Source: a virus
Strand: one strand, 5' to 3'
Virus record (IMG/VR): IMGVR_UViG_3300017763_000019
Span: 1-57,787 of that record
DNA: 57,787 nucleotides
Below, piece by piece: positions 1 to 57,787 of this stretch. The notes under the pieces are model-generated. The model made no database searches, was not told where the DNA came from, and saw nothing but the letters and a program-made list of their open reading frames with translations. The translations under genes and the position numbers were made by a program. Each line of letters begins with the position of its first letter. Position 1 is the first letter of the stretch.

Positions 1-153
1 GATACTTCAGCTAGTATGACTAGTGTAAGTGCGTTTACTGATCAAGTTGATCTTCTTAAAATAAACGAAACTATTGATACTGAGAAAACTGATGTGTTAT
101 ATACTTCGGGAGTAGCGGAAGAACCACCACAAGACCTATTTGCTGGTTGGTAA
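1..153 (+). CDS. C-terminal fragment of a virion gene, probably neck protein gp14
   Basis: The reading frame is open from the window edge and ends at TAA 151-153, giving 50 residues that finish in DLFAGW. The 5' part is outside the window. T4 order (13-14-15) places neck protein gp14 directly before gp15, and gp15 is the next gene here. The assignment therefore rests on synteny only; I do not recognise the fragment itself. Confidence 0.5.
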   Translation, partial: DTSASMTSVSAFTDQVDLLKINETIDTEKTDVLYTSGVAEEPPQDLFAGW

Positions 154-161
154 TCTGTAAG

Positions 162-169
162 TATAAATA
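162..169 (+). promoter_or_regulatory. T4-type late promoter upstream of gp15
   Basis: An exact TATAAATA lies between the stop of the preceding gene and the gp15 start at 194. In T4 this octamer is read by the gp55/gp33-modified host polymerase, and it precedes many virion genes in this window. Confidence 0.75.
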
Positions 170-193
170 CTCTTAAATAAGTGGAGATACATA

Positions 194-1030
194 ATGCCAG
201 GTATACAATATTATTACCCTGAAACAATTAGAGGAATTACAGTAGCTTTACTGGATGTCTTTAATAATATGGAAGTTAGAAGACGTGATGATAATGGTGA
301 TGTAGCTAAAACTTTTAAATTACCAATTACATTTGGCCCAGCCGAAAAGTATCACTACCTAAGAGACGAAGATGGGCAACAGAAAAGGTATTATTTACAA
401 TTACCTCGTCTTGCTCTTGCTTTAACAGGTTTTAACTATTCGGGTGATAGAGCAGTTGGTGTAAATGAGAATAGGTACTTCTTTAATGAAGAACTTGGTT
501 TGGAACTTTCAACAAAATTTACAAAGGACGCTCAACCAACACCATACGACTTAACATTCACACTTTATATTCGCACAGAGTCGATGGACGACTTTTCACA
601 AGTTATTGAACAAATACTTCCATACTTTAATCCAGCCTTACACCTAAGAGTGAAAGAATTTACTGGAATGAATATAGAAAGAAACTTAAAAGTGACAATG
701 GAAGGTGTTTCACCTGAGTTTTTAGATGTACAAGAAGAGAATTCAAAAAGATATATTAATGGTACGATTAACTTAACAGTTAATGCATATATGTATAGAC
801 CTATTAGTGATAGTGCTATCATTAAAGAAATACAATCACGATACTTTGTTGATAATGGTACATCCGCAATAATGTCGGAAAAGTTTAACACATCCGGACA
901 CACTGAAACAAGTGCGTTCCCATCAAGTAGTGATTACATACTTAGTGGGTCATTAGATGGAAGTTATAGTACGGCTCCGAATGTAAGTTCCACAGCTTAC
1001 TATTTCACATCAGCAATAAGTAATACCTGA
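194..1030 (+). CDS. 15: gp15-like tail sheath stabiliser and completion protein
   Basis: A 278-residue protein of the T4 gp15 family, which forms the ring that caps the finished sheath and joins the tail to the neck. The family signature is visible near residue 44-56 (KLPITFGPAEKYHYLRD), followed by the beta-rich body and the RPISDSAIIKEI segment. T4 gp15 is about 272 residues, so the length fits. The ATG at 194 is preceded by GGAG and a late promoter. Upstream gp14-like and downstream gp16-like genes give the T4 order. The C-terminal 50 residues are Ser/Thr-rich and look less conserved. Confidence 0.88.
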   Translation: MPGIQYYYPETIRGITVALLDVFNNMEVRRRDDNGDVAKTFKLPITFGPAEKYHYLRDEDGQQKRYYLQLPRLALALTGFNYSGDRAVGVNENRYFFNEELGLELSTKFTKDAQPTPYDLTFTLYIRTESMDDFSQVIEQILPYFNPALHLRVKEFTGMNIERNLKVTMEGVSPEFLDVQEENSKRYINGTINLTVNAYMYRPISDSAIIKEIQSRYFVDNGTSAIMSEKFNTSGHTETSAFPSSSDYILSGSLDGSYSTAPNVSSTAYYFTSAISNT

Positions 1031-1039
1031 GGTAAATAA

Positions 1040-1543
1040 ATGTCAATTGAAGAAAGTTTTAAAGGAATGACTTCGGCGTTGGATGTAGAATATGTCCACG
1101 ATGTAGCTGAAAGTGAAAAACTGTTTAATAAAATGGAAACGAAGAAGAATGAGATAGCACAAAAGGTACAAACCTCCACTGTTATAACACTCGAAGACCA
1201 AGAATATATGCAATTTGAATTGAAAAGTTTAATTCAAGGTGGTATGACAATATTAGAAGTATTATCACAAGACATTAAGATTGGAACTAAACCAAGTACA
1301 CACGAAGCATACTTTAACGGTCTAGACAAAGTGGGTAAGTTGGTTAGAGAGTTAAGGGATCTTAATTTATCTGTTAAGAAATTGGAAATTGACGAAATTA
1401 GGGCTGGTAATACACAATCAGCAGATGTTTCTGTAACACATAAGTTAGATGGACGTGCCATACTTAAAATGTTAAAAAAGGTAAAAGAAGAAAGCGTTTT
1501 AAATACAATAGAGGCTAACTTCGAGGTGGAAGATAAAGAATGA
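1040..1543 (+). CDS. 16: small terminase subunit, gp16-like
   Basis: A 167-residue, mostly helical protein. It has the size of T4 gp16 (164) and its layout: a central long helical region (residues about 55-115) that would form the oligomeric ring, with charged tails. The family's role is to regulate the large terminase during DNA packaging. The ATG follows GAGG closely, and the gene overlaps the next ORF by 4 bp. Sequence similarity to T4 gp16 is weak by eye; the call combines size, helical pattern and position between gp15 and gp17. Confidence 0.72.
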   Translation: MSIEESFKGMTSALDVEYVHDVAESEKLFNKMETKKNEIAQKVQTSTVITLEDQEYMQFELKSLIQGGMTILEVLSQDIKIGTKPSTHEAYFNGLDKVGKLVRELRDLNLSVKKLEIDEIRAGNTQSADVSVTHKLDGRAILKMLKKVKEESVLNTIEANFEVEDKE

Positions 1544-1890
1544 GATTTTTAGAATATTATGATTTTCATAAAAAGAATAAATTAATGTTTGAAGAAACCT
1601 TTGAAAAATATTACACTAGAGGTTACTTTGGTAAACTCGATAAAAAAGAAATAAAGACTCAGCAGAAGGCATGGTTTGAAAAACTGATGTATTTTACTAA
1701 GGATAAAAACTTATTTGAATTGTGTATGGCACTATCAAGTAAGGAGAATAGAATTAGTAGAGAATGGTTTTCACATATGACTGGACATGAAATAAAGTAC
1801 GAAACTAAAGAGAAAGTTATTGAAATTATTCATGAATATGTTGAGAACGGCCATTGTATTATAAATACAAGCAATAAAGGGAAGTTATAA
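1540..1890 (+). CDS. unrecognised 116-residue protein between the terminase genes
   Basis: Starts in an ATGA overlap with the small terminase stop, so it is translationally coupled to it. The protein is basic and aromatic at its N-terminus (MRFLEYYDFHKKNK) and predominantly helical; no family is recognised. T4 has nothing between genes 16 and 17, so this ORF and the next are insertions relative to T4. A role in packaging or as a co-packaged protein is possible from position only. Confidence 0.72.
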   Translation: MRFLEYYDFHKKNKLMFEETFEKYYTRGYFGKLDKKEIKTQQKAWFEKLMYFTKDKNLFELCMALSSKENRISREWFSHMTGHEIKYETKEKVIEIIHEYVENGHCIINTSNKGKL

Positions 1891-1891
1891 T

Positions 1892-3643
1892 ATGGATTAT
1901 AGAGAATTAATTAACGAAGCACAAGAAATGCTTAATGATGATATTAATGATATTGGTAAGGAGTTTTCACCTGAAGAAAAAGAAAAAATTTTAGCAAATG
2001 CTAAAAAAACATATGGTGAAATTAAAAAATCACTCGAAGCAGAAGGTGGTAACATTGCCGAAGAAGTACGTGAGTTAGTTACCAGACAATTATTTAAGCT
2101 GTCTAAAGCTATAAAAAAAAATGATCCTAATACACTTACAGCTTTATCAAACCAAGTTCAGGACTCTTATACCAATCAAGACCCAGCTGCAGCGAAAAAA
2201 TTATTAAGAAGAATGAAGTCAAAGGAGGACTCCAAGAAAACTAAAACAATGTCGTCAGTGAGTTCAAACGCCGATAGTGAGGGGTCTGATGAAACTCAAA
2301 AAATGACTCCAACACTACAACCATCGAAAATAGCGCAAGAAGTTACACCAAAAGTACCAGCTGGTACTAAGGAAACACAAAAAAAATACAAAGTAGATTT
2401 AAATAAACCAATAGAAGCAGCAATTTTGGGACTTCGGTGTATCCATGACACCGGGACAGTACCATACTTAGGTAGTGGTAAAATATTTCTTGACCAAATA
2501 ACTCAGAAACTAGCATCAAGAGAGTCTGCCATCGAAAAATTTATGAAGCTAGCAGCTGATGAAGACTATAAGGAACAATTTACCGACAATCTTGAAAGGC
2601 TTGCTGATGAAAGTGATGTAACAGCCAGTAGTGAGAATGTGATAGTCATTGATGATAAAAAGTTTAGTATAACAAAAGCTGAAAATACTCTGAATACATG
2701 GTTGTCAGCATTGGTGGATTATACATACAACAACTGTTATGATAAAGTGAAGAAGAATATAAGAGACAGTAGAAAAATTAAGCCGGCTCATAAGGATGAA
2801 CTTCAAGGTCAAGCAAAGGGTATGATCAATGGGTTTTATACGACAATGGTCGCTGCTTTCCCTTTTCAGACTTATCAACAGGCAGTAGTCGATGCTGAAA
2901 AAAGAGATGAAGAAGTTGAGGATTGGATAAAGGCATGTATATATAATCGACTATACTACATATACATAATGTATAGATTCTCAGTATCTATTGGTTTTAA
3001 GGAGCTCATACCAAGGTCGGAAGGAGCGAGAACGTATATAAAATTATCTAGTATGAATAAAGTGCTTGGTGGTGATGGAGATAATGATAATCAACAAAGC
3101 GTTTTTGGTACAGAAACTAATGTGCAAAATATTTTCAAACAAGCTTTAGAACAAGCATCACAAATAAAATCCAGTGATATTACTTTCTTTGAGAATGTTA
3201 CACATACAATAGATATGGCGAATAGATTTCTGGGTGAGGCCACCGACGATCCAACAGTTACCGATGAAAAAGACTTCCTACCAAAAATACTTACCGACTT
3301 TGTTGCAATCATGAAGATGGTAAAGAATAGAAATGCATTCAGTCTAGAAAAGTTTAATAATCTTGTAAAAGCTGATGAATTAAATAAGGTAGATTTAATG
3401 CAGGGTTGGTTAGATAAAAATAAAAAAGTGAAAGAAAAAAATAATTATTTACAAACCGCTCTACAATTTATGGTATACGCAAAAATGTACGGTGAGGGTG
3501 GAGATGTTGGTTGGGCTAAGAAATTCGCAAAGAGATGGCCCAAACTTACTGGTGGTTTCGGAATTGTAACGACATTTAAGGCTGGAAAAAAAGCAGTTGA
3601 GATTGGAAAAAAAGCATTAGGTATTGCACAAAAGATTCTTTAA
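1892..3643 (+). CDS. large helical protein with a capsid-targeting-like N-terminus
   Basis: A 583-residue protein of unknown function. It begins MDYRELINEAQ, very like the start of the protein at 55055 (MSDYRELINEAI) and of the T4 internal-protein propeptides, with a potential gp21-type cut after LINE (I-x-E). Residues about 110-150 are Ser/Thr/Lys-rich and probably disordered; the rest is charged and helical. The C-terminal 40 residues (from about 545) are basic and amphipathic. The gene sits between the terminase subunits and begins 2 bp after the preceding stop. It may be a head-internal or ejected protein. That inference rests on the N-terminal tag only. Confidence 0.75.
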   Translation: MDYRELINEAQEMLNDDINDIGKEFSPEEKEKILANAKKTYGEIKKSLEAEGGNIAEEVRELVTRQLFKLSKAIKKNDPNTLTALSNQVQDSYTNQDPAAAKKLLRRMKSKEDSKKTKTMSSVSSNADSEGSDETQKMTPTLQPSKIAQEVTPKVPAGTKETQKKYKVDLNKPIEAAILGLRCIHDTGTVPYLGSGKIFLDQITQKLASRESAIEKFMKLAADEDYKEQFTDNLERLADESDVTASSENVIVIDDKKFSITKAENTLNTWLSALVDYTYNNCYDKVKKNIRDSRKIKPAHKDELQGQAKGMINGFYTTMVAAFPFQTYQQAVVDAEKRDEEVEDWIKACIYNRLYYIYIMYRFSVSIGFKELIPRSEGARTYIKLSSMNKVLGGDGDNDNQQSVFGTETNVQNIFKQALEQASQIKSSDITFFENVTHTIDMANRFLGEATDDPTVTDEKDFLPKILTDFVAIMKMVKNRNAFSLEKFNNLVKADELNKVDLMQGWLDKNKKVKEKNNYLQTALQFMVYAKMYGEGGDVGWAKKFAKRWPKLTGGFGIVTTFKAGKKAVEIGKKALGIAQKIL

Positions 3644-3661
3644 TTGAATAAAGGTTGATTT

Positions 3662-5251
3662 ATGTATAATGGTAATAAGATGCTTCGAGCAAAGGGTGAG
3701 GAAATTGAGTACTCACCCGAACTGCTTGAGGAGTATGCTAGATGTCAAGAAGACATAATTTACTTTGCAGAAAAATATTTTAAGATTGTAACAATTGATG
3801 AAGGTGAACACCTCATTAAATTATTTGATTTCCAACGAAAGATGTTAAAAGCATTTGTTGGTGATGATGATCCAAGACAGCATTTAGCTTTGTGTTCCTC
3901 ACGTCAGATTGGTAAAACTACCATATCCACAATTTATATTTTATGGTTCATTCTTTTCAACGAAGAGAAGACTGTTGCTGTACTTGCGAATAGAGAAAAG
4001 ACAGCAATTGAAATTTTAAAAAGAATTAAAGAAGCGTATCAGAATTTGCCTTTGTGGTTACAACAAGGTATTGATACTGATTGGAGTAAGACTGAGATCC
4101 TACTAGAAAACAAAAGTCGTATTGTTGCCGGTTCAACTGCATCAAGTGCTATTCGTGGTTATGTAATTAACTTACTATTTTTGGATGAGTTTGCTTTTGT
4201 ACCTAATAATATCGCAGATGACTTTATGGCTTCCGTTTATCCTACTATTGTAACTGGTAAAACGTCGAAAATAATTGTTGCTTCAACACCAAATGGTATG
4301 AATCACTTCTATCACATCTGGCGTGAAGCCGTAAAAGGTGAAAGTGGGTTTAGACCAATTAAAGTTAATTGGTGGGAAGTGCCAGGTCGTGACGCACAGT
4401 TCAAAGAACAAACAATTAAAGATATTGGTATTATACGATGGAACCAAGAGTTTCAAGCTAAATTCTTAGGGTCATCAAGTACATTGATAGATTCGGATTT
4501 ACTAGAAAGAATGGGTCAGTCAACAAGGGACCCAAGTAGCCTTTCAATGGGCGATTTACTTTACATATATGAACGACCAGAACTTGATACAATGTATATT
4601 ATGGGTGTAGACACAGCAAAGGGTACAGGTGGTGATTATTCGTGTGTACAAGTTTTAAAAATTAAAGATGAACATGACATTGATCACGTTGCGACCTATA
4701 GATGTAATACAATATCACCACATGACTTTGCACAAGTCTGTATATCCATTTCACAATACTATAATGGATGTTACATGATGGTGGAGAACAATGATGTAGG
4801 TGGTCAAGTAGCGGATAGTATTTGGTTTGAATACGAGTATGATAAAATTCTTAACACTGATAGAAAAGGTATTGGTACAAGGTCAACAAGGAAATCAAAA
4901 CTAGCAGCTAACATATTAATGAAAAGATATTTAGAATCTGGTTGGTTAGACATTAAGGATCAAAGAACGGTATATGAGTTTGGTGTATATGAAGAAATAC
5001 GGCCTGATGTATTCCAAGCACCAAGAACTGAACATGATGATTGTGTAACAAGTTTACTATGGGGTTTATATTTTATAACAACCGAATTCTTTGATAATAA
5101 GTCTTTACAAGTTAAAACAATAGATGCTAAATGGCGAATTGATGGTGGTGAAGACTACGATTTACCAATTATGATGAGTAATGATATACAACACAATTAT
5201 GATGAAGATGGATTTGATTGGAGTCAGGACGGTAATGGTTTCTTACCGTAA
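3662..5251 (+). CDS. 17: large terminase subunit, gp17
   Basis: The packaging motor ATPase plus headful nuclease. The N-terminal ATPase has Walker A SSRQIGKT at residues 79-86, Walker B LLFLDE at 171-176 (D175, E176) and the coupling motif IIVASTPN at 204-211. The C-terminal RNase H-like nuclease has D317 in MGVDTAKG, a second acidic position in VENNDVGG (about 375) and D459/D460 in EHDD. Length 529 compares with 610 in T4 gp17, the difference being mainly a shorter N-terminus. ATG 3662 follows a weak AAGG; the ATG at 3680 is an alternative. Confidence 0.96.
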   Translation: MYNGNKMLRAKGEEIEYSPELLEEYARCQEDIIYFAEKYFKIVTIDEGEHLIKLFDFQRKMLKAFVGDDDPRQHLALCSSRQIGKTTISTIYILWFILFNEEKTVAVLANREKTAIEILKRIKEAYQNLPLWLQQGIDTDWSKTEILLENKSRIVAGSTASSAIRGYVINLLFLDEFAFVPNNIADDFMASVYPTIVTGKTSKIIVASTPNGMNHFYHIWREAVKGESGFRPIKVNWWEVPGRDAQFKEQTIKDIGIIRWNQEFQAKFLGSSSTLIDSDLLERMGQSTRDPSSLSMGDLLYIYERPELDTMYIMGVDTAKGTGGDYSCVQVLKIKDEHDIDHVATYRCNTISPHDFAQVCISISQYYNGCYMMVENNDVGGQVADSIWFEYEYDKILNTDRKGIGTRSTRKSKLAANILMKRYLESGWLDIKDQRTVYEFGVYEEIRPDVFQAPRTEHDDCVTSLLWGLYFITTEFFDNKSLQVKTIDAKWRIDGGEDYDLPIMMSNDIQHNYDEDGFDWSQDGNGFLP

Positions 5252-5262
5252 TTAATAGATTA

Positions 5263-5270
5263 TATAAATA
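5263..5270 (+). promoter_or_regulatory. T4-type late promoter upstream of the sheath gene
   Basis: Exact TATAAATA about 75 bp before the sheath start. The leader contains a strong AAAGGAG ribosome site directly before ATG 5344, as expected for one of the most abundant virion proteins. Confidence 0.78.
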
Positions 5271-5343
5271 CAGTTATAATGGATATAAATTCAGTAATTG
5301 ATGTGAGTGAAATTATTAAAAAAAATTTAAAAGGAGATATAAT

Positions 5344-7257
5344 ATGGCTGGAGGATTTAAAGCACCTGGCATAACAAGAATAGAAACAGACTTATCAGAG
5401 GTGGCTGAGGCTGCCGGTACTTCTGTTGGTGCATTAGTAGGGGGTGCTGATAAAGGACCCACAAATAGACGAGTATTAATAACAAGTAACAAACAACTAG
5501 TTGACACATTTGGAGCTCCAACAGGCACTGATGCTGATATGACGATCTATGCAGGATTAGAGTTTTTAAAAGAAAGTAATGCATTATACTTTGTTCGTGC
5601 AAGTCATGGTGGAGAAAAGTATGCATCCATGGAAGTTCCTAAAACTTCTGCTGGTTATATAGCACCAAGAACAACTGGTGTTACAGCATCAGCTACAAGT
5701 ACTGTTTTAATAGATAATGAGTACACTGATGGTAATACTAAACGTCGAGTGGACGGACAAGGTGGTAACTATGATGTTGAAAAATACACATATGAATTTG
5801 GAGATACAGGTTCAGCAACTTTATCCGCCAAACCCTCTTCAATAGTTATTGCTGCCCAAGGACCTGGTACTTATGGTAATGATGTTGGTATTTCAATTGT
5901 AACTTGTGCAGATACTGATTATAGAGGAACATACGGATTTAATTGGGAAATGAACTATGACGATCCTAATGCAACATCATATTTATGGACTTCGGGATCA
6001 AAAATAGAAAATTTGGATGGTACACCTTCATCAGCTACTGATGCTTTATGGAAAAAAGTGTATCGTGTTAATGTTTATGAAAAACCTTTAAATACAGATG
6101 ACTCATATTGGCCTGCTACAAGTGCTACAACACCAGTTGAAACATACTTAGTATCAAACTCAAAAATAAAAGACTCACAAGGTAATAACCTTTACGCACC
6201 TGATGTAATTAACAGTTCTTCAAAATATGTTTATGTTAAAGTTAAAGATGATGCTATGCCTATGAGTACATTATTAACTTCTACTCGTACAGTACCTACA
6301 AATGCATACGATACAACTGCTATCAATTCAGTTATTTCATTAAATGGTGGTACTGATGCAAAAGCTTCTGTTACCGAGTCTGATAAAGCGAGTGCTTGGT
6401 ATTTATTTACAGAACGTGAGAGTTCATCACCTAATATCCTATTAGTTCCTGATAGACCAAATTCTGTTGATACCGGTAGTGGTGTTATTGGTACAATTAA
6501 AACGGTTGGTAACATTGCTGCTGAACGTCAGGATTGTATAGCTGTTGGACAGGTTGGTGCGATTTCTGAAACATTACCACAGGATCTGGTCAATAAAGTA
6601 AATAAATACTATTCATTTAACAATCCGAGTTATGTAGCATTATATACTGGTTATGATAAAGTTAATGATAGTTTTACTGGTCAACAAATTTTATTACCAA
6701 AAGCAATCTTTGGTGCTGCTTTAATGGCTCGCACTGACGAACTTGCGAACACATGGGATGCCCCGGCAGGTATCAATAGAGGTATTATAGGTGCCTCGGC
6801 AGGACAAATTAAAAGTTATAGTGAAAACGATATTGGTTTCATGTATGACAATAACATCAACGCTTCAAAATTCATTCGTGGTATTGGACACGTTATGTGG
6901 GGTCAAAAAACGGCACAGCGTAAAAAATCTGCATTGGATCGTATTAATGTAAGAAGATTATTACTCTTTTTACAAAATACTATTGAACCAAGCCTTTTAC
7001 CATTCCTGTTTGAGCCAAACGATGAAAAAACACGTGACCGAGTGTTTAGTGTCGTCGATGGTTTTCTTTCGGGTGTGTTCTCGGCCGGTGGTTTGACGGC
7101 TTATGAAGTAGTTGTAAACGAAACTAACAATACTCCTCAGGTAATTGATAATAATCAATTAAACGTGGATATTTATGTACAACCTACTAGAACTATTGAA
7201 TTCATTCAGTTACAAACTGTCGTAACAAGAACTGGTGTTTCATTTAGTGAAGTTTAA
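5344..7257 (+). CDS. 18: contractile tail sheath protein, gp18
   Basis: A 637-residue sheath subunit, close to T4 gp18 (659). The N-terminal region AGGFKAPGITRIETDLSE and the first domain (SVGALVGGADKGP) match the sheath N-terminus that forms the inter-subunit mesh. The C-terminal core (about 490-630) contains RKKSALDRINVRRLLLFLQN and the final strand TVVTRTGVSF, typical of sheath C-terminal domains. Residues about 110-390 are the variable outer domains. Strong ribosome site AAAGGAG and its own late promoter. Confidence 0.95.
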   Translation: MAGGFKAPGITRIETDLSEVAEAAGTSVGALVGGADKGPTNRRVLITSNKQLVDTFGAPTGTDADMTIYAGLEFLKESNALYFVRASHGGEKYASMEVPKTSAGYIAPRTTGVTASATSTVLIDNEYTDGNTKRRVDGQGGNYDVEKYTYEFGDTGSATLSAKPSSIVIAAQGPGTYGNDVGISIVTCADTDYRGTYGFNWEMNYDDPNATSYLWTSGSKIENLDGTPSSATDALWKKVYRVNVYEKPLNTDDSYWPATSATTPVETYLVSNSKIKDSQGNNLYAPDVINSSSKYVYVKVKDDAMPMSTLLTSTRTVPTNAYDTTAINSVISLNGGTDAKASVTESDKASAWYLFTERESSSPNILLVPDRPNSVDTGSGVIGTIKTVGNIAAERQDCIAVGQVGAISETLPQDLVNKVNKYYSFNNPSYVALYTGYDKVNDSFTGQQILLPKAIFGAALMARTDELANTWDAPAGINRGIIGASAGQIKSYSENDIGFMYDNNINASKFIRGIGHVMWGQKTAQRKKSALDRINVRRLLLFLQNTIEPSLLPFLFEPNDEKTRDRVFSVVDGFLSGVFSAGGLTAYEVVVNETNNTPQVIDNNQLNVDIYVQPTRTIEFIQLQTVVTRTGVSFSEV

Positions 7258-7262
7258 TTAAT

Positions 7263-7280
7263 GGGGAGGACAACCTCCCC
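7263..7280 (+). other. GC-rich hairpin between sheath and tube genes
   Basis: GGGGAGG, loop ACAA, CCTCCCC gives a perfect 7-bp G/C stem starting six bases after the sheath stop codon. It is not followed by a T-run, so it is more likely an mRNA 3'-end stabiliser or attenuator than a classical terminator. It would separate sheath and tube mRNA levels. Confidence 0.6.
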
Positions 7281-7291
7281 TACTTCAAAAC

Positions 7292-7299
7292 TATAAATA
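7292..7299 (+). promoter_or_regulatory. T4-type late promoter upstream of the tube gene
   Basis: Exact TATAAATA between the post-sheath hairpin and the tube gene, 28 bp before ATG 7327, with an AAGGAG ribosome site in the leader. Confidence 0.78.
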
Positions 7300-7326
7300 A
7301 GTTTAGAAGAAAATAAGGAGATAAAA

Positions 7327-7896
7327 ATGGCAGATTTTCATATCGACAAAAGAATTGCTAAAAACAAAGACATACAAAGAGCGTATCAGTTTGAATTGAT
7401 AATACCTTCAGTAACAGGCACCGATTTAATTTCAGACAACTTTGCGGTTCAAGTTAGATCAGCGAGTATACCTGGTCGAGGCAACGAACCTATAACAAGT
7501 ACTTTTTTCGGACAAGAAAAATTTTACCCAGGAAAACCAACTTGGGGAGGTAATCAATTAACTGTTGAAGTTGAGGAGTACGATGATCATTCAGGTTTAA
7601 AAGCTCTTAATAGTTGGAGTGAATTAATGTTCAATTCTGATTTCAAGGATAGTGGAGCAAAAGGTGGTGGTGTGGCAAAATTATCTCGAGCAAGTGGCAA
7701 TTCACTAAATCTTTGTAAAGATATCACATTAAAAATGTATAAATACGATGGAACTCCTATGCCGAAGCAATGTGTATTTAAACAGGCGTGGCCAGAAACA
7801 GTTAGTGAAACAGCATTAGCTTACACTTCTAATGATTCCGTCAAATATAGTGTACAGTTTCGATGGGATTATTGGTTATTGCAAGATAATACTTAA
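7327..7896 (+). CDS. 19: tail tube protein, gp19
   Basis: A 189-residue tube subunit (T4 gp19 is 163). The N-terminal part carries KDIQRAYQFELII at residues 15-27, followed by the beta-sandwich with VQVRSASIPGRG, which is characteristic of contractile-tail tube proteins; the C-terminal strand is VQFRWDYWLL. It stacks as hexameric rings inside the sheath to form the DNA conduit. It is directly downstream of the sheath gene as in T4 and has its own late promoter and strong ribosome site. The next gene is a paralogue that shares the KDIQRAYQF motif. Confidence 0.92.
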   Translation: MADFHIDKRIAKNKDIQRAYQFELIIPSVTGTDLISDNFAVQVRSASIPGRGNEPITSTFFGQEKFYPGKPTWGGNQLTVEVEEYDDHSGLKALNSWSELMFNSDFKDSGAKGGGVAKLSRASGNSLNLCKDITLKMYKYDGTPMPKQCVFKQAWPETVSETALAYTSNDSVKYSVQFRWDYWLLQDNT

Positions 7897-7929
7897 TAAA
7901 ATTTGTAACTTAATAAATATAAAAATAAC

Positions 7930-7960
7930 AAAAAAGGGGGTTTGACGATTCCCTTTTTTG
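7930..7960 (+). terminator. Rho-independent terminator after gp19
   Basis: AAAAAAGGG pairs with CCCTTTTTT around an inner loop containing TTTGACGA. The A-run/T-run symmetry means it could act in both directions. It ends the abundant tube transcript just before a new late promoter at 7964. Confidence 0.8.
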
Positions 7961-7963
7961 TTG

Positions 7964-7971
7964 TATAAATA
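7964..7971 (+). promoter_or_regulatory. T4-type late promoter for the second tube-like gene
   Basis: Exact TATAAATA immediately after the terminator and 23 bp before ATG 7994. Confidence 0.75.
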
Positions 7972-7993
7972 CTGTTATAGTGAGGTATTAAAA

Positions 7994-8650
7994 ATGTCAA
8001 AAATTAAGCTTGGTAATTCATTTGGTAATTTCTTTTTTAAAGATATACAAAGAGCATATCAGTTTGTTGTAGATTTTCGGGGTCTGAATGGTGGTGGTAT
8101 TGATGAATTTAGATTAGATTTTCATACAAAGGGTAAGCACAATATTGAAATAGCAAGGACATTAAAAAAATCTCATGTGAAGAATGTTGTACTACCACAA
8201 TATCAATTTGAATCACAGGGATTGGATATGGGACCGTATGTAAAATCGTTTCCTGTACTACAAAGAGTACCACTGGATTTAAAAATAGAAATGGTTGAAG
8301 ATGAAGAGCATACAATTGGTTTTTTTATACAATATTTACAAAATCAGGTAATGAATGAGTATGGTGTATATAGACCAACAAACCTTCTTCCCACAGACGA
8401 GAAATTACCAACTGCAAAAGAGAAATTACAAATTGCGGTGACAATAGTTGGATATGACGGTGAAAAAATAGCGACTTATACATATTATAATTGTTATATA
8501 CAATCAGCATCGGAAGCTACATATGACTATACATCAAATGACGCAATTACCCATAACATATCTTTTAAAACAGATTATTATGGTGTAAAATATTATCCTA
8601 AACCAAGGAACCCACAAGCAGGTAGAACTTCATTTGATTCGCCTACTTAA
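7994..8650 (+). CDS. second tail-tube-like protein
   Basis: A 218-residue protein starting at the ATG that follows GAGG; the upstream in-frame ATG at 7958 overlaps the terminator and promoter and is unlikely to be used. The sequence FFKDIQRAYQFVVDF shares KDIQRAYQF with gp19, so it is a paralogue of the tube protein. The C-terminal strand NISFKTDYYGVKYY ends in a Pro/Arg tail. Baseplate tube initiators (gp48, gp54) and tail terminators share this fold. It could be a tube cap, a terminator ring or a minor tube variant. The exact role cannot be decided from sequence. Confidence 0.78.
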   Translation: MSKIKLGNSFGNFFFKDIQRAYQFVVDFRGLNGGGIDEFRLDFHTKGKHNIEIARTLKKSHVKNVVLPQYQFESQGLDMGPYVKSFPVLQRVPLDLKIEMVEDEEHTIGFFIQYLQNQVMNEYGVYRPTNLLPTDEKLPTAKEKLQIAVTIVGYDGEKIATYTYYNCYIQSASEATYDYTSNDAITHNISFKTDYYGVKYYPKPRNPQAGRTSFDSPT

Positions 8651-8653
8651 AAA

Positions 8654-8661
8654 TATAAATA
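8654..8661 (+). promoter_or_regulatory. T4-type late promoter upstream of the gp26-like gene
   Basis: Exact TATAAATA a few bases after the previous stop, 36 bp before ATG 8697, which has a GAAGGAG ribosome site. Confidence 0.75.
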
Positions 8662-8696
8662 CATATATAATAAATTGATTTGAAGGAGAATATATT

Positions 8697-9551
8697 ATGA
8701 AATCAGAAGATTTTACTGCGGAAGAGTTGTCGCAAGTGACAAACCCACAACCAACACAACAAAGTATACAACCTGCTAATCCATTAGCAGAGATGACTAA
8801 AGAGGTTGATAACAATGATATTGGTGATAATTATTGGCCAATTGACGACCTACCGAGTAAGTTTAAACTGTACCCAGAAGGTACTAAGATATTTGCAAGA
8901 CCGTTAAAAGTACTTGAAGTAAAAATGTTGTCATCTTTAAATAACGATAATTTTCATCATGTTATTACAGAAGTACTAAAAAAATCCGTTCGAGGTATTA
9001 ACATTGATGAAATGCTAGTTTCTGATAAACTGTTTATCATTTTCTGGTTGCGAGCAAATACATATAAGGAATCCGGTTATACGGTAGACTTTGAGTGTGA
9101 TATATGTAATACGGACTCAACATATGAGTTTGAGATTGATAATTTGGATATTATTGATATTAAAGATGATTATAATCCAGATGGTATTATTAAACTATCA
9201 CAAAGTGGTGATGAAATAAGAACTCGTCAGTTGACTATTAAAGAAGAAAATAATGTGAAAAACTTCTTAACAAGAAATAAACGAAGTGCAGCAGTGTATG
9301 ACGAAGACATACTAACAATTGCTAATTTAATAGAATCGGTTAATGATAAAAAATTATCACTGATGGATATGTATGATTATATTATTAACATGAACCCTAT
9401 TGATTTTGGTAAAATTGAAACATATTTAAATCATTACGATATGGGTATTAGTCCAATTATGAATGTTACTTGTAAAAACTGTGGGGGTGCTGCCGATGTG
9501 GCGGTGTCGTTTCGCTCCGACTTCTTTGTTCCCAAAGCTCCTCTTAACTGA
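8697..9551 (+). CDS. 26: gp26-like baseplate hub / tail assembly chaperone with zinc ribbon
   Basis: A 284-residue member of the T4 base-plate protein family (gp26). It has an N-terminal low-complexity Gln/Pro segment, then a core with LPSKFKLYPEGTKI and a helical middle. Two CxxC knuckles (FECDICN about residue 138 and VTCKNCG about 261) probably bind one zinc. In many phages the chaperone before the tape measure gene is made in two forms through a programmed frameshift. Here the 3' end overlaps a +1-frame ORF that runs on to 9702, and the tape measure gene follows, as in the canonical arrangement. Confidence 0.82.
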   Translation: MKSEDFTAEELSQVTNPQPTQQSIQPANPLAEMTKEVDNNDIGDNYWPIDDLPSKFKLYPEGTKIFARPLKVLEVKMLSSLNNDNFHHVITEVLKKSVRGINIDEMLVSDKLFIIFWLRANTYKESGYTVDFECDICNTDSTYEFEIDNLDIIDIKDDYNPDGIIKLSQSGDEIRTRQLTIKEENNVKNFLTRNKRSAAVYDEDILTIANLIESVNDKKLSLMDMYDYIINMNPIDFGKIETYLNHYDMGISPIMNVTCKNCGGAADVAVSFRSDFFVPKAPLN

Positions 9552-9702
9552 AATACTTGAAATGGAATTTGTAGCATCCCTTAAAGTGGGGATGCCTCCA
9601 AGTCCGGATAGGGATTTTTTTGAACTAAACTGGTTCTACGAAAGATATGTTAAATACCATAAGGATATGGAACAAACCCAGAGTAATTCTTATCAGTTAT
9701 AA
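9463..9702 (+). CDS. gp51-like +1-frame extension of the chaperone gene
   Basis: An open frame overlapping the last 89 bp of the gp26-like gene and ending at 9702 (overlapping a late promoter). Residues after the overlap (TEILEMEFVASLKVG then FELNWFYERYVKYH) read like the T domain of frameshifted tail-assembly chaperones and like the small chaperone gp51 that follows gp26 in T4. ATG 9463 lies deep in the gp26-like gene and has no clear ribosome site; ATG 9562 (46-residue product) also lacks one. A +1 (or -2) ribosomal frameshift before the TGA at 9549-9551 is therefore a reasonable alternative to independent initiation. Probably needed for hub assembly around the tape measure. Confidence 0.6.
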   Translation: MLLVKTVGVLPMWRCRFAPTSLFPKLLLTEILEMEFVASLKVGMPPSPDRDFFELNWFYERYVKYHKDMEQTQSNSYQL

Positions 9703-9705
9703 ATA
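9698..9705 (+). promoter_or_regulatory. T4-type late promoter upstream of the tape measure gene
   Basis: Exact TATAAATA overlapping the stop of the chaperone extension, 22 bp before ATG 9727. Confidence 0.75.
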
Positions 9706-9726
9706 GTATTAAAGTAGGATATAAAT

Positions 9727-11610
9727 ATGGCTGAAAATGAAGATAAAGGTAATGCTGGTAACAGTAATAAATCTGCTGGGTATAGGGACTATCAAAAACT
9801 AAATAAGCGGGGTGATGCACAAACCGCTACACTCGATAAAATTTCTTCAGGTATTAACTTGATTAACGGAAATCTTATACGTATTTTCGACGACCAAAAG
9901 AAAAATTCTAAAAAAGGTTCTAGTAATAATGTAAGTACAGAAAAAAAATCTAACTCAGGTGCAACACTCACGTTACTTGCTCAACTAGTGAATAATTTGA
10001 AGAAGGAGGAAGACTCATATAGAACAGATGATAAAGACCCAATGGGTAAAACTATTAAAGTTCTTAAAGATATGAGAGGAGACTTAAAGGAAGGCTTCAA
10101 AAATAAAGGTGGTGGTGAAATAATCAATACACTTAAAATGCTGGTTATTGGTGGTGCCGGATACGCTCTTGGTAATCTCATAAATATGGATGATGTGAAA
10201 GCGCTTGGACCTGTAAAAATACTTATGAAAACTTACAAAGTATACCAACAGACCATAAAGATGATGGATAAATTAAAAAATGTTATTAGTGGTAAAACTT
10301 TGTTTACAAAGTTTGGTAAAATCTTTGATACAGTGGGAGACTTTTTCAATCCAGTAACAAGGGTTATGGACAAAGCAAAAGACTTTTTCAAACCAGTAAC
10401 AAAGGTTATTGACAAAGCAAAAGACTTTTTCAATCCAGTTATGAGTGTTGTGGATGGAGCAAAAAAAATGTTCAAACCAGTTGCTAAATTATTAGGTGGT
10501 GGTGCCAAAGTTGGAGCAGTTGCTGGAAAGCTTGGACTGAAAGCATTGGCAAAAATACCAGGTCTCGGTTTAATCGCAGCAGTTGCATTGTCAGTACCAC
10601 GATTTAAAAAAGGTGATATTATTGGTGGTATGATGGAGTTAGCATCAGGCGCCGCATCAATATTTCCAGGTATTGGTACAGGTATAGCGTTAGCTATAGA
10701 CGCAGCACTGTTAATGAAAGATGTGGCAGAAGGTGGCTGGGGCAAATCTGTAATGAATAGTGTAACATCATTTTTGGGTTTTGGTGGCAATAAAAAGAAA
10801 ATGGAAGGAGATCCTCGTAAAGGTTTTATTGACAACTCAAAAACAGGTCTAGTTAAAACGAAATTAGGAAGACAATCAGAAGGTGGACTTGACAGTGGTA
10901 TTCCCATAGAAGGTAGAGCGACTAGTTTAATGTCGAAATCAAGTGTAAATCTTAATAATCTGGATTTTGGACCAAATCATGATAGTATAGATGGACACAT
11001 ATTAGATTCTTATGGTAAACACTTAGGAGGAAGTTACTCACCAGTAATTACAAGTGCTAGAAGAACGTCACAAGGAAACGCTGCACTAGAAGAGTCAGTT
11101 AAAAAATCAAAACATTTAACTGGAAACGCTTTAGATTTGAGGGTGAACGATATTGACATAAAAACGTCAAATAAAATTACAAGATCGTTAGCAGACGCCT
11201 TGGGTAAGGACTTCGATGTATTACAGCATGGTAAAGGTACTAATAGACATATTCATTTGGAGTATGATCCAAAAGGAACTGGATATAACAATGGTGGTAT
11301 TGTTCCTGGAAGTTCTATGACCGGTGATCTCGTACCCGTAAGAGTAAATTCTGGGGAGATGATTTTAAATCGTAATCAACAGAATGAACTTTTTCAAATT
11401 GCAAAAGGTGGTAGTGTCAATCAAAAAATTCCAAGACTTGATTTGGCTGGTAGTGACTCAAAATCATCCACCAAAGAAATGATGGTATTTCTTGAAGGAA
11501 AATTTGCCAGTGTATTATCAAATGCTATTGCAGCGGCTACAGAAACCGCTGTTGGGAAAAGACCCAAAGACTACGGCGCTGGTGCGATGACCGCAGTTGA
11601 CATTACATAA
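9727..11610 (+). CDS. tape measure protein with M15-type peptidase domain
   Basis: A 627-residue protein directly after the chaperone pair, the usual tape measure position. Residues 1-120 are charged and helical. About 205-255 carry tandem 14-residue repeats (AKDFFKPVTKVIDK type) that would form a regular helix. Hydrophobic helices follow (about 275-335). Residues about 440-520 hold KHLTGNALDLR and a distal RHIHLEYD, matching the H-x(6)-D and H-x-H zinc ligands of M15 (VanY-like / L-Ala-D-Glu) peptidases. The enzyme probably opens peptidoglycan during ejection; the spike here has no lysozyme domain. T4's tape measure gp29 is 590 residues and has no peptidase domain. Confidence 0.82.
   Translation: MAENEDKGNAGNSNKSAGYRDYQKLNKRGDAQTATLDKISSGINLINGNLIRIFDDQKKNSKKGSSNNVSTEKKSNSGATLTLLAQLVNNLKKEEDSYRTDDKDPMGKTIKVLKDMRGDLKEGFKNKGGGEIINTLKMLVIGGAGYALGNLINMDDVKALGPVKILMKTYKVYQQTIKMMDKLKNVISGKTLFTKFGKIFDTVGDFFNPVTRVMDKAKDFFKPVTKVIDKAKDFFNPVMSVVDGAKKMFKPVAKLLGGGAKVGAVAGKLGLKALAKIPGLGLIAAVALSVPRFKKGDIIGGMMELASGAASIFPGIGTGIALAIDAALLMKDVAEGGWGKSVMNSVTSFLGFGGNKKKMEGDPRKGFIDNSKTGLVKTKLGRQSEGGLDSGIPIEGRATSLMSKSSVNLNNLDFGPNHDSIDGHILDSYGKHLGGSYSPVITSARRTSQGNAALEESVKKSKHLTGNALDLRVNDIDIKTSNKITRSLADALGKDFDVLQHGKGTNRHIHLEYDPKGTGYNNGGIVPGSSMTGDLVPVRVNSGEMILNRNQQNELFQIAKGGSVNQKIPRLDLAGSDSKSSTKEMMVFLEGKFASVLSNAIAAATETAVGKRPKDYGAGAMTAVDIT
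10339..10490 (+). repeat. 42-bp tandem repeats inside the tape measure gene
   Basis: Units begin at 10339, 10381 and 10423 with GACTTTTTCAA or a near variant, and a degenerate fourth unit begins near 10465. Each encodes 14 residues (two helical heptads) of the form DFFxPVTxVxDKAK. Changes in copy number would lengthen or shorten the helix and hence possibly tail length. Confidence 0.85.
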
Positions 11611-11619
11611 GGGGATAAT

Positions 11620-12546
11620 ATGAAATTACAGTCAGAACAATTGTTTTTTTTCAATGACGAAACACATCTACATGGTGCAAACGCACAACATAAAGTAGTG
11701 ATTCAATCACTTGATGGTAAAACACTCAAAACACCACATGGTGAAATTGTGTCGCCGTATGTTGAGGGTTATTTACAAAATGAATTTAATTATGGTGTCA
11801 CAGCAGACTGGCAGCCTTTGTTAGATAATATTGTCGGTAACGGTTTACTGGGTAAAGCGTCTGGTTTTACCGGAAGTCCACTGTTTCAATCTGGACTTTA
11901 TAAAAGAAAATTTTATAAAGGTGGCGGTTACATATCATTTAATGTTGATATACGTTTATTAAGTGATGAACACAGCTCCCTATCTGACAAAAAACTAGAT
12001 TCAAAAGGTGGTGGTAAAATTACAAATCCCAAAACGGCTGCACATTGGCTATCCAGTCTTTGTTTACCAACAACTGATCCATCAGTGGTGAAGATATTAG
12101 AAGGGGCGGGTAATTTTTTATTAGAAGGTGTCAAGGGTGCGGCAGATTTAGCGACAGGAGGACTTGTTAAATTTGAAAACGAAAATAATACACTTGATAA
12201 AGCCGTAGAGGCTATGGGTAAACCTTATGCAAGAACAATTAGAGTAAGCATTGGTAATATGTTTGATAGTTCCGACATGGTTATTGATTCTGTTGATGTT
12301 AAATATTCAAGGCAACAAGTTCTTACTAAAAACGGTGGAGATAGCGGATCAGATGATGATCATGACACTAGGAATATGACAAGTTATCAACCTTTATATG
12401 TGGATATATCATTGAAGGTGTCTACAAGAACAATTCCGTCAGTTGAAAAAGATGGTTCTGCAAATACTGGTCTTTTAAAACCACAACCTTCCGTTTCTTT
12501 TGCAACTGAAGGAAAGAAAATTATCTTGGGAGTTAATGAAAAATGA
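11620..12546 (+). CDS. baseplate tube-initiator-like protein (gp48/gp54 position)
   Basis: A 308-residue protein between the tape measure and gp53. T4 has gp48 (tube cap) and gp54 (tube initiator) directly after its tape measure gene. Visible are an N-terminal beta-rich segment with HGEIVSPYVEGYLQ, a central linker with two glycine-rich hydrophobic helices (about 165-190), and a C-terminal beta domain containing YARTIRVSIGNMF and YQPLYVDISLKVSTRT, as in tube-fold initiators. The 3' end overlaps the next start by 4 bp. The assignment is by position and fold impression, not by clear sequence identity. Confidence 0.6.
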   Translation: MKLQSEQLFFFNDETHLHGANAQHKVVIQSLDGKTLKTPHGEIVSPYVEGYLQNEFNYGVTADWQPLLDNIVGNGLLGKASGFTGSPLFQSGLYKRKFYKGGGYISFNVDIRLLSDEHSSLSDKKLDSKGGGKITNPKTAAHWLSSLCLPTTDPSVVKILEGAGNFLLEGVKGAADLATGGLVKFENENNTLDKAVEAMGKPYARTIRVSIGNMFDSSDMVIDSVDVKYSRQQVLTKNGGDSGSDDDHDTRNMTSYQPLYVDISLKVSTRTIPSVEKDGSANTGLLKPQPSVSFATEGKKIILGVNEK

Positions 12547-12851
12547 GTAAGTATAGAAGAGATGATTTTTCAGAAAAGAATATTGTTAATGGTGTTAATG
12601 AAGTAGACTTACCATTGAACGGTTTTAATAAACACGAGTTCGTTTCAGAACCCGGACTATATGCAGTAAAAGAATCTGACATACAAAGACCTGAATTAAT
12701 ATGTCTAAAGGTATATGGTTCAATGGATATGTGGTGGCTATTAATGAAGTATAATAAAATAGAAGATATATGGAATGATTTATTTATTGGACAAGTATTA
12801 GAGGTTCCCTCTAGATCAGACCTGGAAGCATATTATAGAAGTAGACGGTAA
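12543..12851 (+). CDS. 53: baseplate wedge protein gp53-like (LysM-like)
   Basis: A 102-residue protein in an ATGA overlap with its upstream neighbour. The core reads IQRPELICLKVYGSMDMWWLLMKYN, then a G-x-V-L-x-V-P segment (GQVLEVPS). That is the LysM-like fold of gp53 and related baseplate proteins: R/PDL..K.YGs..WWW, then ..N.I....l..G..L.iP. T4 gp53 is 196 residues; this is a minimal version. It would staple gp25 and gp6 to the hub at the baseplate periphery. Confidence 0.82.
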   Translation: MSKYRRDDFSEKNIVNGVNEVDLPLNGFNKHEFVSEPGLYAVKESDIQRPELICLKVYGSMDMWWLLMKYNKIEDIWNDLFIGQVLEVPSRSDLEAYYRSRR

Positions 12852-12853
12852 TT

Positions 12854-14149
12854 ATGGATTTCTCAAGAAGTATTAAATTAAACGGAAACGATCTTAGTGA
12901 AGATGGTATTATGATGAAAATGTTAGTTATAAAAGACTGGTTTTTCGATATGGTGCCAAGGTTGGAAATTGTATTAACCGACTCTAATGATGTATTGTTT
13001 AATACATATCCAATACAGGACGATAGTATTATTGAGTTAGAAATGAATAAAAACGTGGACCCCGATAAACAGGAAGATCCAATAATTATCAAATTTAATG
13101 TGTTGGATTGGTCTTCCATGCCAATGATTACTGGTCAAGATTCGGGGCATGTACATGAAATAACTGGATATTTAAATGTTTCTGATTTGTTTCATCCAAT
13201 TGTAACAAAGTCCTTCAAAGAAAAGACTAGTGGAGGTGTTTTAAAAGAAATAGCGGGGTCATTAGGTCTTGACTATGTTAAGACCATTGATACAGAACCA
13301 AGTGATACGATGACTTGGTTACAGATTGGACAAAATAATCACGATATGATAAAGTATGTTAATAATAGGTCATTTTTTTCCGATGATGATACTTCACTAA
13401 CATATGTAAATTTAAAAAATGAATTGATATTTACAACATTAAAAACAGAATGTGAAAAAGAAGTGGCCTTTGTTGGTAAAATGGGTCAACAACAGCAGGA
13501 CGATGTACAAAATAATTTTAATGATGTAAACAGTACTACTGGTGATAAGAAGGATATACCAACATTTTTCTATTCATTCGCTACTAACAAAACTTTAGCT
13601 AGTCGTAATAAAATGGGTGGTTATGGAACTAAGTCCACATACTACGATGGTAAAGATGAACAAGCAAATTTTCCTGGTAATGGTAATGGTGATAAGTTGT
13701 TAAATAACTTGTCACAAAAGAATAAAAATAATGTTGGACAGGAAGTCAAACATTATGAGTTTGGTATTTTAAACGGTGGAGACCAGTTCTCAGAGGGTAT
13801 ACATAAAGAGTTCTTTGATTCTCAAGTAAGACATGAGTATACAATATCAAACTTCTTTAAAACATCGGTTATAGTCAAAATTAAAGGTAATAGTTTAATC
13901 AAGAAATATGATATTGTCGATTTGGTCACGCACAGTTCGGTGGATCAGGAAATGAATGAACCCCATTCTGGAAAGTACATTGTTGGTGGTATTATACATA
14001 CTTTAGGTGATGAGACAGAATACTCAGTTCAGTTAGTTCTGTACAGAAGTGGTATTAATAAACCATCCAAGAAGGATTTGATGGATCTTATCTCGGATGA
14101 TGAGAGTGGTGATGGAAAAGGTACTGGATTTATAGATCGCCTATTATGA
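12854..14149 (+). CDS. 27: baseplate hub protein, gp27-like
   Basis: A 431-residue protein (T4 gp27 is 391) with the organisation of hub/gpD proteins. Two beta-barrel tube-like domains lie at about 1-110 and 160-380 (IKLNGNDLSEDG at the start, SNFFKTSVIVKIKGNSLIKKYDIVDLV late), with a helical segment between (GGVLKEIAGSLGLDY). The stretch at about 215-300 is hydrophilic and probably disordered. It forms the trimeric base onto which the spike is mounted, and the spike gene follows directly. Confidence 0.82.
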   Translation: MDFSRSIKLNGNDLSEDGIMMKMLVIKDWFFDMVPRLEIVLTDSNDVLFNTYPIQDDSIIELEMNKNVDPDKQEDPIIIKFNVLDWSSMPMITGQDSGHVHEITGYLNVSDLFHPIVTKSFKEKTSGGVLKEIAGSLGLDYVKTIDTEPSDTMTWLQIGQNNHDMIKYVNNRSFFSDDDTSLTYVNLKNELIFTTLKTECEKEVAFVGKMGQQQQDDVQNNFNDVNSTTGDKKDIPTFFYSFATNKTLASRNKMGGYGTKSTYYDGKDEQANFPGNGNGDKLLNNLSQKNKNNVGQEVKHYEFGILNGGDQFSEGIHKEFFDSQVRHEYTISNFFKTSVIVKIKGNSLIKKYDIVDLVTHSSVDQEMNEPHSGKYIVGGIIHTLGDETEYSVQLVLYRSGINKPSKKDLMDLISDDESGDGKGTGFIDRLL

Positions 14150-14179
14150 TAATGTGGAAAATTTAGTTTTGGAGTAATA

Positions 14180-14962
14180 ATGAATATTGATGATAAATTG
14201 AGACAAGAAATTGGATTGCCTTTAGCAGACTTGCTTAAAAAGTTTGTAGACACTGGAAATACTAGTGAACCACAGATGACGTTTTATAGTGGTTATGTAG
14301 TTAATAATAACGATCCCGATAAATTAGGTAGATGTAAAATAAGAGTGCTTGGTGTATTTGACGAAGAGATACCGGACGATGATTTACCTTGGGCAATACC
14401 GGATTTTAATTTTATCGGAGGAAACGGCTCGTTTATAGTACCGCCTATCGACCAACTAGTTAGAGTATATTTTGATAATAATGATTATCACACACCAAGA
14501 TACACAACAAAAGTAATTGCTAACGAAGTTAAATTTCAGGCTGATAAAAATGATGATTACCCAGACACCATGGTTTTCTTTGAAACAGATCAAGGTGAGT
14601 ATTTTAAAATTAATAGAAAAACATATTTAACAACGTATAAACACGCTTCTGGCACAATGATTACTATTGACAAGGACGGAAATATTAATATTGACAATAA
14701 GTTCTCCGCAGGTGCTGCAGGTAATTTAATTGTTAATATTGAAGGTAATACAACACTTAATTGTGGTGGTAACATAGATGCCATTGCTACAGAAGATGTT
14801 ACAGTACAAGGTAAAAATGTCACAATTAAATCTGCTGATGGATCGATGTGGCACCCAAACACTGTTTCAAAATGTTTTTTTAATAACCAAGTTCATGGTG
14901 GTCTAGCGTCTGGTACTGGTGTGGGTGGACCAATTGATTCTATTAAGGGTGAAACTATTTAA
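14180..14962 (+). CDS. 5: baseplate spike gp5/gpV-like, no lysozyme domain
   Basis: A 260-residue spike. The N-terminal helix is followed by an OB fold (residues about 32-115) with the typical YSGYVVNNNDPDKLGRCKIRVLG start, PWAIPD and the IVPPIDQLVRVYFDN segment. Next is the FETDQGEYFKINRK strand and a C-terminal triple beta-helix with alternating pattern (GNINIDN, GGNIDAIATEDVTVQGKNVTIKS). T4 gp5 is 575 residues because a lysozyme domain lies between the OB fold and helix. Here the OB fold runs straight into the helix, so no murein hydrolase is present in the spike. Confidence 0.9.
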   Translation: MNIDDKLRQEIGLPLADLLKKFVDTGNTSEPQMTFYSGYVVNNNDPDKLGRCKIRVLGVFDEEIPDDDLPWAIPDFNFIGGNGSFIVPPIDQLVRVYFDNNDYHTPRYTTKVIANEVKFQADKNDDYPDTMVFFETDQGEYFKINRKTYLTTYKHASGTMITIDKDGNINIDNKFSAGAAGNLIVNIEGNTTLNCGGNIDAIATEDVTVQGKNVTIKSADGSMWHPNTVSKCFFNNQVHGGLASGTGVGGPIDSIKGETI

Positions 14963-15631
14963 ATGTCTATCATTTTAAAAAATATTATTGTTGATAAATT
15001 TAAAGAAATAAACGACAATACGGATCAGGAAAATCAAGAAGGTGGGTGGTTTGAAGTAGAAGACACAATTGATAAATCATTTGAACTTCTCGCGACAGGT
15101 ATTTTTGAATATATAACCAATAGTAATAAAACATATTTCCCATCATCTACAATAGTTTCAACGTCTGTTGGTGTTCTTGTAACTCCTGCTGGTGTTTCGA
15201 GCCCATTATCAGACGTTATTATAACGACTGATGTAAGTATGGGTAGTTTAGAAGCGCTTATCAGTGCTTTAAAATGTGCTGTTGGAGCTTCAACAGATTT
15301 AACAACTTTGGAATATATGCAAAAGTTTTTTGAAGGTCTTTCAGCGTGGTTAAATATGGGTTGGCTAGCAAATATTGTTCAGGGCACGGTACTAACCACA
15401 GTAACAGGTGCCGGACCAATACTATTTCCAGTAATGTCGACATTGGGTGGACCATGTTTTCTTTCAATGCAGTCCGAAACACCATTATCATATGAGGAAT
15501 CACACGAAATAATGGCTAAATATATACATCAAGGTTTGTTGGCAAATGTTATAGCCCCAATACCAACAATTGGTGCGGTCGGTCCTAGTAGTTTTACAGG
15601 TATGACAACTACATTATGGACATTTATTTGA
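14963..15631 (+). CDS. unrecognised virion-region protein, 222 residues
   Basis: Begins immediately after the spike stop codon. The first 60 residues are charged and helical; the remainder is hydrophobic and rich in Gly, Thr and Pro (GSLEALISALKCAVG, GAGPILFPVMSTLGGP). No signal peptide and no known motif are seen. Position between spike and gp25 suggests a hub/spike accessory or a tail-tip protein. Together with the two following unknown genes it forms a conserved-looking operon block. Confidence 0.7.
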   Translation: MSIILKNIIVDKFKEINDNTDQENQEGGWFEVEDTIDKSFELLATGIFEYITNSNKTYFPSSTIVSTSVGVLVTPAGVSSPLSDVIITTDVSMGSLEALISALKCAVGASTDLTTLEYMQKFFEGLSAWLNMGWLANIVQGTVLTTVTGAGPILFPVMSTLGGPCFLSMQSETPLSYEESHEIMAKYIHQGLLANVIAPIPTIGAVGPSSFTGMTTTLWTFI

Positions 15632-15639
15632 GGTAATTT

Positions 15640-16092
15640 ATGGCAAGTTGTTCAGGAGGAATGGGTGGATTAATAACAGTGAGTTTTACAACCGGTAATC
15701 CACAAAACAGTGTGACTGATACTGGATCAAAATCTGAAATTGGTGCTGGAATAGTAGCCGCTGTTACTGCTTCATTGTTATTTATGTTAAACATATTACC
15801 AATTGAGATACCAGATTTGACAGGTTTAGGATTGAGTGTTGACCAAACAAATTTTTTTAATGATTTATACAATAATGGGTCTGGTACATTAGGTACGACT
15901 ACTGTAACGGACGAAAATTATAAAATAGGTAATATAAATTCGAACTATTCTAATGTCAAGGTTGATACAGGTAGTCTTTCAAAAACAAACGCTAAGAGTA
16001 GTGAAATGAAAACTACTATAAATATAATGAGACCGGTAGTGATTATTAATAGAGCTGGTGTGATTGATAAACAAAGATTTGTAACGGAGTAA
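15640..16092 (+). CDS. unrecognised virion-region protein with one hydrophobic helix
   Basis: A 150-residue protein with a Gly/Ser-rich N-terminus, one hydrophobic segment at about residues 38-55 (GIVAAVTASLLFMLNILP) and a polar Ser/Thr/Asn-rich second half. No family is recognised. It is flanked by two other unknown proteins within the baseplate operon. A GAGG ribosome site precedes the ATG. Confidence 0.68.
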   Translation: MASCSGGMGGLITVSFTTGNPQNSVTDTGSKSEIGAGIVAAVTASLLFMLNILPIEIPDLTGLGLSVDQTNFFNDLYNNGSGTLGTTTVTDENYKIGNINSNYSNVKVDTGSLSKTNAKSSEMKTTINIMRPVVIINRAGVIDKQRFVTE

Positions 16093-16097
16093 TTTAT

Positions 16098-16901
16098 ATG
16101 TTTTTAACAGGTGAAGCCTTATTTTGTAGTATACTTGAAGTTCAGTACGATGCTCTTGTAACAATTATCAACCAACTCATCCAAGCACCACGACAAGCAA
16201 TAAATTTGATTTTGAATCTTGTACAATCCACGACTATGTTAATATTTGAGGCGATTAGAACTTTAGTCATTGCAACTGAACAAATAATAATAGATTATTT
16301 GCAGTTTGATGGTTTCGATTTAAGTCAAACTAAAGAAAATATTTGTCAAATTGCTTGGGACTGTGCAATCCTAAAAAATAAGTTACTAGATTACTTTGGT
16401 CTGTCAGATAACTTCAAAGATGACTTCCAAAAATTTGAGGATGTAGTATGTAAACAGGGTCTTCGAGACTTTTTTGAGGACTGGGTATCTACTGAACTGC
16501 TTGGTGGTATCGATGAACAACTTATTAAATGGTTAGCAGAGATCAATGAAGCCTATGATAAAGTTAGTAATGCGGTAGACGAATGGTTAAATGACTTACT
16601 AACAAAGCCAATATATGATGGTAAGTCATTTGTAGAATGGATGGATGAAATAGATAAATATGTGCAATGTGCCTTTGCTACTTGTAACTGGGCGTTGACT
16701 AGTTCTAACCAAAAAGAAGATTATTTGGACAACTTATCCATCGCTAGAGCAGAAGGTGGTGGATTTGCATTCATTGCTGATGAGTGGGTCAAATTTACAG
16801 ATGATAAGGACTTTCTAACAGATTATATTGATGGACTAAGACTCAAGTTAGCAGCCGCTACTCCTGCACGTGGTATACAACCGGATGATTTGGCAAGATA
16901 A
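16098..16901 (+). CDS. unrecognised helical virion-region protein, 267 residues
   Basis: Long amphipathic and hydrophobic helices in the first 75 residues (VTIINQLIQAPRQAINLILN), followed by an acidic, Trp- and Asp-rich helical body with five or more cysteines. No family is recognised. It ends 21 bp before gp25. The helical N-terminus and placement next to gp25 fit a baseplate or hub-associated component, but this is inference only. Confidence 0.7.
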   Translation: MFLTGEALFCSILEVQYDALVTIINQLIQAPRQAINLILNLVQSTTMLIFEAIRTLVIATEQIIIDYLQFDGFDLSQTKENICQIAWDCAILKNKLLDYFGLSDNFKDDFQKFEDVVCKQGLRDFFEDWVSTELLGGIDEQLIKWLAEINEAYDKVSNAVDEWLNDLLTKPIYDGKSFVEWMDEIDKYVQCAFATCNWALTSSNQKEDYLDNLSIARAEGGGFAFIADEWVKFTDDKDFLTDYIDGLRLKLAAATPARGIQPDDLAR

Positions 16902-16904
16902 ATA
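16897..16904 (+). promoter_or_regulatory. possible weak late promoter before gp25
   Basis: GATAAATA, one mismatch to the TATAAATA octamer, at the end of the preceding gene and 19 bp before ATG 16923. A single mismatch in AT-rich DNA could be chance. Confidence 0.35.
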
Positions 16905-16922
16905 GTAATAAAGGAGTGTATA

Positions 16923-17318
16923 ATGTCAGAATTTAAAACGGTATTTGATGTAGTAAAAAATTACGCGTTTGATTTAGGAAAAAATGTTATAACAGATGCT
17001 GATGTTGTAGATGAAGCTGCCATTAACCAATCAATAGAAAATATTTTTTTCACAAACAAAGGTGAACGAGTATTTAGACCTAGATTTGGTTCAAACCTAC
17101 TAGCCAGTCTATTTGAAGCTGGTAATCAGGAAACCCTGATCCGTCTTTATTCAGATGTATTAGTACAGATAGGTGAACGTGAAACTCGTGTTACTATTGA
17201 TCAGGCACGAAGTAGTTTGTATTTTGATGATTTAAACAATGTGATGTATATTACTATTAAGTATGCAATTAACCGAACTGGAATGCAGGGTAGTTTGAGT
17301 AAAAAAGTAACTTTATAA
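16923..17318 (+). CDS. 25: baseplate wedge protein gp25
   Basis: A 131-residue protein of the gp25 / gpW family (T4 gp25 is 132). The motif NQSIENIFFTNKGERVFRPRFGSNL (seen in two pieces at residues about 38-63) is the family hallmark (..I..IL.T.kGER.f.P.fGs.l). It nucleates sheath assembly at the top of the inner baseplate. It is followed by gp6, as in most contractile injection systems. Confidence 0.94.
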   Translation: MSEFKTVFDVVKNYAFDLGKNVITDADVVDEAAINQSIENIFFTNKGERVFRPRFGSNLLASLFEAGNQETLIRLYSDVLVQIGERETRVTIDQARSSLYFDDLNNVMYITIKYAINRTGMQGSLSKKVTL

Positions 17319-17321
17319 ATA
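17314..17321 (+). promoter_or_regulatory. T4-type late promoter upstream of gp6
   Basis: Exact TATAAATA overlapping the gp25 stop codon, 24 bp before ATG 17345. Confidence 0.74.
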
Positions 17322-17344
17322 AGAGTATATATGGAGTTTACAAT

Positions 17345-19732
17345 ATGCCTAAACAATTTTTAAATTATACCGACTTGACATTCAACGAGATTATTAGTCA
17401 GGTAAATGATAGATTAAGAGAAGATCCCGAAAAACGATTCGATAGTTTTTTAGAAAGTACAGTAGCACAAACAATGATTGACATTTTTGCTGCTTCTACA
17501 GACATGACAAATTACTATATCGAACGAAGAGCCGAGGAACAGTTCCTCGACACCGCAAGACTTAAAAGTTCAGTAATACAACTCTCCAAAATTTTGGGTT
17601 ATGTAGTACAAAGACCAGTACCTGGTCAGAGTTCAGTAAAAATTATATTGAAAGGACCCTTACCTACTAGTGTACTTGAGGGGCATACGGTAGACTTTAA
17701 GGCATTTGAAACAGCATTTGCAGTTGGTGACAAGAAATTTGTCCTAAAGAAAGATTATCAATACAAATTTACAGCAGCTGATATTGCCGGTGGTACAGCT
17801 AATAGTTTTAGAAAAGAAATATCCGTAAGTGTTCCAAATGGAACAGAACTATATTTAAACGAAGCCGGTTTAGTGCCTACTTCAGCCACATCACCCATTG
17901 AAATTATACAAGGTGAAATTAAAACTAAAACAATTGCTGGATCGAGTAATACACAAGTTGGTAATATTTTCCAAAAATATCTTATTGATGATGTAACATT
18001 TAGTAATGTTTTTGGTTCTGAGGATTTAAACTATGATGACACTACTAATTCAGCATCAAATTTAGCTGACGGTTTAACAAAAATTGCTATAACTCCAGCA
18101 TCAACACCGATCACTGCTGCGTTTATAGATGAATCCAGTTTGTATGAGATTGATAGAAGATCAATACTAACATCTGAAACAGTAATTGATCAGACCTCAG
18201 TACTTAATGATGTACCAAATGTTTGTAGTATTAGAACTACTGATAGTCAAGGTGTTGAAATACTATTTGGTGATAATAAAATCGCTAGTAAAGGTGTGGC
18301 TGGTAGTAATCAAAATCTTTATATACAATACTTTTCAACTAAAGGTTTGGAAGGAAATGAAACAGGTATATTAAGTAAGAAATTAACAACTTCAAATTCT
18401 TTTGAAACAAGTAATGGTGATTCAATAACACAAAACATAGAATGGCAATTCAACTCATCCATAATTGCTGGAGCTGATATGGAGTCTATCGATTCCATTA
18501 AGTTAAATGCACCAGGTTTGTTCTATTCATTGGATAGATTGGTTACATCTAAGGATTATACTACATTTTTAAAATCCTTAACCACACCAGTCAATATTAA
18601 GAACGCCTTAGCTTGGGGTGAACAAGAGGAACTTGAAAAAGACTCTACTCTTACAGCAATAACGGCATTGCTTAATGTTATCTTTTATAGTTGTGTTGGA
18701 CCATTGTATAATATTGGAGAGAGTAAAACAACACATACACATAAAGATTTACTGTCAAATACTGCTAGTGATGACGATAAAATAAGTACCTTCATTGAAG
18801 GTGTACAATATGATCTTGGTGGTAATACATTTGTGGAACAGAACTATTTTGATATTTTTATCAAAAATAATATGGTGGATTATTTACAAAACATAGAAAC
18901 TAGTACAGCACCGGGTGTTAGTATAGTAAACAACAAGATTAAAAAGAGATCACAAATAACTCTTCGTAATGCTTATGTGTCACCATTGTTACAACAGTTT
19001 AATTTGACAGGTGATGTGTATATTAAAAATCTCGTATCTGTTAATGAAATAGAAAGAAGGGTTAATAATGCAATTTATGAGTTCTTAGATGAAAAGTCTG
19101 ACTTTGCTCAGCCGTTATACTTATCAAACATAATTGAGTTAATTGAAAGCTTTCCAGAAGTGATTAATACAACACCTACATTCACACCGGTTGCAGGAAC
19201 AGGAACCCCACTAGTATCAGCATTAGAGTTAGATCCTGACATTACAGGTTATACTGCGGATGAGAAACAAATAATCGTTCCTCAATTTTCAAATTCGTTT
19301 CAAAACTTCATGCCAAACTACGGTTATGATAGTACGGAAAATTTTAACAGAAGTCTAATGACATCCGGACCTAGTGCCGCGTATGATATTAAGGTGTGGG
19401 AAAATTCAAATTATCTAAATAATCCACCGTACGGTGCTAATAGTACCGGAGTACCAAATACTGAATTAAAAGGGCATATTAGAGTTGCTAATATTTCTGA
19501 AAGAAATTTCTATGAAAAATTTGTAAAACATTTTTATGACGAAATTCAAGGTACAGCAGGGGGATCTTTTGGAAATTCTAATGATTTTAAATCATTGTTT
19601 AGTAGAGCAAATCAGGAAATGAAATATATGATTCGTAGTTCAATGAAAGATCAAAGTGGTAATATTGTTAATTATAGTTTCAAACATGAAATTGTACAAG
19701 TTATATCAAAATTAAATTTTAAATATCGTTGA
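17345..19732 (+). CDS. 6: baseplate wedge protein gp6 (baseplate J-like)
   Basis: A 795-residue protein (T4 gp6 is 660). The N-terminal region (LNYTDLTFNEIISQVNDRL, then QTMIDIFAASTDMTNYYIE) is the conserved gp6/J start, followed by the helix LDTARLKSSVIQLSKILGY and a beta domain. The C-terminal region is helix-rich with DEKSDFAQPLYLSNIIELI. gp6 dimers form the iris ring that triggers sheath contraction. Its position after gp25 and before the fibres matches T4-like and P2-like systems. Confidence 0.9.
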   Translation: MPKQFLNYTDLTFNEIISQVNDRLREDPEKRFDSFLESTVAQTMIDIFAASTDMTNYYIERRAEEQFLDTARLKSSVIQLSKILGYVVQRPVPGQSSVKIILKGPLPTSVLEGHTVDFKAFETAFAVGDKKFVLKKDYQYKFTAADIAGGTANSFRKEISVSVPNGTELYLNEAGLVPTSATSPIEIIQGEIKTKTIAGSSNTQVGNIFQKYLIDDVTFSNVFGSEDLNYDDTTNSASNLADGLTKIAITPASTPITAAFIDESSLYEIDRRSILTSETVIDQTSVLNDVPNVCSIRTTDSQGVEILFGDNKIASKGVAGSNQNLYIQYFSTKGLEGNETGILSKKLTTSNSFETSNGDSITQNIEWQFNSSIIAGADMESIDSIKLNAPGLFYSLDRLVTSKDYTTFLKSLTTPVNIKNALAWGEQEELEKDSTLTAITALLNVIFYSCVGPLYNIGESKTTHTHKDLLSNTASDDDKISTFIEGVQYDLGGNTFVEQNYFDIFIKNNMVDYLQNIETSTAPGVSIVNNKIKKRSQITLRNAYVSPLLQQFNLTGDVYIKNLVSVNEIERRVNNAIYEFLDEKSDFAQPLYLSNIIELIESFPEVINTTPTFTPVAGTGTPLVSALELDPDITGYTADEKQIIVPQFSNSFQNFMPNYGYDSTENFNRSLMTSGPSAAYDIKVWENSNYLNNPPYGANSTGVPNTELKGHIRVANISERNFYEKFVKHFYDEIQGTAGGSFGNSNDFKSLFSRANQEMKYMIRSSMKDQSGNIVNYSFKHEIVQVISKLNFKYR

Positions 19733-19740
19733 GGTAAATA

Positions 19741-22700
19741 ATGACAGCCACAAGTGAAAAAATATGGCATGGTTATCAAAGTAATCTTTGGAGTAATGGT
19801 AATAATTGGTCGACAAGTGCTACAATACCACAACCATCAGAAACAGCAATTTTTGATAGTACAGTATCTAACAATAATTGTTTATTAGATGTGGACACAT
19901 CAATAAATGGATTATCTGCTAATACTTATACTGGTTCATTAAATTTAAGTTCATACACTTTATCAGTTAAAACAGATGCTTATTTAGAACATTTAACAAA
20001 TTTGGAGACGAGTGCTAGTACACTTAAATTTACAGATACTGGTGTAGCAACTCTTTCGTCAAATACATTTTATAATCTCGAATTTGCAGGAAATACTGGT
20101 TTGAGTGGATCTAATACTTCAGCCGTAGCAACGGAAGTTTCAAACAACTTGACTGTTGGTGGAACTTTAAACATAGGTAATGATAACAATGGATCAGGTG
20201 TACATGATTTAAAACTACTATCGGGCTCAACAATGAACTCGAGTAATGGGATAATTACTGGTGATGGTAGATTGTATATAGTCGATGACGTTCTATTGGA
20301 TACGACAGGTACTTTGAGTAATTACGCTATTAATTATGTGTCTAGTGCTGCCAATGTTACTGTAATGTCAGGTGATTATAGTAATGTTAGTATAGTTCAA
20401 CTGATAAATGATGATTCCACACCACACATATTTGAATTTCAAGGTGGAATACATAAATATACATATTTAGATGCAGGTCTTGGTAACAATACTGACGTGG
20501 CCGGTACAATTATTTCTCTTTCAGCAAATAGTCCGTCTGTGTCAGCATCTACAATAGATGTACGGAACTACGCAGTAACGAACCATGTTCAGTTTTTCAT
20601 TGGTGATACAGATTTCCTTTGTAACTCATTACTTTCTACCTCTGGTACAAAAACAATTAGTGCTTCTGGTGGAAGAATTATACTTGGTGGAGAAGATACA
20701 ATTAATAATTTCCAAGGTATGGATAATGTTATTGAAACGGATTTAGTATTTGAAGATGGTCCTTATACCATTTATGGAACTACAAGTCCAGCCCCAATTA
20801 ACGAAGCTGTTATCAAAGCAAACAATATAACAGTTTCAGGATCATCAACTAACACACCAATTCTTAATTTCCTCCACGTTGACACTTTAAGTGCCGTGAA
20901 TGACATTATTATAAGTGGTGGACCATCAACATTTACAAATCTACAAGGAAGTAAACTTGCTGCAGGTAACAATATTAAATTTATTGGACAAGGAAATACT
21001 CCAACTACTAGATTAAATATGGATCCAACAAGTACATGGTATCAAGAAGCTGGTAATAAAATTTGGGCCTGGTACGCAGATATACAAAACGCAGTTGTGA
21101 GTGGTGGAACAACAGAAATCAGTGGTAATGTTACTGTTACAGCTACTGTTAGTACATTTGCCGGCTCTGGCAGCTCTGGTGATACTAATGGTACTGGATC
21201 TTCTGCTAGTTTCAATACACCAAGTGGTGTAGCGGTAGATTCTTCCGGTAATATATATGTGGCAGATCTTTTGAATCATAAAATACGTAAAATTACACCA
21301 GCAGGTGTAGTTAGTACAATAGCTGGAACTGGAAGTGTAGGTAGTAATGATGGGGCTGGTGCTTCCGCTAGTTTTAATGGGCCTAGGGGACTAGCCGTAG
21401 ATGCTTCCGGAAATGTGTATGTAGCAGATACATATAATAATAAAATACGTAAGATAACGTCAGCAGGAGTTGTGAGTACGTTTGCTGGAACAGGTAGTCA
21501 AGGTGATACTGATGGGGCTGGTGCTTCCGCTAGTTTTAATCAGCCTTATGGAGTTGCTGTAGATGGTGTAGGAAATGTTTACGTGGCAGATACGTATAAT
21601 CATAAAATACGTAAAATTACACCAAGTGGTGTAGTTAGTACATTAGCTGGAACTGGTAGTGCAGGAAGTAATGATGGTGCTGGATCTTCTGCAACTTTTA
21701 GTTATCCTTATGATGTTGCTGTTGATTCTTCGGGTAATATATATGTGGCAGATAGAAATAATTATAAAATTCGTAAAATTACACCAAGTGGTGTAGTTAG
21801 TACCGTAGCTGGAACAGGTAGTCAAGGTAGTATTAATGATCCTGCTACTTTTAATGCCCCTGAGGCTGTAGCGATAGATGCTTCCGGTAATATATATGTG
21901 GCAGATACTATTAATGCCAAAATACGTAAAATAACACCAGCGGGTGTAGTTAGTACATTTGTGGGAGATTTATCACTAGGTGATAAGGATGGTGCTGCTG
22001 AGAATGCTAGGTTTCATACACCAAGTGGTGTAGCGGTAGATGCTTCCGGTAATGTATATGTGGCAGATGCGGGTAATGATAAAATACGTAAGATAGTATT
22101 AACACAAACAATTTCATATCATGACGTTAGTACGTTTGCTGGAACAGGTGGTAATGGTGATACTAATGGTGCTGGCACTACTGCTAGTTTTAACGATCCT
22201 CGTGGTGTAACTTTAGATTCTTCAGGTAATGTTTACGTTGCCGATACTGACAATCATAGAATACGTAAAATAACACCACTTGGTGTAGTTAGTACATTTG
22301 CTGGTACTGGAGCTTTTGGTTCTGTTGATGGTGCTGGTGCTTCCGCTACTTTTTGGGATCCTTATGATGTTACTGTTGATTCTTCAGATAATATCTATGT
22401 AGCTGATATGAATAGTCGTAAAATTCGTAAGATTACACCATCAGGTGTAGTTAGTACCTTAGCTGGTAATGGATCTTATGGTGCAGGTGATGGTGCTGGT
22501 GCTTCGGCTAGTTTTAATCAACCTAAAGGATTAGCAGTAGATTCTTCAGATAATATTTATGTAGCAGATTATAATAATGATAAAATACGTAAAATAACTC
22601 CAGCAGGTGTGGTTAGTACCTTAGCTGGAACAGGTAGTCAAGGTAGTAATGATGGTGCTGGCTCTTCCGCTACGTTTTACGCCCCTCTTGATGTTGCTGT

Positions 22701-25700
22701 TGATTCTTCAAATAATATATATGTAGCAGATGCGGGTAATAACAAAATACGTAAGATTACACCACTTGGTGTGGTTAGTACCTTTGCCGGCAGTGGTGTT
22801 GCTGGTAGTACAAATGGTACTGGTACTTTAGCTACTTTTGATTCTCCCCAAGGTGTAGTGTTAGATTCATCGGATAATATTTATGTTGCATCGCTTGTCA
22901 ACGATTTAATACGTAAAATAACTCCAGCAGGTGTGGTTAGTACTTTTGCTGGTACTGGTGAATCCGCTCCCTATATAGGTGCTCCCGGTACTGGTGGTAC
23001 TGATGGTCCAGGGAATGTAGCTACTTTTTATAGACCCCAAGGATTAGCCGTAGATTCTTCAGATAATATTTATGTAGCGGATAAGAGTAATCATAAGATC
23101 CGTAAGATACAAAGTGCTGGAGAAGGTAGTACTATCTTTACTTCAGGTAATGCCGCTGCAACTGATAATTTGGGTGGTAATACTAATTGGTTTTTTGAAA
23201 ATGACCGTAACAATTTAACAGATGGTGCTATTGTTACTGTTGATCAAACAACTAAAAGATCTGGATCACCTATAACATTGAGTTTTACTGCAACAGACAC
23301 ACAAACTGGAATTACTTCATCTGATATAAGTATTGATTTAGATCCTTTAATTGGTGCGATTGTTCCAGGTTCGTTTAATTATGAGGTTGCCAACGAACTT
23401 ACCTTCAATGTTGAAATTTCAGCTGTAACTTCCTCAGCTACAAATATTGAAGTAACTACAATTAACGGTTCTCAACTAACAGCAACTGACACTTTCGGAC
23501 CTTATGATTACGATACAACCGCGGGTACAATAAGTTTTCAAAATTCGGTACCTAGTTATGGTATTAAAAATGATGAAATATCTGTTTTAATATTTGCTGA
23601 TGATATATTAGGTTTCCCATTGGGTGGTCCAGCTACTGTTTTTTATGGTGAATATAATGGACAGGTGGTAAGTTTTAATAATTTTTATATTGAGGACACT
23701 ACAAGAGCAGTTGTGGAGGCGATTTTACCCGCGACAACCGAAACCCTAAGTGGAAATTTATCAATTTCAGCCACAAATATTGAAGGAACTACTTTTACAG
23801 GTAACTCAAGTGCTGTGGGTAAGTACTATACCGTAGACTTAACTCCACCAGAAGTCACATTTACATATAGTCCTACAAATCAAATAGCATATAATTTTAT
23901 TAGTGTAAGTGCAAACGTGTCAGACAATGTTGGTTTCTCAACCTCGTTTGATTCAACAATAACGGATTATTATTTCATCGACTCAAACGGTGTGACATAT
24001 CCATCTCCTGCAACAAGTGTTTTAAGTACTGATAAAACCTTACTAACACAAACATTTGATTCATATGGGGACGTTAGTACAATAGCTGGAACTGGAACTA
24101 ATGGTAGTAATAATGGGGCTGGTGCTTCTGCTACTTTTCACCTGCCTGCTAATATTGCTGTAGATTCTTCAGGTAATGTGTATGTAGCAGATACATATAA
24201 TCATAAAATACGTAAGATTGATACTAACAATGTAGTTAGCACCTTTGCTGGAACTGGTAGTCAAGGTGATACTGATGGCGCTTCTGCTACTTTTTATGGA
24301 CCTCAGGATGTAGCGTTAGATTCTTCAGGTAATGTGTATGTAGCAGATACATATAATAATAAAATACGTAAGATAACGTCAACAGGAGTAGTTAGTACAT
24401 TGGCTGGAACAGGTAGTCAAGGTAGTAATGATGGGGTTGGTGCTTCTGCTACTTTTTACTATCCTTATGGAGTGGCTGTTGATTCTTCAGGTAATGTGTA
24501 TGTTGCGGATGGTGTTAATCGTAAAGTGCGTAAGATTACACCAAGTGGTGTAGTTAGTACATTAGCTGTGACCGGCAGTTCTGGATTTCCTCAGGATGTA
24601 GCTTTAGATTCTTCAGGAAATGTATATGTAGCAGATTATGATGGTAACAAAATACTTAAAATTACACCAAGTGGTGTAGTTAGTACATTAGCTGGAACAG
24701 GTAGTCAAGGTGAGGATAATGGTGTTGGAGCGTCTGCTACTTTTTATAGACCTAGAGGAGTAGCGGTAGATTCTTCTGGAAATGTGTATGTGGCAGATAC
24801 ATATAATCATGAAATACGTAAAATTACACCAAGTGGTGTAGTTAGTACATTTGTGGGTTCTGGAGCTATTGGTAGTAATAATGGTACAGGTTCTTCTGCT
24901 ACTTTTTATAGACCTGGAGGAGTAGCGGTGGATACTTCCGGCAATGTCTATGTGGCAGATACTAATAATCATAAAATACGTAAGATTCTAGTAACACCTG
25001 AAAAGGAAATGAATGCATTTGAATTTGAGATAAGTGCGTCAGGTACTTTATATTTAACACTTAAAGACACAGCAGGAAATATAACAACTTGTGCTGACGA
25101 TGGGTACATAACAGAACCAACAATTATTATTGGTACACCATCACCATCAAAGGCAACACCGATTGATACAAATATAGTAGTACCAATAAGTGCATTTGGA
25201 ACACTTACAGATAACAAAGATAATTACTATGCTAAACTTTTAAGTACTAATAATGACGAAGTTGAATTATTTTGGAGTGATGTTACTTCACCGGCAATAA
25301 ATGTAAATACATTTAACGTGATTCTATCAGGAAATGATAAGTTGGTTGGAAGCGTAGTTGTTTCTGGTGGAGTTTTAAAATTAGCTATGGTTAGTACTTT
25401 GGCTGGAACTGGAAGTCCTGGTAGTAATGATGGTGTTGGAACATTGGCTACTTTTTTAGTACCTAATGGAATAGTAGTGGATTCTTCCGGCAACGTCTAT
25501 GTAGCAGACGAAGCCAATAATAAAATTCGTAAGATTAATACAAATGGAATTGTTAGTACCTTTGCTAGTGTTACTTCACCACAAGGATTGATAACGGATT
25601 CTTCAGACAATCTCTATGTAACAGATTTTATTAATAATAAAATTCTAAAAATTACACCAAGTGGTGTAGTTAGTACCGTAGCTGGAACTGGGAGTCCTGG

Positions 25701-26322
25701 TTCTGTTAATGGGCCTGGTGCTTCTGCTAGTTTTGCAGGGCCAAATGATATAGCAATGGATTCTTTAGGTAATATTTACGTTGCTGATACATTTAATTGT
25801 AATATTCGTAAGATTGATACTAATAATGTAGTTAGCACCTTTGCTGGGACTGGTAGTGCAGGTAGTATTGATGGTACTGGCACTGCCGCAAGTTTTTCCT
25901 TTCCAGCAGGAGTAGATATTGATTCTTCAGACAATATCTATGTAGGAGATACTAGTAATCATAAAATACGTAAAATAACTCCAGCAGGAGTGGTTAGTAC
26001 TTTTGCGGGTACAGGTACTCCCATTCCCGGCGGAGTCGATGGACCTGGTGCTACTGCTAGTTTTGCTATACCTCATGGAGTAGATGTGGATTCATCGGAT
26101 AACATATATGTGGCAGATACAGGCAATTCTAAAATACGTAAAATAACACCAAGTGGTGTAGTTAGTACTTTTGCGGGCTCTTTTAGTACAGGAGACGCAG
26201 ATGGTCCAGTTAATGCAGCTCGTTTTAACTTTCCTAGAAAAGTTGTAGTAGATGCATCCGGTAATGTATATGTATCAGACACTAATAATAATAAAATACG
26301 TAAGATTGTTATTGATCCATAA
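19741..26322 (+). CDS. giant adhesin/fibre with four six-repeat NHL propeller blocks
   Basis: A 2193-residue protein. Residues 1-465 are beta-rich and Asn/Ser/Thr-rich (an NNWS-type start, likely beta-helix). NHL repeats follow in blocks of six at about 470-795, 796-1127, 1445-1750 and 1884-2193, separated by Ig-like beta segments. Each repeat is about 53 residues of the form VSTFAGTG...G..DGAG.SA.F..P.GVAVDSSGNVYVAD..N.KIRKITP.G. NHL repeats of six typically close into one beta-propeller, so four propellers are predicted. The gene sits after gp6, where fibre-connector genes lie, so a receptor-binding or glycan-binding role is likely. No enzymatic motif seen. Confidence 0.85.
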   Translation: MTATSEKIWHGYQSNLWSNGNNWSTSATIPQPSETAIFDSTVSNNNCLLDVDTSINGLSANTYTGSLNLSSYTLSVKTDAYLEHLTNLETSASTLKFTDTGVATLSSNTFYNLEFAGNTGLSGSNTSAVATEVSNNLTVGGTLNIGNDNNGSGVHDLKLLSGSTMNSSNGIITGDGRLYIVDDVLLDTTGTLSNYAINYVSSAANVTVMSGDYSNVSIVQLINDDSTPHIFEFQGGIHKYTYLDAGLGNNTDVAGTIISLSANSPSVSASTIDVRNYAVTNHVQFFIGDTDFLCNSLLSTSGTKTISASGGRIILGGEDTINNFQGMDNVIETDLVFEDGPYTIYGTTSPAPINEAVIKANNITVSGSSTNTPILNFLHVDTLSAVNDIIISGGPSTFTNLQGSKLAAGNNIKFIGQGNTPTTRLNMDPTSTWYQEAGNKIWAWYADIQNAVVSGGTTEISGNVTVTATVSTFAGSGSSGDTNGTGSSASFNTPSGVAVDSSGNIYVADLLNHKIRKITPAGVVSTIAGTGSVGSNDGAGASASFNGPRGLAVDASGNVYVADTYNNKIRKITSAGVVSTFAGTGSQGDTDGAGASASFNQPYGVAVDGVGNVYVADTYNHKIRKITPSGVVSTLAGTGSAGSNDGAGSSATFSYPYDVAVDSSGNIYVADRNNYKIRKITPSGVVSTVAGTGSQGSINDPATFNAPEAVAIDASGNIYVADTINAKIRKITPAGVVSTFVGDLSLGDKDGAAENARFHTPSGVAVDASGNVYVADAGNDKIRKIVLTQTISYHDVSTFAGTGGNGDTNGAGTTASFNDPRGVTLDSSGNVYVADTDNHRIRKITPLGVVSTFAGTGAFGSVDGAGASATFWDPYDVTVDSSDNIYVADMNSRKIRKITPSGVVSTLAGNGSYGAGDGAGASASFNQPKGLAVDSSDNIYVADYNNDKIRKITPAGVVSTLAGTGSQGSNDGAGSSATFYAPLDVAVDSSNNIYVADAGNNKIRKITPLGVVSTFAGSGVAGSTNGTGTLATFDSPQGVVLDSSDNIYVASLVNDLIRKITPAGVVSTFAGTGESAPYIGAPGTGGTDGPGNVATFYRPQGLAVDSSDNIYVADKSNHKIRKIQSAGEGSTIFTSGNAAATDNLGGNTNWFFENDRNNLTDGAIVTVDQTTKRSGSPITLSFTATDTQTGITSSDISIDLDPLIGAIVPGSFNYEVANELTFNVEISAVTSSATNIEVTTINGSQLTATDTFGPYDYDTTAGTISFQNSVPSYGIKNDEISVLIFADDILGFPLGGPATVFYGEYNGQVVSFNNFYIEDTTRAVVEAILPATTETLSGNLSISATNIEGTTFTGNSSAVGKYYTVDLTPPEVTFTYSPTNQIAYNFISVSANVSDNVGFSTSFDSTITDYYFIDSNGVTYPSPATSVLSTDKTLLTQTFDSYGDVSTIAGTGTNGSNNGAGASATFHLPANIAVDSSGNVYVADTYNHKIRKIDTNNVVSTFAGTGSQGDTDGASATFYGPQDVALDSSGNVYVADTYNNKIRKITSTGVVSTLAGTGSQGSNDGVGASATFYYPYGVAVDSSGNVYVADGVNRKVRKITPSGVVSTLAVTGSSGFPQDVALDSSGNVYVADYDGNKILKITPSGVVSTLAGTGSQGEDNGVGASATFYRPRGVAVDSSGNVYVADTYNHEIRKITPSGVVSTFVGSGAIGSNNGTGSSATFYRPGGVAVDTSGNVYVADTNNHKIRKILVTPEKEMNAFEFEISASGTLYLTLKDTAGNITTCADDGYITEPTIIIGTPSPSKATPIDTNIVVPISAFGTLTDNKDNYYAKLLSTNNDEVELFWSDVTSPAINVNTFNVILSGNDKLVGSVVVSGGVLKLAMVSTLAGTGSPGSNDGVGTLATFLVPNGIVVDSSGNVYVADEANNKIRKINTNGIVSTFASVTSPQGLITDSSDNLYVTDFINNKILKITPSGVVSTVAGTGSPGSVNGPGASASFAGPNDIAMDSLGNIYVADTFNCNIRKIDTNNVVSTFAGTGSAGSIDGTGTAASFSFPAGVDIDSSDNIYVGDTSNHKIRKITPAGVVSTFAGTGTPIPGGVDGPGATASFAIPHGVDVDSSDNIYVADTGNSKIRKITPSGVVSTFAGSFSTGDADGPVNAARFNFPRKVVVDASGNVYVSDTNNNKIRKIVIDP
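21148..23121 (+). repeat. NHL repeat blocks 1 and 2 (six plus six units)
   Basis: Twelve units of about 159 bp encode NHL repeats. Units 1-6 end in a divergent linker (VLTQTISYHD), after which unit 7 starts at 22126, so the array divides into two groups of six. Many units share near-identical DNA around GGTAATATATATGTGGCAGA, giving potential for recombination. Confidence 0.85.
24073..24990 (+). repeat. NHL repeat block 3 (six units)
   Basis: Six NHL units; the fourth is shortened (about 41 residues), having lost the G..DGxGxSATF loop. It lies between two Ig-like segments of the giant fibre. Confidence 0.83.
25390..26319 (+). repeat. NHL repeat block 4 (six units) at the C-terminus
   Basis: Six NHL units; the second is short (about 38 residues). 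The protein ends directly after the last unit, so this propeller would be the exposed tip. Confidence 0.83.
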
Positions 26323-26325
26323 ACT

Positions 26326-26333
26326 TATAAATA
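26326..26333 (+). promoter_or_regulatory. T4-type late promoter upstream of the gpI/gp7-like gene
   Basis: Exact TATAAATA three bases after the stop of the giant fibre gene, 23 bp before ATG 26356. Confidence 0.75.
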
Positions 26334-26355
26334 TTAAAAACAGGATTAAATTGAT

Positions 26356-28839
26356 ATGAGTCTTTCAGCATTTTCACCACCATATATAATTAGTGTAACA
26401 AATACAGGTTATACATATGGTAATACACCACCGATAATTACTGTTGACAGTTCCGTACCATCAACAAAATATAGTAACAGTAATATAACACAATATTTTA
26501 CTATTACATATGAGGCGGGTATTGCACCATCTGGACTCGTATTAAGCGCTGGTTCACCTGTATCGACTAGTGCAGTGACAGTAGTTGATTCCACAACACT
26601 GATGCTCGAAGTATCAGTTAGTGCGTCTGGAAGTATTGGTATATCCGCAACTGACATTGGTGGACTAACGTCAACAGAAACAGTTTCAGACTATATAATT
26701 GATACTTCAGTAACAGGGCCACTTGGTAGTTCATCAGATGTATACGGACCAGGTATTAAATACACTCTTCATAATCCAAGTGATAGATTTGTTATAACCA
26801 AAGATGGAAACAATACAGGTTCAGTTCATGTCACAGTAACAGATGATATAGAAATTGTTTATGAAAGTGGAAATCCTTCAAATTGGATTGGGTTAGTTCC
26901 GGGTAGTGTTGGTGAAATTGATAACACATCATGGGTACAGACGACAAGTGCGGTTGTAGAATTTGATGTTATAAACATTTCTGCAACAGGTGATGTAATT
27001 GTTTCAGCAACAGATTTTTGGGGTGGTAATACCAACACAGAAAGTGATACAAGATGGATGGTAGGTTGTTCGGACAATGACAGACTGATAAATCTGGTCA
27101 ACTTTTTACCACAACACTTATACGATTCAGAAACATTTGATTTTACAAAACTTTTTGAGAACTTTCTAAACACTATGTATGAGGATAGAGACCATCCTTG
27201 TAATTATGGTATACTTAAAAAAATAGAACAGATAGGTGACTTACATGATCCACAATTAATGGATTCTGAATACTTACAATTCTACGCAAATTTTTTAGGT
27301 TATGATTTGACAATAAATAGGGGTGAAATTGGAAACATAACAAATGAAGTGACTGATGACGGTACATATATAGATGATGAAGAATCAAAAAAGTATTTAA
27401 GATTTGTAGTTGAAAATTTACCTAACTGGTATAAAATTAAATCAACTAGAAACGCAGTAAAAATTATGTTATTTTCATTTGGTATAATTGGGGATTTATT
27501 TACACTTTTTTCAAACGATTATGATAAAAATTGGATAAGTGACAGGGAAGACGATAGATCATCAATTGGAACCCAAATACCAAGTGGTTATTATCCCACT
27601 CCTCATTTTCAACTAGCTGTAAACCTACGAGAAACATCACCCAAGTGGTTACAGAACCTTGGATCAATACTAAACGCTATTGATGGTATAAGACCCATCA
27701 ATACGGTATTTGAGCGCTTTGGTGGTTATTATGATATGGACCCAGCAATTATAAATGTAGTTGCAGGTAGTCCACATATAACACAGAGTGTATATATTGA
27801 TTGGACAAACTCTCCTGCGACGCTTACACCTACACCTACATACACTGTTAGTACATTTGCGGGAACCGGTAGTCAAGGAAGTAATGATGGCGCAGGTTCT
27901 TCTGCTACATTTAATGAACCTAGAGGAGTAGCGGTAGATGCTTCCGGAAATGTGTATGTGGCCGATGAAGACAACAATAGAATCCGTAAAATAACTCCGG
28001 CAGGTGTGGTTAGTACATTTGCGGGTTCTTCTTATGGTGATGTAGATGCAAATGGAACTGCAGCAAAGCTTGGCCAACCTAGAGGAGTAGCGTTAGATGC
28101 TTCCGGAAATGTATATGTGGCAGATGCTGGCAATAATAAAATCCGTAGGATTACACCAGCTGGTGACGTTAGTACATTTGCTGGAACCGGTGCTTATGGT
28201 GATACAGATGGTGCAGGAAATGTTGCTACTTTTAAAGCTCCTTATGGAGTAACCTTAGATGCTTCCGGTAATGTGTATGTTGCAGATACTTATAATCATA
28301 AAATTCGTAAGATAACTCCCTCAGGTGTAGTTAGTACAATTGCTGGAAGTGGTACTCAAGGAGATGCTAATGGTACTGGAACTGCTGCTAGTTTTAATCA
28401 GCCTCATGGTGTTGCTGTAGATGCTTCCGGTAATGTGTATGTTACAGATACGGGTAATCATAAAATTCGTAAGATTACACCAGCAGGTGTAGTTAGTACA
28501 TTTGCTGGAAGTGGTACTCAAGGAAGTAATGATGGTGTAAGTTCCTCTGCTACTTTTTTTAATCCTAGAGGGGTGTCTATTGATTCTTCAGGTATTGTGT
28601 ATGTTGCAGATCCGTATAACAAAAAAATCCGTAAGATTATACCAGCGGGTGACGTTAGTACAATTGTATTGACAGGTTTTAACTATTCAGGTTTCGACCA
28701 ACCTGGTGACTTAGTAGTAGATTCATCTAATGATATTTATGTGGTAGATACCGCTAATGATAGAATTAATAAATTTACACAGGGTGTGGTTAATACTAAT
28801 ATGTATAGTAACTCAGTTGATGGTAACTTAGACTATTAG
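26356..28839 (+). CDS. tail protein: Ig-like N-terminus, gpI/gp7-like core, NHL propeller
   Basis: An 827-residue three-part protein. Residues about 1-235 are Ig-like beta segments like the linkers of the upstream fibre. Residues about 238-462 (NLVNFLPQHLYDSETFDF, YANFLGYDL, LPNWYKIKSTRNAVKIML, INTVFERFGGYY) read like the tail protein I / wedge-connector family that links baseplate to fibre. Residues about 498-811 are six NHL repeats, the sixth short. It probably anchors fibres to gp6 and itself ends in a propeller. The fusion of a baseplate-connector module to an NHL propeller is unusual. Confidence 0.78.
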   Translation: MSLSAFSPPYIISVTNTGYTYGNTPPIITVDSSVPSTKYSNSNITQYFTITYEAGIAPSGLVLSAGSPVSTSAVTVVDSTTLMLEVSVSASGSIGISATDIGGLTSTETVSDYIIDTSVTGPLGSSSDVYGPGIKYTLHNPSDRFVITKDGNNTGSVHVTVTDDIEIVYESGNPSNWIGLVPGSVGEIDNTSWVQTTSAVVEFDVINISATGDVIVSATDFWGGNTNTESDTRWMVGCSDNDRLINLVNFLPQHLYDSETFDFTKLFENFLNTMYEDRDHPCNYGILKKIEQIGDLHDPQLMDSEYLQFYANFLGYDLTINRGEIGNITNEVTDDGTYIDDEESKKYLRFVVENLPNWYKIKSTRNAVKIMLFSFGIIGDLFTLFSNDYDKNWISDREDDRSSIGTQIPSGYYPTPHFQLAVNLRETSPKWLQNLGSILNAIDGIRPINTVFERFGGYYDMDPAIINVVAGSPHITQSVYIDWTNSPATLTPTPTYTVSTFAGTGSQGSNDGAGSSATFNEPRGVAVDASGNVYVADEDNNRIRKITPAGVVSTFAGSSYGDVDANGTAAKLGQPRGVALDASGNVYVADAGNNKIRRITPAGDVSTFAGTGAYGDTDGAGNVATFKAPYGVTLDASGNVYVADTYNHKIRKITPSGVVSTIAGSGTQGDANGTGTAASFNQPHGVAVDASGNVYVTDTGNHKIRKITPAGVVSTFAGSGTQGSNDGVSSSATFFNPRGVSIDSSGIVYVADPYNKKIRKIIPAGDVSTIVLTGFNYSGFDQPGDLVVDSSNDIYVVDTANDRINKFTQGVVNTNMYSNSVDGNLDY
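27847..28788 (+). repeat. NHL repeat block of six in the gpI-like tail protein
   Basis: Six units with the same consensus as in the upstream giant fibre (VSTFAGTG...YVAD..N.KIRKITP.G), starting after a short Thr/Pro hinge. Unit two is diverged and unit six is truncated (about 45 residues). Confidence 0.85.
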
Positions 28840-28847
28840 ATTGAAAG

Positions 28848-28855
28848 TATAAATA
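28848..28855 (+). promoter_or_regulatory. T4-type late promoter upstream of the YadA-like fibre gene
   Basis: Exact TATAAATA 40 bp before ATG 28895; the leader holds a GAAGGAG ribosome site. Confidence 0.75.
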
Positions 28856-28894
28856 TTAAAAAATAGCATAAGAATCTTTTGAAGGAGAAAATGA

Positions 28895-31867
28895 ATGTCA
28901 CTTACAATCGTAACAAGTGGTGGATTGTCCGCAGTTAATATATCAGATGGGTATCCAGTATTTTCAGTTAAATATTTTTTACCAATCTATGATCAGAGTA
29001 TAGATCCAGTAATACATAGCACAGATAATAGTATTGTAACAAGTGCGGTACCATTATCGGGTGCTAGTTTAGTTTCAACAACACATAATACACTCACCGG
29101 AGAAAAGATTTGGAACTTTGACACTAGTACATCGGCTTATATAATATCAGATGATAATTTTCATATGTACAAAGATACGGGTGGTTCATTTTCGTTAAAT
29201 ACTTACACTAATAGTACAATGTCAAACAGTACCACTGTAAATTTACTTAGTGGTGCTGATGGTATTCATCCTTTATCAGATATTGTTTCTGGTAATGAAA
29301 CACCAACAATTACATCAGCTAATGCAGTTGATGGTTCAAATTTTATTTGGTCAACAACACCTAACGCAACGGTGTCAGCCAATAATAATAATGTTCTTGC
29401 ACTAAATTACCAAAATCTTTGGGATGGTGTATCTTATACACCTTCAACTAACGACTTAGATCCATTATCTGCTACAGCCGCATTGTTTCACTGTACAATA
29501 CCTAATAGTTCGGGCGACTTCAAATTTAATAAAGTAGCATTGTATGTACAAAAAGTATTACCAACTGGAGCTTCAGATACTAACGAACCCCCTATACTAT
29601 TTGGTGTGTCTGTTTTAAACAACACAATAGAAGTGACGAATGATGTTGATGGAGTACAAAACTTTACATTAGATGTTAAACTACAATTTAGTGTGGACAA
29701 CTTAACAACAAATACAGTATATTATGATAGTGACTATTGGTATAAACTACCCCCAGCTGTTTCATCACCATATGGATTGTTTGCAGTAGGGGATGTAGCA
29801 ATTGGTACATCCGCTAATAATGGTTCATGGAATCCTAATGCTAAACTACATTTAACTGACAGTGAAAAGCCTCAGTTAATTTTGAGTAAGACATATCATA
29901 GTGATCAGGCCGTATTTGAAATGCAGGACAATGGTGGTTTACGCATTACCACGTCAGCCGGTGGACCTTTGTTGTCTGTTGGATTAGAAACATCTGCAAT
30001 TGGTAATTATTCAATAGCGTCTGGACAAGAAACTTCAGCATCAGGTACTCATTCATTCGCGAGTGGTTATCAAACATTAGCCGGTGGTGATCAATCATTT
30101 ACTTTTGGTACATTTACTAGTGCTGATGGGCGTAGAGCTGTTTCATTTGGTAACACTACTAGAGCATCAGGTGCAAATTCAATAGCGTCTGGATATCAAT
30201 CAGAAGCACATGGTGAAGCATCATATGCATTGGGTTATCAAACAACTGCTAGGGGTTATTATTCAACAGCGTTAGGTCAAAAAACAAGTGCTGTTAATGT
30301 TGGTTGCGTAGCAATGGGTAGAGAAACATCAGCTATTGGTAATTATTCAACAGCGTTGGGAAAAACAACACAAGCGAATGGAGACCATTCGCTTGCCGGT
30401 GGATTTGAAACCTGTGCTGTAGGTGATGAATCCTTTACTTTTGGTAAATCTACTACTGCTTTTGGCCATAGAGCTACTGCTTTTGGTAACACTACTAGAG
30501 CATATGGTGTAAATTCACTTACTCAGGGTATTAATACTTATGCTTATGCTCCACAATCAGTAGCATTTGGTGATGACGTTAGAGTTGGTATAGAGACTGT
30601 GGGGGAAGCGTTTAATACTCTTGCAATAGGTAAAAATAACTGGGCTAGAGGCAATCAAACAATTATGGGTGGAAGTAATAACAATACTACTGATACTTCT
30701 CACAATTCATTAATAGCTGGTGAAGATAATAGAATTGGTTCTGATGGCACTAATAAAAATGCTTTTATTGTTGGTCAAGACAATAAAGTGTTTGCTAGTC
30801 AAACTGCAATAATGGGTAGTGAAAACTTAGCTTATGGCCAAAACTCTTTTGTTGGTGGTTTTGGATCCCAAACAGGACTAATTGGTTCTGCTAATTCGAC
30901 TGCTACTGGTGTTAATAGTATTGCATTTGGTTCAAATGTAAATGCTTATGGTGCTCAATCATTTGTATTTGGTAAAAGTTCTCTTGCATCAAATGATGAA
31001 TCAATAGCATTTGGTTTGAACAATCGATCTGAAGGAATTCAATCAGCAGTTTTTGGCTCATCTGTAACTGCAGAAGGTGAGCAGTCTTTTGCAATTGGTA
31101 GTGGTTCTACTGCAAAAGGTAATAAGTCCTTTGCTGGTGGTTCTGGTTCAATCTCTAATGGTAATATGTCTTTTGCATTTGGCAATCAATGTGTTGCAAC
31201 TGGAATAGGCTCACAATCTTTTGGTGATGGAACAATAACGACAGGTAATTATTCACAAGCGTTTGGTGAAAACAATCAAGCTTTAGCAGGACATGCTCAA
31301 GCATTTGGAGAAAACACTATTGCATCCGCTAACTATTCCCATACTTTTGGAAAGGATGTTAGTGCGAGTAATAGAGCAGAATTCGCATATGGTACAGGCA
31401 AATTTACAGGAGGTACAGGTTCTGGTCATGCACAAGTTTCAAGAGTGACAATGTCTGATGAACTAGCTACTGCAGGTAGTTCTTTCACTTTAACCATAAA
31501 TAACATAACTGCTAATGGTTTTAAACCCTTGGCTGGCACGGTTGGAATGGCAAAAATCGATCTTATTATAGTTGACCAATTCGGTCTTATTGGTGAGACT
31601 TTTACTGCTTCAAATGCATACAGATGCGCTACCGACGGTACAGTCTCTCTCGATCTGAGTGAACAGCGTAACCCAGCATCGGGTGGATTTGGTCATTCTA
31701 GAACCCTTGGACCCTCAACTCCATCTATCAACGTAGCGGTGGCGGAGACTAAATGGCAAGTCCAGAGTAATAGTTTAGTTTTTATAGTCAAAACAAATAC
31801 AGCAGCTGGCCAGTATTCTCGTGCTTTTGGGGAAGCTAAGTTTATCCAACTTGCTCATCATACATAA
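28895..31867 (+). CDS. tail fibre with YadA/Hia-like head repeats
   Basis: A 990-residue fibre. Residues 1-340 are beta-rich and attach the fibre. Residues about 365-845 are some 30 repeats of about 14 residues with the pattern xAxGxxSxAxGxxTxA (for example GNYSTALGKTTQANGDHS), the left-handed beta-roll of trimeric autotransporter heads. The C-terminal 140 residues form a separate globular beta domain with FGHSRTLGP. It is probably trimeric and a receptor-binding fibre. It is the last gene of the late tail operon and is followed by a strong terminator. Confidence 0.85.
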   Translation: MSLTIVTSGGLSAVNISDGYPVFSVKYFLPIYDQSIDPVIHSTDNSIVTSAVPLSGASLVSTTHNTLTGEKIWNFDTSTSAYIISDDNFHMYKDTGGSFSLNTYTNSTMSNSTTVNLLSGADGIHPLSDIVSGNETPTITSANAVDGSNFIWSTTPNATVSANNNNVLALNYQNLWDGVSYTPSTNDLDPLSATAALFHCTIPNSSGDFKFNKVALYVQKVLPTGASDTNEPPILFGVSVLNNTIEVTNDVDGVQNFTLDVKLQFSVDNLTTNTVYYDSDYWYKLPPAVSSPYGLFAVGDVAIGTSANNGSWNPNAKLHLTDSEKPQLILSKTYHSDQAVFEMQDNGGLRITTSAGGPLLSVGLETSAIGNYSIASGQETSASGTHSFASGYQTLAGGDQSFTFGTFTSADGRRAVSFGNTTRASGANSIASGYQSEAHGEASYALGYQTTARGYYSTALGQKTSAVNVGCVAMGRETSAIGNYSTALGKTTQANGDHSLAGGFETCAVGDESFTFGKSTTAFGHRATAFGNTTRAYGVNSLTQGINTYAYAPQSVAFGDDVRVGIETVGEAFNTLAIGKNNWARGNQTIMGGSNNNTTDTSHNSLIAGEDNRIGSDGTNKNAFIVGQDNKVFASQTAIMGSENLAYGQNSFVGGFGSQTGLIGSANSTATGVNSIAFGSNVNAYGAQSFVFGKSSLASNDESIAFGLNNRSEGIQSAVFGSSVTAEGEQSFAIGSGSTAKGNKSFAGGSGSISNGNMSFAFGNQCVATGIGSQSFGDGTITTGNYSQAFGENNQALAGHAQAFGENTIASANYSHTFGKDVSASNRAEFAYGTGKFTGGTGSGHAQVSRVTMSDELATAGSSFTLTINNITANGFKPLAGTVGMAKIDLIIVDQFGLIGETFTASNAYRCATDGTVSLDLSEQRNPASGGFGHSRTLGPSTPSINVAVAETKWQVQSNSLVFIVKTNTAAGQYSRAFGEAKFIQLAHHT
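29995..31420 (+). repeat. YadA-like head repeats (about 42 bp units)
   Basis: Degenerate roughly 42-bp units encoding 14-residue beta-roll coils. Typical coding pieces are TCAATAGCGTCTGGA and TTTGGTAACACTACTAGAGC, the latter occurring twice (about 30147 and 30483). Confidence 0.75.
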
Positions 31868-31882
31868 AAAAATATAATCTAC

Positions 31883-31915
31883 AAAAAAGGAGACTTCTAA
31901 AGTCTCCTTTTTTTT
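31883..31915 (+). terminator. strong Rho-independent terminator ending the late tail operon
   Basis: A 14-bp perfect stem (AAAAAAGGAGACTT / AAGTCTCCTTTTTT, loop CTA) that runs into a T-run. It separates the virion genes from the sugar island. Confidence 0.93.
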
Positions 31916-31922
31916 GTTGGTG

Positions 31923-31951
31923 TTGACAAATAAATTAAATTAATATATATT
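31923..31951 (+). promoter_or_regulatory. sigma70-like promoter P1 of the sugar island
   Basis: TTGACA at 31923-31928, a 17-bp spacer, TATATT at 31946-31951. The 30 bases from 31923 are identical to the promoter at 35696. A host sigma70-type signal, not the late octamer, drives the island. Confidence 0.82.
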
Positions 31952-32029
31952 TGTTATAGAAGCATTAAAATATGTAAATAAATTATAACTTTATATATAT
32001 TTAAAGTTCGTATTTAATTGAGGGTGTAT

Positions 32030-32575
32030 ATGAGAAAAAAGGTAAAAATTAAAAGAAAAGATGCAATAGTTCTTTATAATCTGTTCGCAAATGCTAAAGG
32101 TAATTTTAGTGAACAGTTTGCATATTGCATACAAGAAAATCTATTATTGATGTCATCTTTTTATGATGAGATGGTAATATTAGAACAATCCATTGTACCT
32201 ACCGAACGCTACAAGAAATTTATGCGTGAAAAGGTAGAACTGTCTAGAGAATGTTCACAATTGAATGAAAAAGGTCAGATTTTAATGCAAGAGGATGGAA
32301 CACCATTATTCAAATCTTATGAATCAATTGAGAAATTTAGAGATAATTTTAGAAGTTTAGTTGCTGAATATCAGGATGATGTAATAGAATATGATACTTC
32401 TGTTAATCGTTTGAGTGAAATTAAATCTGAAAAAATAGAAATGTCAATTTTCCAAGTACCCATTGAATTTATTCCAAACATAGATTTAGAAAATAGAAAT
32501 CTATTGACTAAATATATTTGTAGTGATTCTAAAGATATTATTGAACAAAGGCTATTTGGAAATGTTGTTAAATAA
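32030..32575 (+). CDS. unrecognised helical protein heading the sugar island
   Basis: A 181-residue protein. ATG 32030 follows GAGGG at the proper distance and is preferred over the in-frame TTG at 32018. It is highly charged, with helical stretches around residues 50-75 and 100-130. No family is recognised with confidence. It is the first gene after promoter P1 and overlaps the following glycosyltransferase by 14 bp, so it is cotranscribed with the island. Confidence 0.72.
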   Translation: MRKKVKIKRKDAIVLYNLFANAKGNFSEQFAYCIQENLLLMSSFYDEMVILEQSIVPTERYKKFMREKVELSRECSQLNEKGQILMQEDGTPLFKSYESIEKFRDNFRSLVAEYQDDVIEYDTSVNRLSEIKSEKIEMSIFQVPIEFIPNIDLENRNLLTKYICSDSKDIIEQRLFGNVVK

Positions 32576-33233
32576 TATATCGCTTACCACAACTTGTATG
32601 GATAGAAATGATTTTTTAGAAGAATCATTAGAAACGTGGGTTCAATTTGATTTTGGTGAGATTGTTATAATTGATTGGTCATCTAAAGAAAGTCTTAGGG
32701 ATATTGTAAGTAAATATCCTAATAAAAAAATTAAATTGGTTGAAGTTAAGAATGAAGATTATTATCATTATTCACGTGCAAGAAACTTCAAAGTTAAAAT
32801 GACAGAATTAGATTATGTTATGTCGATTGATTGTGATGTTAAATTGAAGAAGAATCTTTTTGATAACATAGAACTTAAAAAAGATACTTTCTATACAACA
32901 GTAATTGATAATCCAATTACTGGAATTATTGGTACTTCTATAATACCAAGAGAAATGTATTTTAGTGTTAATGGTTGTAATGAGAAAATGTCTTGTTGGG
33001 GTTCTGAAGACATAGATTTGTATAAACGATTAATTGGAAATGGTTTTAATAGGAAAATGCTAAATCCATTAGAAGTGTCACATATTGAACATGGTGATGA
33101 ATTAAGAATAAAAAATACTAAGAGTAAAGATAAATGGAGATCAAATTCTAAAAATAACTTAATTGCTGAATTATATGAAAATGATACAGATCTAAGTCAA
33201 ATTATAGAAGACTATGAGGTTACTAGAATATGA
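32562..33233 (+). CDS. GT-A glycosyltransferase
   Basis: Uses ATG 32562 inside the preceding gene's end; the ATG at 32523 would add 13 unlike residues. The N-terminal half has the GT-2 pattern: ISLTTTCMDRNDFLEESL, then EIVIIDWSS, then AMSIDCDVK-type DxD (VMSIDCDVKL, residues about 83-92). The C-terminal half contains MSCWGSEDIDLYKRLIGNGF, the ED motif of galactosyltransferase-like C-terminal domains. It would transfer a sugar from a nucleotide sugar with a divalent metal. The acceptor is unknown. It overlaps the next gene by 4 bp. Confidence 0.86.
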   Translation: MLLNNISLTTTCMDRNDFLEESLETWVQFDFGEIVIIDWSSKESLRDIVSKYPNKKIKLVEVKNEDYYHYSRARNFKVKMTELDYVMSIDCDVKLKKNLFDNIELKKDTFYTTVIDNPITGIIGTSIIPREMYFSVNGCNEKMSCWGSEDIDLYKRLIGNGFNRKMLNPLEVSHIEHGDELRIKNTKSKDKWRSNSKNNLIAELYENDTDLSQIIEDYEVTRI

Positions 33234-34435
33234 AATTATCTATTTTAATTTGTACATTAGAAAGTCGTGTAGAACAACTACAAATAATTCTAAAAGTATT
33301 ACAAAGGCAATCTAATAAAGATGTTGAAATTCTTATTGAAAGTGATAATGGAGAATTATCTACCGGTTCTAAAAGACAAAAATTATTAGAACGTGCAATA
33401 GGTGATTACATTTGCTATGTGGATGATGATGATATGGTTTCCAATAATTATGTGGATTCTATATTGAATGCAATTTCATACAAACCAGATTGTGTAGGTA
33501 TTATAGTTGAAAAACGTAAAGATGATTTACCTTATCGAAAAGTAGTTAAAACAACTCAAACATTGAAAAATCAGTGGATTTGGAATTTTAACGAAAAGAC
33601 AAATACTCAATCAATGATTCCTGACCATTTAACACCAGTTAAGCGTGAAATTGCACTTAAAGTTGGATTTAAGGATATTAGTAAGGGTGAAGATACAGTT
33701 TATTCCATTGGAATTATAGAGTATTTAAAAACAGAAATCTTTATTGATACGCCAATCTATTTGTATGATCTCAAAACTACCAAGAAATTATATGAAAATG
33801 TAGAAAACAATCCAAAAGTTACTGCAATTACAATTACTAAAGATAGAGTTGATTTTGTAAAACAAAGCATTGGTTACTTCAAAGATCAAACACATAAAAA
33901 TACAGAAATGATTATTGTTTGTCATGGTAATTCTGAAACTAAAAAAGAATTGAGTGCCTTTGTTAAATCTGAAACAAATATTAAATTTATTGAAGTTAAA
34001 GATGAAGTAACTAAAGGTTATATGATTAATATAGCAATTAAAGAGTCTAACAGTGACTATTGCATACAATGGGATGATGATGACTACCATTCACCAAAAA
34101 GAATTGAACAGCAATTAATACCAATACAATATAATGTTGCAGATGTAACAACACTAGCAACATTCAAAATGGATAATGGTGAACTTGTAAAAGATGTTCT
34201 TTGGTGTGATGGATTAGATGGAACTATGTTGTGGAAAAACACTGGTGTACTTTCACCAGAAGTTACACGCGGACATGATACTGCATTTATGCAAGTTTTA
34301 AAATCTAAATATAGAACATTAAAAATTTATGATGATTATTCCACCTATACATATTTTATTCACGATATGCAAATGTATAGCAAAAAAGAAATATTTAATA
34401 CTGTTACTGCACCATACAAAGTTGTTAAAAAATAA
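33230..34435 (+). CDS. two-domain family 2 glycosyltransferase
   Basis: 401 residues with two successive GT-A domains. Domain 1 (about 1-180) starts LSILICTLESRVEQL and has the DxD region CYVDDDDMVS at about 63-72. Domain 2 (about 190-400) starts VTAITITKDRVDFV and has CIQWDDDDYHSP at about 282-293, with a later LWCDGLDGTMLWKN. Tandem GT2 domains are typical of enzymes that build a disaccharide repeat. ATGA-type overlap with the upstream glycosyltransferase. A promoter-like sequence follows at 34441. Confidence 0.87.
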   Translation: MKLSILICTLESRVEQLQIILKVLQRQSNKDVEILIESDNGELSTGSKRQKLLERAIGDYICYVDDDDMVSNNYVDSILNAISYKPDCVGIIVEKRKDDLPYRKVVKTTQTLKNQWIWNFNEKTNTQSMIPDHLTPVKREIALKVGFKDISKGEDTVYSIGIIEYLKTEIFIDTPIYLYDLKTTKKLYENVENNPKVTAITITKDRVDFVKQSIGYFKDQTHKNTEMIIVCHGNSETKKELSAFVKSETNIKFIEVKDEVTKGYMINIAIKESNSDYCIQWDDDDYHSPKRIEQQLIPIQYNVADVTTLATFKMDNGELVKDVLWCDGLDGTMLWKNTGVLSPEVTRGHDTAFMQVLKSKYRTLKIYDDYSTYTYFIHDMQMYSKKEIFNTVTAPYKVVKK

Positions 34436-34440
34436 AAAAA

Positions 34441-34469
34441 ATGACATTAAATATAAAAATATATATTAT
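34441..34469 (+). promoter_or_regulatory. sigma70-like promoter upstream of the sqdB-like gene
   Basis: ATGACA, 17-bp spacer, TATTAT, about 33 bp before ATG 34502. The -35 has one mismatch. The region is very AT-rich, which raises the chance of a false match. Confidence 0.55.
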
Positions 34470-34501
34470 ATTTTATATAGAAATATTTGTAAGGAGTGTA
34501 A

Positions 34502-35644
34502 ATGAGTAAAATTATGACAAAGAAAATATTAGTATTGGGATCTAAAGGCTACATTGGACAGTCTTTATTACACCATTTAGTAAATAATGGTCATGAAGTA
34601 ATTGGAATTGATAGCGGAATCAAAGAAAAGCAAATGGAAAATTTGGGTGTAAAATCTCTTTTTGAACCTATTTCTTCAAACCATACTAAAATTTCAAAAT
34701 TACAAAAATGGTTACAAACTCCATTTCCTCTAGATGTTCGAGATTATGAAGAATTAAGAAAAGTCGTGAAGGTTTTTAAACCAGATGTTATTGTTCATTT
34801 GGCAGAACAACCATCAGCACCTTATTCAGAAATTGACATGGAAAAATCACATGAAACATTAATGAACAATGTGGAGACAACTTTTAATGTTGCTAGAGTT
34901 GTAAAAGAAGTCGTTCCTGAATGCCATATCGTAAAACTTGGTACAATGGGAGAATATGGTAATCCAAATATTGATATAGAAGAAGGATATTTGGATGTGG
35001 AGCATAATGGAAGAAAGGAAACTTTTCTTTATCCACGTTCTGCAAACTCTCTTTATCATACCAGTAAAATAATGGACACTGATTTATTATCATATTATTG
35101 TAGAGTCCATCGTTTGCGAGTTAGTGACATAATGCAAGGCCCAGTATATGGGTTTGATACAGACACTGCTAGAACTTCCTTTTATTATGATGATGTTTTT
35201 GGAACTGTTTTAAATAGATTTTTGGTGCAGGCTATTGTTGGTGAGCCATTGAGTATATATGGATCTGGAGGACAAACTAAAGGATTTATAAATTTGAAAG
35301 ACGTAATGAAATGTGTGGAACTCATTATTAACAATCCAGCAGAAAAAGGCAAGCTAGAGATTTATAATCAATATACTGAAGTATATAGTGTGTTGGAATT
35401 GGCTGAAATGGTAAAAACTGCTGGTGATGAAATTGGATTAGATGTGAAAATTAATAACATTGATAATCCAAGAAAAGAACCCGAAGATCATTATTTTAAT
35501 CCTAAGAATGAAAAACTATTAGAATTGGGATTACAGCCTACAAAACTTAGCAAGGATATTATTCAAGATATGCTTGTGGAAATTGGAAAACATAAACTTA
35601 ATATTGATAAAAGTAAATTTTTACCTAATCATTCTTGGAAGTGA
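34502..35644 (+). CDS. sqdB: UDP-sulfoquinovose synthase-like epimerase/dehydratase
   Basis: A 380-residue extended short-chain dehydrogenase. The NAD-binding GSKGYIG is at residues 13-19. KLGTMGEYGNPNIDIEEG (145-162) and the later GPVYGFDTDTAR, DVFGTVLNRFLVQA and YGSGGQTKGFINL are hallmarks of SqdB/SQD1, which makes UDP-sulfoquinovose from UDP-glucose and sulfite. The catalytic T148, Y185 and K189 have the same spacing as the T-Y-K triad of plant SQD1. ATG 34502 has an AAGGAG site. In this phage it probably supplies a sulfosugar, or a related acidic hexose, to nearby glycosyltransferases. A different nucleotide-sugar substrate cannot be excluded. Confidence 0.87.
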   Translation: MSKIMTKKILVLGSKGYIGQSLLHHLVNNGHEVIGIDSGIKEKQMENLGVKSLFEPISSNHTKISKLQKWLQTPFPLDVRDYEELRKVVKVFKPDVIVHLAEQPSAPYSEIDMEKSHETLMNNVETTFNVARVVKEVVPECHIVKLGTMGEYGNPNIDIEEGYLDVEHNGRKETFLYPRSANSLYHTSKIMDTDLLSYYCRVHRLRVSDIMQGPVYGFDTDTARTSFYYDDVFGTVLNRFLVQAIVGEPLSIYGSGGQTKGFINLKDVMKCVELIINNPAEKGKLEIYNQYTEVYSVLELAEMVKTAGDEIGLDVKINNIDNPRKEPEDHYFNPKNEKLLELGLQPTKLSKDIIQDMLVEIGKHKLNIDKSKFLPNHSWK

Positions 35645-35695
35645 TGGTATTATATAGTTATGAAAAAGTATTAGTAGTTGTAGATATTCGTGGTA

Positions 35696-35724
35696 TTGAC
35701 AAATAAATTAAATTAATATATATT
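35696..35724 (+). promoter_or_regulatory. sigma70-like promoter P2 of the sugar island
   Basis: TTGACA at 35696-35701, 17-bp spacer, TATATT at 35719-35724. Identical over 30 bases to the promoter at 31923, including the whole spacer. It lies 31 bp before ATG 35755. Confidence 0.82.
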
Positions 35725-35754
35725 TATGTTAAAGATTGAAAATGGAATTGAAAA

Positions 35755-36549
35755 ATGATTAAGATAATTTCAGGTTGGTCCAATCCGGGTGGTTCAACAA
35801 CAGCGTTTATAAACTTATGTAATCTATTTAATGAGAACGGGTATGATTGTACATTCTACGGACCACATGATTGGCACTTAGATAAGTGTAAGAGTGGAAA
35901 TTTTCAGGATATCAATTTGAAAAAGAAGGATGTACTTATATATCACTTTTTAGATATCTTTAAAACAAGACCTCCTGTAAAGAAATTTGTACTAAGTTTA
36001 CACGAAAAGGACTTGTACAATCTGAATGTTAAAGAACATAATATGTTTGATACAATACACTTCCTAAACGACAAACACATTGAATGGCATGGTGGTAAAG
36101 ACCAATTTAAAAACTACTTTATAAGTCCTAACGTAGTAGATAATCTAATGCCTTCACCAAAAAAAGACTTGAAAATTGGTGGAGTAATTGGTACGGTTGA
36201 TTATAACAAACAGACACATAAATCTATTGAACGAGCTTTGAATGATGGTTGTGAACAGGTTCATGTCTATGGTAATATAACAGACCAAACCTACTATCAG
36301 AAATATGTTAGTAAGTATCATATGTATGAGAATGTTCATTTTTCCGGATTTGCTGAGGACAAACAAGCTATGTATGATAGTGTGACAGATGTTTATCAGG
36401 ATTCGCTAAGTGAAACTTGGGGATATATTAAAGTGGAATGTGATTTAACTAATACTAACTACCACGGAAATGATTCTATAAAGGATAATTTTGTTAGTAT
36501 GGGTAGTAAAGGAATACTTGAGAAATGGGTAAAGGAACTTGAATTATGA
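35755..36549 (+). CDS. GT-B-type glycosyltransferase
   Basis: 264 residues. The start MIKIISGWSNPGGSTTAFINLC has the glycine-rich first loop of GT-B enzymes. The second half has IGGVIGTVDYNKQTHKSIERAL, EQVHVYGNITD and NVHFSGFAEDKQAMY, resembling the nucleotide-sugar domain of GT4-like proteins, with an E-rich segment (SLSETWGYIKVECD) near the end. It is shorter than usual GT4 enzymes (about 350-400). It overlaps the next gene by 4 bp. Confidence 0.75.
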   Translation: MIKIISGWSNPGGSTTAFINLCNLFNENGYDCTFYGPHDWHLDKCKSGNFQDINLKKKDVLIYHFLDIFKTRPPVKKFVLSLHEKDLYNLNVKEHNMFDTIHFLNDKHIEWHGGKDQFKNYFISPNVVDNLMPSPKKDLKIGGVIGTVDYNKQTHKSIERALNDGCEQVHVYGNITDQTYYQKYVSKYHMYENVHFSGFAEDKQAMYDSVTDVYQDSLSETWGYIKVECDLTNTNYHGNDSIKDNFVSMGSKGILEKWVKELEL

Positions 36550-37340
36550 TATCGGTTGTAATGTCTTATTTTAATAGGAAACCACAATTAAGGGCTACAT
36601 TGAAAAGTATTGATATTTCAGGGATGAAAGATTTGGAAATTATCATTGTGGATGATTGTTCTGATTTGGAACACAAACTGGATAAGGACTTTTTAAACGA
36701 GTTTAAGGATTTGAAAATTAATGTTATAGAAATGAATCCAGAAAAGAAATGGTATAAAAATCCTTGTATTCCATATAATGTTGGTATAGCAGCTGTAACA
36801 GGTGATGTAACAGTATTACAGAATCCTGAGTGTATGCATTTTGGAGACATTCTAACAGAAATAGATAACAATTTACAGGAAAATGAATATATTTCGTTTC
36901 CAACATACTCATTAAGTAAAGATCAAACTGACACAATATTAAATTTGGAATTTGATAAGAACTTTCATGGTAATGTAGTAGAATGTGTAAGTCCAATTTC
37001 AAGTTCACCTGCCAACCACTACGCCGAAGGATGGTATAATCATTCAACGATAAAACCATTATTTTATCATTTTTGTTGTGCGGTAAATACTAAACATTTA
37101 AAAGAAATGGGAGGTTTTGATGAAAGGTATGCTGAAGGTATATCATATGATGACGACGAACTTGTTATTAGATTGAAAAGAAAAGGTTTGAAAATGTTTA
37201 TACCTATGTCACCAATTGTTTTTCATTTATTTCACGAAAAGTTTATGTTTAGGGATGGAAATTTTATGGAGTATGTATATAAAAATATGGCATTATTGGA
37301 AGTGACAAAGAAAGAAGAGGGGTGGAAAGTAAATGAATAA
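36546..37340 (+). CDS. family 2 / galactosyltransferase-like glycosyltransferase
   Basis: 264 residues. The GT-A start is ISVVMSYFNRKPQLRATLKSI, followed by LEIIIVDDCSDLEH (residues about 29-42). CCAVNTKHLKEMGGFDERYAEGIS, then DDDELVIRLKRKGLKM (about 178-218), is the C-terminal galactosyltransferase-type acceptor region. Metal-dependent sugar transfer is expected. It is coupled to its neighbours by short overlaps on both sides. Confidence 0.86.
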   Translation: MISVVMSYFNRKPQLRATLKSIDISGMKDLEIIIVDDCSDLEHKLDKDFLNEFKDLKINVIEMNPEKKWYKNPCIPYNVGIAAVTGDVTVLQNPECMHFGDILTEIDNNLQENEYISFPTYSLSKDQTDTILNLEFDKNFHGNVVECVSPISSSPANHYAEGWYNHSTIKPLFYHFCCAVNTKHLKEMGGFDERYAEGISYDDDELVIRLKRKGLKMFIPMSPIVFHLFHEKFMFRDGNFMEYVYKNMALLEVTKKEEGWKVNE

Positions 37341-38454
37341 GCTTAAAGTAATGACAATAGTTGGTACTAGACCAGAGTTGATTAGACTGTCTTGTATTTT
37401 AAAAGAATTGGAAAAGTATGTTGAGAGTGTTTTAGTACATACTGGGCAAAACTATGACTATGAGTTAAACGAAATATTTTTTGATGATTTGGACATTACT
37501 AAACCAAAGTATTATTTTGATATAAAGACTACATCAGTAGCAACTGCGTATTCAGATGTTTTGTTGAACACTGAAAAGATTCTAACTAAGGAAAAACCTG
37601 ACGCTATTATGATTTTGGGTGACACTAACAGTGCAATATCAGCACTTATCGCAAGACGTATGAAAATACCTATATATCATTTAGAGGCTGGGAATAGAAG
37701 TTTTGATGATAACATACCAGAGGAAATTAATAGAAGGGTTATTGACCATATAAGTGATTTCAACTTGGCTTATACTGAACACTCAAGAAGAAATTTGCTC
37801 AACGAGGGTTGTCATCCAAGAGATACTTTTGTTATAGGTTCACCTTTACGTGAAGTATACAATCAATATAAGACTAAGATCGAACATTCTAAGGTTCTTA
37901 AACAGTATGATTTGGAAAAGGGTAATTACTTTCTAGTAAGTACACATCGAGAAGAAAATGTGGATAGTGAGGAAAAGCTAAGGGATATTATATGTAGTAT
38001 AAATGCTGTCTCCAAAAAGTTTGATAAGAAAGTAATTTTTAGTTTACATCCAAGAACAAAAAAACGCTTAGAAAGTATTGAAATTGATACAAAAAATATT
38101 ATATTTACTAAACCATTGTCGTATACGGATTATTGTAATTTACAAACAAATTCATTTTGTGTACTGTCTGACAGTGGTACTATTAGTGAGGAATCGAGTA
38201 TCATGAATTTTCCAGCAGTAACTATTAGAAATAGTATGGAACGACCTGAAGCACTGGATGCTGGGTCTATTGTTTTGTCTGGAATTAAAAAGGATGCTGT
38301 TTTAACATCCGTAAATATTGTTACTCAAAATTTTAATAAAAGAGAATGTCCTCATGATTATATAAGTGATAATGTTTCAAACAAAGTTATTAGTTTAATT
38401 GTGGGTACTTGTGGGTTAAGGGATAAGTGGAAGGGGATTGAAGTTGAAAAATAA
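37333..38454 (+). CDS. UDP-N-acetylglucosamine 2-epimerase-like enzyme (WecB/FnlC family)
   Basis: 373 residues, the usual family length. It has MTIVGTRPELIRLS at the N-terminus, HTGQNYDYELNEIFF, a GDTNSAI motif, the catalytic HLEAGNRSFDDNIPEEINRR, VSTHREENVD and the late SDSGTISEESSIMNFPAVTIR. The family inverts C2 of UDP-HexNAc. Directly followed by a 4,6-dehydratase-like and an RmlD-like gene, it more likely acts last in a UDP-L-FucNAc/L-QuiNAc-type route than as a ManNAc-producing enzyme. GAGGGGTGG precedes the ATG. Confidence 0.92.
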   Translation: MNKLKVMTIVGTRPELIRLSCILKELEKYVESVLVHTGQNYDYELNEIFFDDLDITKPKYYFDIKTTSVATAYSDVLLNTEKILTKEKPDAIMILGDTNSAISALIARRMKIPIYHLEAGNRSFDDNIPEEINRRVIDHISDFNLAYTEHSRRNLLNEGCHPRDTFVIGSPLREVYNQYKTKIEHSKVLKQYDLEKGNYFLVSTHREENVDSEEKLRDIICSINAVSKKFDKKVIFSLHPRTKKRLESIEIDTKNIIFTKPLSYTDYCNLQTNSFCVLSDSGTISEESSIMNFPAVTIRNSMERPEALDAGSIVLSGIKKDAVLTSVNIVTQNFNKRECPHDYISDNVSNKVISLIVGTCGLRDKWKGIEVEK

Positions 38455-39370
38455 AAAGATATTTATAACAGGTGGTGCTGGCTTTTTGGGTAGTAATCTT
38501 GTAAGAAGATTTTATGATGAGAACGAAATAACTGTTTATAGTAGAGATGAAGCTAAACATTATTATTTAAAGAAACAGTTTCCAAAAATACGATGTATTA
38601 TTGGTGATGTCCGTGATTATGATAATATGAAGAAGAGTTCTGAAGGACATGACATTGGAATTTTTACAGCAAGTCTAAAACAGATTGGTGTGGTGGATCA
38701 GAATGTTAATGAAAGTGTTAAAATTATTATTGATGGTGCGTTGAATAGTAGACGTATTGCTGAAGAACACAACTTTGAATCCGCTTGTTTTATATCAACT
38801 GATAAGAGTCGTTCAGCAACAACCTTGTATGGTGCTATGAAGTTTGTGGCTGGTGAATCATTTATTGTAAATAGTGATGTGACAAAAACTAGATTGAGTA
38901 CTGCACTATATGGTAATGTTACCAATTCAACTGGATCTATAATTCCTTTAATATGGGACTCGATTAGGCGTAAGTATGAACTGACTTTATTTTCAAAAGA
39001 AATGACACGCTTTATAATTGACATTGAGGACGCAATGGATTTGGTTGAAGTTGCTTTGAACTATGATGGATATAATGTTATACCAAAAATTAAATCAATT
39101 AGAATTAGCGACTTGTTTGAATTGTATGAAGAAGAATTTGGTTTGTGTTATAATCATGGTGTACCTAGAATTTCTGAGAAGTTACATGAGATTATGATTT
39201 CCTCTGAGGAAGTGCCTAGAACAAGTGCTGACAACAACCATTACTTCATGCATTATAAAGATGTGTGTGAAGGTGTGAGCTTTTCAAACAATGAGTATTC
39301 TAGTAAGGACTGTATAATGAGTAAGGAAGAGTTAAAAGATATGTTAAAAAAGAATAATTGGTATGAATAA
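38444..39370 (+). CDS. CapE/PseB-like UDP-HexNAc 4,6-dehydratase
   Basis: 308 residues starting at TTG 38444, which has AAGGGGA at good spacing; the TTG at 38438 is too close. It has Rossmann GGAGFLG (10-16), IGDVRDYD (53-60), ASLKQIGV (76-83), STDKS (118-122), YxxxK at Y129/K133 and GNVTNSTGSIIPL, then MTRFIIDIEDAMDLV. These are the signatures of the FlaA1/CapE/WbjB family. Those enzymes dehydrate UDP-GlcNAc at C4/C6 and often epimerise C5 (and C3). It overlaps its upstream and downstream neighbours. Confidence 0.88.
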   Translation: MKNKKIFITGGAGFLGSNLVRRFYDENEITVYSRDEAKHYYLKKQFPKIRCIIGDVRDYDNMKKSSEGHDIGIFTASLKQIGVVDQNVNESVKIIIDGALNSRRIAEEHNFESACFISTDKSRSATTLYGAMKFVAGESFIVNSDVTKTRLSTALYGNVTNSTGSIIPLIWDSIRRKYELTLFSKEMTRFIIDIEDAMDLVEVALNYDGYNVIPKIKSIRISDLFELYEEEFGLCYNHGVPRISEKLHEIMISSEEVPRTSADNNHYFMHYKDVCEGVSFSNNEYSSKDCIMSKEELKDMLKKNNWYE

Positions 39371-40151
39371 AGTACTTGTGTTTGGTTCCAATGGTATGTT
39401 GGGTAGATATGTTGTTAAATATTTATCTAACTTTTTTGAAGTTAGTAGTGTGACAAGAAATGATTTGGATTTAACAAATTATGGTTTGGAAGATTTGGAA
39501 TTAGTTGTTGGTACCCATGATGTTGTCATTAATGCCGCTGGTTTGATAAAACAACGAAGTCCGAGTAATTATGATATGGTTAAGGTTAATTCATTGTTTC
39601 CAATAGAACTAGCAGATTTGTGTGAAATGACAGGTAAGAAACTCATACACATTTCAACGGATTGTGTATATTCAGGAACCATAGGGAAGTATGATGAGAA
39701 CGCACTACACGATGCTCTAGACGCTTATGGAAAGACAAAGTCTTTAGGTGAACCAGAAAACGCTACTGTGGTTAGGGCATCCATTATAGGTGAGGAACAA
39801 TCAAACAAACATTCTTTCATTGAATGGGTTAAGACTAGAAAAGATAGTACTGCTGATGGATATGTAAATCATCTATGGAATGGTATAACTTGTTTGCAGT
39901 TTGCAAAAATATGTAGGGATATTATTATCAACAATCATTACTGGATGGGAGTTAGACATATTGTATCTGATACGGTTTCAAAATATGATATGGTTAAATA
40001 TACAAATGAAACTTTTGATTTGAACATACAAGTGAATGAAGTGGAAGCAGATACTGTAATTGATAGAACTCTATCATCCAACTTTGGATATTTCTTTGAT
40101 ATACCAAGTGTACAGAAACAAATAGAAGAGTTGAAAGGTTTTGAATTATAA
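39363..40151 (+). CDS. RmlD-like nucleotide-sugar reductase
   Basis: 262 residues with GSNGMLG (8-14), RNDLDLTN (32-39), NAAGLIKQ (57-64), VNSLFPIELA, HISTDCVYSG (96-105) and YGKTK (Y122, K126). This is the RmlD family that reduces the 4-keto group of a dTDP/UDP-6-deoxy sugar with NAD(P)H. Placed after the 2-epimerase and the dehydratase it completes a three-step deoxy-amino-sugar route. RmlD-type reductases serve the L-RhaNAc/L-QuiNAc branch in bacteria. ATG overlaps the preceding gene's end. Confidence 0.88.
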   Translation: MNKVLVFGSNGMLGRYVVKYLSNFFEVSSVTRNDLDLTNYGLEDLELVVGTHDVVINAAGLIKQRSPSNYDMVKVNSLFPIELADLCEMTGKKLIHISTDCVYSGTIGKYDENALHDALDAYGKTKSLGEPENATVVRASIIGEEQSNKHSFIEWVKTRKDSTADGYVNHLWNGITCLQFAKICRDIIINNHYWMGVRHIVSDTVSKYDMVKYTNETFDLNIQVNEVEADTVIDRTLSSNFGYFFDIPSVQKQIEELKGFEL

Positions 40152-40211
40152 TGTTGACGAGTAGTAATGATATTAATATATTTACTGGTATTAAAAAGTT
40201 GGAGTTACAAA

Positions 40212-41000
40212 ATGAAAATAGTAGCATTTTTACAATTATACAATGAATTTGAAAAAGGTAATTTAATTAGGTGTTTGGAAAATTGTAAACAGTGGTCGGA
40301 TGAAATAGTTATTTATGATGATTGTTCAGATGATGGAAGCAATCTAATATATAAAGAATATACTGATCATGTGATATATGGAAAGGAACGAAAGTTTACT
40401 TCGGAACTTGCACATAAAAAAGAATTGTTGAAACTTGCACTATCTTTAAATCCTGATTGGATTGGTTGGATTGATGGAGATGTAGTATTTGACAAGGAGT
40501 GTACCGAAGGTAAGTTAAGGCTTCATGCCGAATATGGCTCTTTACACAATATTGATGCTTGGGCTTTCCATAATATTAATATGTGGAGAGATCCTTCATG
40601 GTACAGACTAGACAATCAATTCAACACATTAAACCATATTTGTTTTTGGCGAAATAATGGTAAACTACATTATGTTGAAGAAGAAGGTTTACATAAACAT
40701 CAGTTTCCACGAGGGTTAGATAAAATTGAGATGTCGCCCAATAAGATATTACATTATGGGTTTGCATCATATAACAACATAATCAATAAATATTTGACAT
40801 ATAAATCTTATGGGCAAAGTGGTTATACATTGGATAGATTGATTGATGAAACTTCTTCATTTGACTTGGTTAAAGTACCGAAAGAGTTTTTTCCAATAGA
40901 AAATATTCCTACTGATTACGATGTGTCTAGAAGACCTATTCCATTAACATACAATGAGGTTAGAAATTATGAGTCGTGGGAAAAATATAAAAATGTCTAA
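40212..41000 (+). CDS. family 2 glycosyltransferase
   Basis: 262 residues from ATG 40212 (TTGGAG ribosome site); the upstream in-frame ATG at 40167 would add 15 hydrophobic, unlike residues. It starts MKIVAFLQLYNEFEKGNLIR, has IVIYDDCSDDGS (about 32-43) and WIGWIDGDVVFDKE (about 87-100) with the DxD. It is similar in style to glycan-processing GT2 enzymes that carry a His-rich C-terminal half. The 3' end overlaps the next gene by 8 bp. Confidence 0.84.
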   Translation: MKIVAFLQLYNEFEKGNLIRCLENCKQWSDEIVIYDDCSDDGSNLIYKEYTDHVIYGKERKFTSELAHKKELLKLALSLNPDWIGWIDGDVVFDKECTEGKLRLHAEYGSLHNIDAWAFHNINMWRDPSWYRLDNQFNTLNHICFWRNNGKLHYVEEEGLHKHQFPRGLDKIEMSPNKILHYGFASYNNIINKYLTYKSYGQSGYTLDRLIDETSSFDLVKVPKEFFPIENIPTDYDVSRRPIPLTYNEVRNYESWEKYKNV

Positions 41001-41724
41001 GAGTATAGAAATAGTTTCGTTAATTTTTAAATCTAAAGATTATTTAAATTTTATATACAACCAACTTAAAAAAGAATGTAATAAAGTAGATGGGTGGGAT
41101 GTGGGTATTAGGATTGTTGCTAATGATGCGACAGAAGAGGTGTTGGATCATTTAAAAACATTAGATATACCATATACTATTTACAATGACGATATTCCAA
41201 ATGATTATTATTTGAATAGAGTTTATAGATGTTATAACCATTCTGTTGAAACTAGTGAGTATGACAATGTATGTTTAGTTAATTCTGATATGGCATTTTC
41301 GGAAAATTGGTTGGATAATTTATTAAAACATCATGATGGTAATAATATACCTTGTAGTAGATTGATTGAAAGTGGTAAAATGCCAAGTGGTTTGCATGGT
41401 GTTTCTAATAATTTTGGTAAAACTCCACTAACATTTAGTGATGTTGATTTTGATGAGTATGTTAATATAATAAAACAACCTTTTGTTCATGAAAGTGGAT
41501 TATATATGCCTTGTATTTTTGAAAGAAAACGATTTATTGAAAGTGGTATGTATCCTGAAGGTAACTTATATAAAGATGGTATTGGTAAGTTTGGAAGTGA
41601 ATTTGTAATGTCTGGTGACAAGTATTACTTTGAAGAAGTTCTATTGAAAAAATATAATATGAAACACATAACTGTTTTTGATTCAATAGTGTATCATATT
41701 CAGGAGGGTGAGAAAGATGAGTAA
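40993..41724 (+). CDS. GT-A (family 2-like) glycosyltransferase
   Basis: 243 residues from ATG 40993, inside the end of the preceding gene. The pattern is EIVSLIFKSKDYLNFI, then IRIVANDATEEVLDHL, then YDNVCLVNSDMAFSENWLDNLL, with NSDM in the place of the DxD, and a C-terminal MPCIFERKRFIESGMYPEGN. Catalytic details are uncertain because the usual DxD is replaced by S-D. It overlaps the next gene. Confidence 0.8.
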   Translation: MSKSIEIVSLIFKSKDYLNFIYNQLKKECNKVDGWDVGIRIVANDATEEVLDHLKTLDIPYTIYNDDIPNDYYLNRVYRCYNHSVETSEYDNVCLVNSDMAFSENWLDNLLKHHDGNNIPCSRLIESGKMPSGLHGVSNNFGKTPLTFSDVDFDEYVNIIKQPFVHESGLYMPCIFERKRFIESGMYPEGNLYKDGIGKFGSEFVMSGDKYYFEEVLLKKYNMKHITVFDSIVYHIQEGEKDE

Positions 41725-42640
41725 AGGATGGTTAGTAAATGATTGTTTGACTTGTATACCAGGAACTAAAACTTTTTGGCATGACCTGTTAGAGAATGTT
41801 GATGGTTTAGTTGATAAGTGTAATGGTCATACTCCATATAATATTTTACCCACAAGAATTGAAAGTGAGTTACAGGTGGAACAACCAGATTATATAATTC
41901 GTAACGCTACTTTCTTTAGAAATATGAATACTTTAGTTCCAACAATTTCTCTATTACAAGATGTAGTAGTTGGTCGTGACGTACAGATAGATACTTGTAA
42001 TAGATCAACTGTTACGGTTTTTAATTCACAATACACTAAATCACTTTACCCAGAAATTACAAATTCTGTTGTGATTCCTTTAGGTACGGATTTTGAAAAG
42101 TTTAAACCTTTAGATAATGTTAATGAACTTAAACAGAAGTATGGTATAAATGATAATACTATATTATATGTGGGTAGTTCAACAGTATATCCTAAAGGTT
42201 TTGATATGGTAGAGTCCATTATAGACAACACTGAGTATAAATATGTTTTAATTATGAAAGATGATTATCAATCATCAAATCCTAGAGTAAAAGTTTTTAA
42301 CAGAATCACTCAAGACGAAATTGTTGAGATTACAAACTGTTGTAGTATGTTATTATGTACATCAAAAGAGGAGACTTTACATTTAGGTGGTGTTGAATCG
42401 GCTGCTTGTGGGTTACCAATTATTACTACAAATGTGGGTATATATCCAAGTATTAATGGTGATGGGTGGGGTCATATATGTGACTCGTTGGAAATGTTCT
42501 TACAAACAATAGAGTTGGTTTTTAAGAATGTCGATAGTTATAATCCAAGAGAAGTATTTTTGAAAAATGGTTTGGATAAGAACTCGTCAATGGAGAGTTG
42601 GAATATGTTAATTGATAAACTCTTAATGAAGGAAAAGTAA
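41717..42640 (+). CDS. GT-B glycosyltransferase, family 4-like
   Basis: 307 residues from ATG 41717 (preceded by GGAGGGTGAG). The Rossmann nucleotide-sugar domain has NTILYVGSSTVYPKGFDMVE, KVFNRITQDEIVEI and the terminal ETLHLGGVESAACGLPIITT (about 220-239), which is the E-x7-E-like signature of GT4. The N-terminal acceptor domain contains WLVNDCLTCIPGTKTFWHDL. A single-chain retaining transferase is expected; donor and acceptor are unknown. Confidence 0.86.
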   Translation: MSKGWLVNDCLTCIPGTKTFWHDLLENVDGLVDKCNGHTPYNILPTRIESELQVEQPDYIIRNATFFRNMNTLVPTISLLQDVVVGRDVQIDTCNRSTVTVFNSQYTKSLYPEITNSVVIPLGTDFEKFKPLDNVNELKQKYGINDNTILYVGSSTVYPKGFDMVESIIDNTEYKYVLIMKDDYQSSNPRVKVFNRITQDEIVEITNCCSMLLCTSKEETLHLGGVESAACGLPIITTNVGIYPSINGDGWGHICDSLEMFLQTIELVFKNVDSYNPREVFLKNGLDKNSSMESWNMLIDKLLMKEK

Positions 42641-43393
42641 ATGTTGGAACATATATATAGCGATGAGTATTTCAATTGGACAAAATTTGAAAGTATTGTT
42701 AAAAGTAAAAAGTGTGAGTATGAGAATGCTAGTCCATTCCCTCACACTTTACTTGACAGTTTATTTACTGATAGTGTACTTGATGATGTGTTGAATTGTT
42801 TCCCACCAATCGAATCTGATGAATGGGATAGAAGAAATGATATTGGTGTACAAGTTAAACTAAGAACTAAATGGAAAGACGAAAGAGACATTCCACCAAA
42901 AGTTCTAAGAGTAATACAAATATTACAATCAGGAAGGTTTGTTCGTTTGTTATCTGAGTATACTGGGATAGATGGTTTAATGCCTGATTACTGGTATGGT
43001 GGTGGTGGACTAAATCAAATACTACCAGGTGGAGAATTGGCTGTTCATGTTGATGGTACACTTAATGATGAGATAAAAATGTATCGTAGAGTAAATCTAA
43101 TTGTATTTCTCAATAAGGATTGGGAAGAAGAATATGGTGGACATTTGGAATTTTGGGATTCAGAAAAGAAATGGTGTGTTAAAAAATTAACACCATCATT
43201 TAATAAAATTGCTATTTTTAATACAAGTGATTTGACATATCATGGTCATCCATACCCTTTAACTTGTCCTGAGGATCGTTCGAGGAAGTCATTGATCTTA
43301 TATTATTACACAGCAACTAGACCAGAATCCGAAATTAAGTTTGGTAAACAGCACCGCGCTTTATTTTCAACACGAGAAGAATTGGGGATATAA
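42641..43393 (+). CDS. 2-oxoglutarate/Fe(II) oxygenase
   Basis: 250 residues. The double-stranded beta-helix core has LAVHVDGTLND (H136, D138), RRVNLIVFLNKDWEEEYGGH, HGHPYPLTCPEDRSRKS with the distal His (H201 or H203) and R215 for 2OG. This matches the prolyl 4-hydroxylase-like oxygenases common in marine T4-like phages and in glycan loci. It starts right after the upstream stop. In this setting it could hydroxylate a sugar, a lipid or a protein residue. The substrate cannot be read from sequence. Confidence 0.9.
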   Translation: MLEHIYSDEYFNWTKFESIVKSKKCEYENASPFPHTLLDSLFTDSVLDDVLNCFPPIESDEWDRRNDIGVQVKLRTKWKDERDIPPKVLRVIQILQSGRFVRLLSEYTGIDGLMPDYWYGGGGLNQILPGGELAVHVDGTLNDEIKMYRRVNLIVFLNKDWEEEYGGHLEFWDSEKKWCVKKLTPSFNKIAIFNTSDLTYHGHPYPLTCPEDRSRKSLILYYYTATRPESEIKFGKQHRALFSTREELGI

Positions 43394-43398
43394 AAAAG

Positions 43399-44043
43399 AT
43401 GGAAAAAGGAATAAACACTAATATATTTGTAAAACACTTTAAAGATAATATAGAGGGTTATCCTATTAATATATTTGAAATTGGTGCGGAGGATGCGAGA
43501 GACTCAGTAATATTTTATAACGAATTTAACAGATCTAATATATACGCATTTGAAGCTAATGTAGACACTTTTAATAATAATAAATCAAATATTAATAATA
43601 TAAACTATATAAACTGTGCAATTTCAGACGTAGAACATGATACTATTTTTTATAAAAAGACCGAACAGTATCCGGGTATATCGTCTTTACGCAATAGAGG
43701 TCAGCAATACCCGGGTGTAACTGTTACGGTTAAAACGAAGCGTATAGATACTTTTTGTAATGAGAATGATATAACAAGTATTGATATATGTAAGGTTGAT
43801 GTTGAAGGATGTACATATGAAGCATTAAAAAGTTTTGGTGATATGTTAAGTAAAACAAAAATATTTCATATTGAAACTGAAACATCACAACACTTTGAAA
43901 ACCAAATTGTAGAGTCTGAGGTTTTTGATTTATTGAAACAACACAATTTTGAAATGTTACAGCACGAACATTGTTGCTTAAATCAATATGATTCTGTGTG
44001 GATAAATAAGATGTATAAAAAGGATGTAACAAGAAATGATTAA
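43399..44043 (+). CDS. FkbM-family methyltransferase
   Basis: 214 residues with INIFEIGAEDARDS (SAM motif I, about 23-36), IYAFEANVDTFNNN (about 48-61), NCAISDVE and DICKVDVEGCTYEALKSFG (about 127-145). These are the FkbM signatures (K-x-D-V-E-G). Such enzymes O-methylate sugars and lipids and are frequent in surface-polysaccharide loci. It is the last gene of the sugar island and overlaps the dUTPase start by 8 bp. Confidence 0.9.
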   Translation: MEKGINTNIFVKHFKDNIEGYPINIFEIGAEDARDSVIFYNEFNRSNIYAFEANVDTFNNNKSNINNINYINCAISDVEHDTIFYKKTEQYPGISSLRNRGQQYPGVTVTVKTKRIDTFCNENDITSIDICKVDVEGCTYEALKSFGDMLSKTKIFHIETETSQHFENQIVESEVFDLLKQHNFEMLQHEHCCLNQYDSVWINKMYKKDVTRND

Positions 44044-44485
44044 ATTTGAAAAAGTGAGTAAATATGAAGAACAAGATATTAAGTTACCTAAACGAGCTAC
44101 AGCTAGAAGTGCTGGTTATGATATATACAATAATGGATCCGAAATTAGAGTACTACCACAATCGTACTCGAATGCTATTTCAACAAAACTAAAAGTGTGT
44201 ATGGAAGATGATATGGTATTAAAAATATATCTTCGTTCAGGTCATGGTTTTAAGTTTGGTGTTGGACTTGCTAATACAGTAGGTATTATTGATGCCGACT
44301 ATTACAATAACGAAAAGAATGAAGGTGAAGTCTTTATTAAGATTTACAATCCTTCTCCTAACTACTTTATTATACCACCAGGTGAAGCAATGGCTCAAGG
44401 TATATTTGAGAAGTACTATCTTGTAGATGGTGATGAGTATGGTGAAGGTGATGTTAGAGACGGAGGGTTTGGCTCCACAACATGA
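44036..44485 (+). CDS. dut: dUTPase
   Basis: 149 residues, trimeric-type dUTP diphosphatase. Motif 1 ARSAGYDI (about 22-29), motif 2 LRSGHGFK, motif 3 NTVGIIDADYYN, motif 4 PGEAMAQGIF and motif 5 RDGGFGSTT at the C-terminus are all present. It converts dUTP to dUMP, keeping uracil out of phage DNA and feeding thymidylate synthesis. It is cotranscribed with the end of the sugar island and overlaps the next small gene (ATGA). Confidence 0.96.
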   Translation: MIKFEKVSKYEEQDIKLPKRATARSAGYDIYNNGSEIRVLPQSYSNAISTKLKVCMEDDMVLKIYLRSGHGFKFGVGLANTVGIIDADYYNNEKNEGEVFIKIYNPSPNYFIIPPGEAMAQGIFEKYYLVDGDEYGEGDVRDGGFGSTT

Positions 44486-44655
44486 GATGTCCAATCTGTA
44501 ATACAACTAAGATAGAATCGTTAGGTGCTTGTAACTGTGATGGTGATGTAAAGTTTCATGACTTCATGTGTGAGAACGAACATATGTGGACAGTATGTAC
44601 AGATAAGAAGACTGGAAAAGTAACTATCGATCTGGTTTCAAAGCCGAAGTTATAA
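44482..44655 (+). CDS. small cysteine-rich zinc-ribbon-like protein
   Basis: 57 residues, overlapping the dUTPase stop (ATGA). The protein reads MRCPICNTTKIES, then CNCDG, HDFMCENEHMW and VCTDKKTGK. CPIC plus later C/H residues suggests a zinc ribbon. Function unknown; the coupling to dut suggests a shared early transcript. Confidence 0.7.
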   Translation: MRCPICNTTKIESLGACNCDGDVKFHDFMCENEHMWTVCTDKKTGKVTIDLVSKPKL

Positions 44656-44658
44656 ATA
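44651..44658 (+). promoter_or_regulatory. T4-type late promoter before a terminator
   Basis: Exact TATAAATA overlapping the stop of the zinc-ribbon gene. Transcription would start near 44664 and meet the terminator at 44697 without any ORF between. Confidence 0.6.
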
Positions 44659-44663
44659 CAATT

Positions 44664-44727
44664 AACCTTGGACGGCTACAAAGTACTAAGGTGTAGGTAG
44701 ACCTCTTCGGGAAGTCTACTTTTTTTG
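44664..44727 (+). ncRNA. candidate short late RNA bounded by promoter and terminator
   Basis: The interval from the predicted start of the late promoter at 44651 to the terminator T-run is about 64 nt and has no ORF. CCTT (44676-44679) can pair with AAGG (44688-44691) ahead of the terminator hairpin. It may be a small RNA or only a decayed leader. No family is recognised. Confidence 0.3.
44697..44727 (+). terminator. Rho-independent terminator with UUCG-containing loop
   Basis: GTAGAC pairs with GTCTAC around an imperfect upper stem containing CTTCGG, followed by eight T residues. It isolates the dUTPase transcript from the tube-like gene. Confidence 0.8.
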
Positions 44728-44730
44728 TTT

Positions 44731-44738
44731 TATAAATA
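44731..44738 (+). promoter_or_regulatory. T4-type late promoter for the third tube-like gene
   Basis: Exact TATAAATA straight after the terminator, 21 bp before ATG 44759; an AAGGAG ribosome site lies between. Confidence 0.77.
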
Positions 44739-44758
44739 ATTGAAAGAAGGAGTAATCG

Positions 44759-45283
44759 ATGGGATTTCCAAATATTTTTAATTCTGACTCGTGGTCCATA
44801 ACTATATCTAATATGCCAAGCGTAGATCAGGGTAAGATTGATGTACATAAACTTTATGACTTATATATAAAGTCAATATCAGTACCAAACATAGATCTTG
44901 AAGTAATACATTCAGACTTAATGGAGTCGAGTACATTTCATCCAATAGGACGAGCTAATGTAGATTTACCAAACCTATCAATAGAGTTTAAGTGTGACGA
45001 AGACTTGGAAAACTATTACAATCTATACGAGTGGATGCAAGCACTCAAGTATGGAAGAGAAGTAATTAGTTCAGATACTGCTAAGGGTACTAATATTAAG
45101 TCTATTGATATTGTATTTTTAGATAATGAGAATAGAAGACGAGGCTTTTTTAGATTTACCAACGCTTACATAACTAGTCTGGGCAGTTTAAATTTGACAC
45201 AAGGTAGTTCAGAGGAGGTGACTTTTCCAGTCACGTTCAACTATGAAGAAATTAAACTAATCAAAGTTCCACCTGCAACATAG
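44759..45283 (+). CDS. tail-tube-fold virion protein
   Basis: 174 residues. The pattern is ISNMPSVDQGKI, LYIKSISVPNIDLEV, IGRANVDLPNLSIEFKCDEDLENYYNLYEWMQAL (read in two halves, about 66-98) and FRFTNAYITSLGSLNL. It is typical of the tube-fold virion proteins (gp19/gp54-like) in T4-like phages. It lies 35 kb from the tail tube gene with its own late promoter and strong ribosome site. A tube initiator, tail completion or neck ring protein is possible. Confidence 0.72.
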   Translation: MGFPNIFNSDSWSITISNMPSVDQGKIDVHKLYDLYIKSISVPNIDLEVIHSDLMESSTFHPIGRANVDLPNLSIEFKCDEDLENYYNLYEWMQALKYGREVISSDTAKGTNIKSIDIVFLDNENRRRGFFRFTNAYITSLGSLNLTQGSSEEVTFPVTFNYEEIKLIKVPPAT

Positions 45284-45290
45284 GTATAAT

Positions 45291-45575
45291 ATGAAATTTA
45301 GAGAATTAATAGAAGAGTTTGAATCCACATTTGATGGAAAGATTGGTAAAAGTGACCAAAAATATTTTGAAACAGACTTTGTCTCGGACTACACTATTGA
45401 CTACGATGACGATATTCCATCAGCAATATTTAGAAGGGATAAAGAAAAAATTTCAAGTGAAGATATAAACACAGCAAAGGAATGGTGTGAGTGGTGGAAC
45501 TCAACAAATGACATTAAAGTGATGGTGTTGTCTACTGACCTGGGTGACCTTGGTGTTAATTTAGCTGTAAAATGA
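45291..45575 (+). CDS. small acidic protein with targeting-like N-terminus
   Basis: 94 residues; MKFRELIEEFESTF resembles the head-targeting tag seen on other proteins of this window, with a potential cut after LIEE (I-x-E). The rest is acidic with a Trp-rich helix (AKEWCEWWNS). No family is recognised. It shares the late promoter of the tube-like gene 7 bp upstream. Confidence 0.65.
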   Translation: MKFRELIEEFESTFDGKIGKSDQKYFETDFVSDYTIDYDDDIPSAIFRRDKEKISSEDINTAKEWCEWWNSTNDIKVMVLSTDLGDLGVNLAVK

Positions 45576-45595
45576 TATCTTTGGAAATACAATAT

Positions 45596-45603
45596 TATAA
45601 ATA
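45596..45603 (+). promoter_or_regulatory. T4-type late promoter overlapping a terminator
   Basis: Exact TATAAATA whose predicted start (near 45609) falls inside the 5' arm of the terminator at 45607, so its own transcript would escape termination. It would drive the gene at 45660. Confidence 0.65.
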
Positions 45604-45606
45604 ATT

Positions 45607-45634
45607 AAGGATGTGTAAAAACATCCTTTTATTT
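45607..45634 (+). terminator. Rho-independent terminator after the tube-like/tagged pair
   Basis: AAGGATGT pairs with ACATCCTT (8 bp, loop GTAAAA), followed by TTATTTT. Confidence 0.85.
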
Positions 45635-45659
45635 TATCAGTGAGTGAAAGGGGTTTACT

Positions 45660-46061
45660 ATGGAAGAATTGGATATGGAGGGGATGATACAAGTCGAGCC
45701 CCTCGTAGATTTAAAAATTATAAAAGAAACATTATCAAGAATGGGTATTGCAAACAAAAAAAGAAAAGTTCTTTATCCAACTTGTTACATCTACCAAAAC
45801 TTTGACGAATTTTATATTGTACATTTTAAAGAGTTGTTTTTAATAACACGACCGGATGGATATAATAACCTTTGTCAAGAAGATGTAGAAAGAAAGAATT
45901 CAATACTATTTTGTTTAAAAACTTGGGGATTAATTGATGTGGAAGAAATGACCATACAACCACACGACAAGTATATCTTTGTATTGCCACACGAAGAAAA
46001 ACATGAATGGCAAATAGAACACAAATTTAATATGAATAGTATCCAGCAGGTAGTAGAATGA
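45660..46061 (+). CDS. unrecognised 133-residue protein, translation-repressor-like
   Basis: ATG 45660 has GAAAGGGG upstream. The sequence includes DLKIIKETLSRMGIANKKRKVLYPTC (seen in parts), YIQNFDEFYIVHFKELF, and NSILFCLKTWGLIDVEE. The layout (short helix, KKK-containing loop, YPSC-like segment, H-F-K-E-L-F, then L..WGL) resembles RegA, the T4 translational repressor (122 residues). I put this forward as a probable assignment rather than a certain one. It overlaps the following small ORF (ATGA). Confidence 0.65.
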   Translation: MEELDMEGMIQVEPLVDLKIIKETLSRMGIANKKRKVLYPTCYIYQNFDEFYIVHFKELFLITRPDGYNNLCQEDVERKNSILFCLKTWGLIDVEEMTIQPHDKYIFVLPHEEKHEWQIEHKFNMNSIQQVVE

Positions 46062-46159
46062 GTGGAAAGTATTACGAAGAAGAATATGATGAAGATGAAC
46101 ATATTGAGGAAGAATACGAAGAAGAAACACCAGAGATAAACTTCGACCACTGGGATTAA
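46058..46159 (+). CDS. tiny acidic protein, 33 residues
   Basis: MSGKYYEEEYDEDEHIEEEY and onward: almost half of the residues are Glu or Asp. ATGA overlap with the preceding stop supports translation. Function unknown; a DNA-mimic-like charge is the only visible property. Confidence 0.5.
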   Translation: MSGKYYEEEYDEDEHIEEEYEEETPEINFDHWD

Positions 46160-46162
46160 ACA

Positions 46163-46288
46163 ATGCGGTATAGACTTTACAGTGATAATACTAATGGGTC
46201 AATTGAGTTCATAGCATCCTTAATAACTGTTATACTTATCTTAGGTTCGTTTACACTAGTATTTTGGTTCTATGGTATTTTTAAATGA
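46163..46288 (+). CDS. tiny single-pass membrane protein, 41 residues
   Basis: Three bases after the previous stop. A polar N-terminus is followed by one transmembrane helix (FIASLITVILILGSFTLVFW). Function unknown. Confidence 0.5.
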   Translation: MRYRLYSDNTNGSIEFIASLITVILILGSFTLVFWFYGIFK

Positions 46289-46312
46289 CACGTTTAAAAT
46301 AATTAATTATAT

Positions 46313-46320
46313 TATAAATA
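46313..46320 (+). promoter_or_regulatory. T4-type late promoter of the nucleotidyltransferase operon
   Basis: Exact TATAAATA 31 bp before ATG 46351. It puts the two nucleotidyltransferases and the adenylyltransferase in the late (virion) expression class. Confidence 0.75.
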
Positions 46321-46350
46321 GTAATATTATAGCGAACATAACGAGGTTTT

Positions 46351-47334
46351 ATGAAAAATTTTTTAAACGAGGGTGGTAATGTTTTTAAAGGTAAAACGGA
46401 TCGTATCAAAAAAGAAGATATTGATCCTACTTTAAACAGTTACTTCGCAGAACTCAAAAGAGTCTTCCCAAAAAAGACTAACATCTTTTCAACTGAATAT
46501 TTTCGTCCGATTGGTTCGGTTGGAAAAAAAGATTATAGTGGTGACATTGACTTAGCAATTGATGTAAGTATGTTCCTTGACAAAGATATGTCTGAAGAAT
46601 CTATGAAGGAATGGGATATTGAACCATCATTTGTGGATGAGCGTTTTGTAAAATTACGCAAACGTGCTCGTACAGCAACGGATGAACAATTAAGAATAAA
46701 AGCATTCTTACAAGAACTGTCTGTTCGTATAAATGAAAAAAGTCAAAACATCTATATTGATGAAAAGAAAGTAGGACCTGGAACAGTCTTTGGTTTATAC
46801 CCACAACTTACACCAGAAGGTGAAGACTTAGACGTTGGTGTCCAAATTGATTGGATGATTGGTAACCTTGAGTGGTTAGAATTTAGTTATTACTCAAACA
46901 CATATTCCGGTGTTGTAAAAGGTTTACATCGTACGCAGTTAATGTTAAGTTTATTTGTAAACAAAGGTCTTAGTTTTAACCATACAAACGGTGTTAAAGA
47001 TAAAGATACTGGTGAAGTCCTAGCAACAAGTCCTAATGAGGCTATAGCGTTGCTTAACACTATATATAACTTCGATATAACAAGAACTACACTAGAAGAC
47101 TACTTTAAATTACATGCCTTTATAAAAGCTAATATAAGTTCAGAAGATTATGATAGTTTAATTGATATCTATTTAAAAATACTCGACAAGACAAGAGCCG
47201 ACATACCTGAAGACTTACAGAAAGAATGGATGTTAAGAAAAGATAGTTTAGGTCTTACAGGTAAATTCTTACCTGATGATAGTAAGTTAAAACAAAATGA
47301 AAGTTTTGTAAGTTATCTTAAAGGAGTTATTTAA
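46351..47334 (+). CDS. polymerase-beta-type nucleotidyltransferase with targeting-like N-terminus
   Basis: 327 residues. GSVGKKDYSGDIDLAIDVS (55-73) is the GS-x(8)-D-x-D catalytic signature of the polymerase-beta nucleotidyltransferase superfamily (G55-S56, D65, D67). Helical C-terminal half. It starts MKNFLNEGGN, a short tag with L-x-E. The family adds nucleotides to RNA, tRNA, proteins or small molecules; the substrate is not deducible. The next gene, 1 bp downstream, encodes a second such domain. Confidence 0.82.
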   Translation: MKNFLNEGGNVFKGKTDRIKKEDIDPTLNSYFAELKRVFPKKTNIFSTEYFRPIGSVGKKDYSGDIDLAIDVSMFLDKDMSEESMKEWDIEPSFVDERFVKLRKRARTATDEQLRIKAFLQELSVRINEKSQNIYIDEKKVGPGTVFGLYPQLTPEGEDLDVGVQIDWMIGNLEWLEFSYYSNTYSGVVKGLHRTQLMLSLFVNKGLSFNHTNGVKDKDTGEVLATSPNEAIALLNTIYNFDITRTTLEDYFKLHAFIKANISSEDYDSLIDIYLKILDKTRADIPEDLQKEWMLRKDSLGLTGKFLPDDSKLKQNESFVSYLKGVI

Positions 47335-47335
47335 T

Positions 47336-48262
47336 ATGTCGGGGGTTAGTGGTTCTGATAGAATTAGCAGAGAACATTTTAGTGTTGTCCTAAATGACTA
47401 TAAAAAACTCATTTCGCAATATCCAGGTTTTAAAAGTATAGAACCATCAGGTTCATTTAAATCGGATATGTCAAAAGATAGTTTTGGTGATATGGATTTA
47501 ATCCTACACATTGAAAGTGATAAAGATAAGAAATCACTTAAACTAGATTTAGTAAAATGGTTTAAAGGAATGTCCGACAATGTTGTAGTACCTTTCACAA
47601 GTGAAAAGTATAAAGGTCGTAAGGTATATAATAGTGGTGAAATTGTTACTATTAATTACCCACAAAAAATTGATGATCTCACAGTACAGATAGATAACAT
47701 TATAGCATTGGACGAAGTTGAAGCATCTTTCAAAGGCGACTTCTTAGATATGCCAGCACAGAAACAAGGTTTGGTCTTAGGTTTAATGAAAGTTATACTT
47801 ATTGAAAACACTCCTGAAGTAGTGTTTGAAAAACTAGGAGTTGATTTACCAACTGAGTTATCCGAAGTAGAAGAGTACGAGTTTAATTTAAGTAGTATGG
47901 AAATACAATTACGAAAAGTTACTTACATAGAACCTGGATCATTTAAACAAAAAAGTCGTGAAGTTGTATGGAGTAGTCGTAATTGGAATGAGTTGAAAAA
48001 GATATTGTGGCAATATGATTTGGACCAGAGTTTTGAAGAACTGTTGGTTGAGATTAAAAAACAATTAAAGAATCCTCGTAGTGCAAGACGAATGGCTGGT
48101 GTGTTCAGTTCTATGATCAGTGTTAAGTCGGGCGAGTTAGGTACACCAAAAGGTGATGCTAAAAAAGATGCATTGGATAAAGTACAAAGTATGTTTGGTG
48201 AATCATTCAGTACATTTAAAAGTTATTATTTAGAAATAAAAAGAGGTCGTGATGAACTTTAA
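47336..48262 (+). CDS. second polymerase-beta-type nucleotidyltransferase
   Basis: 308 residues, one base after the preceding stop. IEPSGSFKSDMSKDSFGDMDLILHIE has GS at 39-40 and D52-x-D54, the same catalytic layout as its neighbour, and a later VQIDNIIALDEVEAS may supply the third acidic residue. It lacks the obvious N-terminal tag, although NDYKKLISQ occurs at 20-28. Its 3' end overlaps the adenylyltransferase start. The pair may act as a heteromer or on the same substrate. Confidence 0.8.
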   Translation: MSGVSGSDRISREHFSVVLNDYKKLISQYPGFKSIEPSGSFKSDMSKDSFGDMDLILHIESDKDKKSLKLDLVKWFKGMSDNVVVPFTSEKYKGRKVYNSGEIVTINYPQKIDDLTVQIDNIIALDEVEASFKGDFLDMPAQKQGLVLGLMKVILIENTPEVVFEKLGVDLPTELSEVEEYEFNLSSMEIQLRKVTYIEPGSFKQKSREVVWSSRNWNELKKILWQYDLDQSFEELLVEIKKQLKNPRSARRMAGVFSSMISVKSGELGTPKGDAKKDALDKVQSMFGESFSTFKSYYLEIKRGRDEL

Positions 48263-49019
48263 TGATTATAAAAAGTTAATATTAGAAGGTAAACAAGAGG
48301 ACGCGTTTGTTGTGTATGCTGGAAAGTTTCAACCATTCCATATCAATCACTACAGAACATATCAATACTTAGTTGAGCGTTTCGGAAAAGAACGTGTCTA
48401 CATTGCTACTGCAGATACGCCCAAGAAACCAAAGCCGGGTGAACATATACTAGACTTTAAAGAAAAGAAAGAAATAATTACAACTATGTTTAAAGACATA
48501 CCAGCAGACAATGTTGTTCATGAACAAAATGTTTATAACCCCAAAGCAATTAAAAGTAAATTTTCAGAAGACACTCCATACATTGCTATCGTTGGAAAGA
48601 AAGATGCTGAACGACTTTCAAGTGGTAACTACTTCTCTTTCTTAAAGGATCAGGAAGACGATAATTTAAAAGGGTGGAGTGAAAAGGGTTATGTAGAACT
48701 TGCACCACAACAAAATATACAGTACGCAGGTGAAGTTGTAACAGGTACACTTATTAGGGATATCCTAAGCGGTACTGATGAAATTTCTAAGACAGAGATA
48801 CTATCACTAATATATACAGAACTTGATGACTATACAGTAAACTTTATTAAACGAAAGTTTAAAGGTGTTGAAACTAAAGAGGAGCAAATGGGTATGACAC
48901 AGTCTTCTGAAGAAGTTGATAAAAATACCAGTGAACTTTCAGGATCTAAGACAATAAACGTAGTAACGGATAAGGGTAAGATTGTACAAAGGACGGTAGT
49001 ACCAGAAGACAAACTCTAG
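48252..49019 (+). CDS. NadM-like adenylyl/cytidylyltransferase with targeting-like N-terminus
   Basis: 255 residues from ATG 48252 (AAGAGG 5 bp upstream); GTG 48249 is less likely. MNFNDYKKLILEG precedes VYAGKFQPFHINHYRT, the HxxH nucleotidyltransferase motif (H30, H33). A later TGTLIRDILSG corresponds to the [ST]xTxxR motif. These are the two signatures of the NMN adenylyltransferase/cytidylyltransferase fold. The tag with L-x-E (LILEG) suggests head targeting. The C-terminal 60 residues are Glu/Ser/Thr-rich. Late promoter at 46313. Confidence 0.85.
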   Translation: MNFNDYKKLILEGKQEDAFVVYAGKFQPFHINHYRTYQYLVERFGKERVYIATADTPKKPKPGEHILDFKEKKEIITTMFKDIPADNVVHEQNVYNPKAIKSKFSEDTPYIAIVGKKDAERLSSGNYFSFLKDQEDDNLKGWSEKGYVELAPQQNIQYAGEVVTGTLIRDILSGTDEISKTEILSLIYTELDDYTVNFIKRKFKGVETKEEQMGMTQSSEEVDKNTSELSGSKTINVVTDKGKIVQRTVVPEDKL

Positions 49020-49031
49020 TAGAAATAACAG

Positions 49032-49060
49032 TTGACAGAATAAGACATAATTATTATTAT
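49032..49060 (+). promoter_or_regulatory. sigma70-like promoter overlapping a terminator
   Basis: TTGACA at 49032-49037, 17 bp, TATTAT at 49055-49060. The predicted start (near 49067) lies inside the 5' arm of the terminator at 49063, so transcripts from here would not terminate. It begins the early-type region. Confidence 0.82.
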
Positions 49061-49062
49061 TA

Positions 49063-49093
49063 GTGTAGGTATAGTTTGTACCTGCACTTTTTT
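49063..49093 (+). terminator. Rho-independent terminator after the nucleotidyltransferase operon
   Basis: GTGTAGGTA pairs with TACCTGCAC (9 bp including one G-U), loop TAGTTTG, followed by TTTTTTGTT. Confidence 0.87.
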
Positions 49094-49102
49094 GTTGGTC
49101 AT

Positions 49103-49723
49103 ATGGAAAATATTACAGTAGAGATATATAGTGAAGGAATGGAACTAGCAGAAGTCAAAAGAACAATTAGTAAATTTCAAAAAAAGAATAAGTTAGATTT
49201 TAAAGTAAAGATATTAATTGATTGGTTTAGTGAGTTCGCTGGATATTATTATTTTGGGGAAGACGAGGTGAAACTATTTGTCAATCCAATAAACTGTCAA
49301 TACTTTGATAGGACGTTTGGATATACAGATGATAATTCTTTTGTTGGAGTAATGACACATGAGTTCTCCCATTGTATTGATGACAAGTATGGACTACAAG
49401 CAGACTATCGTGTTTATACTAAAGCTAATGGTAGATTAATGTTAAATGATTATGTTAGAAGAACTAACATAAGTGAAGAGATTGCTGAACTGGTTTGTCT
49501 GTATATTAACAACCCATACTTATTAAAACATATAGATGTTCCAAGATACAAGTGGTTGTCAAAATACTTCAAGTCTACCACACCTTGTTCGGAAAAGAAT
49601 TTTAAGGAAAGATGGAAAGCTTGGGATGGTGAGACTAGAAAGCTTTGTTGGAAGGATTGGGGAATTAAAGTAGTAAAACAGAATATCTATCTTAGGAAGC
49701 GAAAAAGAGTTGACAAGAAGTGA
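49103..49723 (+). CDS. zinc metallopeptidase-like protein
   Basis: 206 residues from ATG 49103; the ATG at 49076 lies within the terminator and is rejected. GVMTHEFSHCID carries the HExxH zinc motif (HEFSH, 86-90) in a predicted helix, with Asp92 and later Glu residues as possible third ligands. The C-terminus is basic (LRKRKRVDKK). The beginning is a beta-alpha-beta fold with DWFSEFAGYYYF. It may be a SprT-like or minigluzincin-like peptidase. First gene after an early promoter. Confidence 0.75.
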   Translation: MENITVEIYSEGMELAEVKRTISKFQKKNKLDFKVKILIDWFSEFAGYYYFGEDEVKLFVNPINCQYFDRTFGYTDDNSFVGVMTHEFSHCIDDKYGLQADYRVYTKANGRLMLNDYVRRTNISEEIAELVCLYINNPYLLKHIDVPRYKWLSKYFKSTTPCSEKNFKERWKAWDGETRKLCWKDWGIKVVKQNIYLRKRKRVDKK

Positions 49724-49771
49724 TTAAATAACTAACTTTTATTTATAATCAAACAACCGAAGGAATAGATT

Positions 49772-50083
49772 ATGTTTAAAGCAATAATTGTAATAATAGT
49801 ATTAATAGTATTAACTGTAACTGTATGTACTGAAGAAGAAAAGAAGACTGTTGTGAAGAATACTAAAGAAACTGGTTCATTTCTGATCAATATGAAGAAT
49901 GCGTTTGTGGAAGGTCTTGAAGAAATGGATGCAAAAAGTAGAAAAATATTACAAGAAGGGACGGATGCTCGAAATAAACAAGTAAGAGATAATGAGTTAA
50001 GGGAGATGAGAGCTTTTAAAAAGAATCGTGCCAAGGAAGATGCTATATTAAAAGAACAAATTAAAAATCATGTAAGACAGTAA
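49772..50083 (+). CDS. membrane-anchored coiled-coil protein
   Basis: 103 residues. A hydrophobic N-terminal segment (FKAIIVIIVLIVLTVTV) is followed by Cys20 (VCTEEEKK) and a charged helical body, so it is either a single-pass anchor or a lipoprotein-like signal. AAGGAAT ribosome site. Function unknown. Confidence 0.72.
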   Translation: MFKAIIVIIVLIVLTVTVCTEEEKKTVVKNTKETGSFLINMKNAFVEGLEEMDAKSRKILQEGTDARNKQVRDNELREMRAFKKNRAKEDAILKEQIKNHVRQ

Positions 50084-50091
50084 GGAATTAA

Positions 50092-50589
50092 ATGTTAAAA
50101 GAAATTACCGCAACAGGTTTTAAAGGAGCCTCCCAAGGTGGATTGGCTGCAGGATTTAGTAGAGACATAACAACAAGTGGTTTTGCACCAAAGGGTTATA
50201 GAATACCAGGTGGTGAAGATCCAGGTCTGAAATATTTAGGTTTAGAAGAACATGAGAGTGATAAGATTGGTACTGTTGTTGAGAGTAATCTTTTTAAGGC
50301 AGATGCTGTCCTATTCTTTTGTAGTGAAATAGAATCAGAAATGGAAAAGAAGATATTGGAGATGGTAGACATTCTTAACATTCCAATCTTAAAAGTAAAT
50401 ATTACCAAACCCTTGGACAAAAGAATTGTAGTCAACTTCATTGTACATAATAAAGTTAAAATATTACACATCACAGGTAAGACAGATACACATAGTAACA
50501 AGACAGTCTATTCATTTGTTAGGAACTATGTAATAACTATTATTGATGAGTTACGACTAGACTACTCCTTTAGAAATAGTATTTATTAA
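50092..50589 (+). CDS. YpsA-like SLOG (circularly permuted) domain protein
   Basis: 165 residues. ITATGFKGASQGGLAAGFSR (about 4-23) corresponds to the GGQTGxDRA loop, GFAPKGYRIPGGEDP to the W/F-CPKGRRAEDG loop, ADAVLFFCSE to the phosphate-binding strand, and KILHITGKTDTHSNKTVYSF to the final N-G-x-R/K..S segment. This is the cpYpsA/SLOG family, predicted to bind nucleotides and labelled putative molybdenum carrier. In phages its ligand is unknown. The Asp of the first loop is replaced, so catalysis is doubtful. Confidence 0.72.
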   Translation: MLKEITATGFKGASQGGLAAGFSRDITTSGFAPKGYRIPGGEDPGLKYLGLEEHESDKIGTVVESNLFKADAVLFFCSEIESEMEKKILEMVDILNIPILKVNITKPLDKRIVVNFIVHNKVKILHITGKTDTHSNKTVYSFVRNYVITIIDELRLDYSFRNSIY

Positions 50590-50598
50590 GGATAAGAA

Positions 50599-50835
50599 AT
50601 GAACAAGACGATATTCCAATTATTAATAGTAGTGCCTGCATTAGTGGGTAGTATAATGTTAAGTTTTGACAATGAGAGTTGGGAATTAGGTGGTTGGACA
50701 CTCTACCTAATCTCGGACTTTATTGGAATTGTCTTTTTCTTAAGAGAAAAGATGTTGCCAATGACCTTTCAATTTATTATATTTGCTTTTATAGCATTGA
50801 ACGCAATTTACCAAAGACTTGGAGATGTACTATGA
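50599..50835 (+). CDS. three-helix membrane protein
   Basis: 78 residues with hydrophobic helices at about 5-22, 33-48 and 54-70. No family is recognised. Followed by another membrane protein in an ATGA overlap, so the two probably act together in the host membrane. Confidence 0.7.
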   Translation: MNKTIFQLLIVVPALVGSIMLSFDNESWELGGWTLYLISDFIGIVFFLREKMLPMTFQFIIFAFIALNAIYQRLGDVL

Positions 50836-51284
50836 AAGACTTTATTTTGAACATACAGGTATTGTATGTACTAGTCAAAACGGTTCTAATTGGATCTATT
50901 GGATTGACCTACCTGGGTTATATTGATTATACTATATTTAACTATATTTTAATTGGTGTGAATGTTCTTTTACTAATTAAAATATATGATGAGTTTGAAG
51001 CATTTATGATACTACGAATTATTAAAAAAGCGGAGGTTATGACAGTTGATGTATCAAGACTACTTTACCAAATGTATATGAATGATAATAGTTTTGGTGG
51101 AGTTATTACTAAGTACATCTTCGAATTTCCACTAATGTTATTTTTCGCATATCATGGTTACATCTTCACCACTATTGTGTGGATGTACCTTCTAGTAATT
51201 GATGCAATAATTAGAGATGGTACAGTACATATTTTAACTACTAAGACTATCGTTGATAATCCCGTTGATGATAAAGAAGTTTAA
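50832..51284 (+). CDS. multi-pass membrane protein
   Basis: 150 residues from ATG 50832. The longer in-frame ORF from 50679 lies within the upstream gene in another frame and is rejected. Hydrophobic segments lie around 8-28, 32-48 and 95-125. No family is recognised. Confidence 0.72.
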   Translation: MKDFILNIQVLYVLVKTVLIGSIGLTYLGYIDYTIFNYILIGVNVLLLIKIYDEFEAFMILRIIKKAEVMTVDVSRLLYQMYMNDNSFGGVITKYIFEFPLMLFFAYHGYIFTTIVWMYLLVIDAIIRDGTVHILTTKTIVDNPVDDKEV

Positions 51285-51315
51285 TCTATATTTGTAATAA
51301 AGAAAAGAGTAATGT

Positions 51316-51972
51316 ATGAGTAAGCGAAATAAAAATGTTTTACACTTTAGTCACCAAGATGATTTTTACAACAAACGTGAACAGGTATTGGAACATCTTA
51401 TAAACAAATATCATGTTATAGAAAAAATGTATAGTAGAGTTATTGTAAAAGTAAATGGGATGACAATTCACATACAGTTGTTTGAGGTAAACTCTCGTGA
51501 TTATGATAATTGTAAAGTTCGTGTGGTAGTTAGTAATCAAACACCAGATGAGAGGAAGTATCGCTATACGAGTAAACACCAGAAATCTTTTAGTGAGGGT
51601 GAGGGTACTGGAAAACCTATACTATCTTTAAACAAAGTATATAAGTATGTTGATCAGCTTGCTAAAAAGTTGTGTGAACTAGAAGTTACTACTGCTAAGA
51701 ACGAGAAATTAGAAGCTATGAAACAGATGAAACATCGTACTTTAATTTCTAGACAATTAAACAACGCACAGGTAGTTGTTAGGTATGGTGACACATATGA
51801 AATAAAAGAGGATTCAAATATTAGGTTCAATGTTCAAAGTGACGGAACGATTAGTACCATTTTCAATACTTTTATGGTCAAGTTAAATGAAAACACCAGT
51901 GAAATGATTTTAGAATTACAAGATGTTTTAAAGAGGTTAGAAGAAGCGAATGTCCAAACAAGTATTAATTGA
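51316..51972 (+). CDS. unrecognised 218-residue protein
   Basis: The layout is beta-rich N-terminal domain, helical middle (about 105-140, LSLNKVYKYVDQLAKKL) and beta C-terminal domain. The following gene has the same overall layout. No known family. AGAGTA precedes the ATG; the end overlaps the next start. Confidence 0.72.
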   Translation: MSKRNKNVLHFSHQDDFYNKREQVLEHLINKYHVIEKMYSRVIVKVNGMTIHIQLFEVNSRDYDNCKVRVVVSNQTPDERKYRYTSKHQKSFSEGEGTGKPILSLNKVYKYVDQLAKKLCELEVTTAKNEKLEAMKQMKHRTLISRQLNNAQVVVRYGDTYEIKEDSNIRFNVQSDGTISTIFNTFMVKLNENTSEMILELQDVLKRLEEANVQTSIN

Positions 51973-52504
51973 CCGGTTAAAAGAGGAATATGGAGAGAAG
52001 TTTGTATATCAAGAGCAAGGGCGTGGTTATTTTGAACACAATGAGATTACCCTAAGCATAAACATACAAAATAGAAAGTGTGGATTAGAATTTAGTTTCT
52101 ACACGATCGATTATCCTGGGAGAGTTCGTGTCAGTGATAAGAATGGTACGAACGAGAACTTCATACCAAATGTCATTTCCAAATTGGAAACTGAGTTGAA
52201 GTTAAGGGAACAAAAAATGATTAGTGAACTCAAGTTAAGTAGGATTAAGGAACTTGAACAAATGTCGATTAAAGCTTATACAAATAAGTTTATCAACTTG
52301 GATGACTATGGGTTCAACGAACACTCGTCCGGTATTAATTTAAGTTTTAATAAGAACACCGTATCGGTTTCAAGACCAAAAGCAAGACCGGGGAGAATGT
52401 TGTTGGATACCAATAAGAAGTTTCGCTGTGTATGTGATATGAAATTTACAAACGAAGAGTATTCAAAATTTTTAAACTTTTTAAAGGAGATGAAAAACGT
52501 ATAA
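51950..52504 (+). CDS. unrecognised 184-residue protein, same layout as upstream neighbour
   Basis: Starts 23 bp before the upstream stop. The N-terminal domain (GYFEHNEITLSINIQNRK), helical middle (SKLETELKLREQKMISEL) and C-terminal beta domain (SGINLSFNKNTVSVSRP) follow the same order as the preceding protein, so they may be distant paralogues. The stop overlaps the next ATG. Confidence 0.72.
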   Translation: MSKQVLIDRLKEEYGEKFVYQEQGRGYFEHNEITLSINIQNRKCGLEFSFYTIDYPGRVRVSDKNGTNENFIPNVISKLETELKLREQKMISELKLSRIKELEQMSIKAYTNKFINLDDYGFNEHSSGINLSFNKNTVSVSRPKARPGRMLLDTNKKFRCVCDMKFTNEEYSKFLNFLKEMKNV

Positions 52505-52755
52505 TGAAAAAGAAAAAATATAATGTAGAAGTGTATACCGACGGATCTGAATTTTGGTATTACAATGGATTAATGCACAGGGAAAATGGACCGGCGGTTA
52601 CTGAAGAAACGGGTGATAATTATTGGTATCTAGAAGGTAAATGTATGACTAAAGAAGATTGGGATGGAACTCTTAATCGGCTTGTGACTGACATGACATT
52701 GAAAGAAGTTGAAGATAAACTTGGATATAAGATTAGAATAGTAGAGGAAGATTAA
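52504..52755 (+). CDS. MORN-like W-Y-x-G-x repeat protein
   Basis: 83 residues. EFWYYNGLMHRENGPAV and YWYLEGKCMTKEDW match the WYLNGKxHREDGPA repeats common in small phage proteins. Two repeats are visible. The function of the family is unknown. Confidence 0.75.
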   Translation: MKKKKYNVEVYTDGSEFWYYNGLMHRENGPAVTEETGDNYWYLEGKCMTKEDWDGTLNRLVTDMTLKEVEDKLGYKIRIVEED

Positions 52756-52756
52756 A

Positions 52757-53101
52757 ATGCAAGAAAAATTAATTATACATTGTGATGAATACAACTGGAC
52801 ACTGACGGCACAAAGGGTGGTGAGTAAAAAAGGTTCGAAGAATATGGGTGGAACATATGAACATACAATAGGATTCTTTTCTACACTAGCTACTTTAGCA
52901 AAGTATGCAAACGAACGACAACTACGAGTACATGGTTTGAAAGATTACGAAGAGGCACGAGACGAACTTCAACGTGTCTTGGATGATACTATTGCAAAAT
53001 TAAATGTACATGAGTGTGGTAGTAATGTAAAAGCTTGTATTAACGCGGATACCAATTCAACTCTTACTAAACAGAAACGTGGACGTAAGAAAACTGAATA
53101 G
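52757..53101 (+). CDS. unrecognised 114-residue protein
   Basis: One base after the previous stop. It contains YEHTIGFFSTLATLAKYANE and a basic C-terminal tail (KQKRGRKKTE) that could bind nucleic acid. The EHTIGFFSTLATLAKYA style is common in small phage proteins. No function is known. Confidence 0.7.
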   Translation: MQEKLIIHCDEYNWTLTAQRVVSKKGSKNMGGTYEHTIGFFSTLATLAKYANERQLRVHGLKDYEEARDELQRVLDDTIAKLNVHECGSNVKACINADTNSTLTKQKRGRKKTE

Positions 53102-53108
53102 ACCAACT

Positions 53109-53116
53109 CATAAATA
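53109..53116 (+). promoter_or_regulatory. possible variant late promoter
   Basis: CATAAATA, one mismatch to the octamer, six bases before ATG 53122. If used, the transcript would start at or after the ATG, so it is weak evidence. Confidence 0.25.
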
Positions 53117-53121
53117 CCTAT

Positions 53122-53448
53122 ATGAAAGATTTGTATATTAAACGTAAACTATCCTTTTGTTCAAGAGATGGATTTGTATCACCAGGATGTCTATCTGATG
53201 TGCCGTTAGGAATGAGATATACTTTTGTTTTATATGAAAGAAATACCACACCGAAACATTTATCGGGTGGTGTTTTTGAGGTTTATGAAATTGAAAGATA
53301 TGATAAGTTGATAGAGGGTATATGTAACAGTACCACCAATGCCATACTATCATCTAGACATAGTGAAAATTTTATTAGAAAATTGTGTGAGTATAAATTA
53401 CATTATAAGAGACGAATAGAAATATATTACGAAGAAGATTATATCTAA
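53122..53448 (+). CDS. small paralogue 1 of a three-gene family
   Basis: 108 residues. The C-terminal half reads LIEGICNSTTNAILSSRHSE, then NFIRKLCEYKLHYKRRIEI. It aligns with the following two proteins (ICNS..AxL.., N-D-F-M-R-R-L-C). There is no clear ribosome site before ATG 53122, so the start is uncertain. Function unknown. Confidence 0.62.
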   Translation: MKDLYIKRKLSFCSRDGFVSPGCLSDVPLGMRYTFVLYERNTTPKHLSGGVFEVYEIERYDKLIEGICNSTTNAILSSRHSENFIRKLCEYKLHYKRRIEIYYEEDYI

Positions 53449-53516
53449 GGAGAACTAACAAAGAATACCTGTAAAAATTGGTGGTGATTTATCAATTCAA
53501 TTTAGGAGAACTTAAC

Positions 53517-53873
53517 ATGAGTCTTGTTATTATAAAGAAATATTTAAACGCTGAAGGACATATAGATTGTCTATACGAACTTCAAAATGATAATGGAATA
53601 GGTAATAAAAAAATAAACATCATTGAGAAAAGTGATGTACAAATCATTAGGGAGATATGTAATAGTGCTGTATGTGCGTTATTATATAAACATCACTCAA
53701 ATGATTTTATGAGAAGATTGTGTAATGTTAGAATGAACCAAAGAGAAAATTTGGAAATACTTACTGAGGATTTTGTTTATAGTAATCTAGATGATGCCTC
53801 TGGAACAGTAAAGGAAATAGAAATTGACGATGCTATTAACATCAAAAGACAGTTGATGTTAATGTTAGTGTAA
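53517..53873 (+). CDS. small paralogue 2 of a three-gene family
   Basis: 118 residues from ATG 53517 (TAGGAG ribosome site), preferred over ATG 53478. It has IIREICNSAVCALLYKHHSN then DFMRRLCNVRMNQRENLEI, very close to the upstream paralogue. Confidence 0.7.
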   Translation: MSLVIIKKYLNAEGHIDCLYELQNDNGIGNKKINIIEKSDVQIIREICNSAVCALLYKHHSNDFMRRLCNVRMNQRENLEILTEDFVYSNLDDASGTVKEIEIDDAINIKRQLMLMLV

Positions 53874-53883
53874 AGAGAATGGT

Positions 53884-54159
53884 ATGAAATTAATTGAAGT
53901 GAATGGAACAACGAACTATTATTTGGAACTGTACCAACATAATTATATGCAGGACAGTTTGTATGGTATGGTCAAGGAACGAGGGGTTACTGTTATGACT
54001 GTCCAGTTTAAACTTAGACAATATCCATTGATAGTAGAAATATGTAGAGGAAAAGATAGAAAACTTTTAATGGGGATCTATAAAAATGATAGTATTAAGA
54101 GTTTGTGTAAACTTAGAATACGCAATAAGAAGCCTATTAAAATGGTTAATTATACTTAG
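53884..54159 (+). CDS. small paralogue 3 of a three-gene family
   Basis: 91 residues. IVEICRGKDRKLLMGIYKND then SIKSLCKLRIRNKKPIKMV aligns with the other two copies but is shorter and more basic. Function unknown. Confidence 0.68.
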   Translation: MKLIEVNGTTNYYLELYQHNYMQDSLYGMVKERGVTVMTVQFKLRQYPLIVEICRGKDRKLLMGIYKNDSIKSLCKLRIRNKKPIKMVNYT

Positions 54160-54161
54160 AT

Positions 54162-54169
54162 TATAAATA
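54162..54169 (+). promoter_or_regulatory. T4-type late promoter of the tagged small-gene cluster
   Basis: Exact TATAAATA 21 bp before ATG 54190, followed by GGAGG. Confidence 0.77.
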
Positions 54170-54189
54170 CTTAAAACGGAGGATATGTA

Positions 54190-54450
54190 ATGAGATTTAC
54201 AGATTTTATATCAAAGGACAAAGTAATTTCAGAATCGGGTTTTGATAATAGATTTGAATATATTTCAAACACATTTCAAACCGCGATTGAAAGTATGATG
54301 GATGAACAAGAATTTGTGGGTAAAGCAAACACTAAACAAATACAAAAGTTAAACACTTTACTCACACAGACTTTTGAGAAATGGGCTCAAGAGTTTGAAA
54401 AAGAACTAAACGATATAGACAGACAAGAGTCTGACGAAGGAGAAAAATAG
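54190..54450 (+). CDS. small protein with targeting-like N-terminus (head-core candidate)
   Basis: 86 residues: MRFTDFISKDKVISESGF, then a charged helix. I-x-E at VISES is a possible prohead-protease cut. It is late-promoted and followed 1 bp later by another such gene. No database family is recognised. Confidence 0.68.
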   Translation: MRFTDFISKDKVISESGFDNRFEYISNTFQTAIESMMDEQEFVGKANTKQIQKLNTLLTQTFEKWAQEFEKELNDIDRQESDEGEK

Positions 54451-54451
54451 T

Positions 54452-54736
54452 ATGAGTACTAAATTTAAACAGTATGTAACAGAAGCTGAAGCTACTGGAA
54501 GAATCACATCACAGGTAGTAAAAGTAACAGAAGAATTTGTTGCTAAAGTAGAATCACTCACAAAAGAATCCGAGGACATTTATAGACCAGGTGGAGATGA
54601 AGCTACTTCTTATCGTGATAAGTACACAGCTGTTCGTGACCAATTGGTTTTGGTACAGAAAGCTTGTGAACGTCTTATTAATGTTGCAGAAGACGCAGAT
54701 CGTGTCCTTGATACAGCAAAGACACAACAAGCATAA
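54452..54736 (+). CDS. small helical protein with targeting-like N-terminus
   Basis: 94 residues: MSTKFKQYVTEAEATG, then two long charged helices. V-x-E at YVTEA is a possible prohead-protease site. One base after the upstream stop and overlapping the next start (TAATG). Confidence 0.7.
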   Translation: MSTKFKQYVTEAEATGRITSQVVKVTEEFVAKVESLTKESEDIYRPGGDEATSYRDKYTAVRDQLVLVQKACERLINVAEDADRVLDTAKTQQA

Positions 54737-54996
54737 TGAGTCTAAGAAGATTTATAAGAGAGGCGAATGGTGAGGTTATAGAACCTCTACCTGTTGTTGA
54801 AGCTACTCCACTCGATGTTAAGTTGGGTGATATAGAGGAACACTTCGAAAACTACACAGGTGCCATTGCCGATTTTATAATGACCCTCAAAGAAAATGGA
54901 TTGAAGAGTGATGATGAGTTTAAAGATTCCATTGATCAGTTGATGGAAGTACATGAAGAACTTAAAAATAATTTGTGGAAACATAATAAAGAATAG
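54736..54996 (+). CDS. small helical protein with targeting-like N-terminus
   Basis: 86 residues: MSLRRFIREANGEV, then proline-containing linker and acidic helices (DIEEHFENYTGAIADFIM). The tag has I-x-E (FIREA). Coupled to the previous gene by a TAATG overlap. Confidence 0.7.
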   Translation: MSLRRFIREANGEVIEPLPVVEATPLDVKLGDIEEHFENYTGAIADFIMTLKENGLKSDDEFKDSIDQLMEVHEELKNNLWKHNKE

Positions 54997-55014
54997 CTCT
55001 TACTATTAAACTAA

Positions 55015-55022
55015 TATAAATA
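55015..55022 (+). promoter_or_regulatory. T4-type late promoter before the gene at 55055
   Basis: Exact TATAAATA 33 bp before ATG 55055; the leader has AAAAGGAG. Confidence 0.77.
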
Positions 55023-55054
55023 CTATGAAGAAAGTATTTAAAAGGAGAAAAATA

Positions 55055-55495
55055 ATGTCTGATTATAGAGAGTTAATTAATGAAGCGATTAAATTGGGCT
55101 CACGAAGACTTGTAGAAGAAGAGGAAGAAACAGCACCAATTGAAAACTTAGAAGATGGAACTTCGTCGGATGTTATTGGTGTTTCAAAACAACTAACAGA
55201 TGCATTTGACAACTACCTCGATCTACTGGCAAGTTCAATTTCCGATTTGGAAGATGTTGCGGCTAATGATCCAGAAGGAATGGAATATATTATTGACCTA
55301 ACAACTAAAGGTCAAAAAATGGAAACAGCGTTTTCAAGATTAAAAGAAGTTCTACTTAAAGCACCTAAAAAACTTGGTGGACCAGTAGACGACCCTTCAA
55401 CAGAAGTTGCACCGGTACCTGTTGAAACCGAACCCGAACCTGAAACTGTAAGAAGTGATGGATTTGGATCAGTAGAGGATGTAGAAGAAATCTAA
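55055..55495 (+). CDS. acidic prohead-core-like protein with targeting-like N-terminus
   Basis: 146 residues from ATG 55055 (strong AAAGGAG); the ATG at 55025 would add a basic stretch and lies too close to the promoter. MSDYRELINEAIKLGSRRLV is the clearest capsid-targeting-like tag in the window and shares DYRELINEA with the protein at 1892. The body is helical; the C-terminus is Pro/Glu-rich (VPVETEPEPETV). Acidic scaffolding or internal head protein is likely. Confidence 0.75.
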   Translation: MSDYRELINEAIKLGSRRLVEEEEETAPIENLEDGTSSDVIGVSKQLTDAFDNYLDLLASSISDLEDVAANDPEGMEYIIDLTTKGQKMETAFSRLKEVLLKAPKKLGGPVDDPSTEVAPVPVETEPEPETVRSDGFGSVEDVEEI

Positions 55496-55510
55496 AAAAA
55501 GGAGTCGACG

Positions 55511-55750
55511 ATGGCTAGGAAAACAAAGGCGGATAATGATGATCTTGTGGAGAACTTCATTGCTGTTGTAAAGTCATCCATCATATTACAACTTGGTATA
55601 TTGATTTTTTTTACGGCTATTTCATTTGTGATCGTTGTGGGTGGTGGTATCAAAGTGATGGGTTTTAATATTATTGAATCGGAAGTGTCCGATGAAGTGT
55701 ATAAAGACCACGATGAAAATGATAAATTGGATATTTTAGAAATGAAATAA
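55511..55750 (+). CDS. single-pass membrane protein
   Basis: 79 residues with a polar N-terminus, one transmembrane helix at about 23-47 (SIILQLGILIFFTAISFVIV) and an acidic cytoplasm- or periplasm-facing tail. AAAGGAG ribosome site, cotranscribed with the preceding gene. Function unknown. Confidence 0.72.
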   Translation: MARKTKADNDDLVENFIAVVKSSIILQLGILIFFTAISFVIVVGGGIKVMGFNIIESEVSDEVYKDHDENDKLDILEMK

Positions 55751-55772
55751 TATTATGAAATAACAGAACTAC

Positions 55773-55804
55773 AAACGACTACTTGAAAGAGTAGTCGTTT
55801 TTTT
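55773..55804 (+). terminator. Rho-independent terminator
   Basis: AAACGACTACT pairs with AGTAGTCGTTT (11 bp, loop TGAAAG), followed by a T-run. It ends the late cluster. Confidence 0.92.
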
Positions 55805-55834
55805 GTATGTCCATAGATAATCCACAATATATCC

Positions 55835-55863
55835 TTGACAAGACAGTAGAATGATACTATATT
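55835..55863 (+). promoter_or_regulatory. sigma70-like promoter of the terminal small-gene operon
   Basis: TTGACA at 55835-55840, 17 bp, TATATT at 55858-55863, immediately after a terminator and 34 bp before ATG 55898. Confidence 0.82.
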
Positions 55864-55897
55864 TATTATATAATAAAACACAACAGAAAGATATGTT

Positions 55898-56041
55898 ATG
55901 AATTGGAAACACTCAATGATACTCTACGGACTGCTTATTATCCCAAATATATTACCTGCTATTGGTGGTAATATAATTAGTATAGCTGCAATAGTTTTTA
56001 TCACTACACTAGCCGTTAAAACTTACTACGAGTTTCGTTAG
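55898..56041 (+). CDS. small membrane protein, 47 residues
   Basis: Two hydrophobic segments (SMILYGLLIIPNILPAIGG and ISIAAIVFITTLAV) separated by a Gly turn. First gene after an early promoter. Function unknown. Confidence 0.6.
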   Translation: MNWKHSMILYGLLIIPNILPAIGGNIISIAAIVFITTLAVKTYYEFR

Positions 56042-56050
56042 GAGAACAAT

Positions 56051-56197
56051 ATGAATAAATCAAAGAAAACTGAAACAGATCATGAGTTCTTATCTAGAAG
56101 TAAGTCGTACATGAAAGAACCGGTCCCTCGTGACAACAGAGACGATTATCTGGACATGATGTATAAGCGACAACAAATAATTGACGATGCGAGGTAA
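56051..56197 (+). CDS. small charged protein, 48 residues
   Basis: MNKSKKTETDHEFLSRSKSY and onward; strongly hydrophilic with no recognised motif. A TAGGAG ribosome site sits 5 bp upstream. Confidence 0.58.
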   Translation: MNKSKKTETDHEFLSRSKSYMKEPVPRDNRDDYLDMMYKRQQIIDDAR

Positions 56198-56202
56198 ATT
56201 GA

Positions 56203-56727
56203 ATGAAAAAACAATTTGATGGTGTTGATGAATGGTCAGAGTCAATAAAACAATTTGATAGTGTTGATGAATGGTTAGAGTCAATGGAAGTGAAACAAAC
56301 TTGGTTTGAAACATATATCGAAATTCCCTTTTATCATATGGTAATCAATCCTTTTCGTGATACTTACTATAACCTAAAACATTTACCAGGTAACCTAAAA
56401 AGATGGTTACCGTTTATATGGACATACCGTACATGGGATTCGTTTTATACTTTAAAGGCATTGAGAATTTCTCTTGAGGGTCAGTACGAACAGTTTGAAT
56501 ATGCAAAGACGCGTGGCTGGTGTTCTGTTGATATTGATTCACGGATGAAAGACATTAAGATTTGTATTAATTTAATTAAACGGATTGAGAAAGATAATTA
56601 TTGTTTAGAGGAATACAAAGTGTTTACAAACAAGACATCTAAATATAAACGTATGCATCAACAAGAAAAAAATGATGTTGAATACTTAATGAATAAACTT
56701 AAAGATATAAAGTGTTGGTGGGATTAA
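56203..56727 (+). CDS. phage protein of unknown function with N-terminal duplication
   Basis: 174 residues. KQFDGVDEWSESI is followed directly by KQFDSVDEWLESM, a 13-residue tandem duplication. The central part (FRDTYYNLKHLPGNLKRWLP then FIWTYRTWDSFYTLKAL) resembles a widespread family of uncharacterised phage proteins with a W-P-x-I-W-x-D/T-R-x-W-D signature. Function unknown; predicted early. Confidence 0.76.
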   Translation: MKKQFDGVDEWSESIKQFDSVDEWLESMEVKQTWFETYIEIPFYHMVINPFRDTYYNLKHLPGNLKRWLPFIWTYRTWDSFYTLKALRISLEGQYEQFEYAKTRGWCSVDIDSRMKDIKICINLIKRIEKDNYCLEEYKVFTNKTSKYKRMHQQEKNDVEYLMNKLKDIKCWWD

Positions 56728-56961
56728 ATGGAATTTGATAATGATGGAAATTTGATCACTAGTAGACAATCATGTAGAGGATCTGATAATGAATGGGTAT
56801 CTTATATATCAGCTCGTGATGTAAAACTTGTAATAGATAACCATGAAAAGGGATTACCTACAAGTCAAGGTTTATCACCCGCACAAGAATTAACTAGAGA
56901 ACAGATTGCAACAATCATAACTAATAAAGAAGATTTCAAAAAAATGAGAGAATATAAATGA
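56728..56961 (+). CDS. unrecognised 77-residue protein
   Basis: Starts directly after the previous stop and overlaps the next ATG. Hydrophilic with a helical end; no motif recognised. Confidence 0.65.
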   Translation: MEFDNDGNLITSRQSCRGSDNEWVSYISARDVKLVIDNHEKGLPTSQGLSPAQELTREQIATIITNKEDFKKMREYK

Positions 56962-57182
56962 GTACAACATTTGCAGTTAAAGTACCCTCTCGATATGATG
57001 AAGGAGAATTTGAAGAAATTGAAGTAGCCTTTAGAAGTGCATATGTAAGATGGGAAAATCCATTAGCACAACTATTACCTGATGATTTAGAGGTTATACC
57101 GTTAGACAATTCAGCACAAGGTATTTACACTATTGGAGATATACGAAAAGCTGTCAATGATAATAATTTGGGTATACGTTGA
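56958..57182 (+). CDS. unrecognised 74-residue protein
   Basis: ATGA overlap with the upstream gene. Contains FEEIEVAFRSAYVRWENPLA. No family recognised. Confidence 0.65.
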   Translation: MSTTFAVKVPSRYDEGEFEEIEVAFRSAYVRWENPLAQLLPDDLEVIPLDNSAQGIYTIGDIRKAVNDNNLGIR

Positions 57183-57190
57183 GGAAACAA

Positions 57191-57367
57191 ATGAGAATAT
57201 CAAGTATAATGATTGTAACGCCTAACGACCTAAAAAAAGAGTCAATAGCTGTAAAGCTAAAGGATATAGAAATTAATGATTTGCAAGACGATGTGTTTAG
57301 GGCTTGCTTGCCTTATGAATATGTGCTTTATATATCCAAACAAGGTGAAAATTTGTTAAAAGGATGA
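57191..57367 (+). CDS. unrecognised 58-residue protein
   Basis: ATG 57191 follows GAGGAAAC; an upstream in-frame TTG at 57179 is less likely. Contains MIVTPNDLKKESIAVKLKD. Overlaps the following start. Confidence 0.6.
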   Translation: MRISSIMIVTPNDLKKESIAVKLKDIEINDLQDDVFRACLPYEYVLYISKQGENLLKG

Positions 57368-57447
57368 AGAAAGTAGATAATTACAAATTTAATATTGGTG
57401 ATAAGGTTAAGATATTAACTGCCACCTACCTAGTAAATGCCACATAA
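57364..57447 (+). CDS. 27-residue ORF with SH3/KOW-like start
   Basis: ATG 57364 overlaps the previous stop and is preceded by AAAGGATG. It reads KFNIGDKVKILTATYL, the usual beginning of a small SH3/KOW-type phage protein, then ends at TAA 57445. It may be the 5' part of a gene split by a frameshift from the ORF at 57437. Confidence 0.45.
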   Translation: MKKVDNYKFNIGDKVKILTATYLVNAT

Positions 57448-57658
57448 CGGTTTGGCTAAAATTATGTTTATGAACGAAGTGAATAAATTAAATTTAGGTA
57501 GTGTTAGCAATAGTTCTAAGCACCCTAAATGTAAAGGATATAAATATTGGACTGATTGTGGTTATGAGTTTGATTGCGGTTATGAAACAACAATAGATTG
57601 TGACCAATGTAAATATGGTGGTGGTAGAAAAGACCCTGAAGCAAAATGTAATCAATAA
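57437..57658 (+). CDS. cysteine-rich small protein
   Basis: 73 residues with at least eight cysteines in the second half (CKGYKYWTDCGYEFDCGYE, then IDCDQCKYGGGRKDPEAKC), likely a zinc-binding module. ATG 57437 has no ribosome site and overlaps the 57364 ORF in the +1 frame, so it may represent the 3' part of a disrupted or frameshifted gene. ATG 57464 and 57470 are other possible starts. Confidence 0.6.
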   Translation: MPHNGLAKIMFMNEVNKLNLGSVSNSSKHPKCKGYKYWTDCGYEFDCGYETTIDCDQCKYGGGRKDPEAKCNQ

Positions 57659-57685
57659 TTATTGCTAACAAAGAAATATAAACCC

Positions 57686-57714
57686 TTGCCATTCTAAGAT
57701 CTAATTACTATATT
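57686..57714 (+). promoter_or_regulatory. sigma70-like promoter at the window end
   Basis: TTGCCA at 57686-57691, 17 bp, TATATT at 57709-57714. The downstream gene lies beyond the window edge. Confidence 0.68.
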
Positions 57715-57787
57715 TGTTATATACAAATGATCAAATCAACCAAAGGAAAGAAAGAATAAAAAACTTGAACCACAAGAAAGAGAAACA

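Follow-up and report, generated by a model that had tools for sequence, protein, structure and literature searches.

Beta-propellers built of NHL repeats have rarely been reported in phage tail genes, and the literature searched gave one precedent, a lone tail fibre domain of six repeats: the tail fibre of Nitratiruptor phage NrS-2 (NRS2_61) carries six NHL repeats, three of which are missing from that of NrS-3 (NRS3_61) (PMC9723563). Crystal structures of TRIM NHL domains place the start and the end of the domain both in the sixth sheet (PMC9634614), and two further reports describe propellers as arising through amplification of single blades (PMC9218822, PMC6805158). Viral NHL proteins are also listed in BFVD, among them 'NHL protein [Myoviridae sp. 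ctIty1]', and one NHL block of the present locus, used as a tblastn query, matched 7 of 50,697 phage records. The stretch analysed here, called the window throughout, is a virus record of 57,787 b, linear and possibly a fragment. Two adjacent genes on its + strand, ORF A (19741..26322, 2193 aa) and ORF B (26356..28839, 827 aa), carry five blocks of six NHL units, three of which were modelled as closed rings.

ORF A opens with a beta-rich-looking domain (aa 1-469), followed back to back by block 1 (21148..22101, + strand, aa 470-787) and block 2 (22126..23112, +, aa 796-1124), each consisting of six blades modelled as one closed propeller. The Ig-like-looking linker 1 (23113..24072, +, aa 1125-1444) leads to block 3 (24073..24990, +, aa 1445-1750), and linker 2 (24991..25389, +, aa 1751-1883), which starts with the Ig-like-looking segment FEFEISASGTLYLTLKDTAGN, leads to block 4 (25390..26319, +, aa 1884-2193) at the C-terminal end of the protein; sequence alignment and a unit HMM give blocks 3 and 4 six blades each. 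In ORF B, an N-terminal part of about 497 aa without known family precedes block 5 (27847..28785, +, aa 498-810), whose six blades were modelled as one closed propeller. The initial annotation had counted by hand 24 NHL repeats in A and six in B, and this count was right: scanning for the core motif gave A 24 units, with P-cores from aa 494 to aa 2165, and B six (aa 522-783), with a period of mostly 54 aa in both, and the separately iterated unit HMM returned 12+6+6 for A and 6 for B. The Pfam NHL model was matched at E=2e-170 by A and 3.5e-47 by B, and both belong to the NHL repeat family PF01436, with 545.5 and 156.6 bits, respectively, against a curated Pfam cut-off of 20. A six-frame Pfam NHL search recovered 29 of the 30 units with zero internal stops, and 28 of these 29 individual matches exceeded the curated cut-off. 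In units A3_4, A4_2 and B_6, where the spacing is 39-46 aa, the d-a loop is mostly missing, but the strand motifs are retained. Since the longest exact repeat across the region is 51 nt, repeat collapse in the assembly is unlikely.

It had also been proposed that linkers divide the repeats of A into four blocks of six. The grouping in sixes stands, but no linker domain separates blocks 1 and 2: real linkers occur in A only at the boundaries between blocks 2 and 3 (about 320 aa) and between blocks 3 and 4 (about 133 aa), where they do set the block limits, whereas the limit between blocks 1 and 2 appears as an insertion of roughly five residues (aa 789-793) in KIRKIVLTQTISYHDVST (aa 781-798), beyond the normal length of a c-d turn. 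The segment of A comprising aa 468-1170 was modelled with AlphaFold (AF2), using an alignment of related arrays as input; the model is regular, with four strands per blade and a pLDDT of 86.6, and its pTM of 0.53 is as expected of two rigid bodies. The pLDDT dips at model residues 322-326, which correspond to aa 789-793 of A and lie exactly at the block boundary, and alignments to PDB entries span either model residues 1-326 or 337-659, so a 6+6 split is predicted at this point. In VIA-align, the first ring superimposed on SOQ1 (7djm) with Z 45.2 and 1.4 Å over 306 residues (model 9-323) and the second ring on 7djl with Z 44.8 and 1.6 Å over 309 residues (model 337-663); NHLRC2, TRIM71 and the designed six-blade Pizza6 likewise align to the model. 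The ring of B has a pLDDT of mostly 92-99 and aligns with Z 42.2 and 1.8 Å over 298 residues. Altogether, solved NHL propellers align end to end with blocks 1, 2 and 5 at Z of about 36-45 and rmsd of 1.3-2.1 Å. The suggestion that six repeats make one closed propeller is thus borne out by AlphaFold modelling and PDB superposition for these three blocks, in whose models six four-stranded blades close as a ring, and blocks 3 and 4, assigned by sequence alignment, would be expected to fold in the same way. Judging by strand order and full-length superposition, blade six of each block should be completed by the opening strand (VST[FIL]AG), paired with the three strands at the other end of the block, as in the TRIM NHL structures. 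Each block would then open on the ring's fourth strand and close on three strands of blade six, so that a '1+3' ring snaps shut, and such closure would make six the closure number.

The number six is not peculiar to this phage. At 79 loci with close homologues, counting only blocks not cut by a contig end, the unit HMM detected a total of 106 bacterial blocks, of which 84 had six units, 12 had twelve and one had 24. Because 97 of the 106 are multiples of six, the closure number of six goes with this NHL subfamily rather than with this phage in particular, and the closer viral homologues follow it as well (6; 6+6+6; 12; 30 units). Three of the viral contigs with such arrays (L017, L019 and L021, with 6+6+6, 30 and 6+6+6 units) resemble giant-virus material; collagen-like GTQ/GPT repeats were noticed, by impression only, on L017 and L019. 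The more distant viral homologues form a seven-unit subfamily (L051-L092), which is common in viral contigs and stands apart at about 28-33% identity; its members mostly have seven units per block and are often arranged as tandem gene pairs (e.g. L057, L062, L063, L075 and L083). A T4-like contig (L010 / L012), whose terminase (31-43%) and sheath (32-34%) are related to those of the window, encodes, in one ORF of 1767 aa, at least 17 NHL units that do not clearly group in sixes. On another phage-like contig, a stand-alone NHL protein of six blades (L009:5461-6591) lies beside a terminase-like gene; its N terminus resembles a lipobox (LLITSCQN), and it could be a lysogenic-conversion lipoprotein; with such a putative lipoprotein at hand, an NHL domain alone does not imply a fibre.

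The way in which the five blocks arose was addressed by a register test, in which blade k of one block was compared with blade k of the others by DNA identity over the 27-residue core. Same-position and other-position identities across the blocks of the window were 0.687 and 0.686 (z 0.2), and the earlier proposal that the blocks were duplicated and moved as units found no in-register excess to sustain it. The test has power, since it detected block duplication at comparable or greater divergence in four bacterial proteins, L105, L116, L117 and L134 (from Chitinophaga, a Bacteroidetes MAG, Singulisphaera and Mucilaginibacter), with z of 4.6, 7.1, 4.2 and 4.3, respectively. Several other multi-block proteins, including those of L017 and L021, likewise gave no block-duplication signal in this test. 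When longer units were compared, a weak position signal emerged (p 0.079 for protein, 0.050 for codons) beside a clearer within-block signal (p 0.014 for protein, 0.0003 for codons), and the blade tree contained 10 cherries, three joining blades of the same position, two joining blades of the same block and five neither. Blade-level amplification or homogenization, acting individually and within blocks, fits these data better than whole-block copying, and the blades of A and B would have been multiplied or homogenized in this manner.

The alternative history, in which complete blocks of six blades were copied and travelled between A and B as cassettes and blade-level conversion later erased their register, seems to us less likely, though it has several observations in its favour. 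Every block is a complete ring, blade-6 units pair in the tree, the longer codon alignment has the weak position signal just mentioned, and the four bacterial proteins demonstrate that whole blocks can be duplicated. The surroundings of the blocks point the same way. By eye, the flanks ...AVVSGGTTEISGNVTVTA before block 1 and STIFTSGNAAATDNLGGNTNWFF after block 2 look like one interrupted domain, as do TPPEVTFTYSP... before block 3 and the segment that follows it, so that a domain started ahead of block 3 may be completed by the first part of linker 2. Read in this way, the flanking motifs suggest that blocks 1-2 and block 3 are inserted cassettes. Against this stand the core register test and the joined flanks, which returned no relatives with an empty site for blocks 1-2 (Pfam, phages and viral contigs), block 3 (Pfam and phages) or the ring of B (Pfam). 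Linker 1, without a Pfam family of its own, aligns at 30% identity (E about 0.01) with the N-terminal part of B along 209 aa.

The genes around A and B belong to a T4-like contractile-tail module, with tail sheath, sheath stabiliser, large terminase, tube, gp5-like hub, gp25 and gp6-like wedge, and the terminase shares 40% identity with its counterpart in Synechococcus phage S-RIM2. No close relative of this phage turned up in the collections searched. A T4 gp6-like baseplate wedge subunit (17345..19732, +; phrog_219, 2.7e-30) ends 8 nt upstream of A, and a YadA-head (trimeric beta-roll) fibre-like protein (28895..31867, +) lies directly downstream of B, giving the order gp25-gp6-A-B-YadA fibre, in which the gp6-like gene, A, B and the YadA-head gene are closely packed on the same strand. 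The YadA-head protein matches trimeric autotransporter adhesin models (Ata, EmaA) and is apparently a phage-borne trimeric fibre. Elsewhere in the window, two adjacent genes (7327-7896 and 7958-8650) both match tail tube families (phrog_45 and phrog_4542), and a run of sugar genes (33230-42640) encodes glycosyltransferases of families 2 and 1, NAD-dependent epimerases, Polysacc_synt_2 and RmlD-like proteins, as well as a UDP-GlcNAc 2-epimerase (2.8e-90).

The baseplate-connector domain that the initial annotation saw in B found no confirmation in sequence or fold. The N-terminal part of B, modelled with a pLDDT of mostly 25-55, had no match in Pfam at E<=5, no relevant match in PHROGs and no relatives by tblastn in phages, viral contigs or named records. 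The order gp25-gp6-A-B recalls W-J-I of P2, and region 340-480 of B resembles P2 gpI, by eye only; hhalign of B, as a single-sequence query, to nine P2 gpI proteins gave a probability of 0.3% and E 0.18, and a gpI profile run against all ORFs of the window gave nothing significant.

Taken together, A and B are probably proteins of the tail, or associated with the baseplate, in a T4-like phage with a contractile tail, and would carry five six-bladed NHL beta-propellers as display modules; their putative location in the virion is deduced purely from gene order. A would be a large fibre or baseplate-proximal protein carrying four rings, and B would anchor one further ring near the baseplate via its N-terminal part. 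The rings most likely serve as putative multivalent binding or adhesion modules that turn a variable loop face to the host at the point of surface contact. In propellers, the d-a and b-c loops share one face, and it is here, in the b-c loop and in the last part of the d-a loop, that the 30 blades vary most (mean entropy about 2.2 bits), whereas the a-b and c-d loops have mean entropies of 0.64 and 1.02 bits. The bacterial and other viral NHL homologues vary at the same loop positions, however. Loop-face variability was therefore rejected as evidence of selection on receptor use or host range, being compatible with a binding face but no evidence of one.

A different role is conceivable, though we doubt it: the propellers could be passive spacers or scaffold that lengthen and stiffen the fibre, leaving binding to other domains such as the N-terminal domain of A or the YadA-head protein. 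The high similarity of the repeats within one chain (about 60% protein identity) and the alternation of rings with Ig-like-looking linkers would agree with such a role, as would the homologues on contigs with collagen-like sequences, where, as on L017, propellers alternate with a repeated domain of about 157 aa. Yet block 4 is terminal in A and block 5 in B, a place that suits display, and the loop faces of the blades differ while the core is conserved. The notion that the NHL propellers act as enzymes, such as lyases or hydrolases, can practically be discounted, as the weak cross-matches to Vgb_lyase, SGL and phytase-like models stem from shared propeller repeats, NCBIfam VgbA reached 39 bits against a cut-off of 600, and the NHL domains that give the best structural alignments are not counted among enzymes. 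The NCBIfam model ScyF (NF035926, scytonemin biosynthesis PEP-CTERM protein) was set aside as repeat-driven, together with Pfam matches to US22, SBBP, SGL and lyase families: A scores 382.8 against 350 only by summing seven repeat stretches, B scores 117, and A ends in a propeller (KIRKIVIDP) without a PEP-CTERM tail. Within the favoured reading of the rings as display modules, a more specific and decidedly speculative version would have the phage present its closed NHL rings as adhesion cassettes that can be exchanged for one another, with a two-ring cassette inserted towards the end of the N-terminal domain in A, a third ring that interrupts an Ig-like domain, one ring fused to a baseplate wedge protein, and binding faces diversified blade by blade.

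The pattern of five rings holds up and is neat, yet for the most part unremarkable. Five rings with clean borders offer separately expressible modules with which host recognition by NHL rings of phages could be probed, and the window adds a phage case consistent with the origin of propellers by single-blade amplification, as described in the reports cited above (PMC9218822, PMC6805158). Close counterparts in organization are bacterial multi-propeller NHL proteins (e.g. L099, L100, L105 and L116), whose linker-separated blocks of exactly six units are 53-61% identical to those of the window; some of them bear clear in-register block duplication, unlike the window. Among phages, the NrS-2 and NrS-3 tail fibres (NRS2_61 and NRS3_61; PMC9723563) also possess an NHL domain, but only one, and these phages are siphoviral and temperate. 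Gene 442 of Salicola phage SCTP-2 (ASV44457.1; L013) likewise encodes a very large protein, in which NHL-like units form two blocks of six, but it is about 32% identical in sequence, is annotated as hypothetical and has no reported Pfam NHL match. The teneurin or teneurin-like NHL domain (TEN_NHL, PF25021; PDB 9ifo) gives a strong Pfam match and aligns to the second ring with Z 41.6; only the NHL part matches, with no other teneurin family found by Pfam in A or B, and teneurin membership was rejected. The lumenal domain of SOQ1, NHLRC2, TRIM71/LIN-41, Thin, PknD and Pizza6 share with the window the repeat family, the six blades and the closed ring (Z 34-45 to the model), yet each of these proteins, cellular or designed, has a single such ring, whereas the window holds five rings in two adjacent phage genes.
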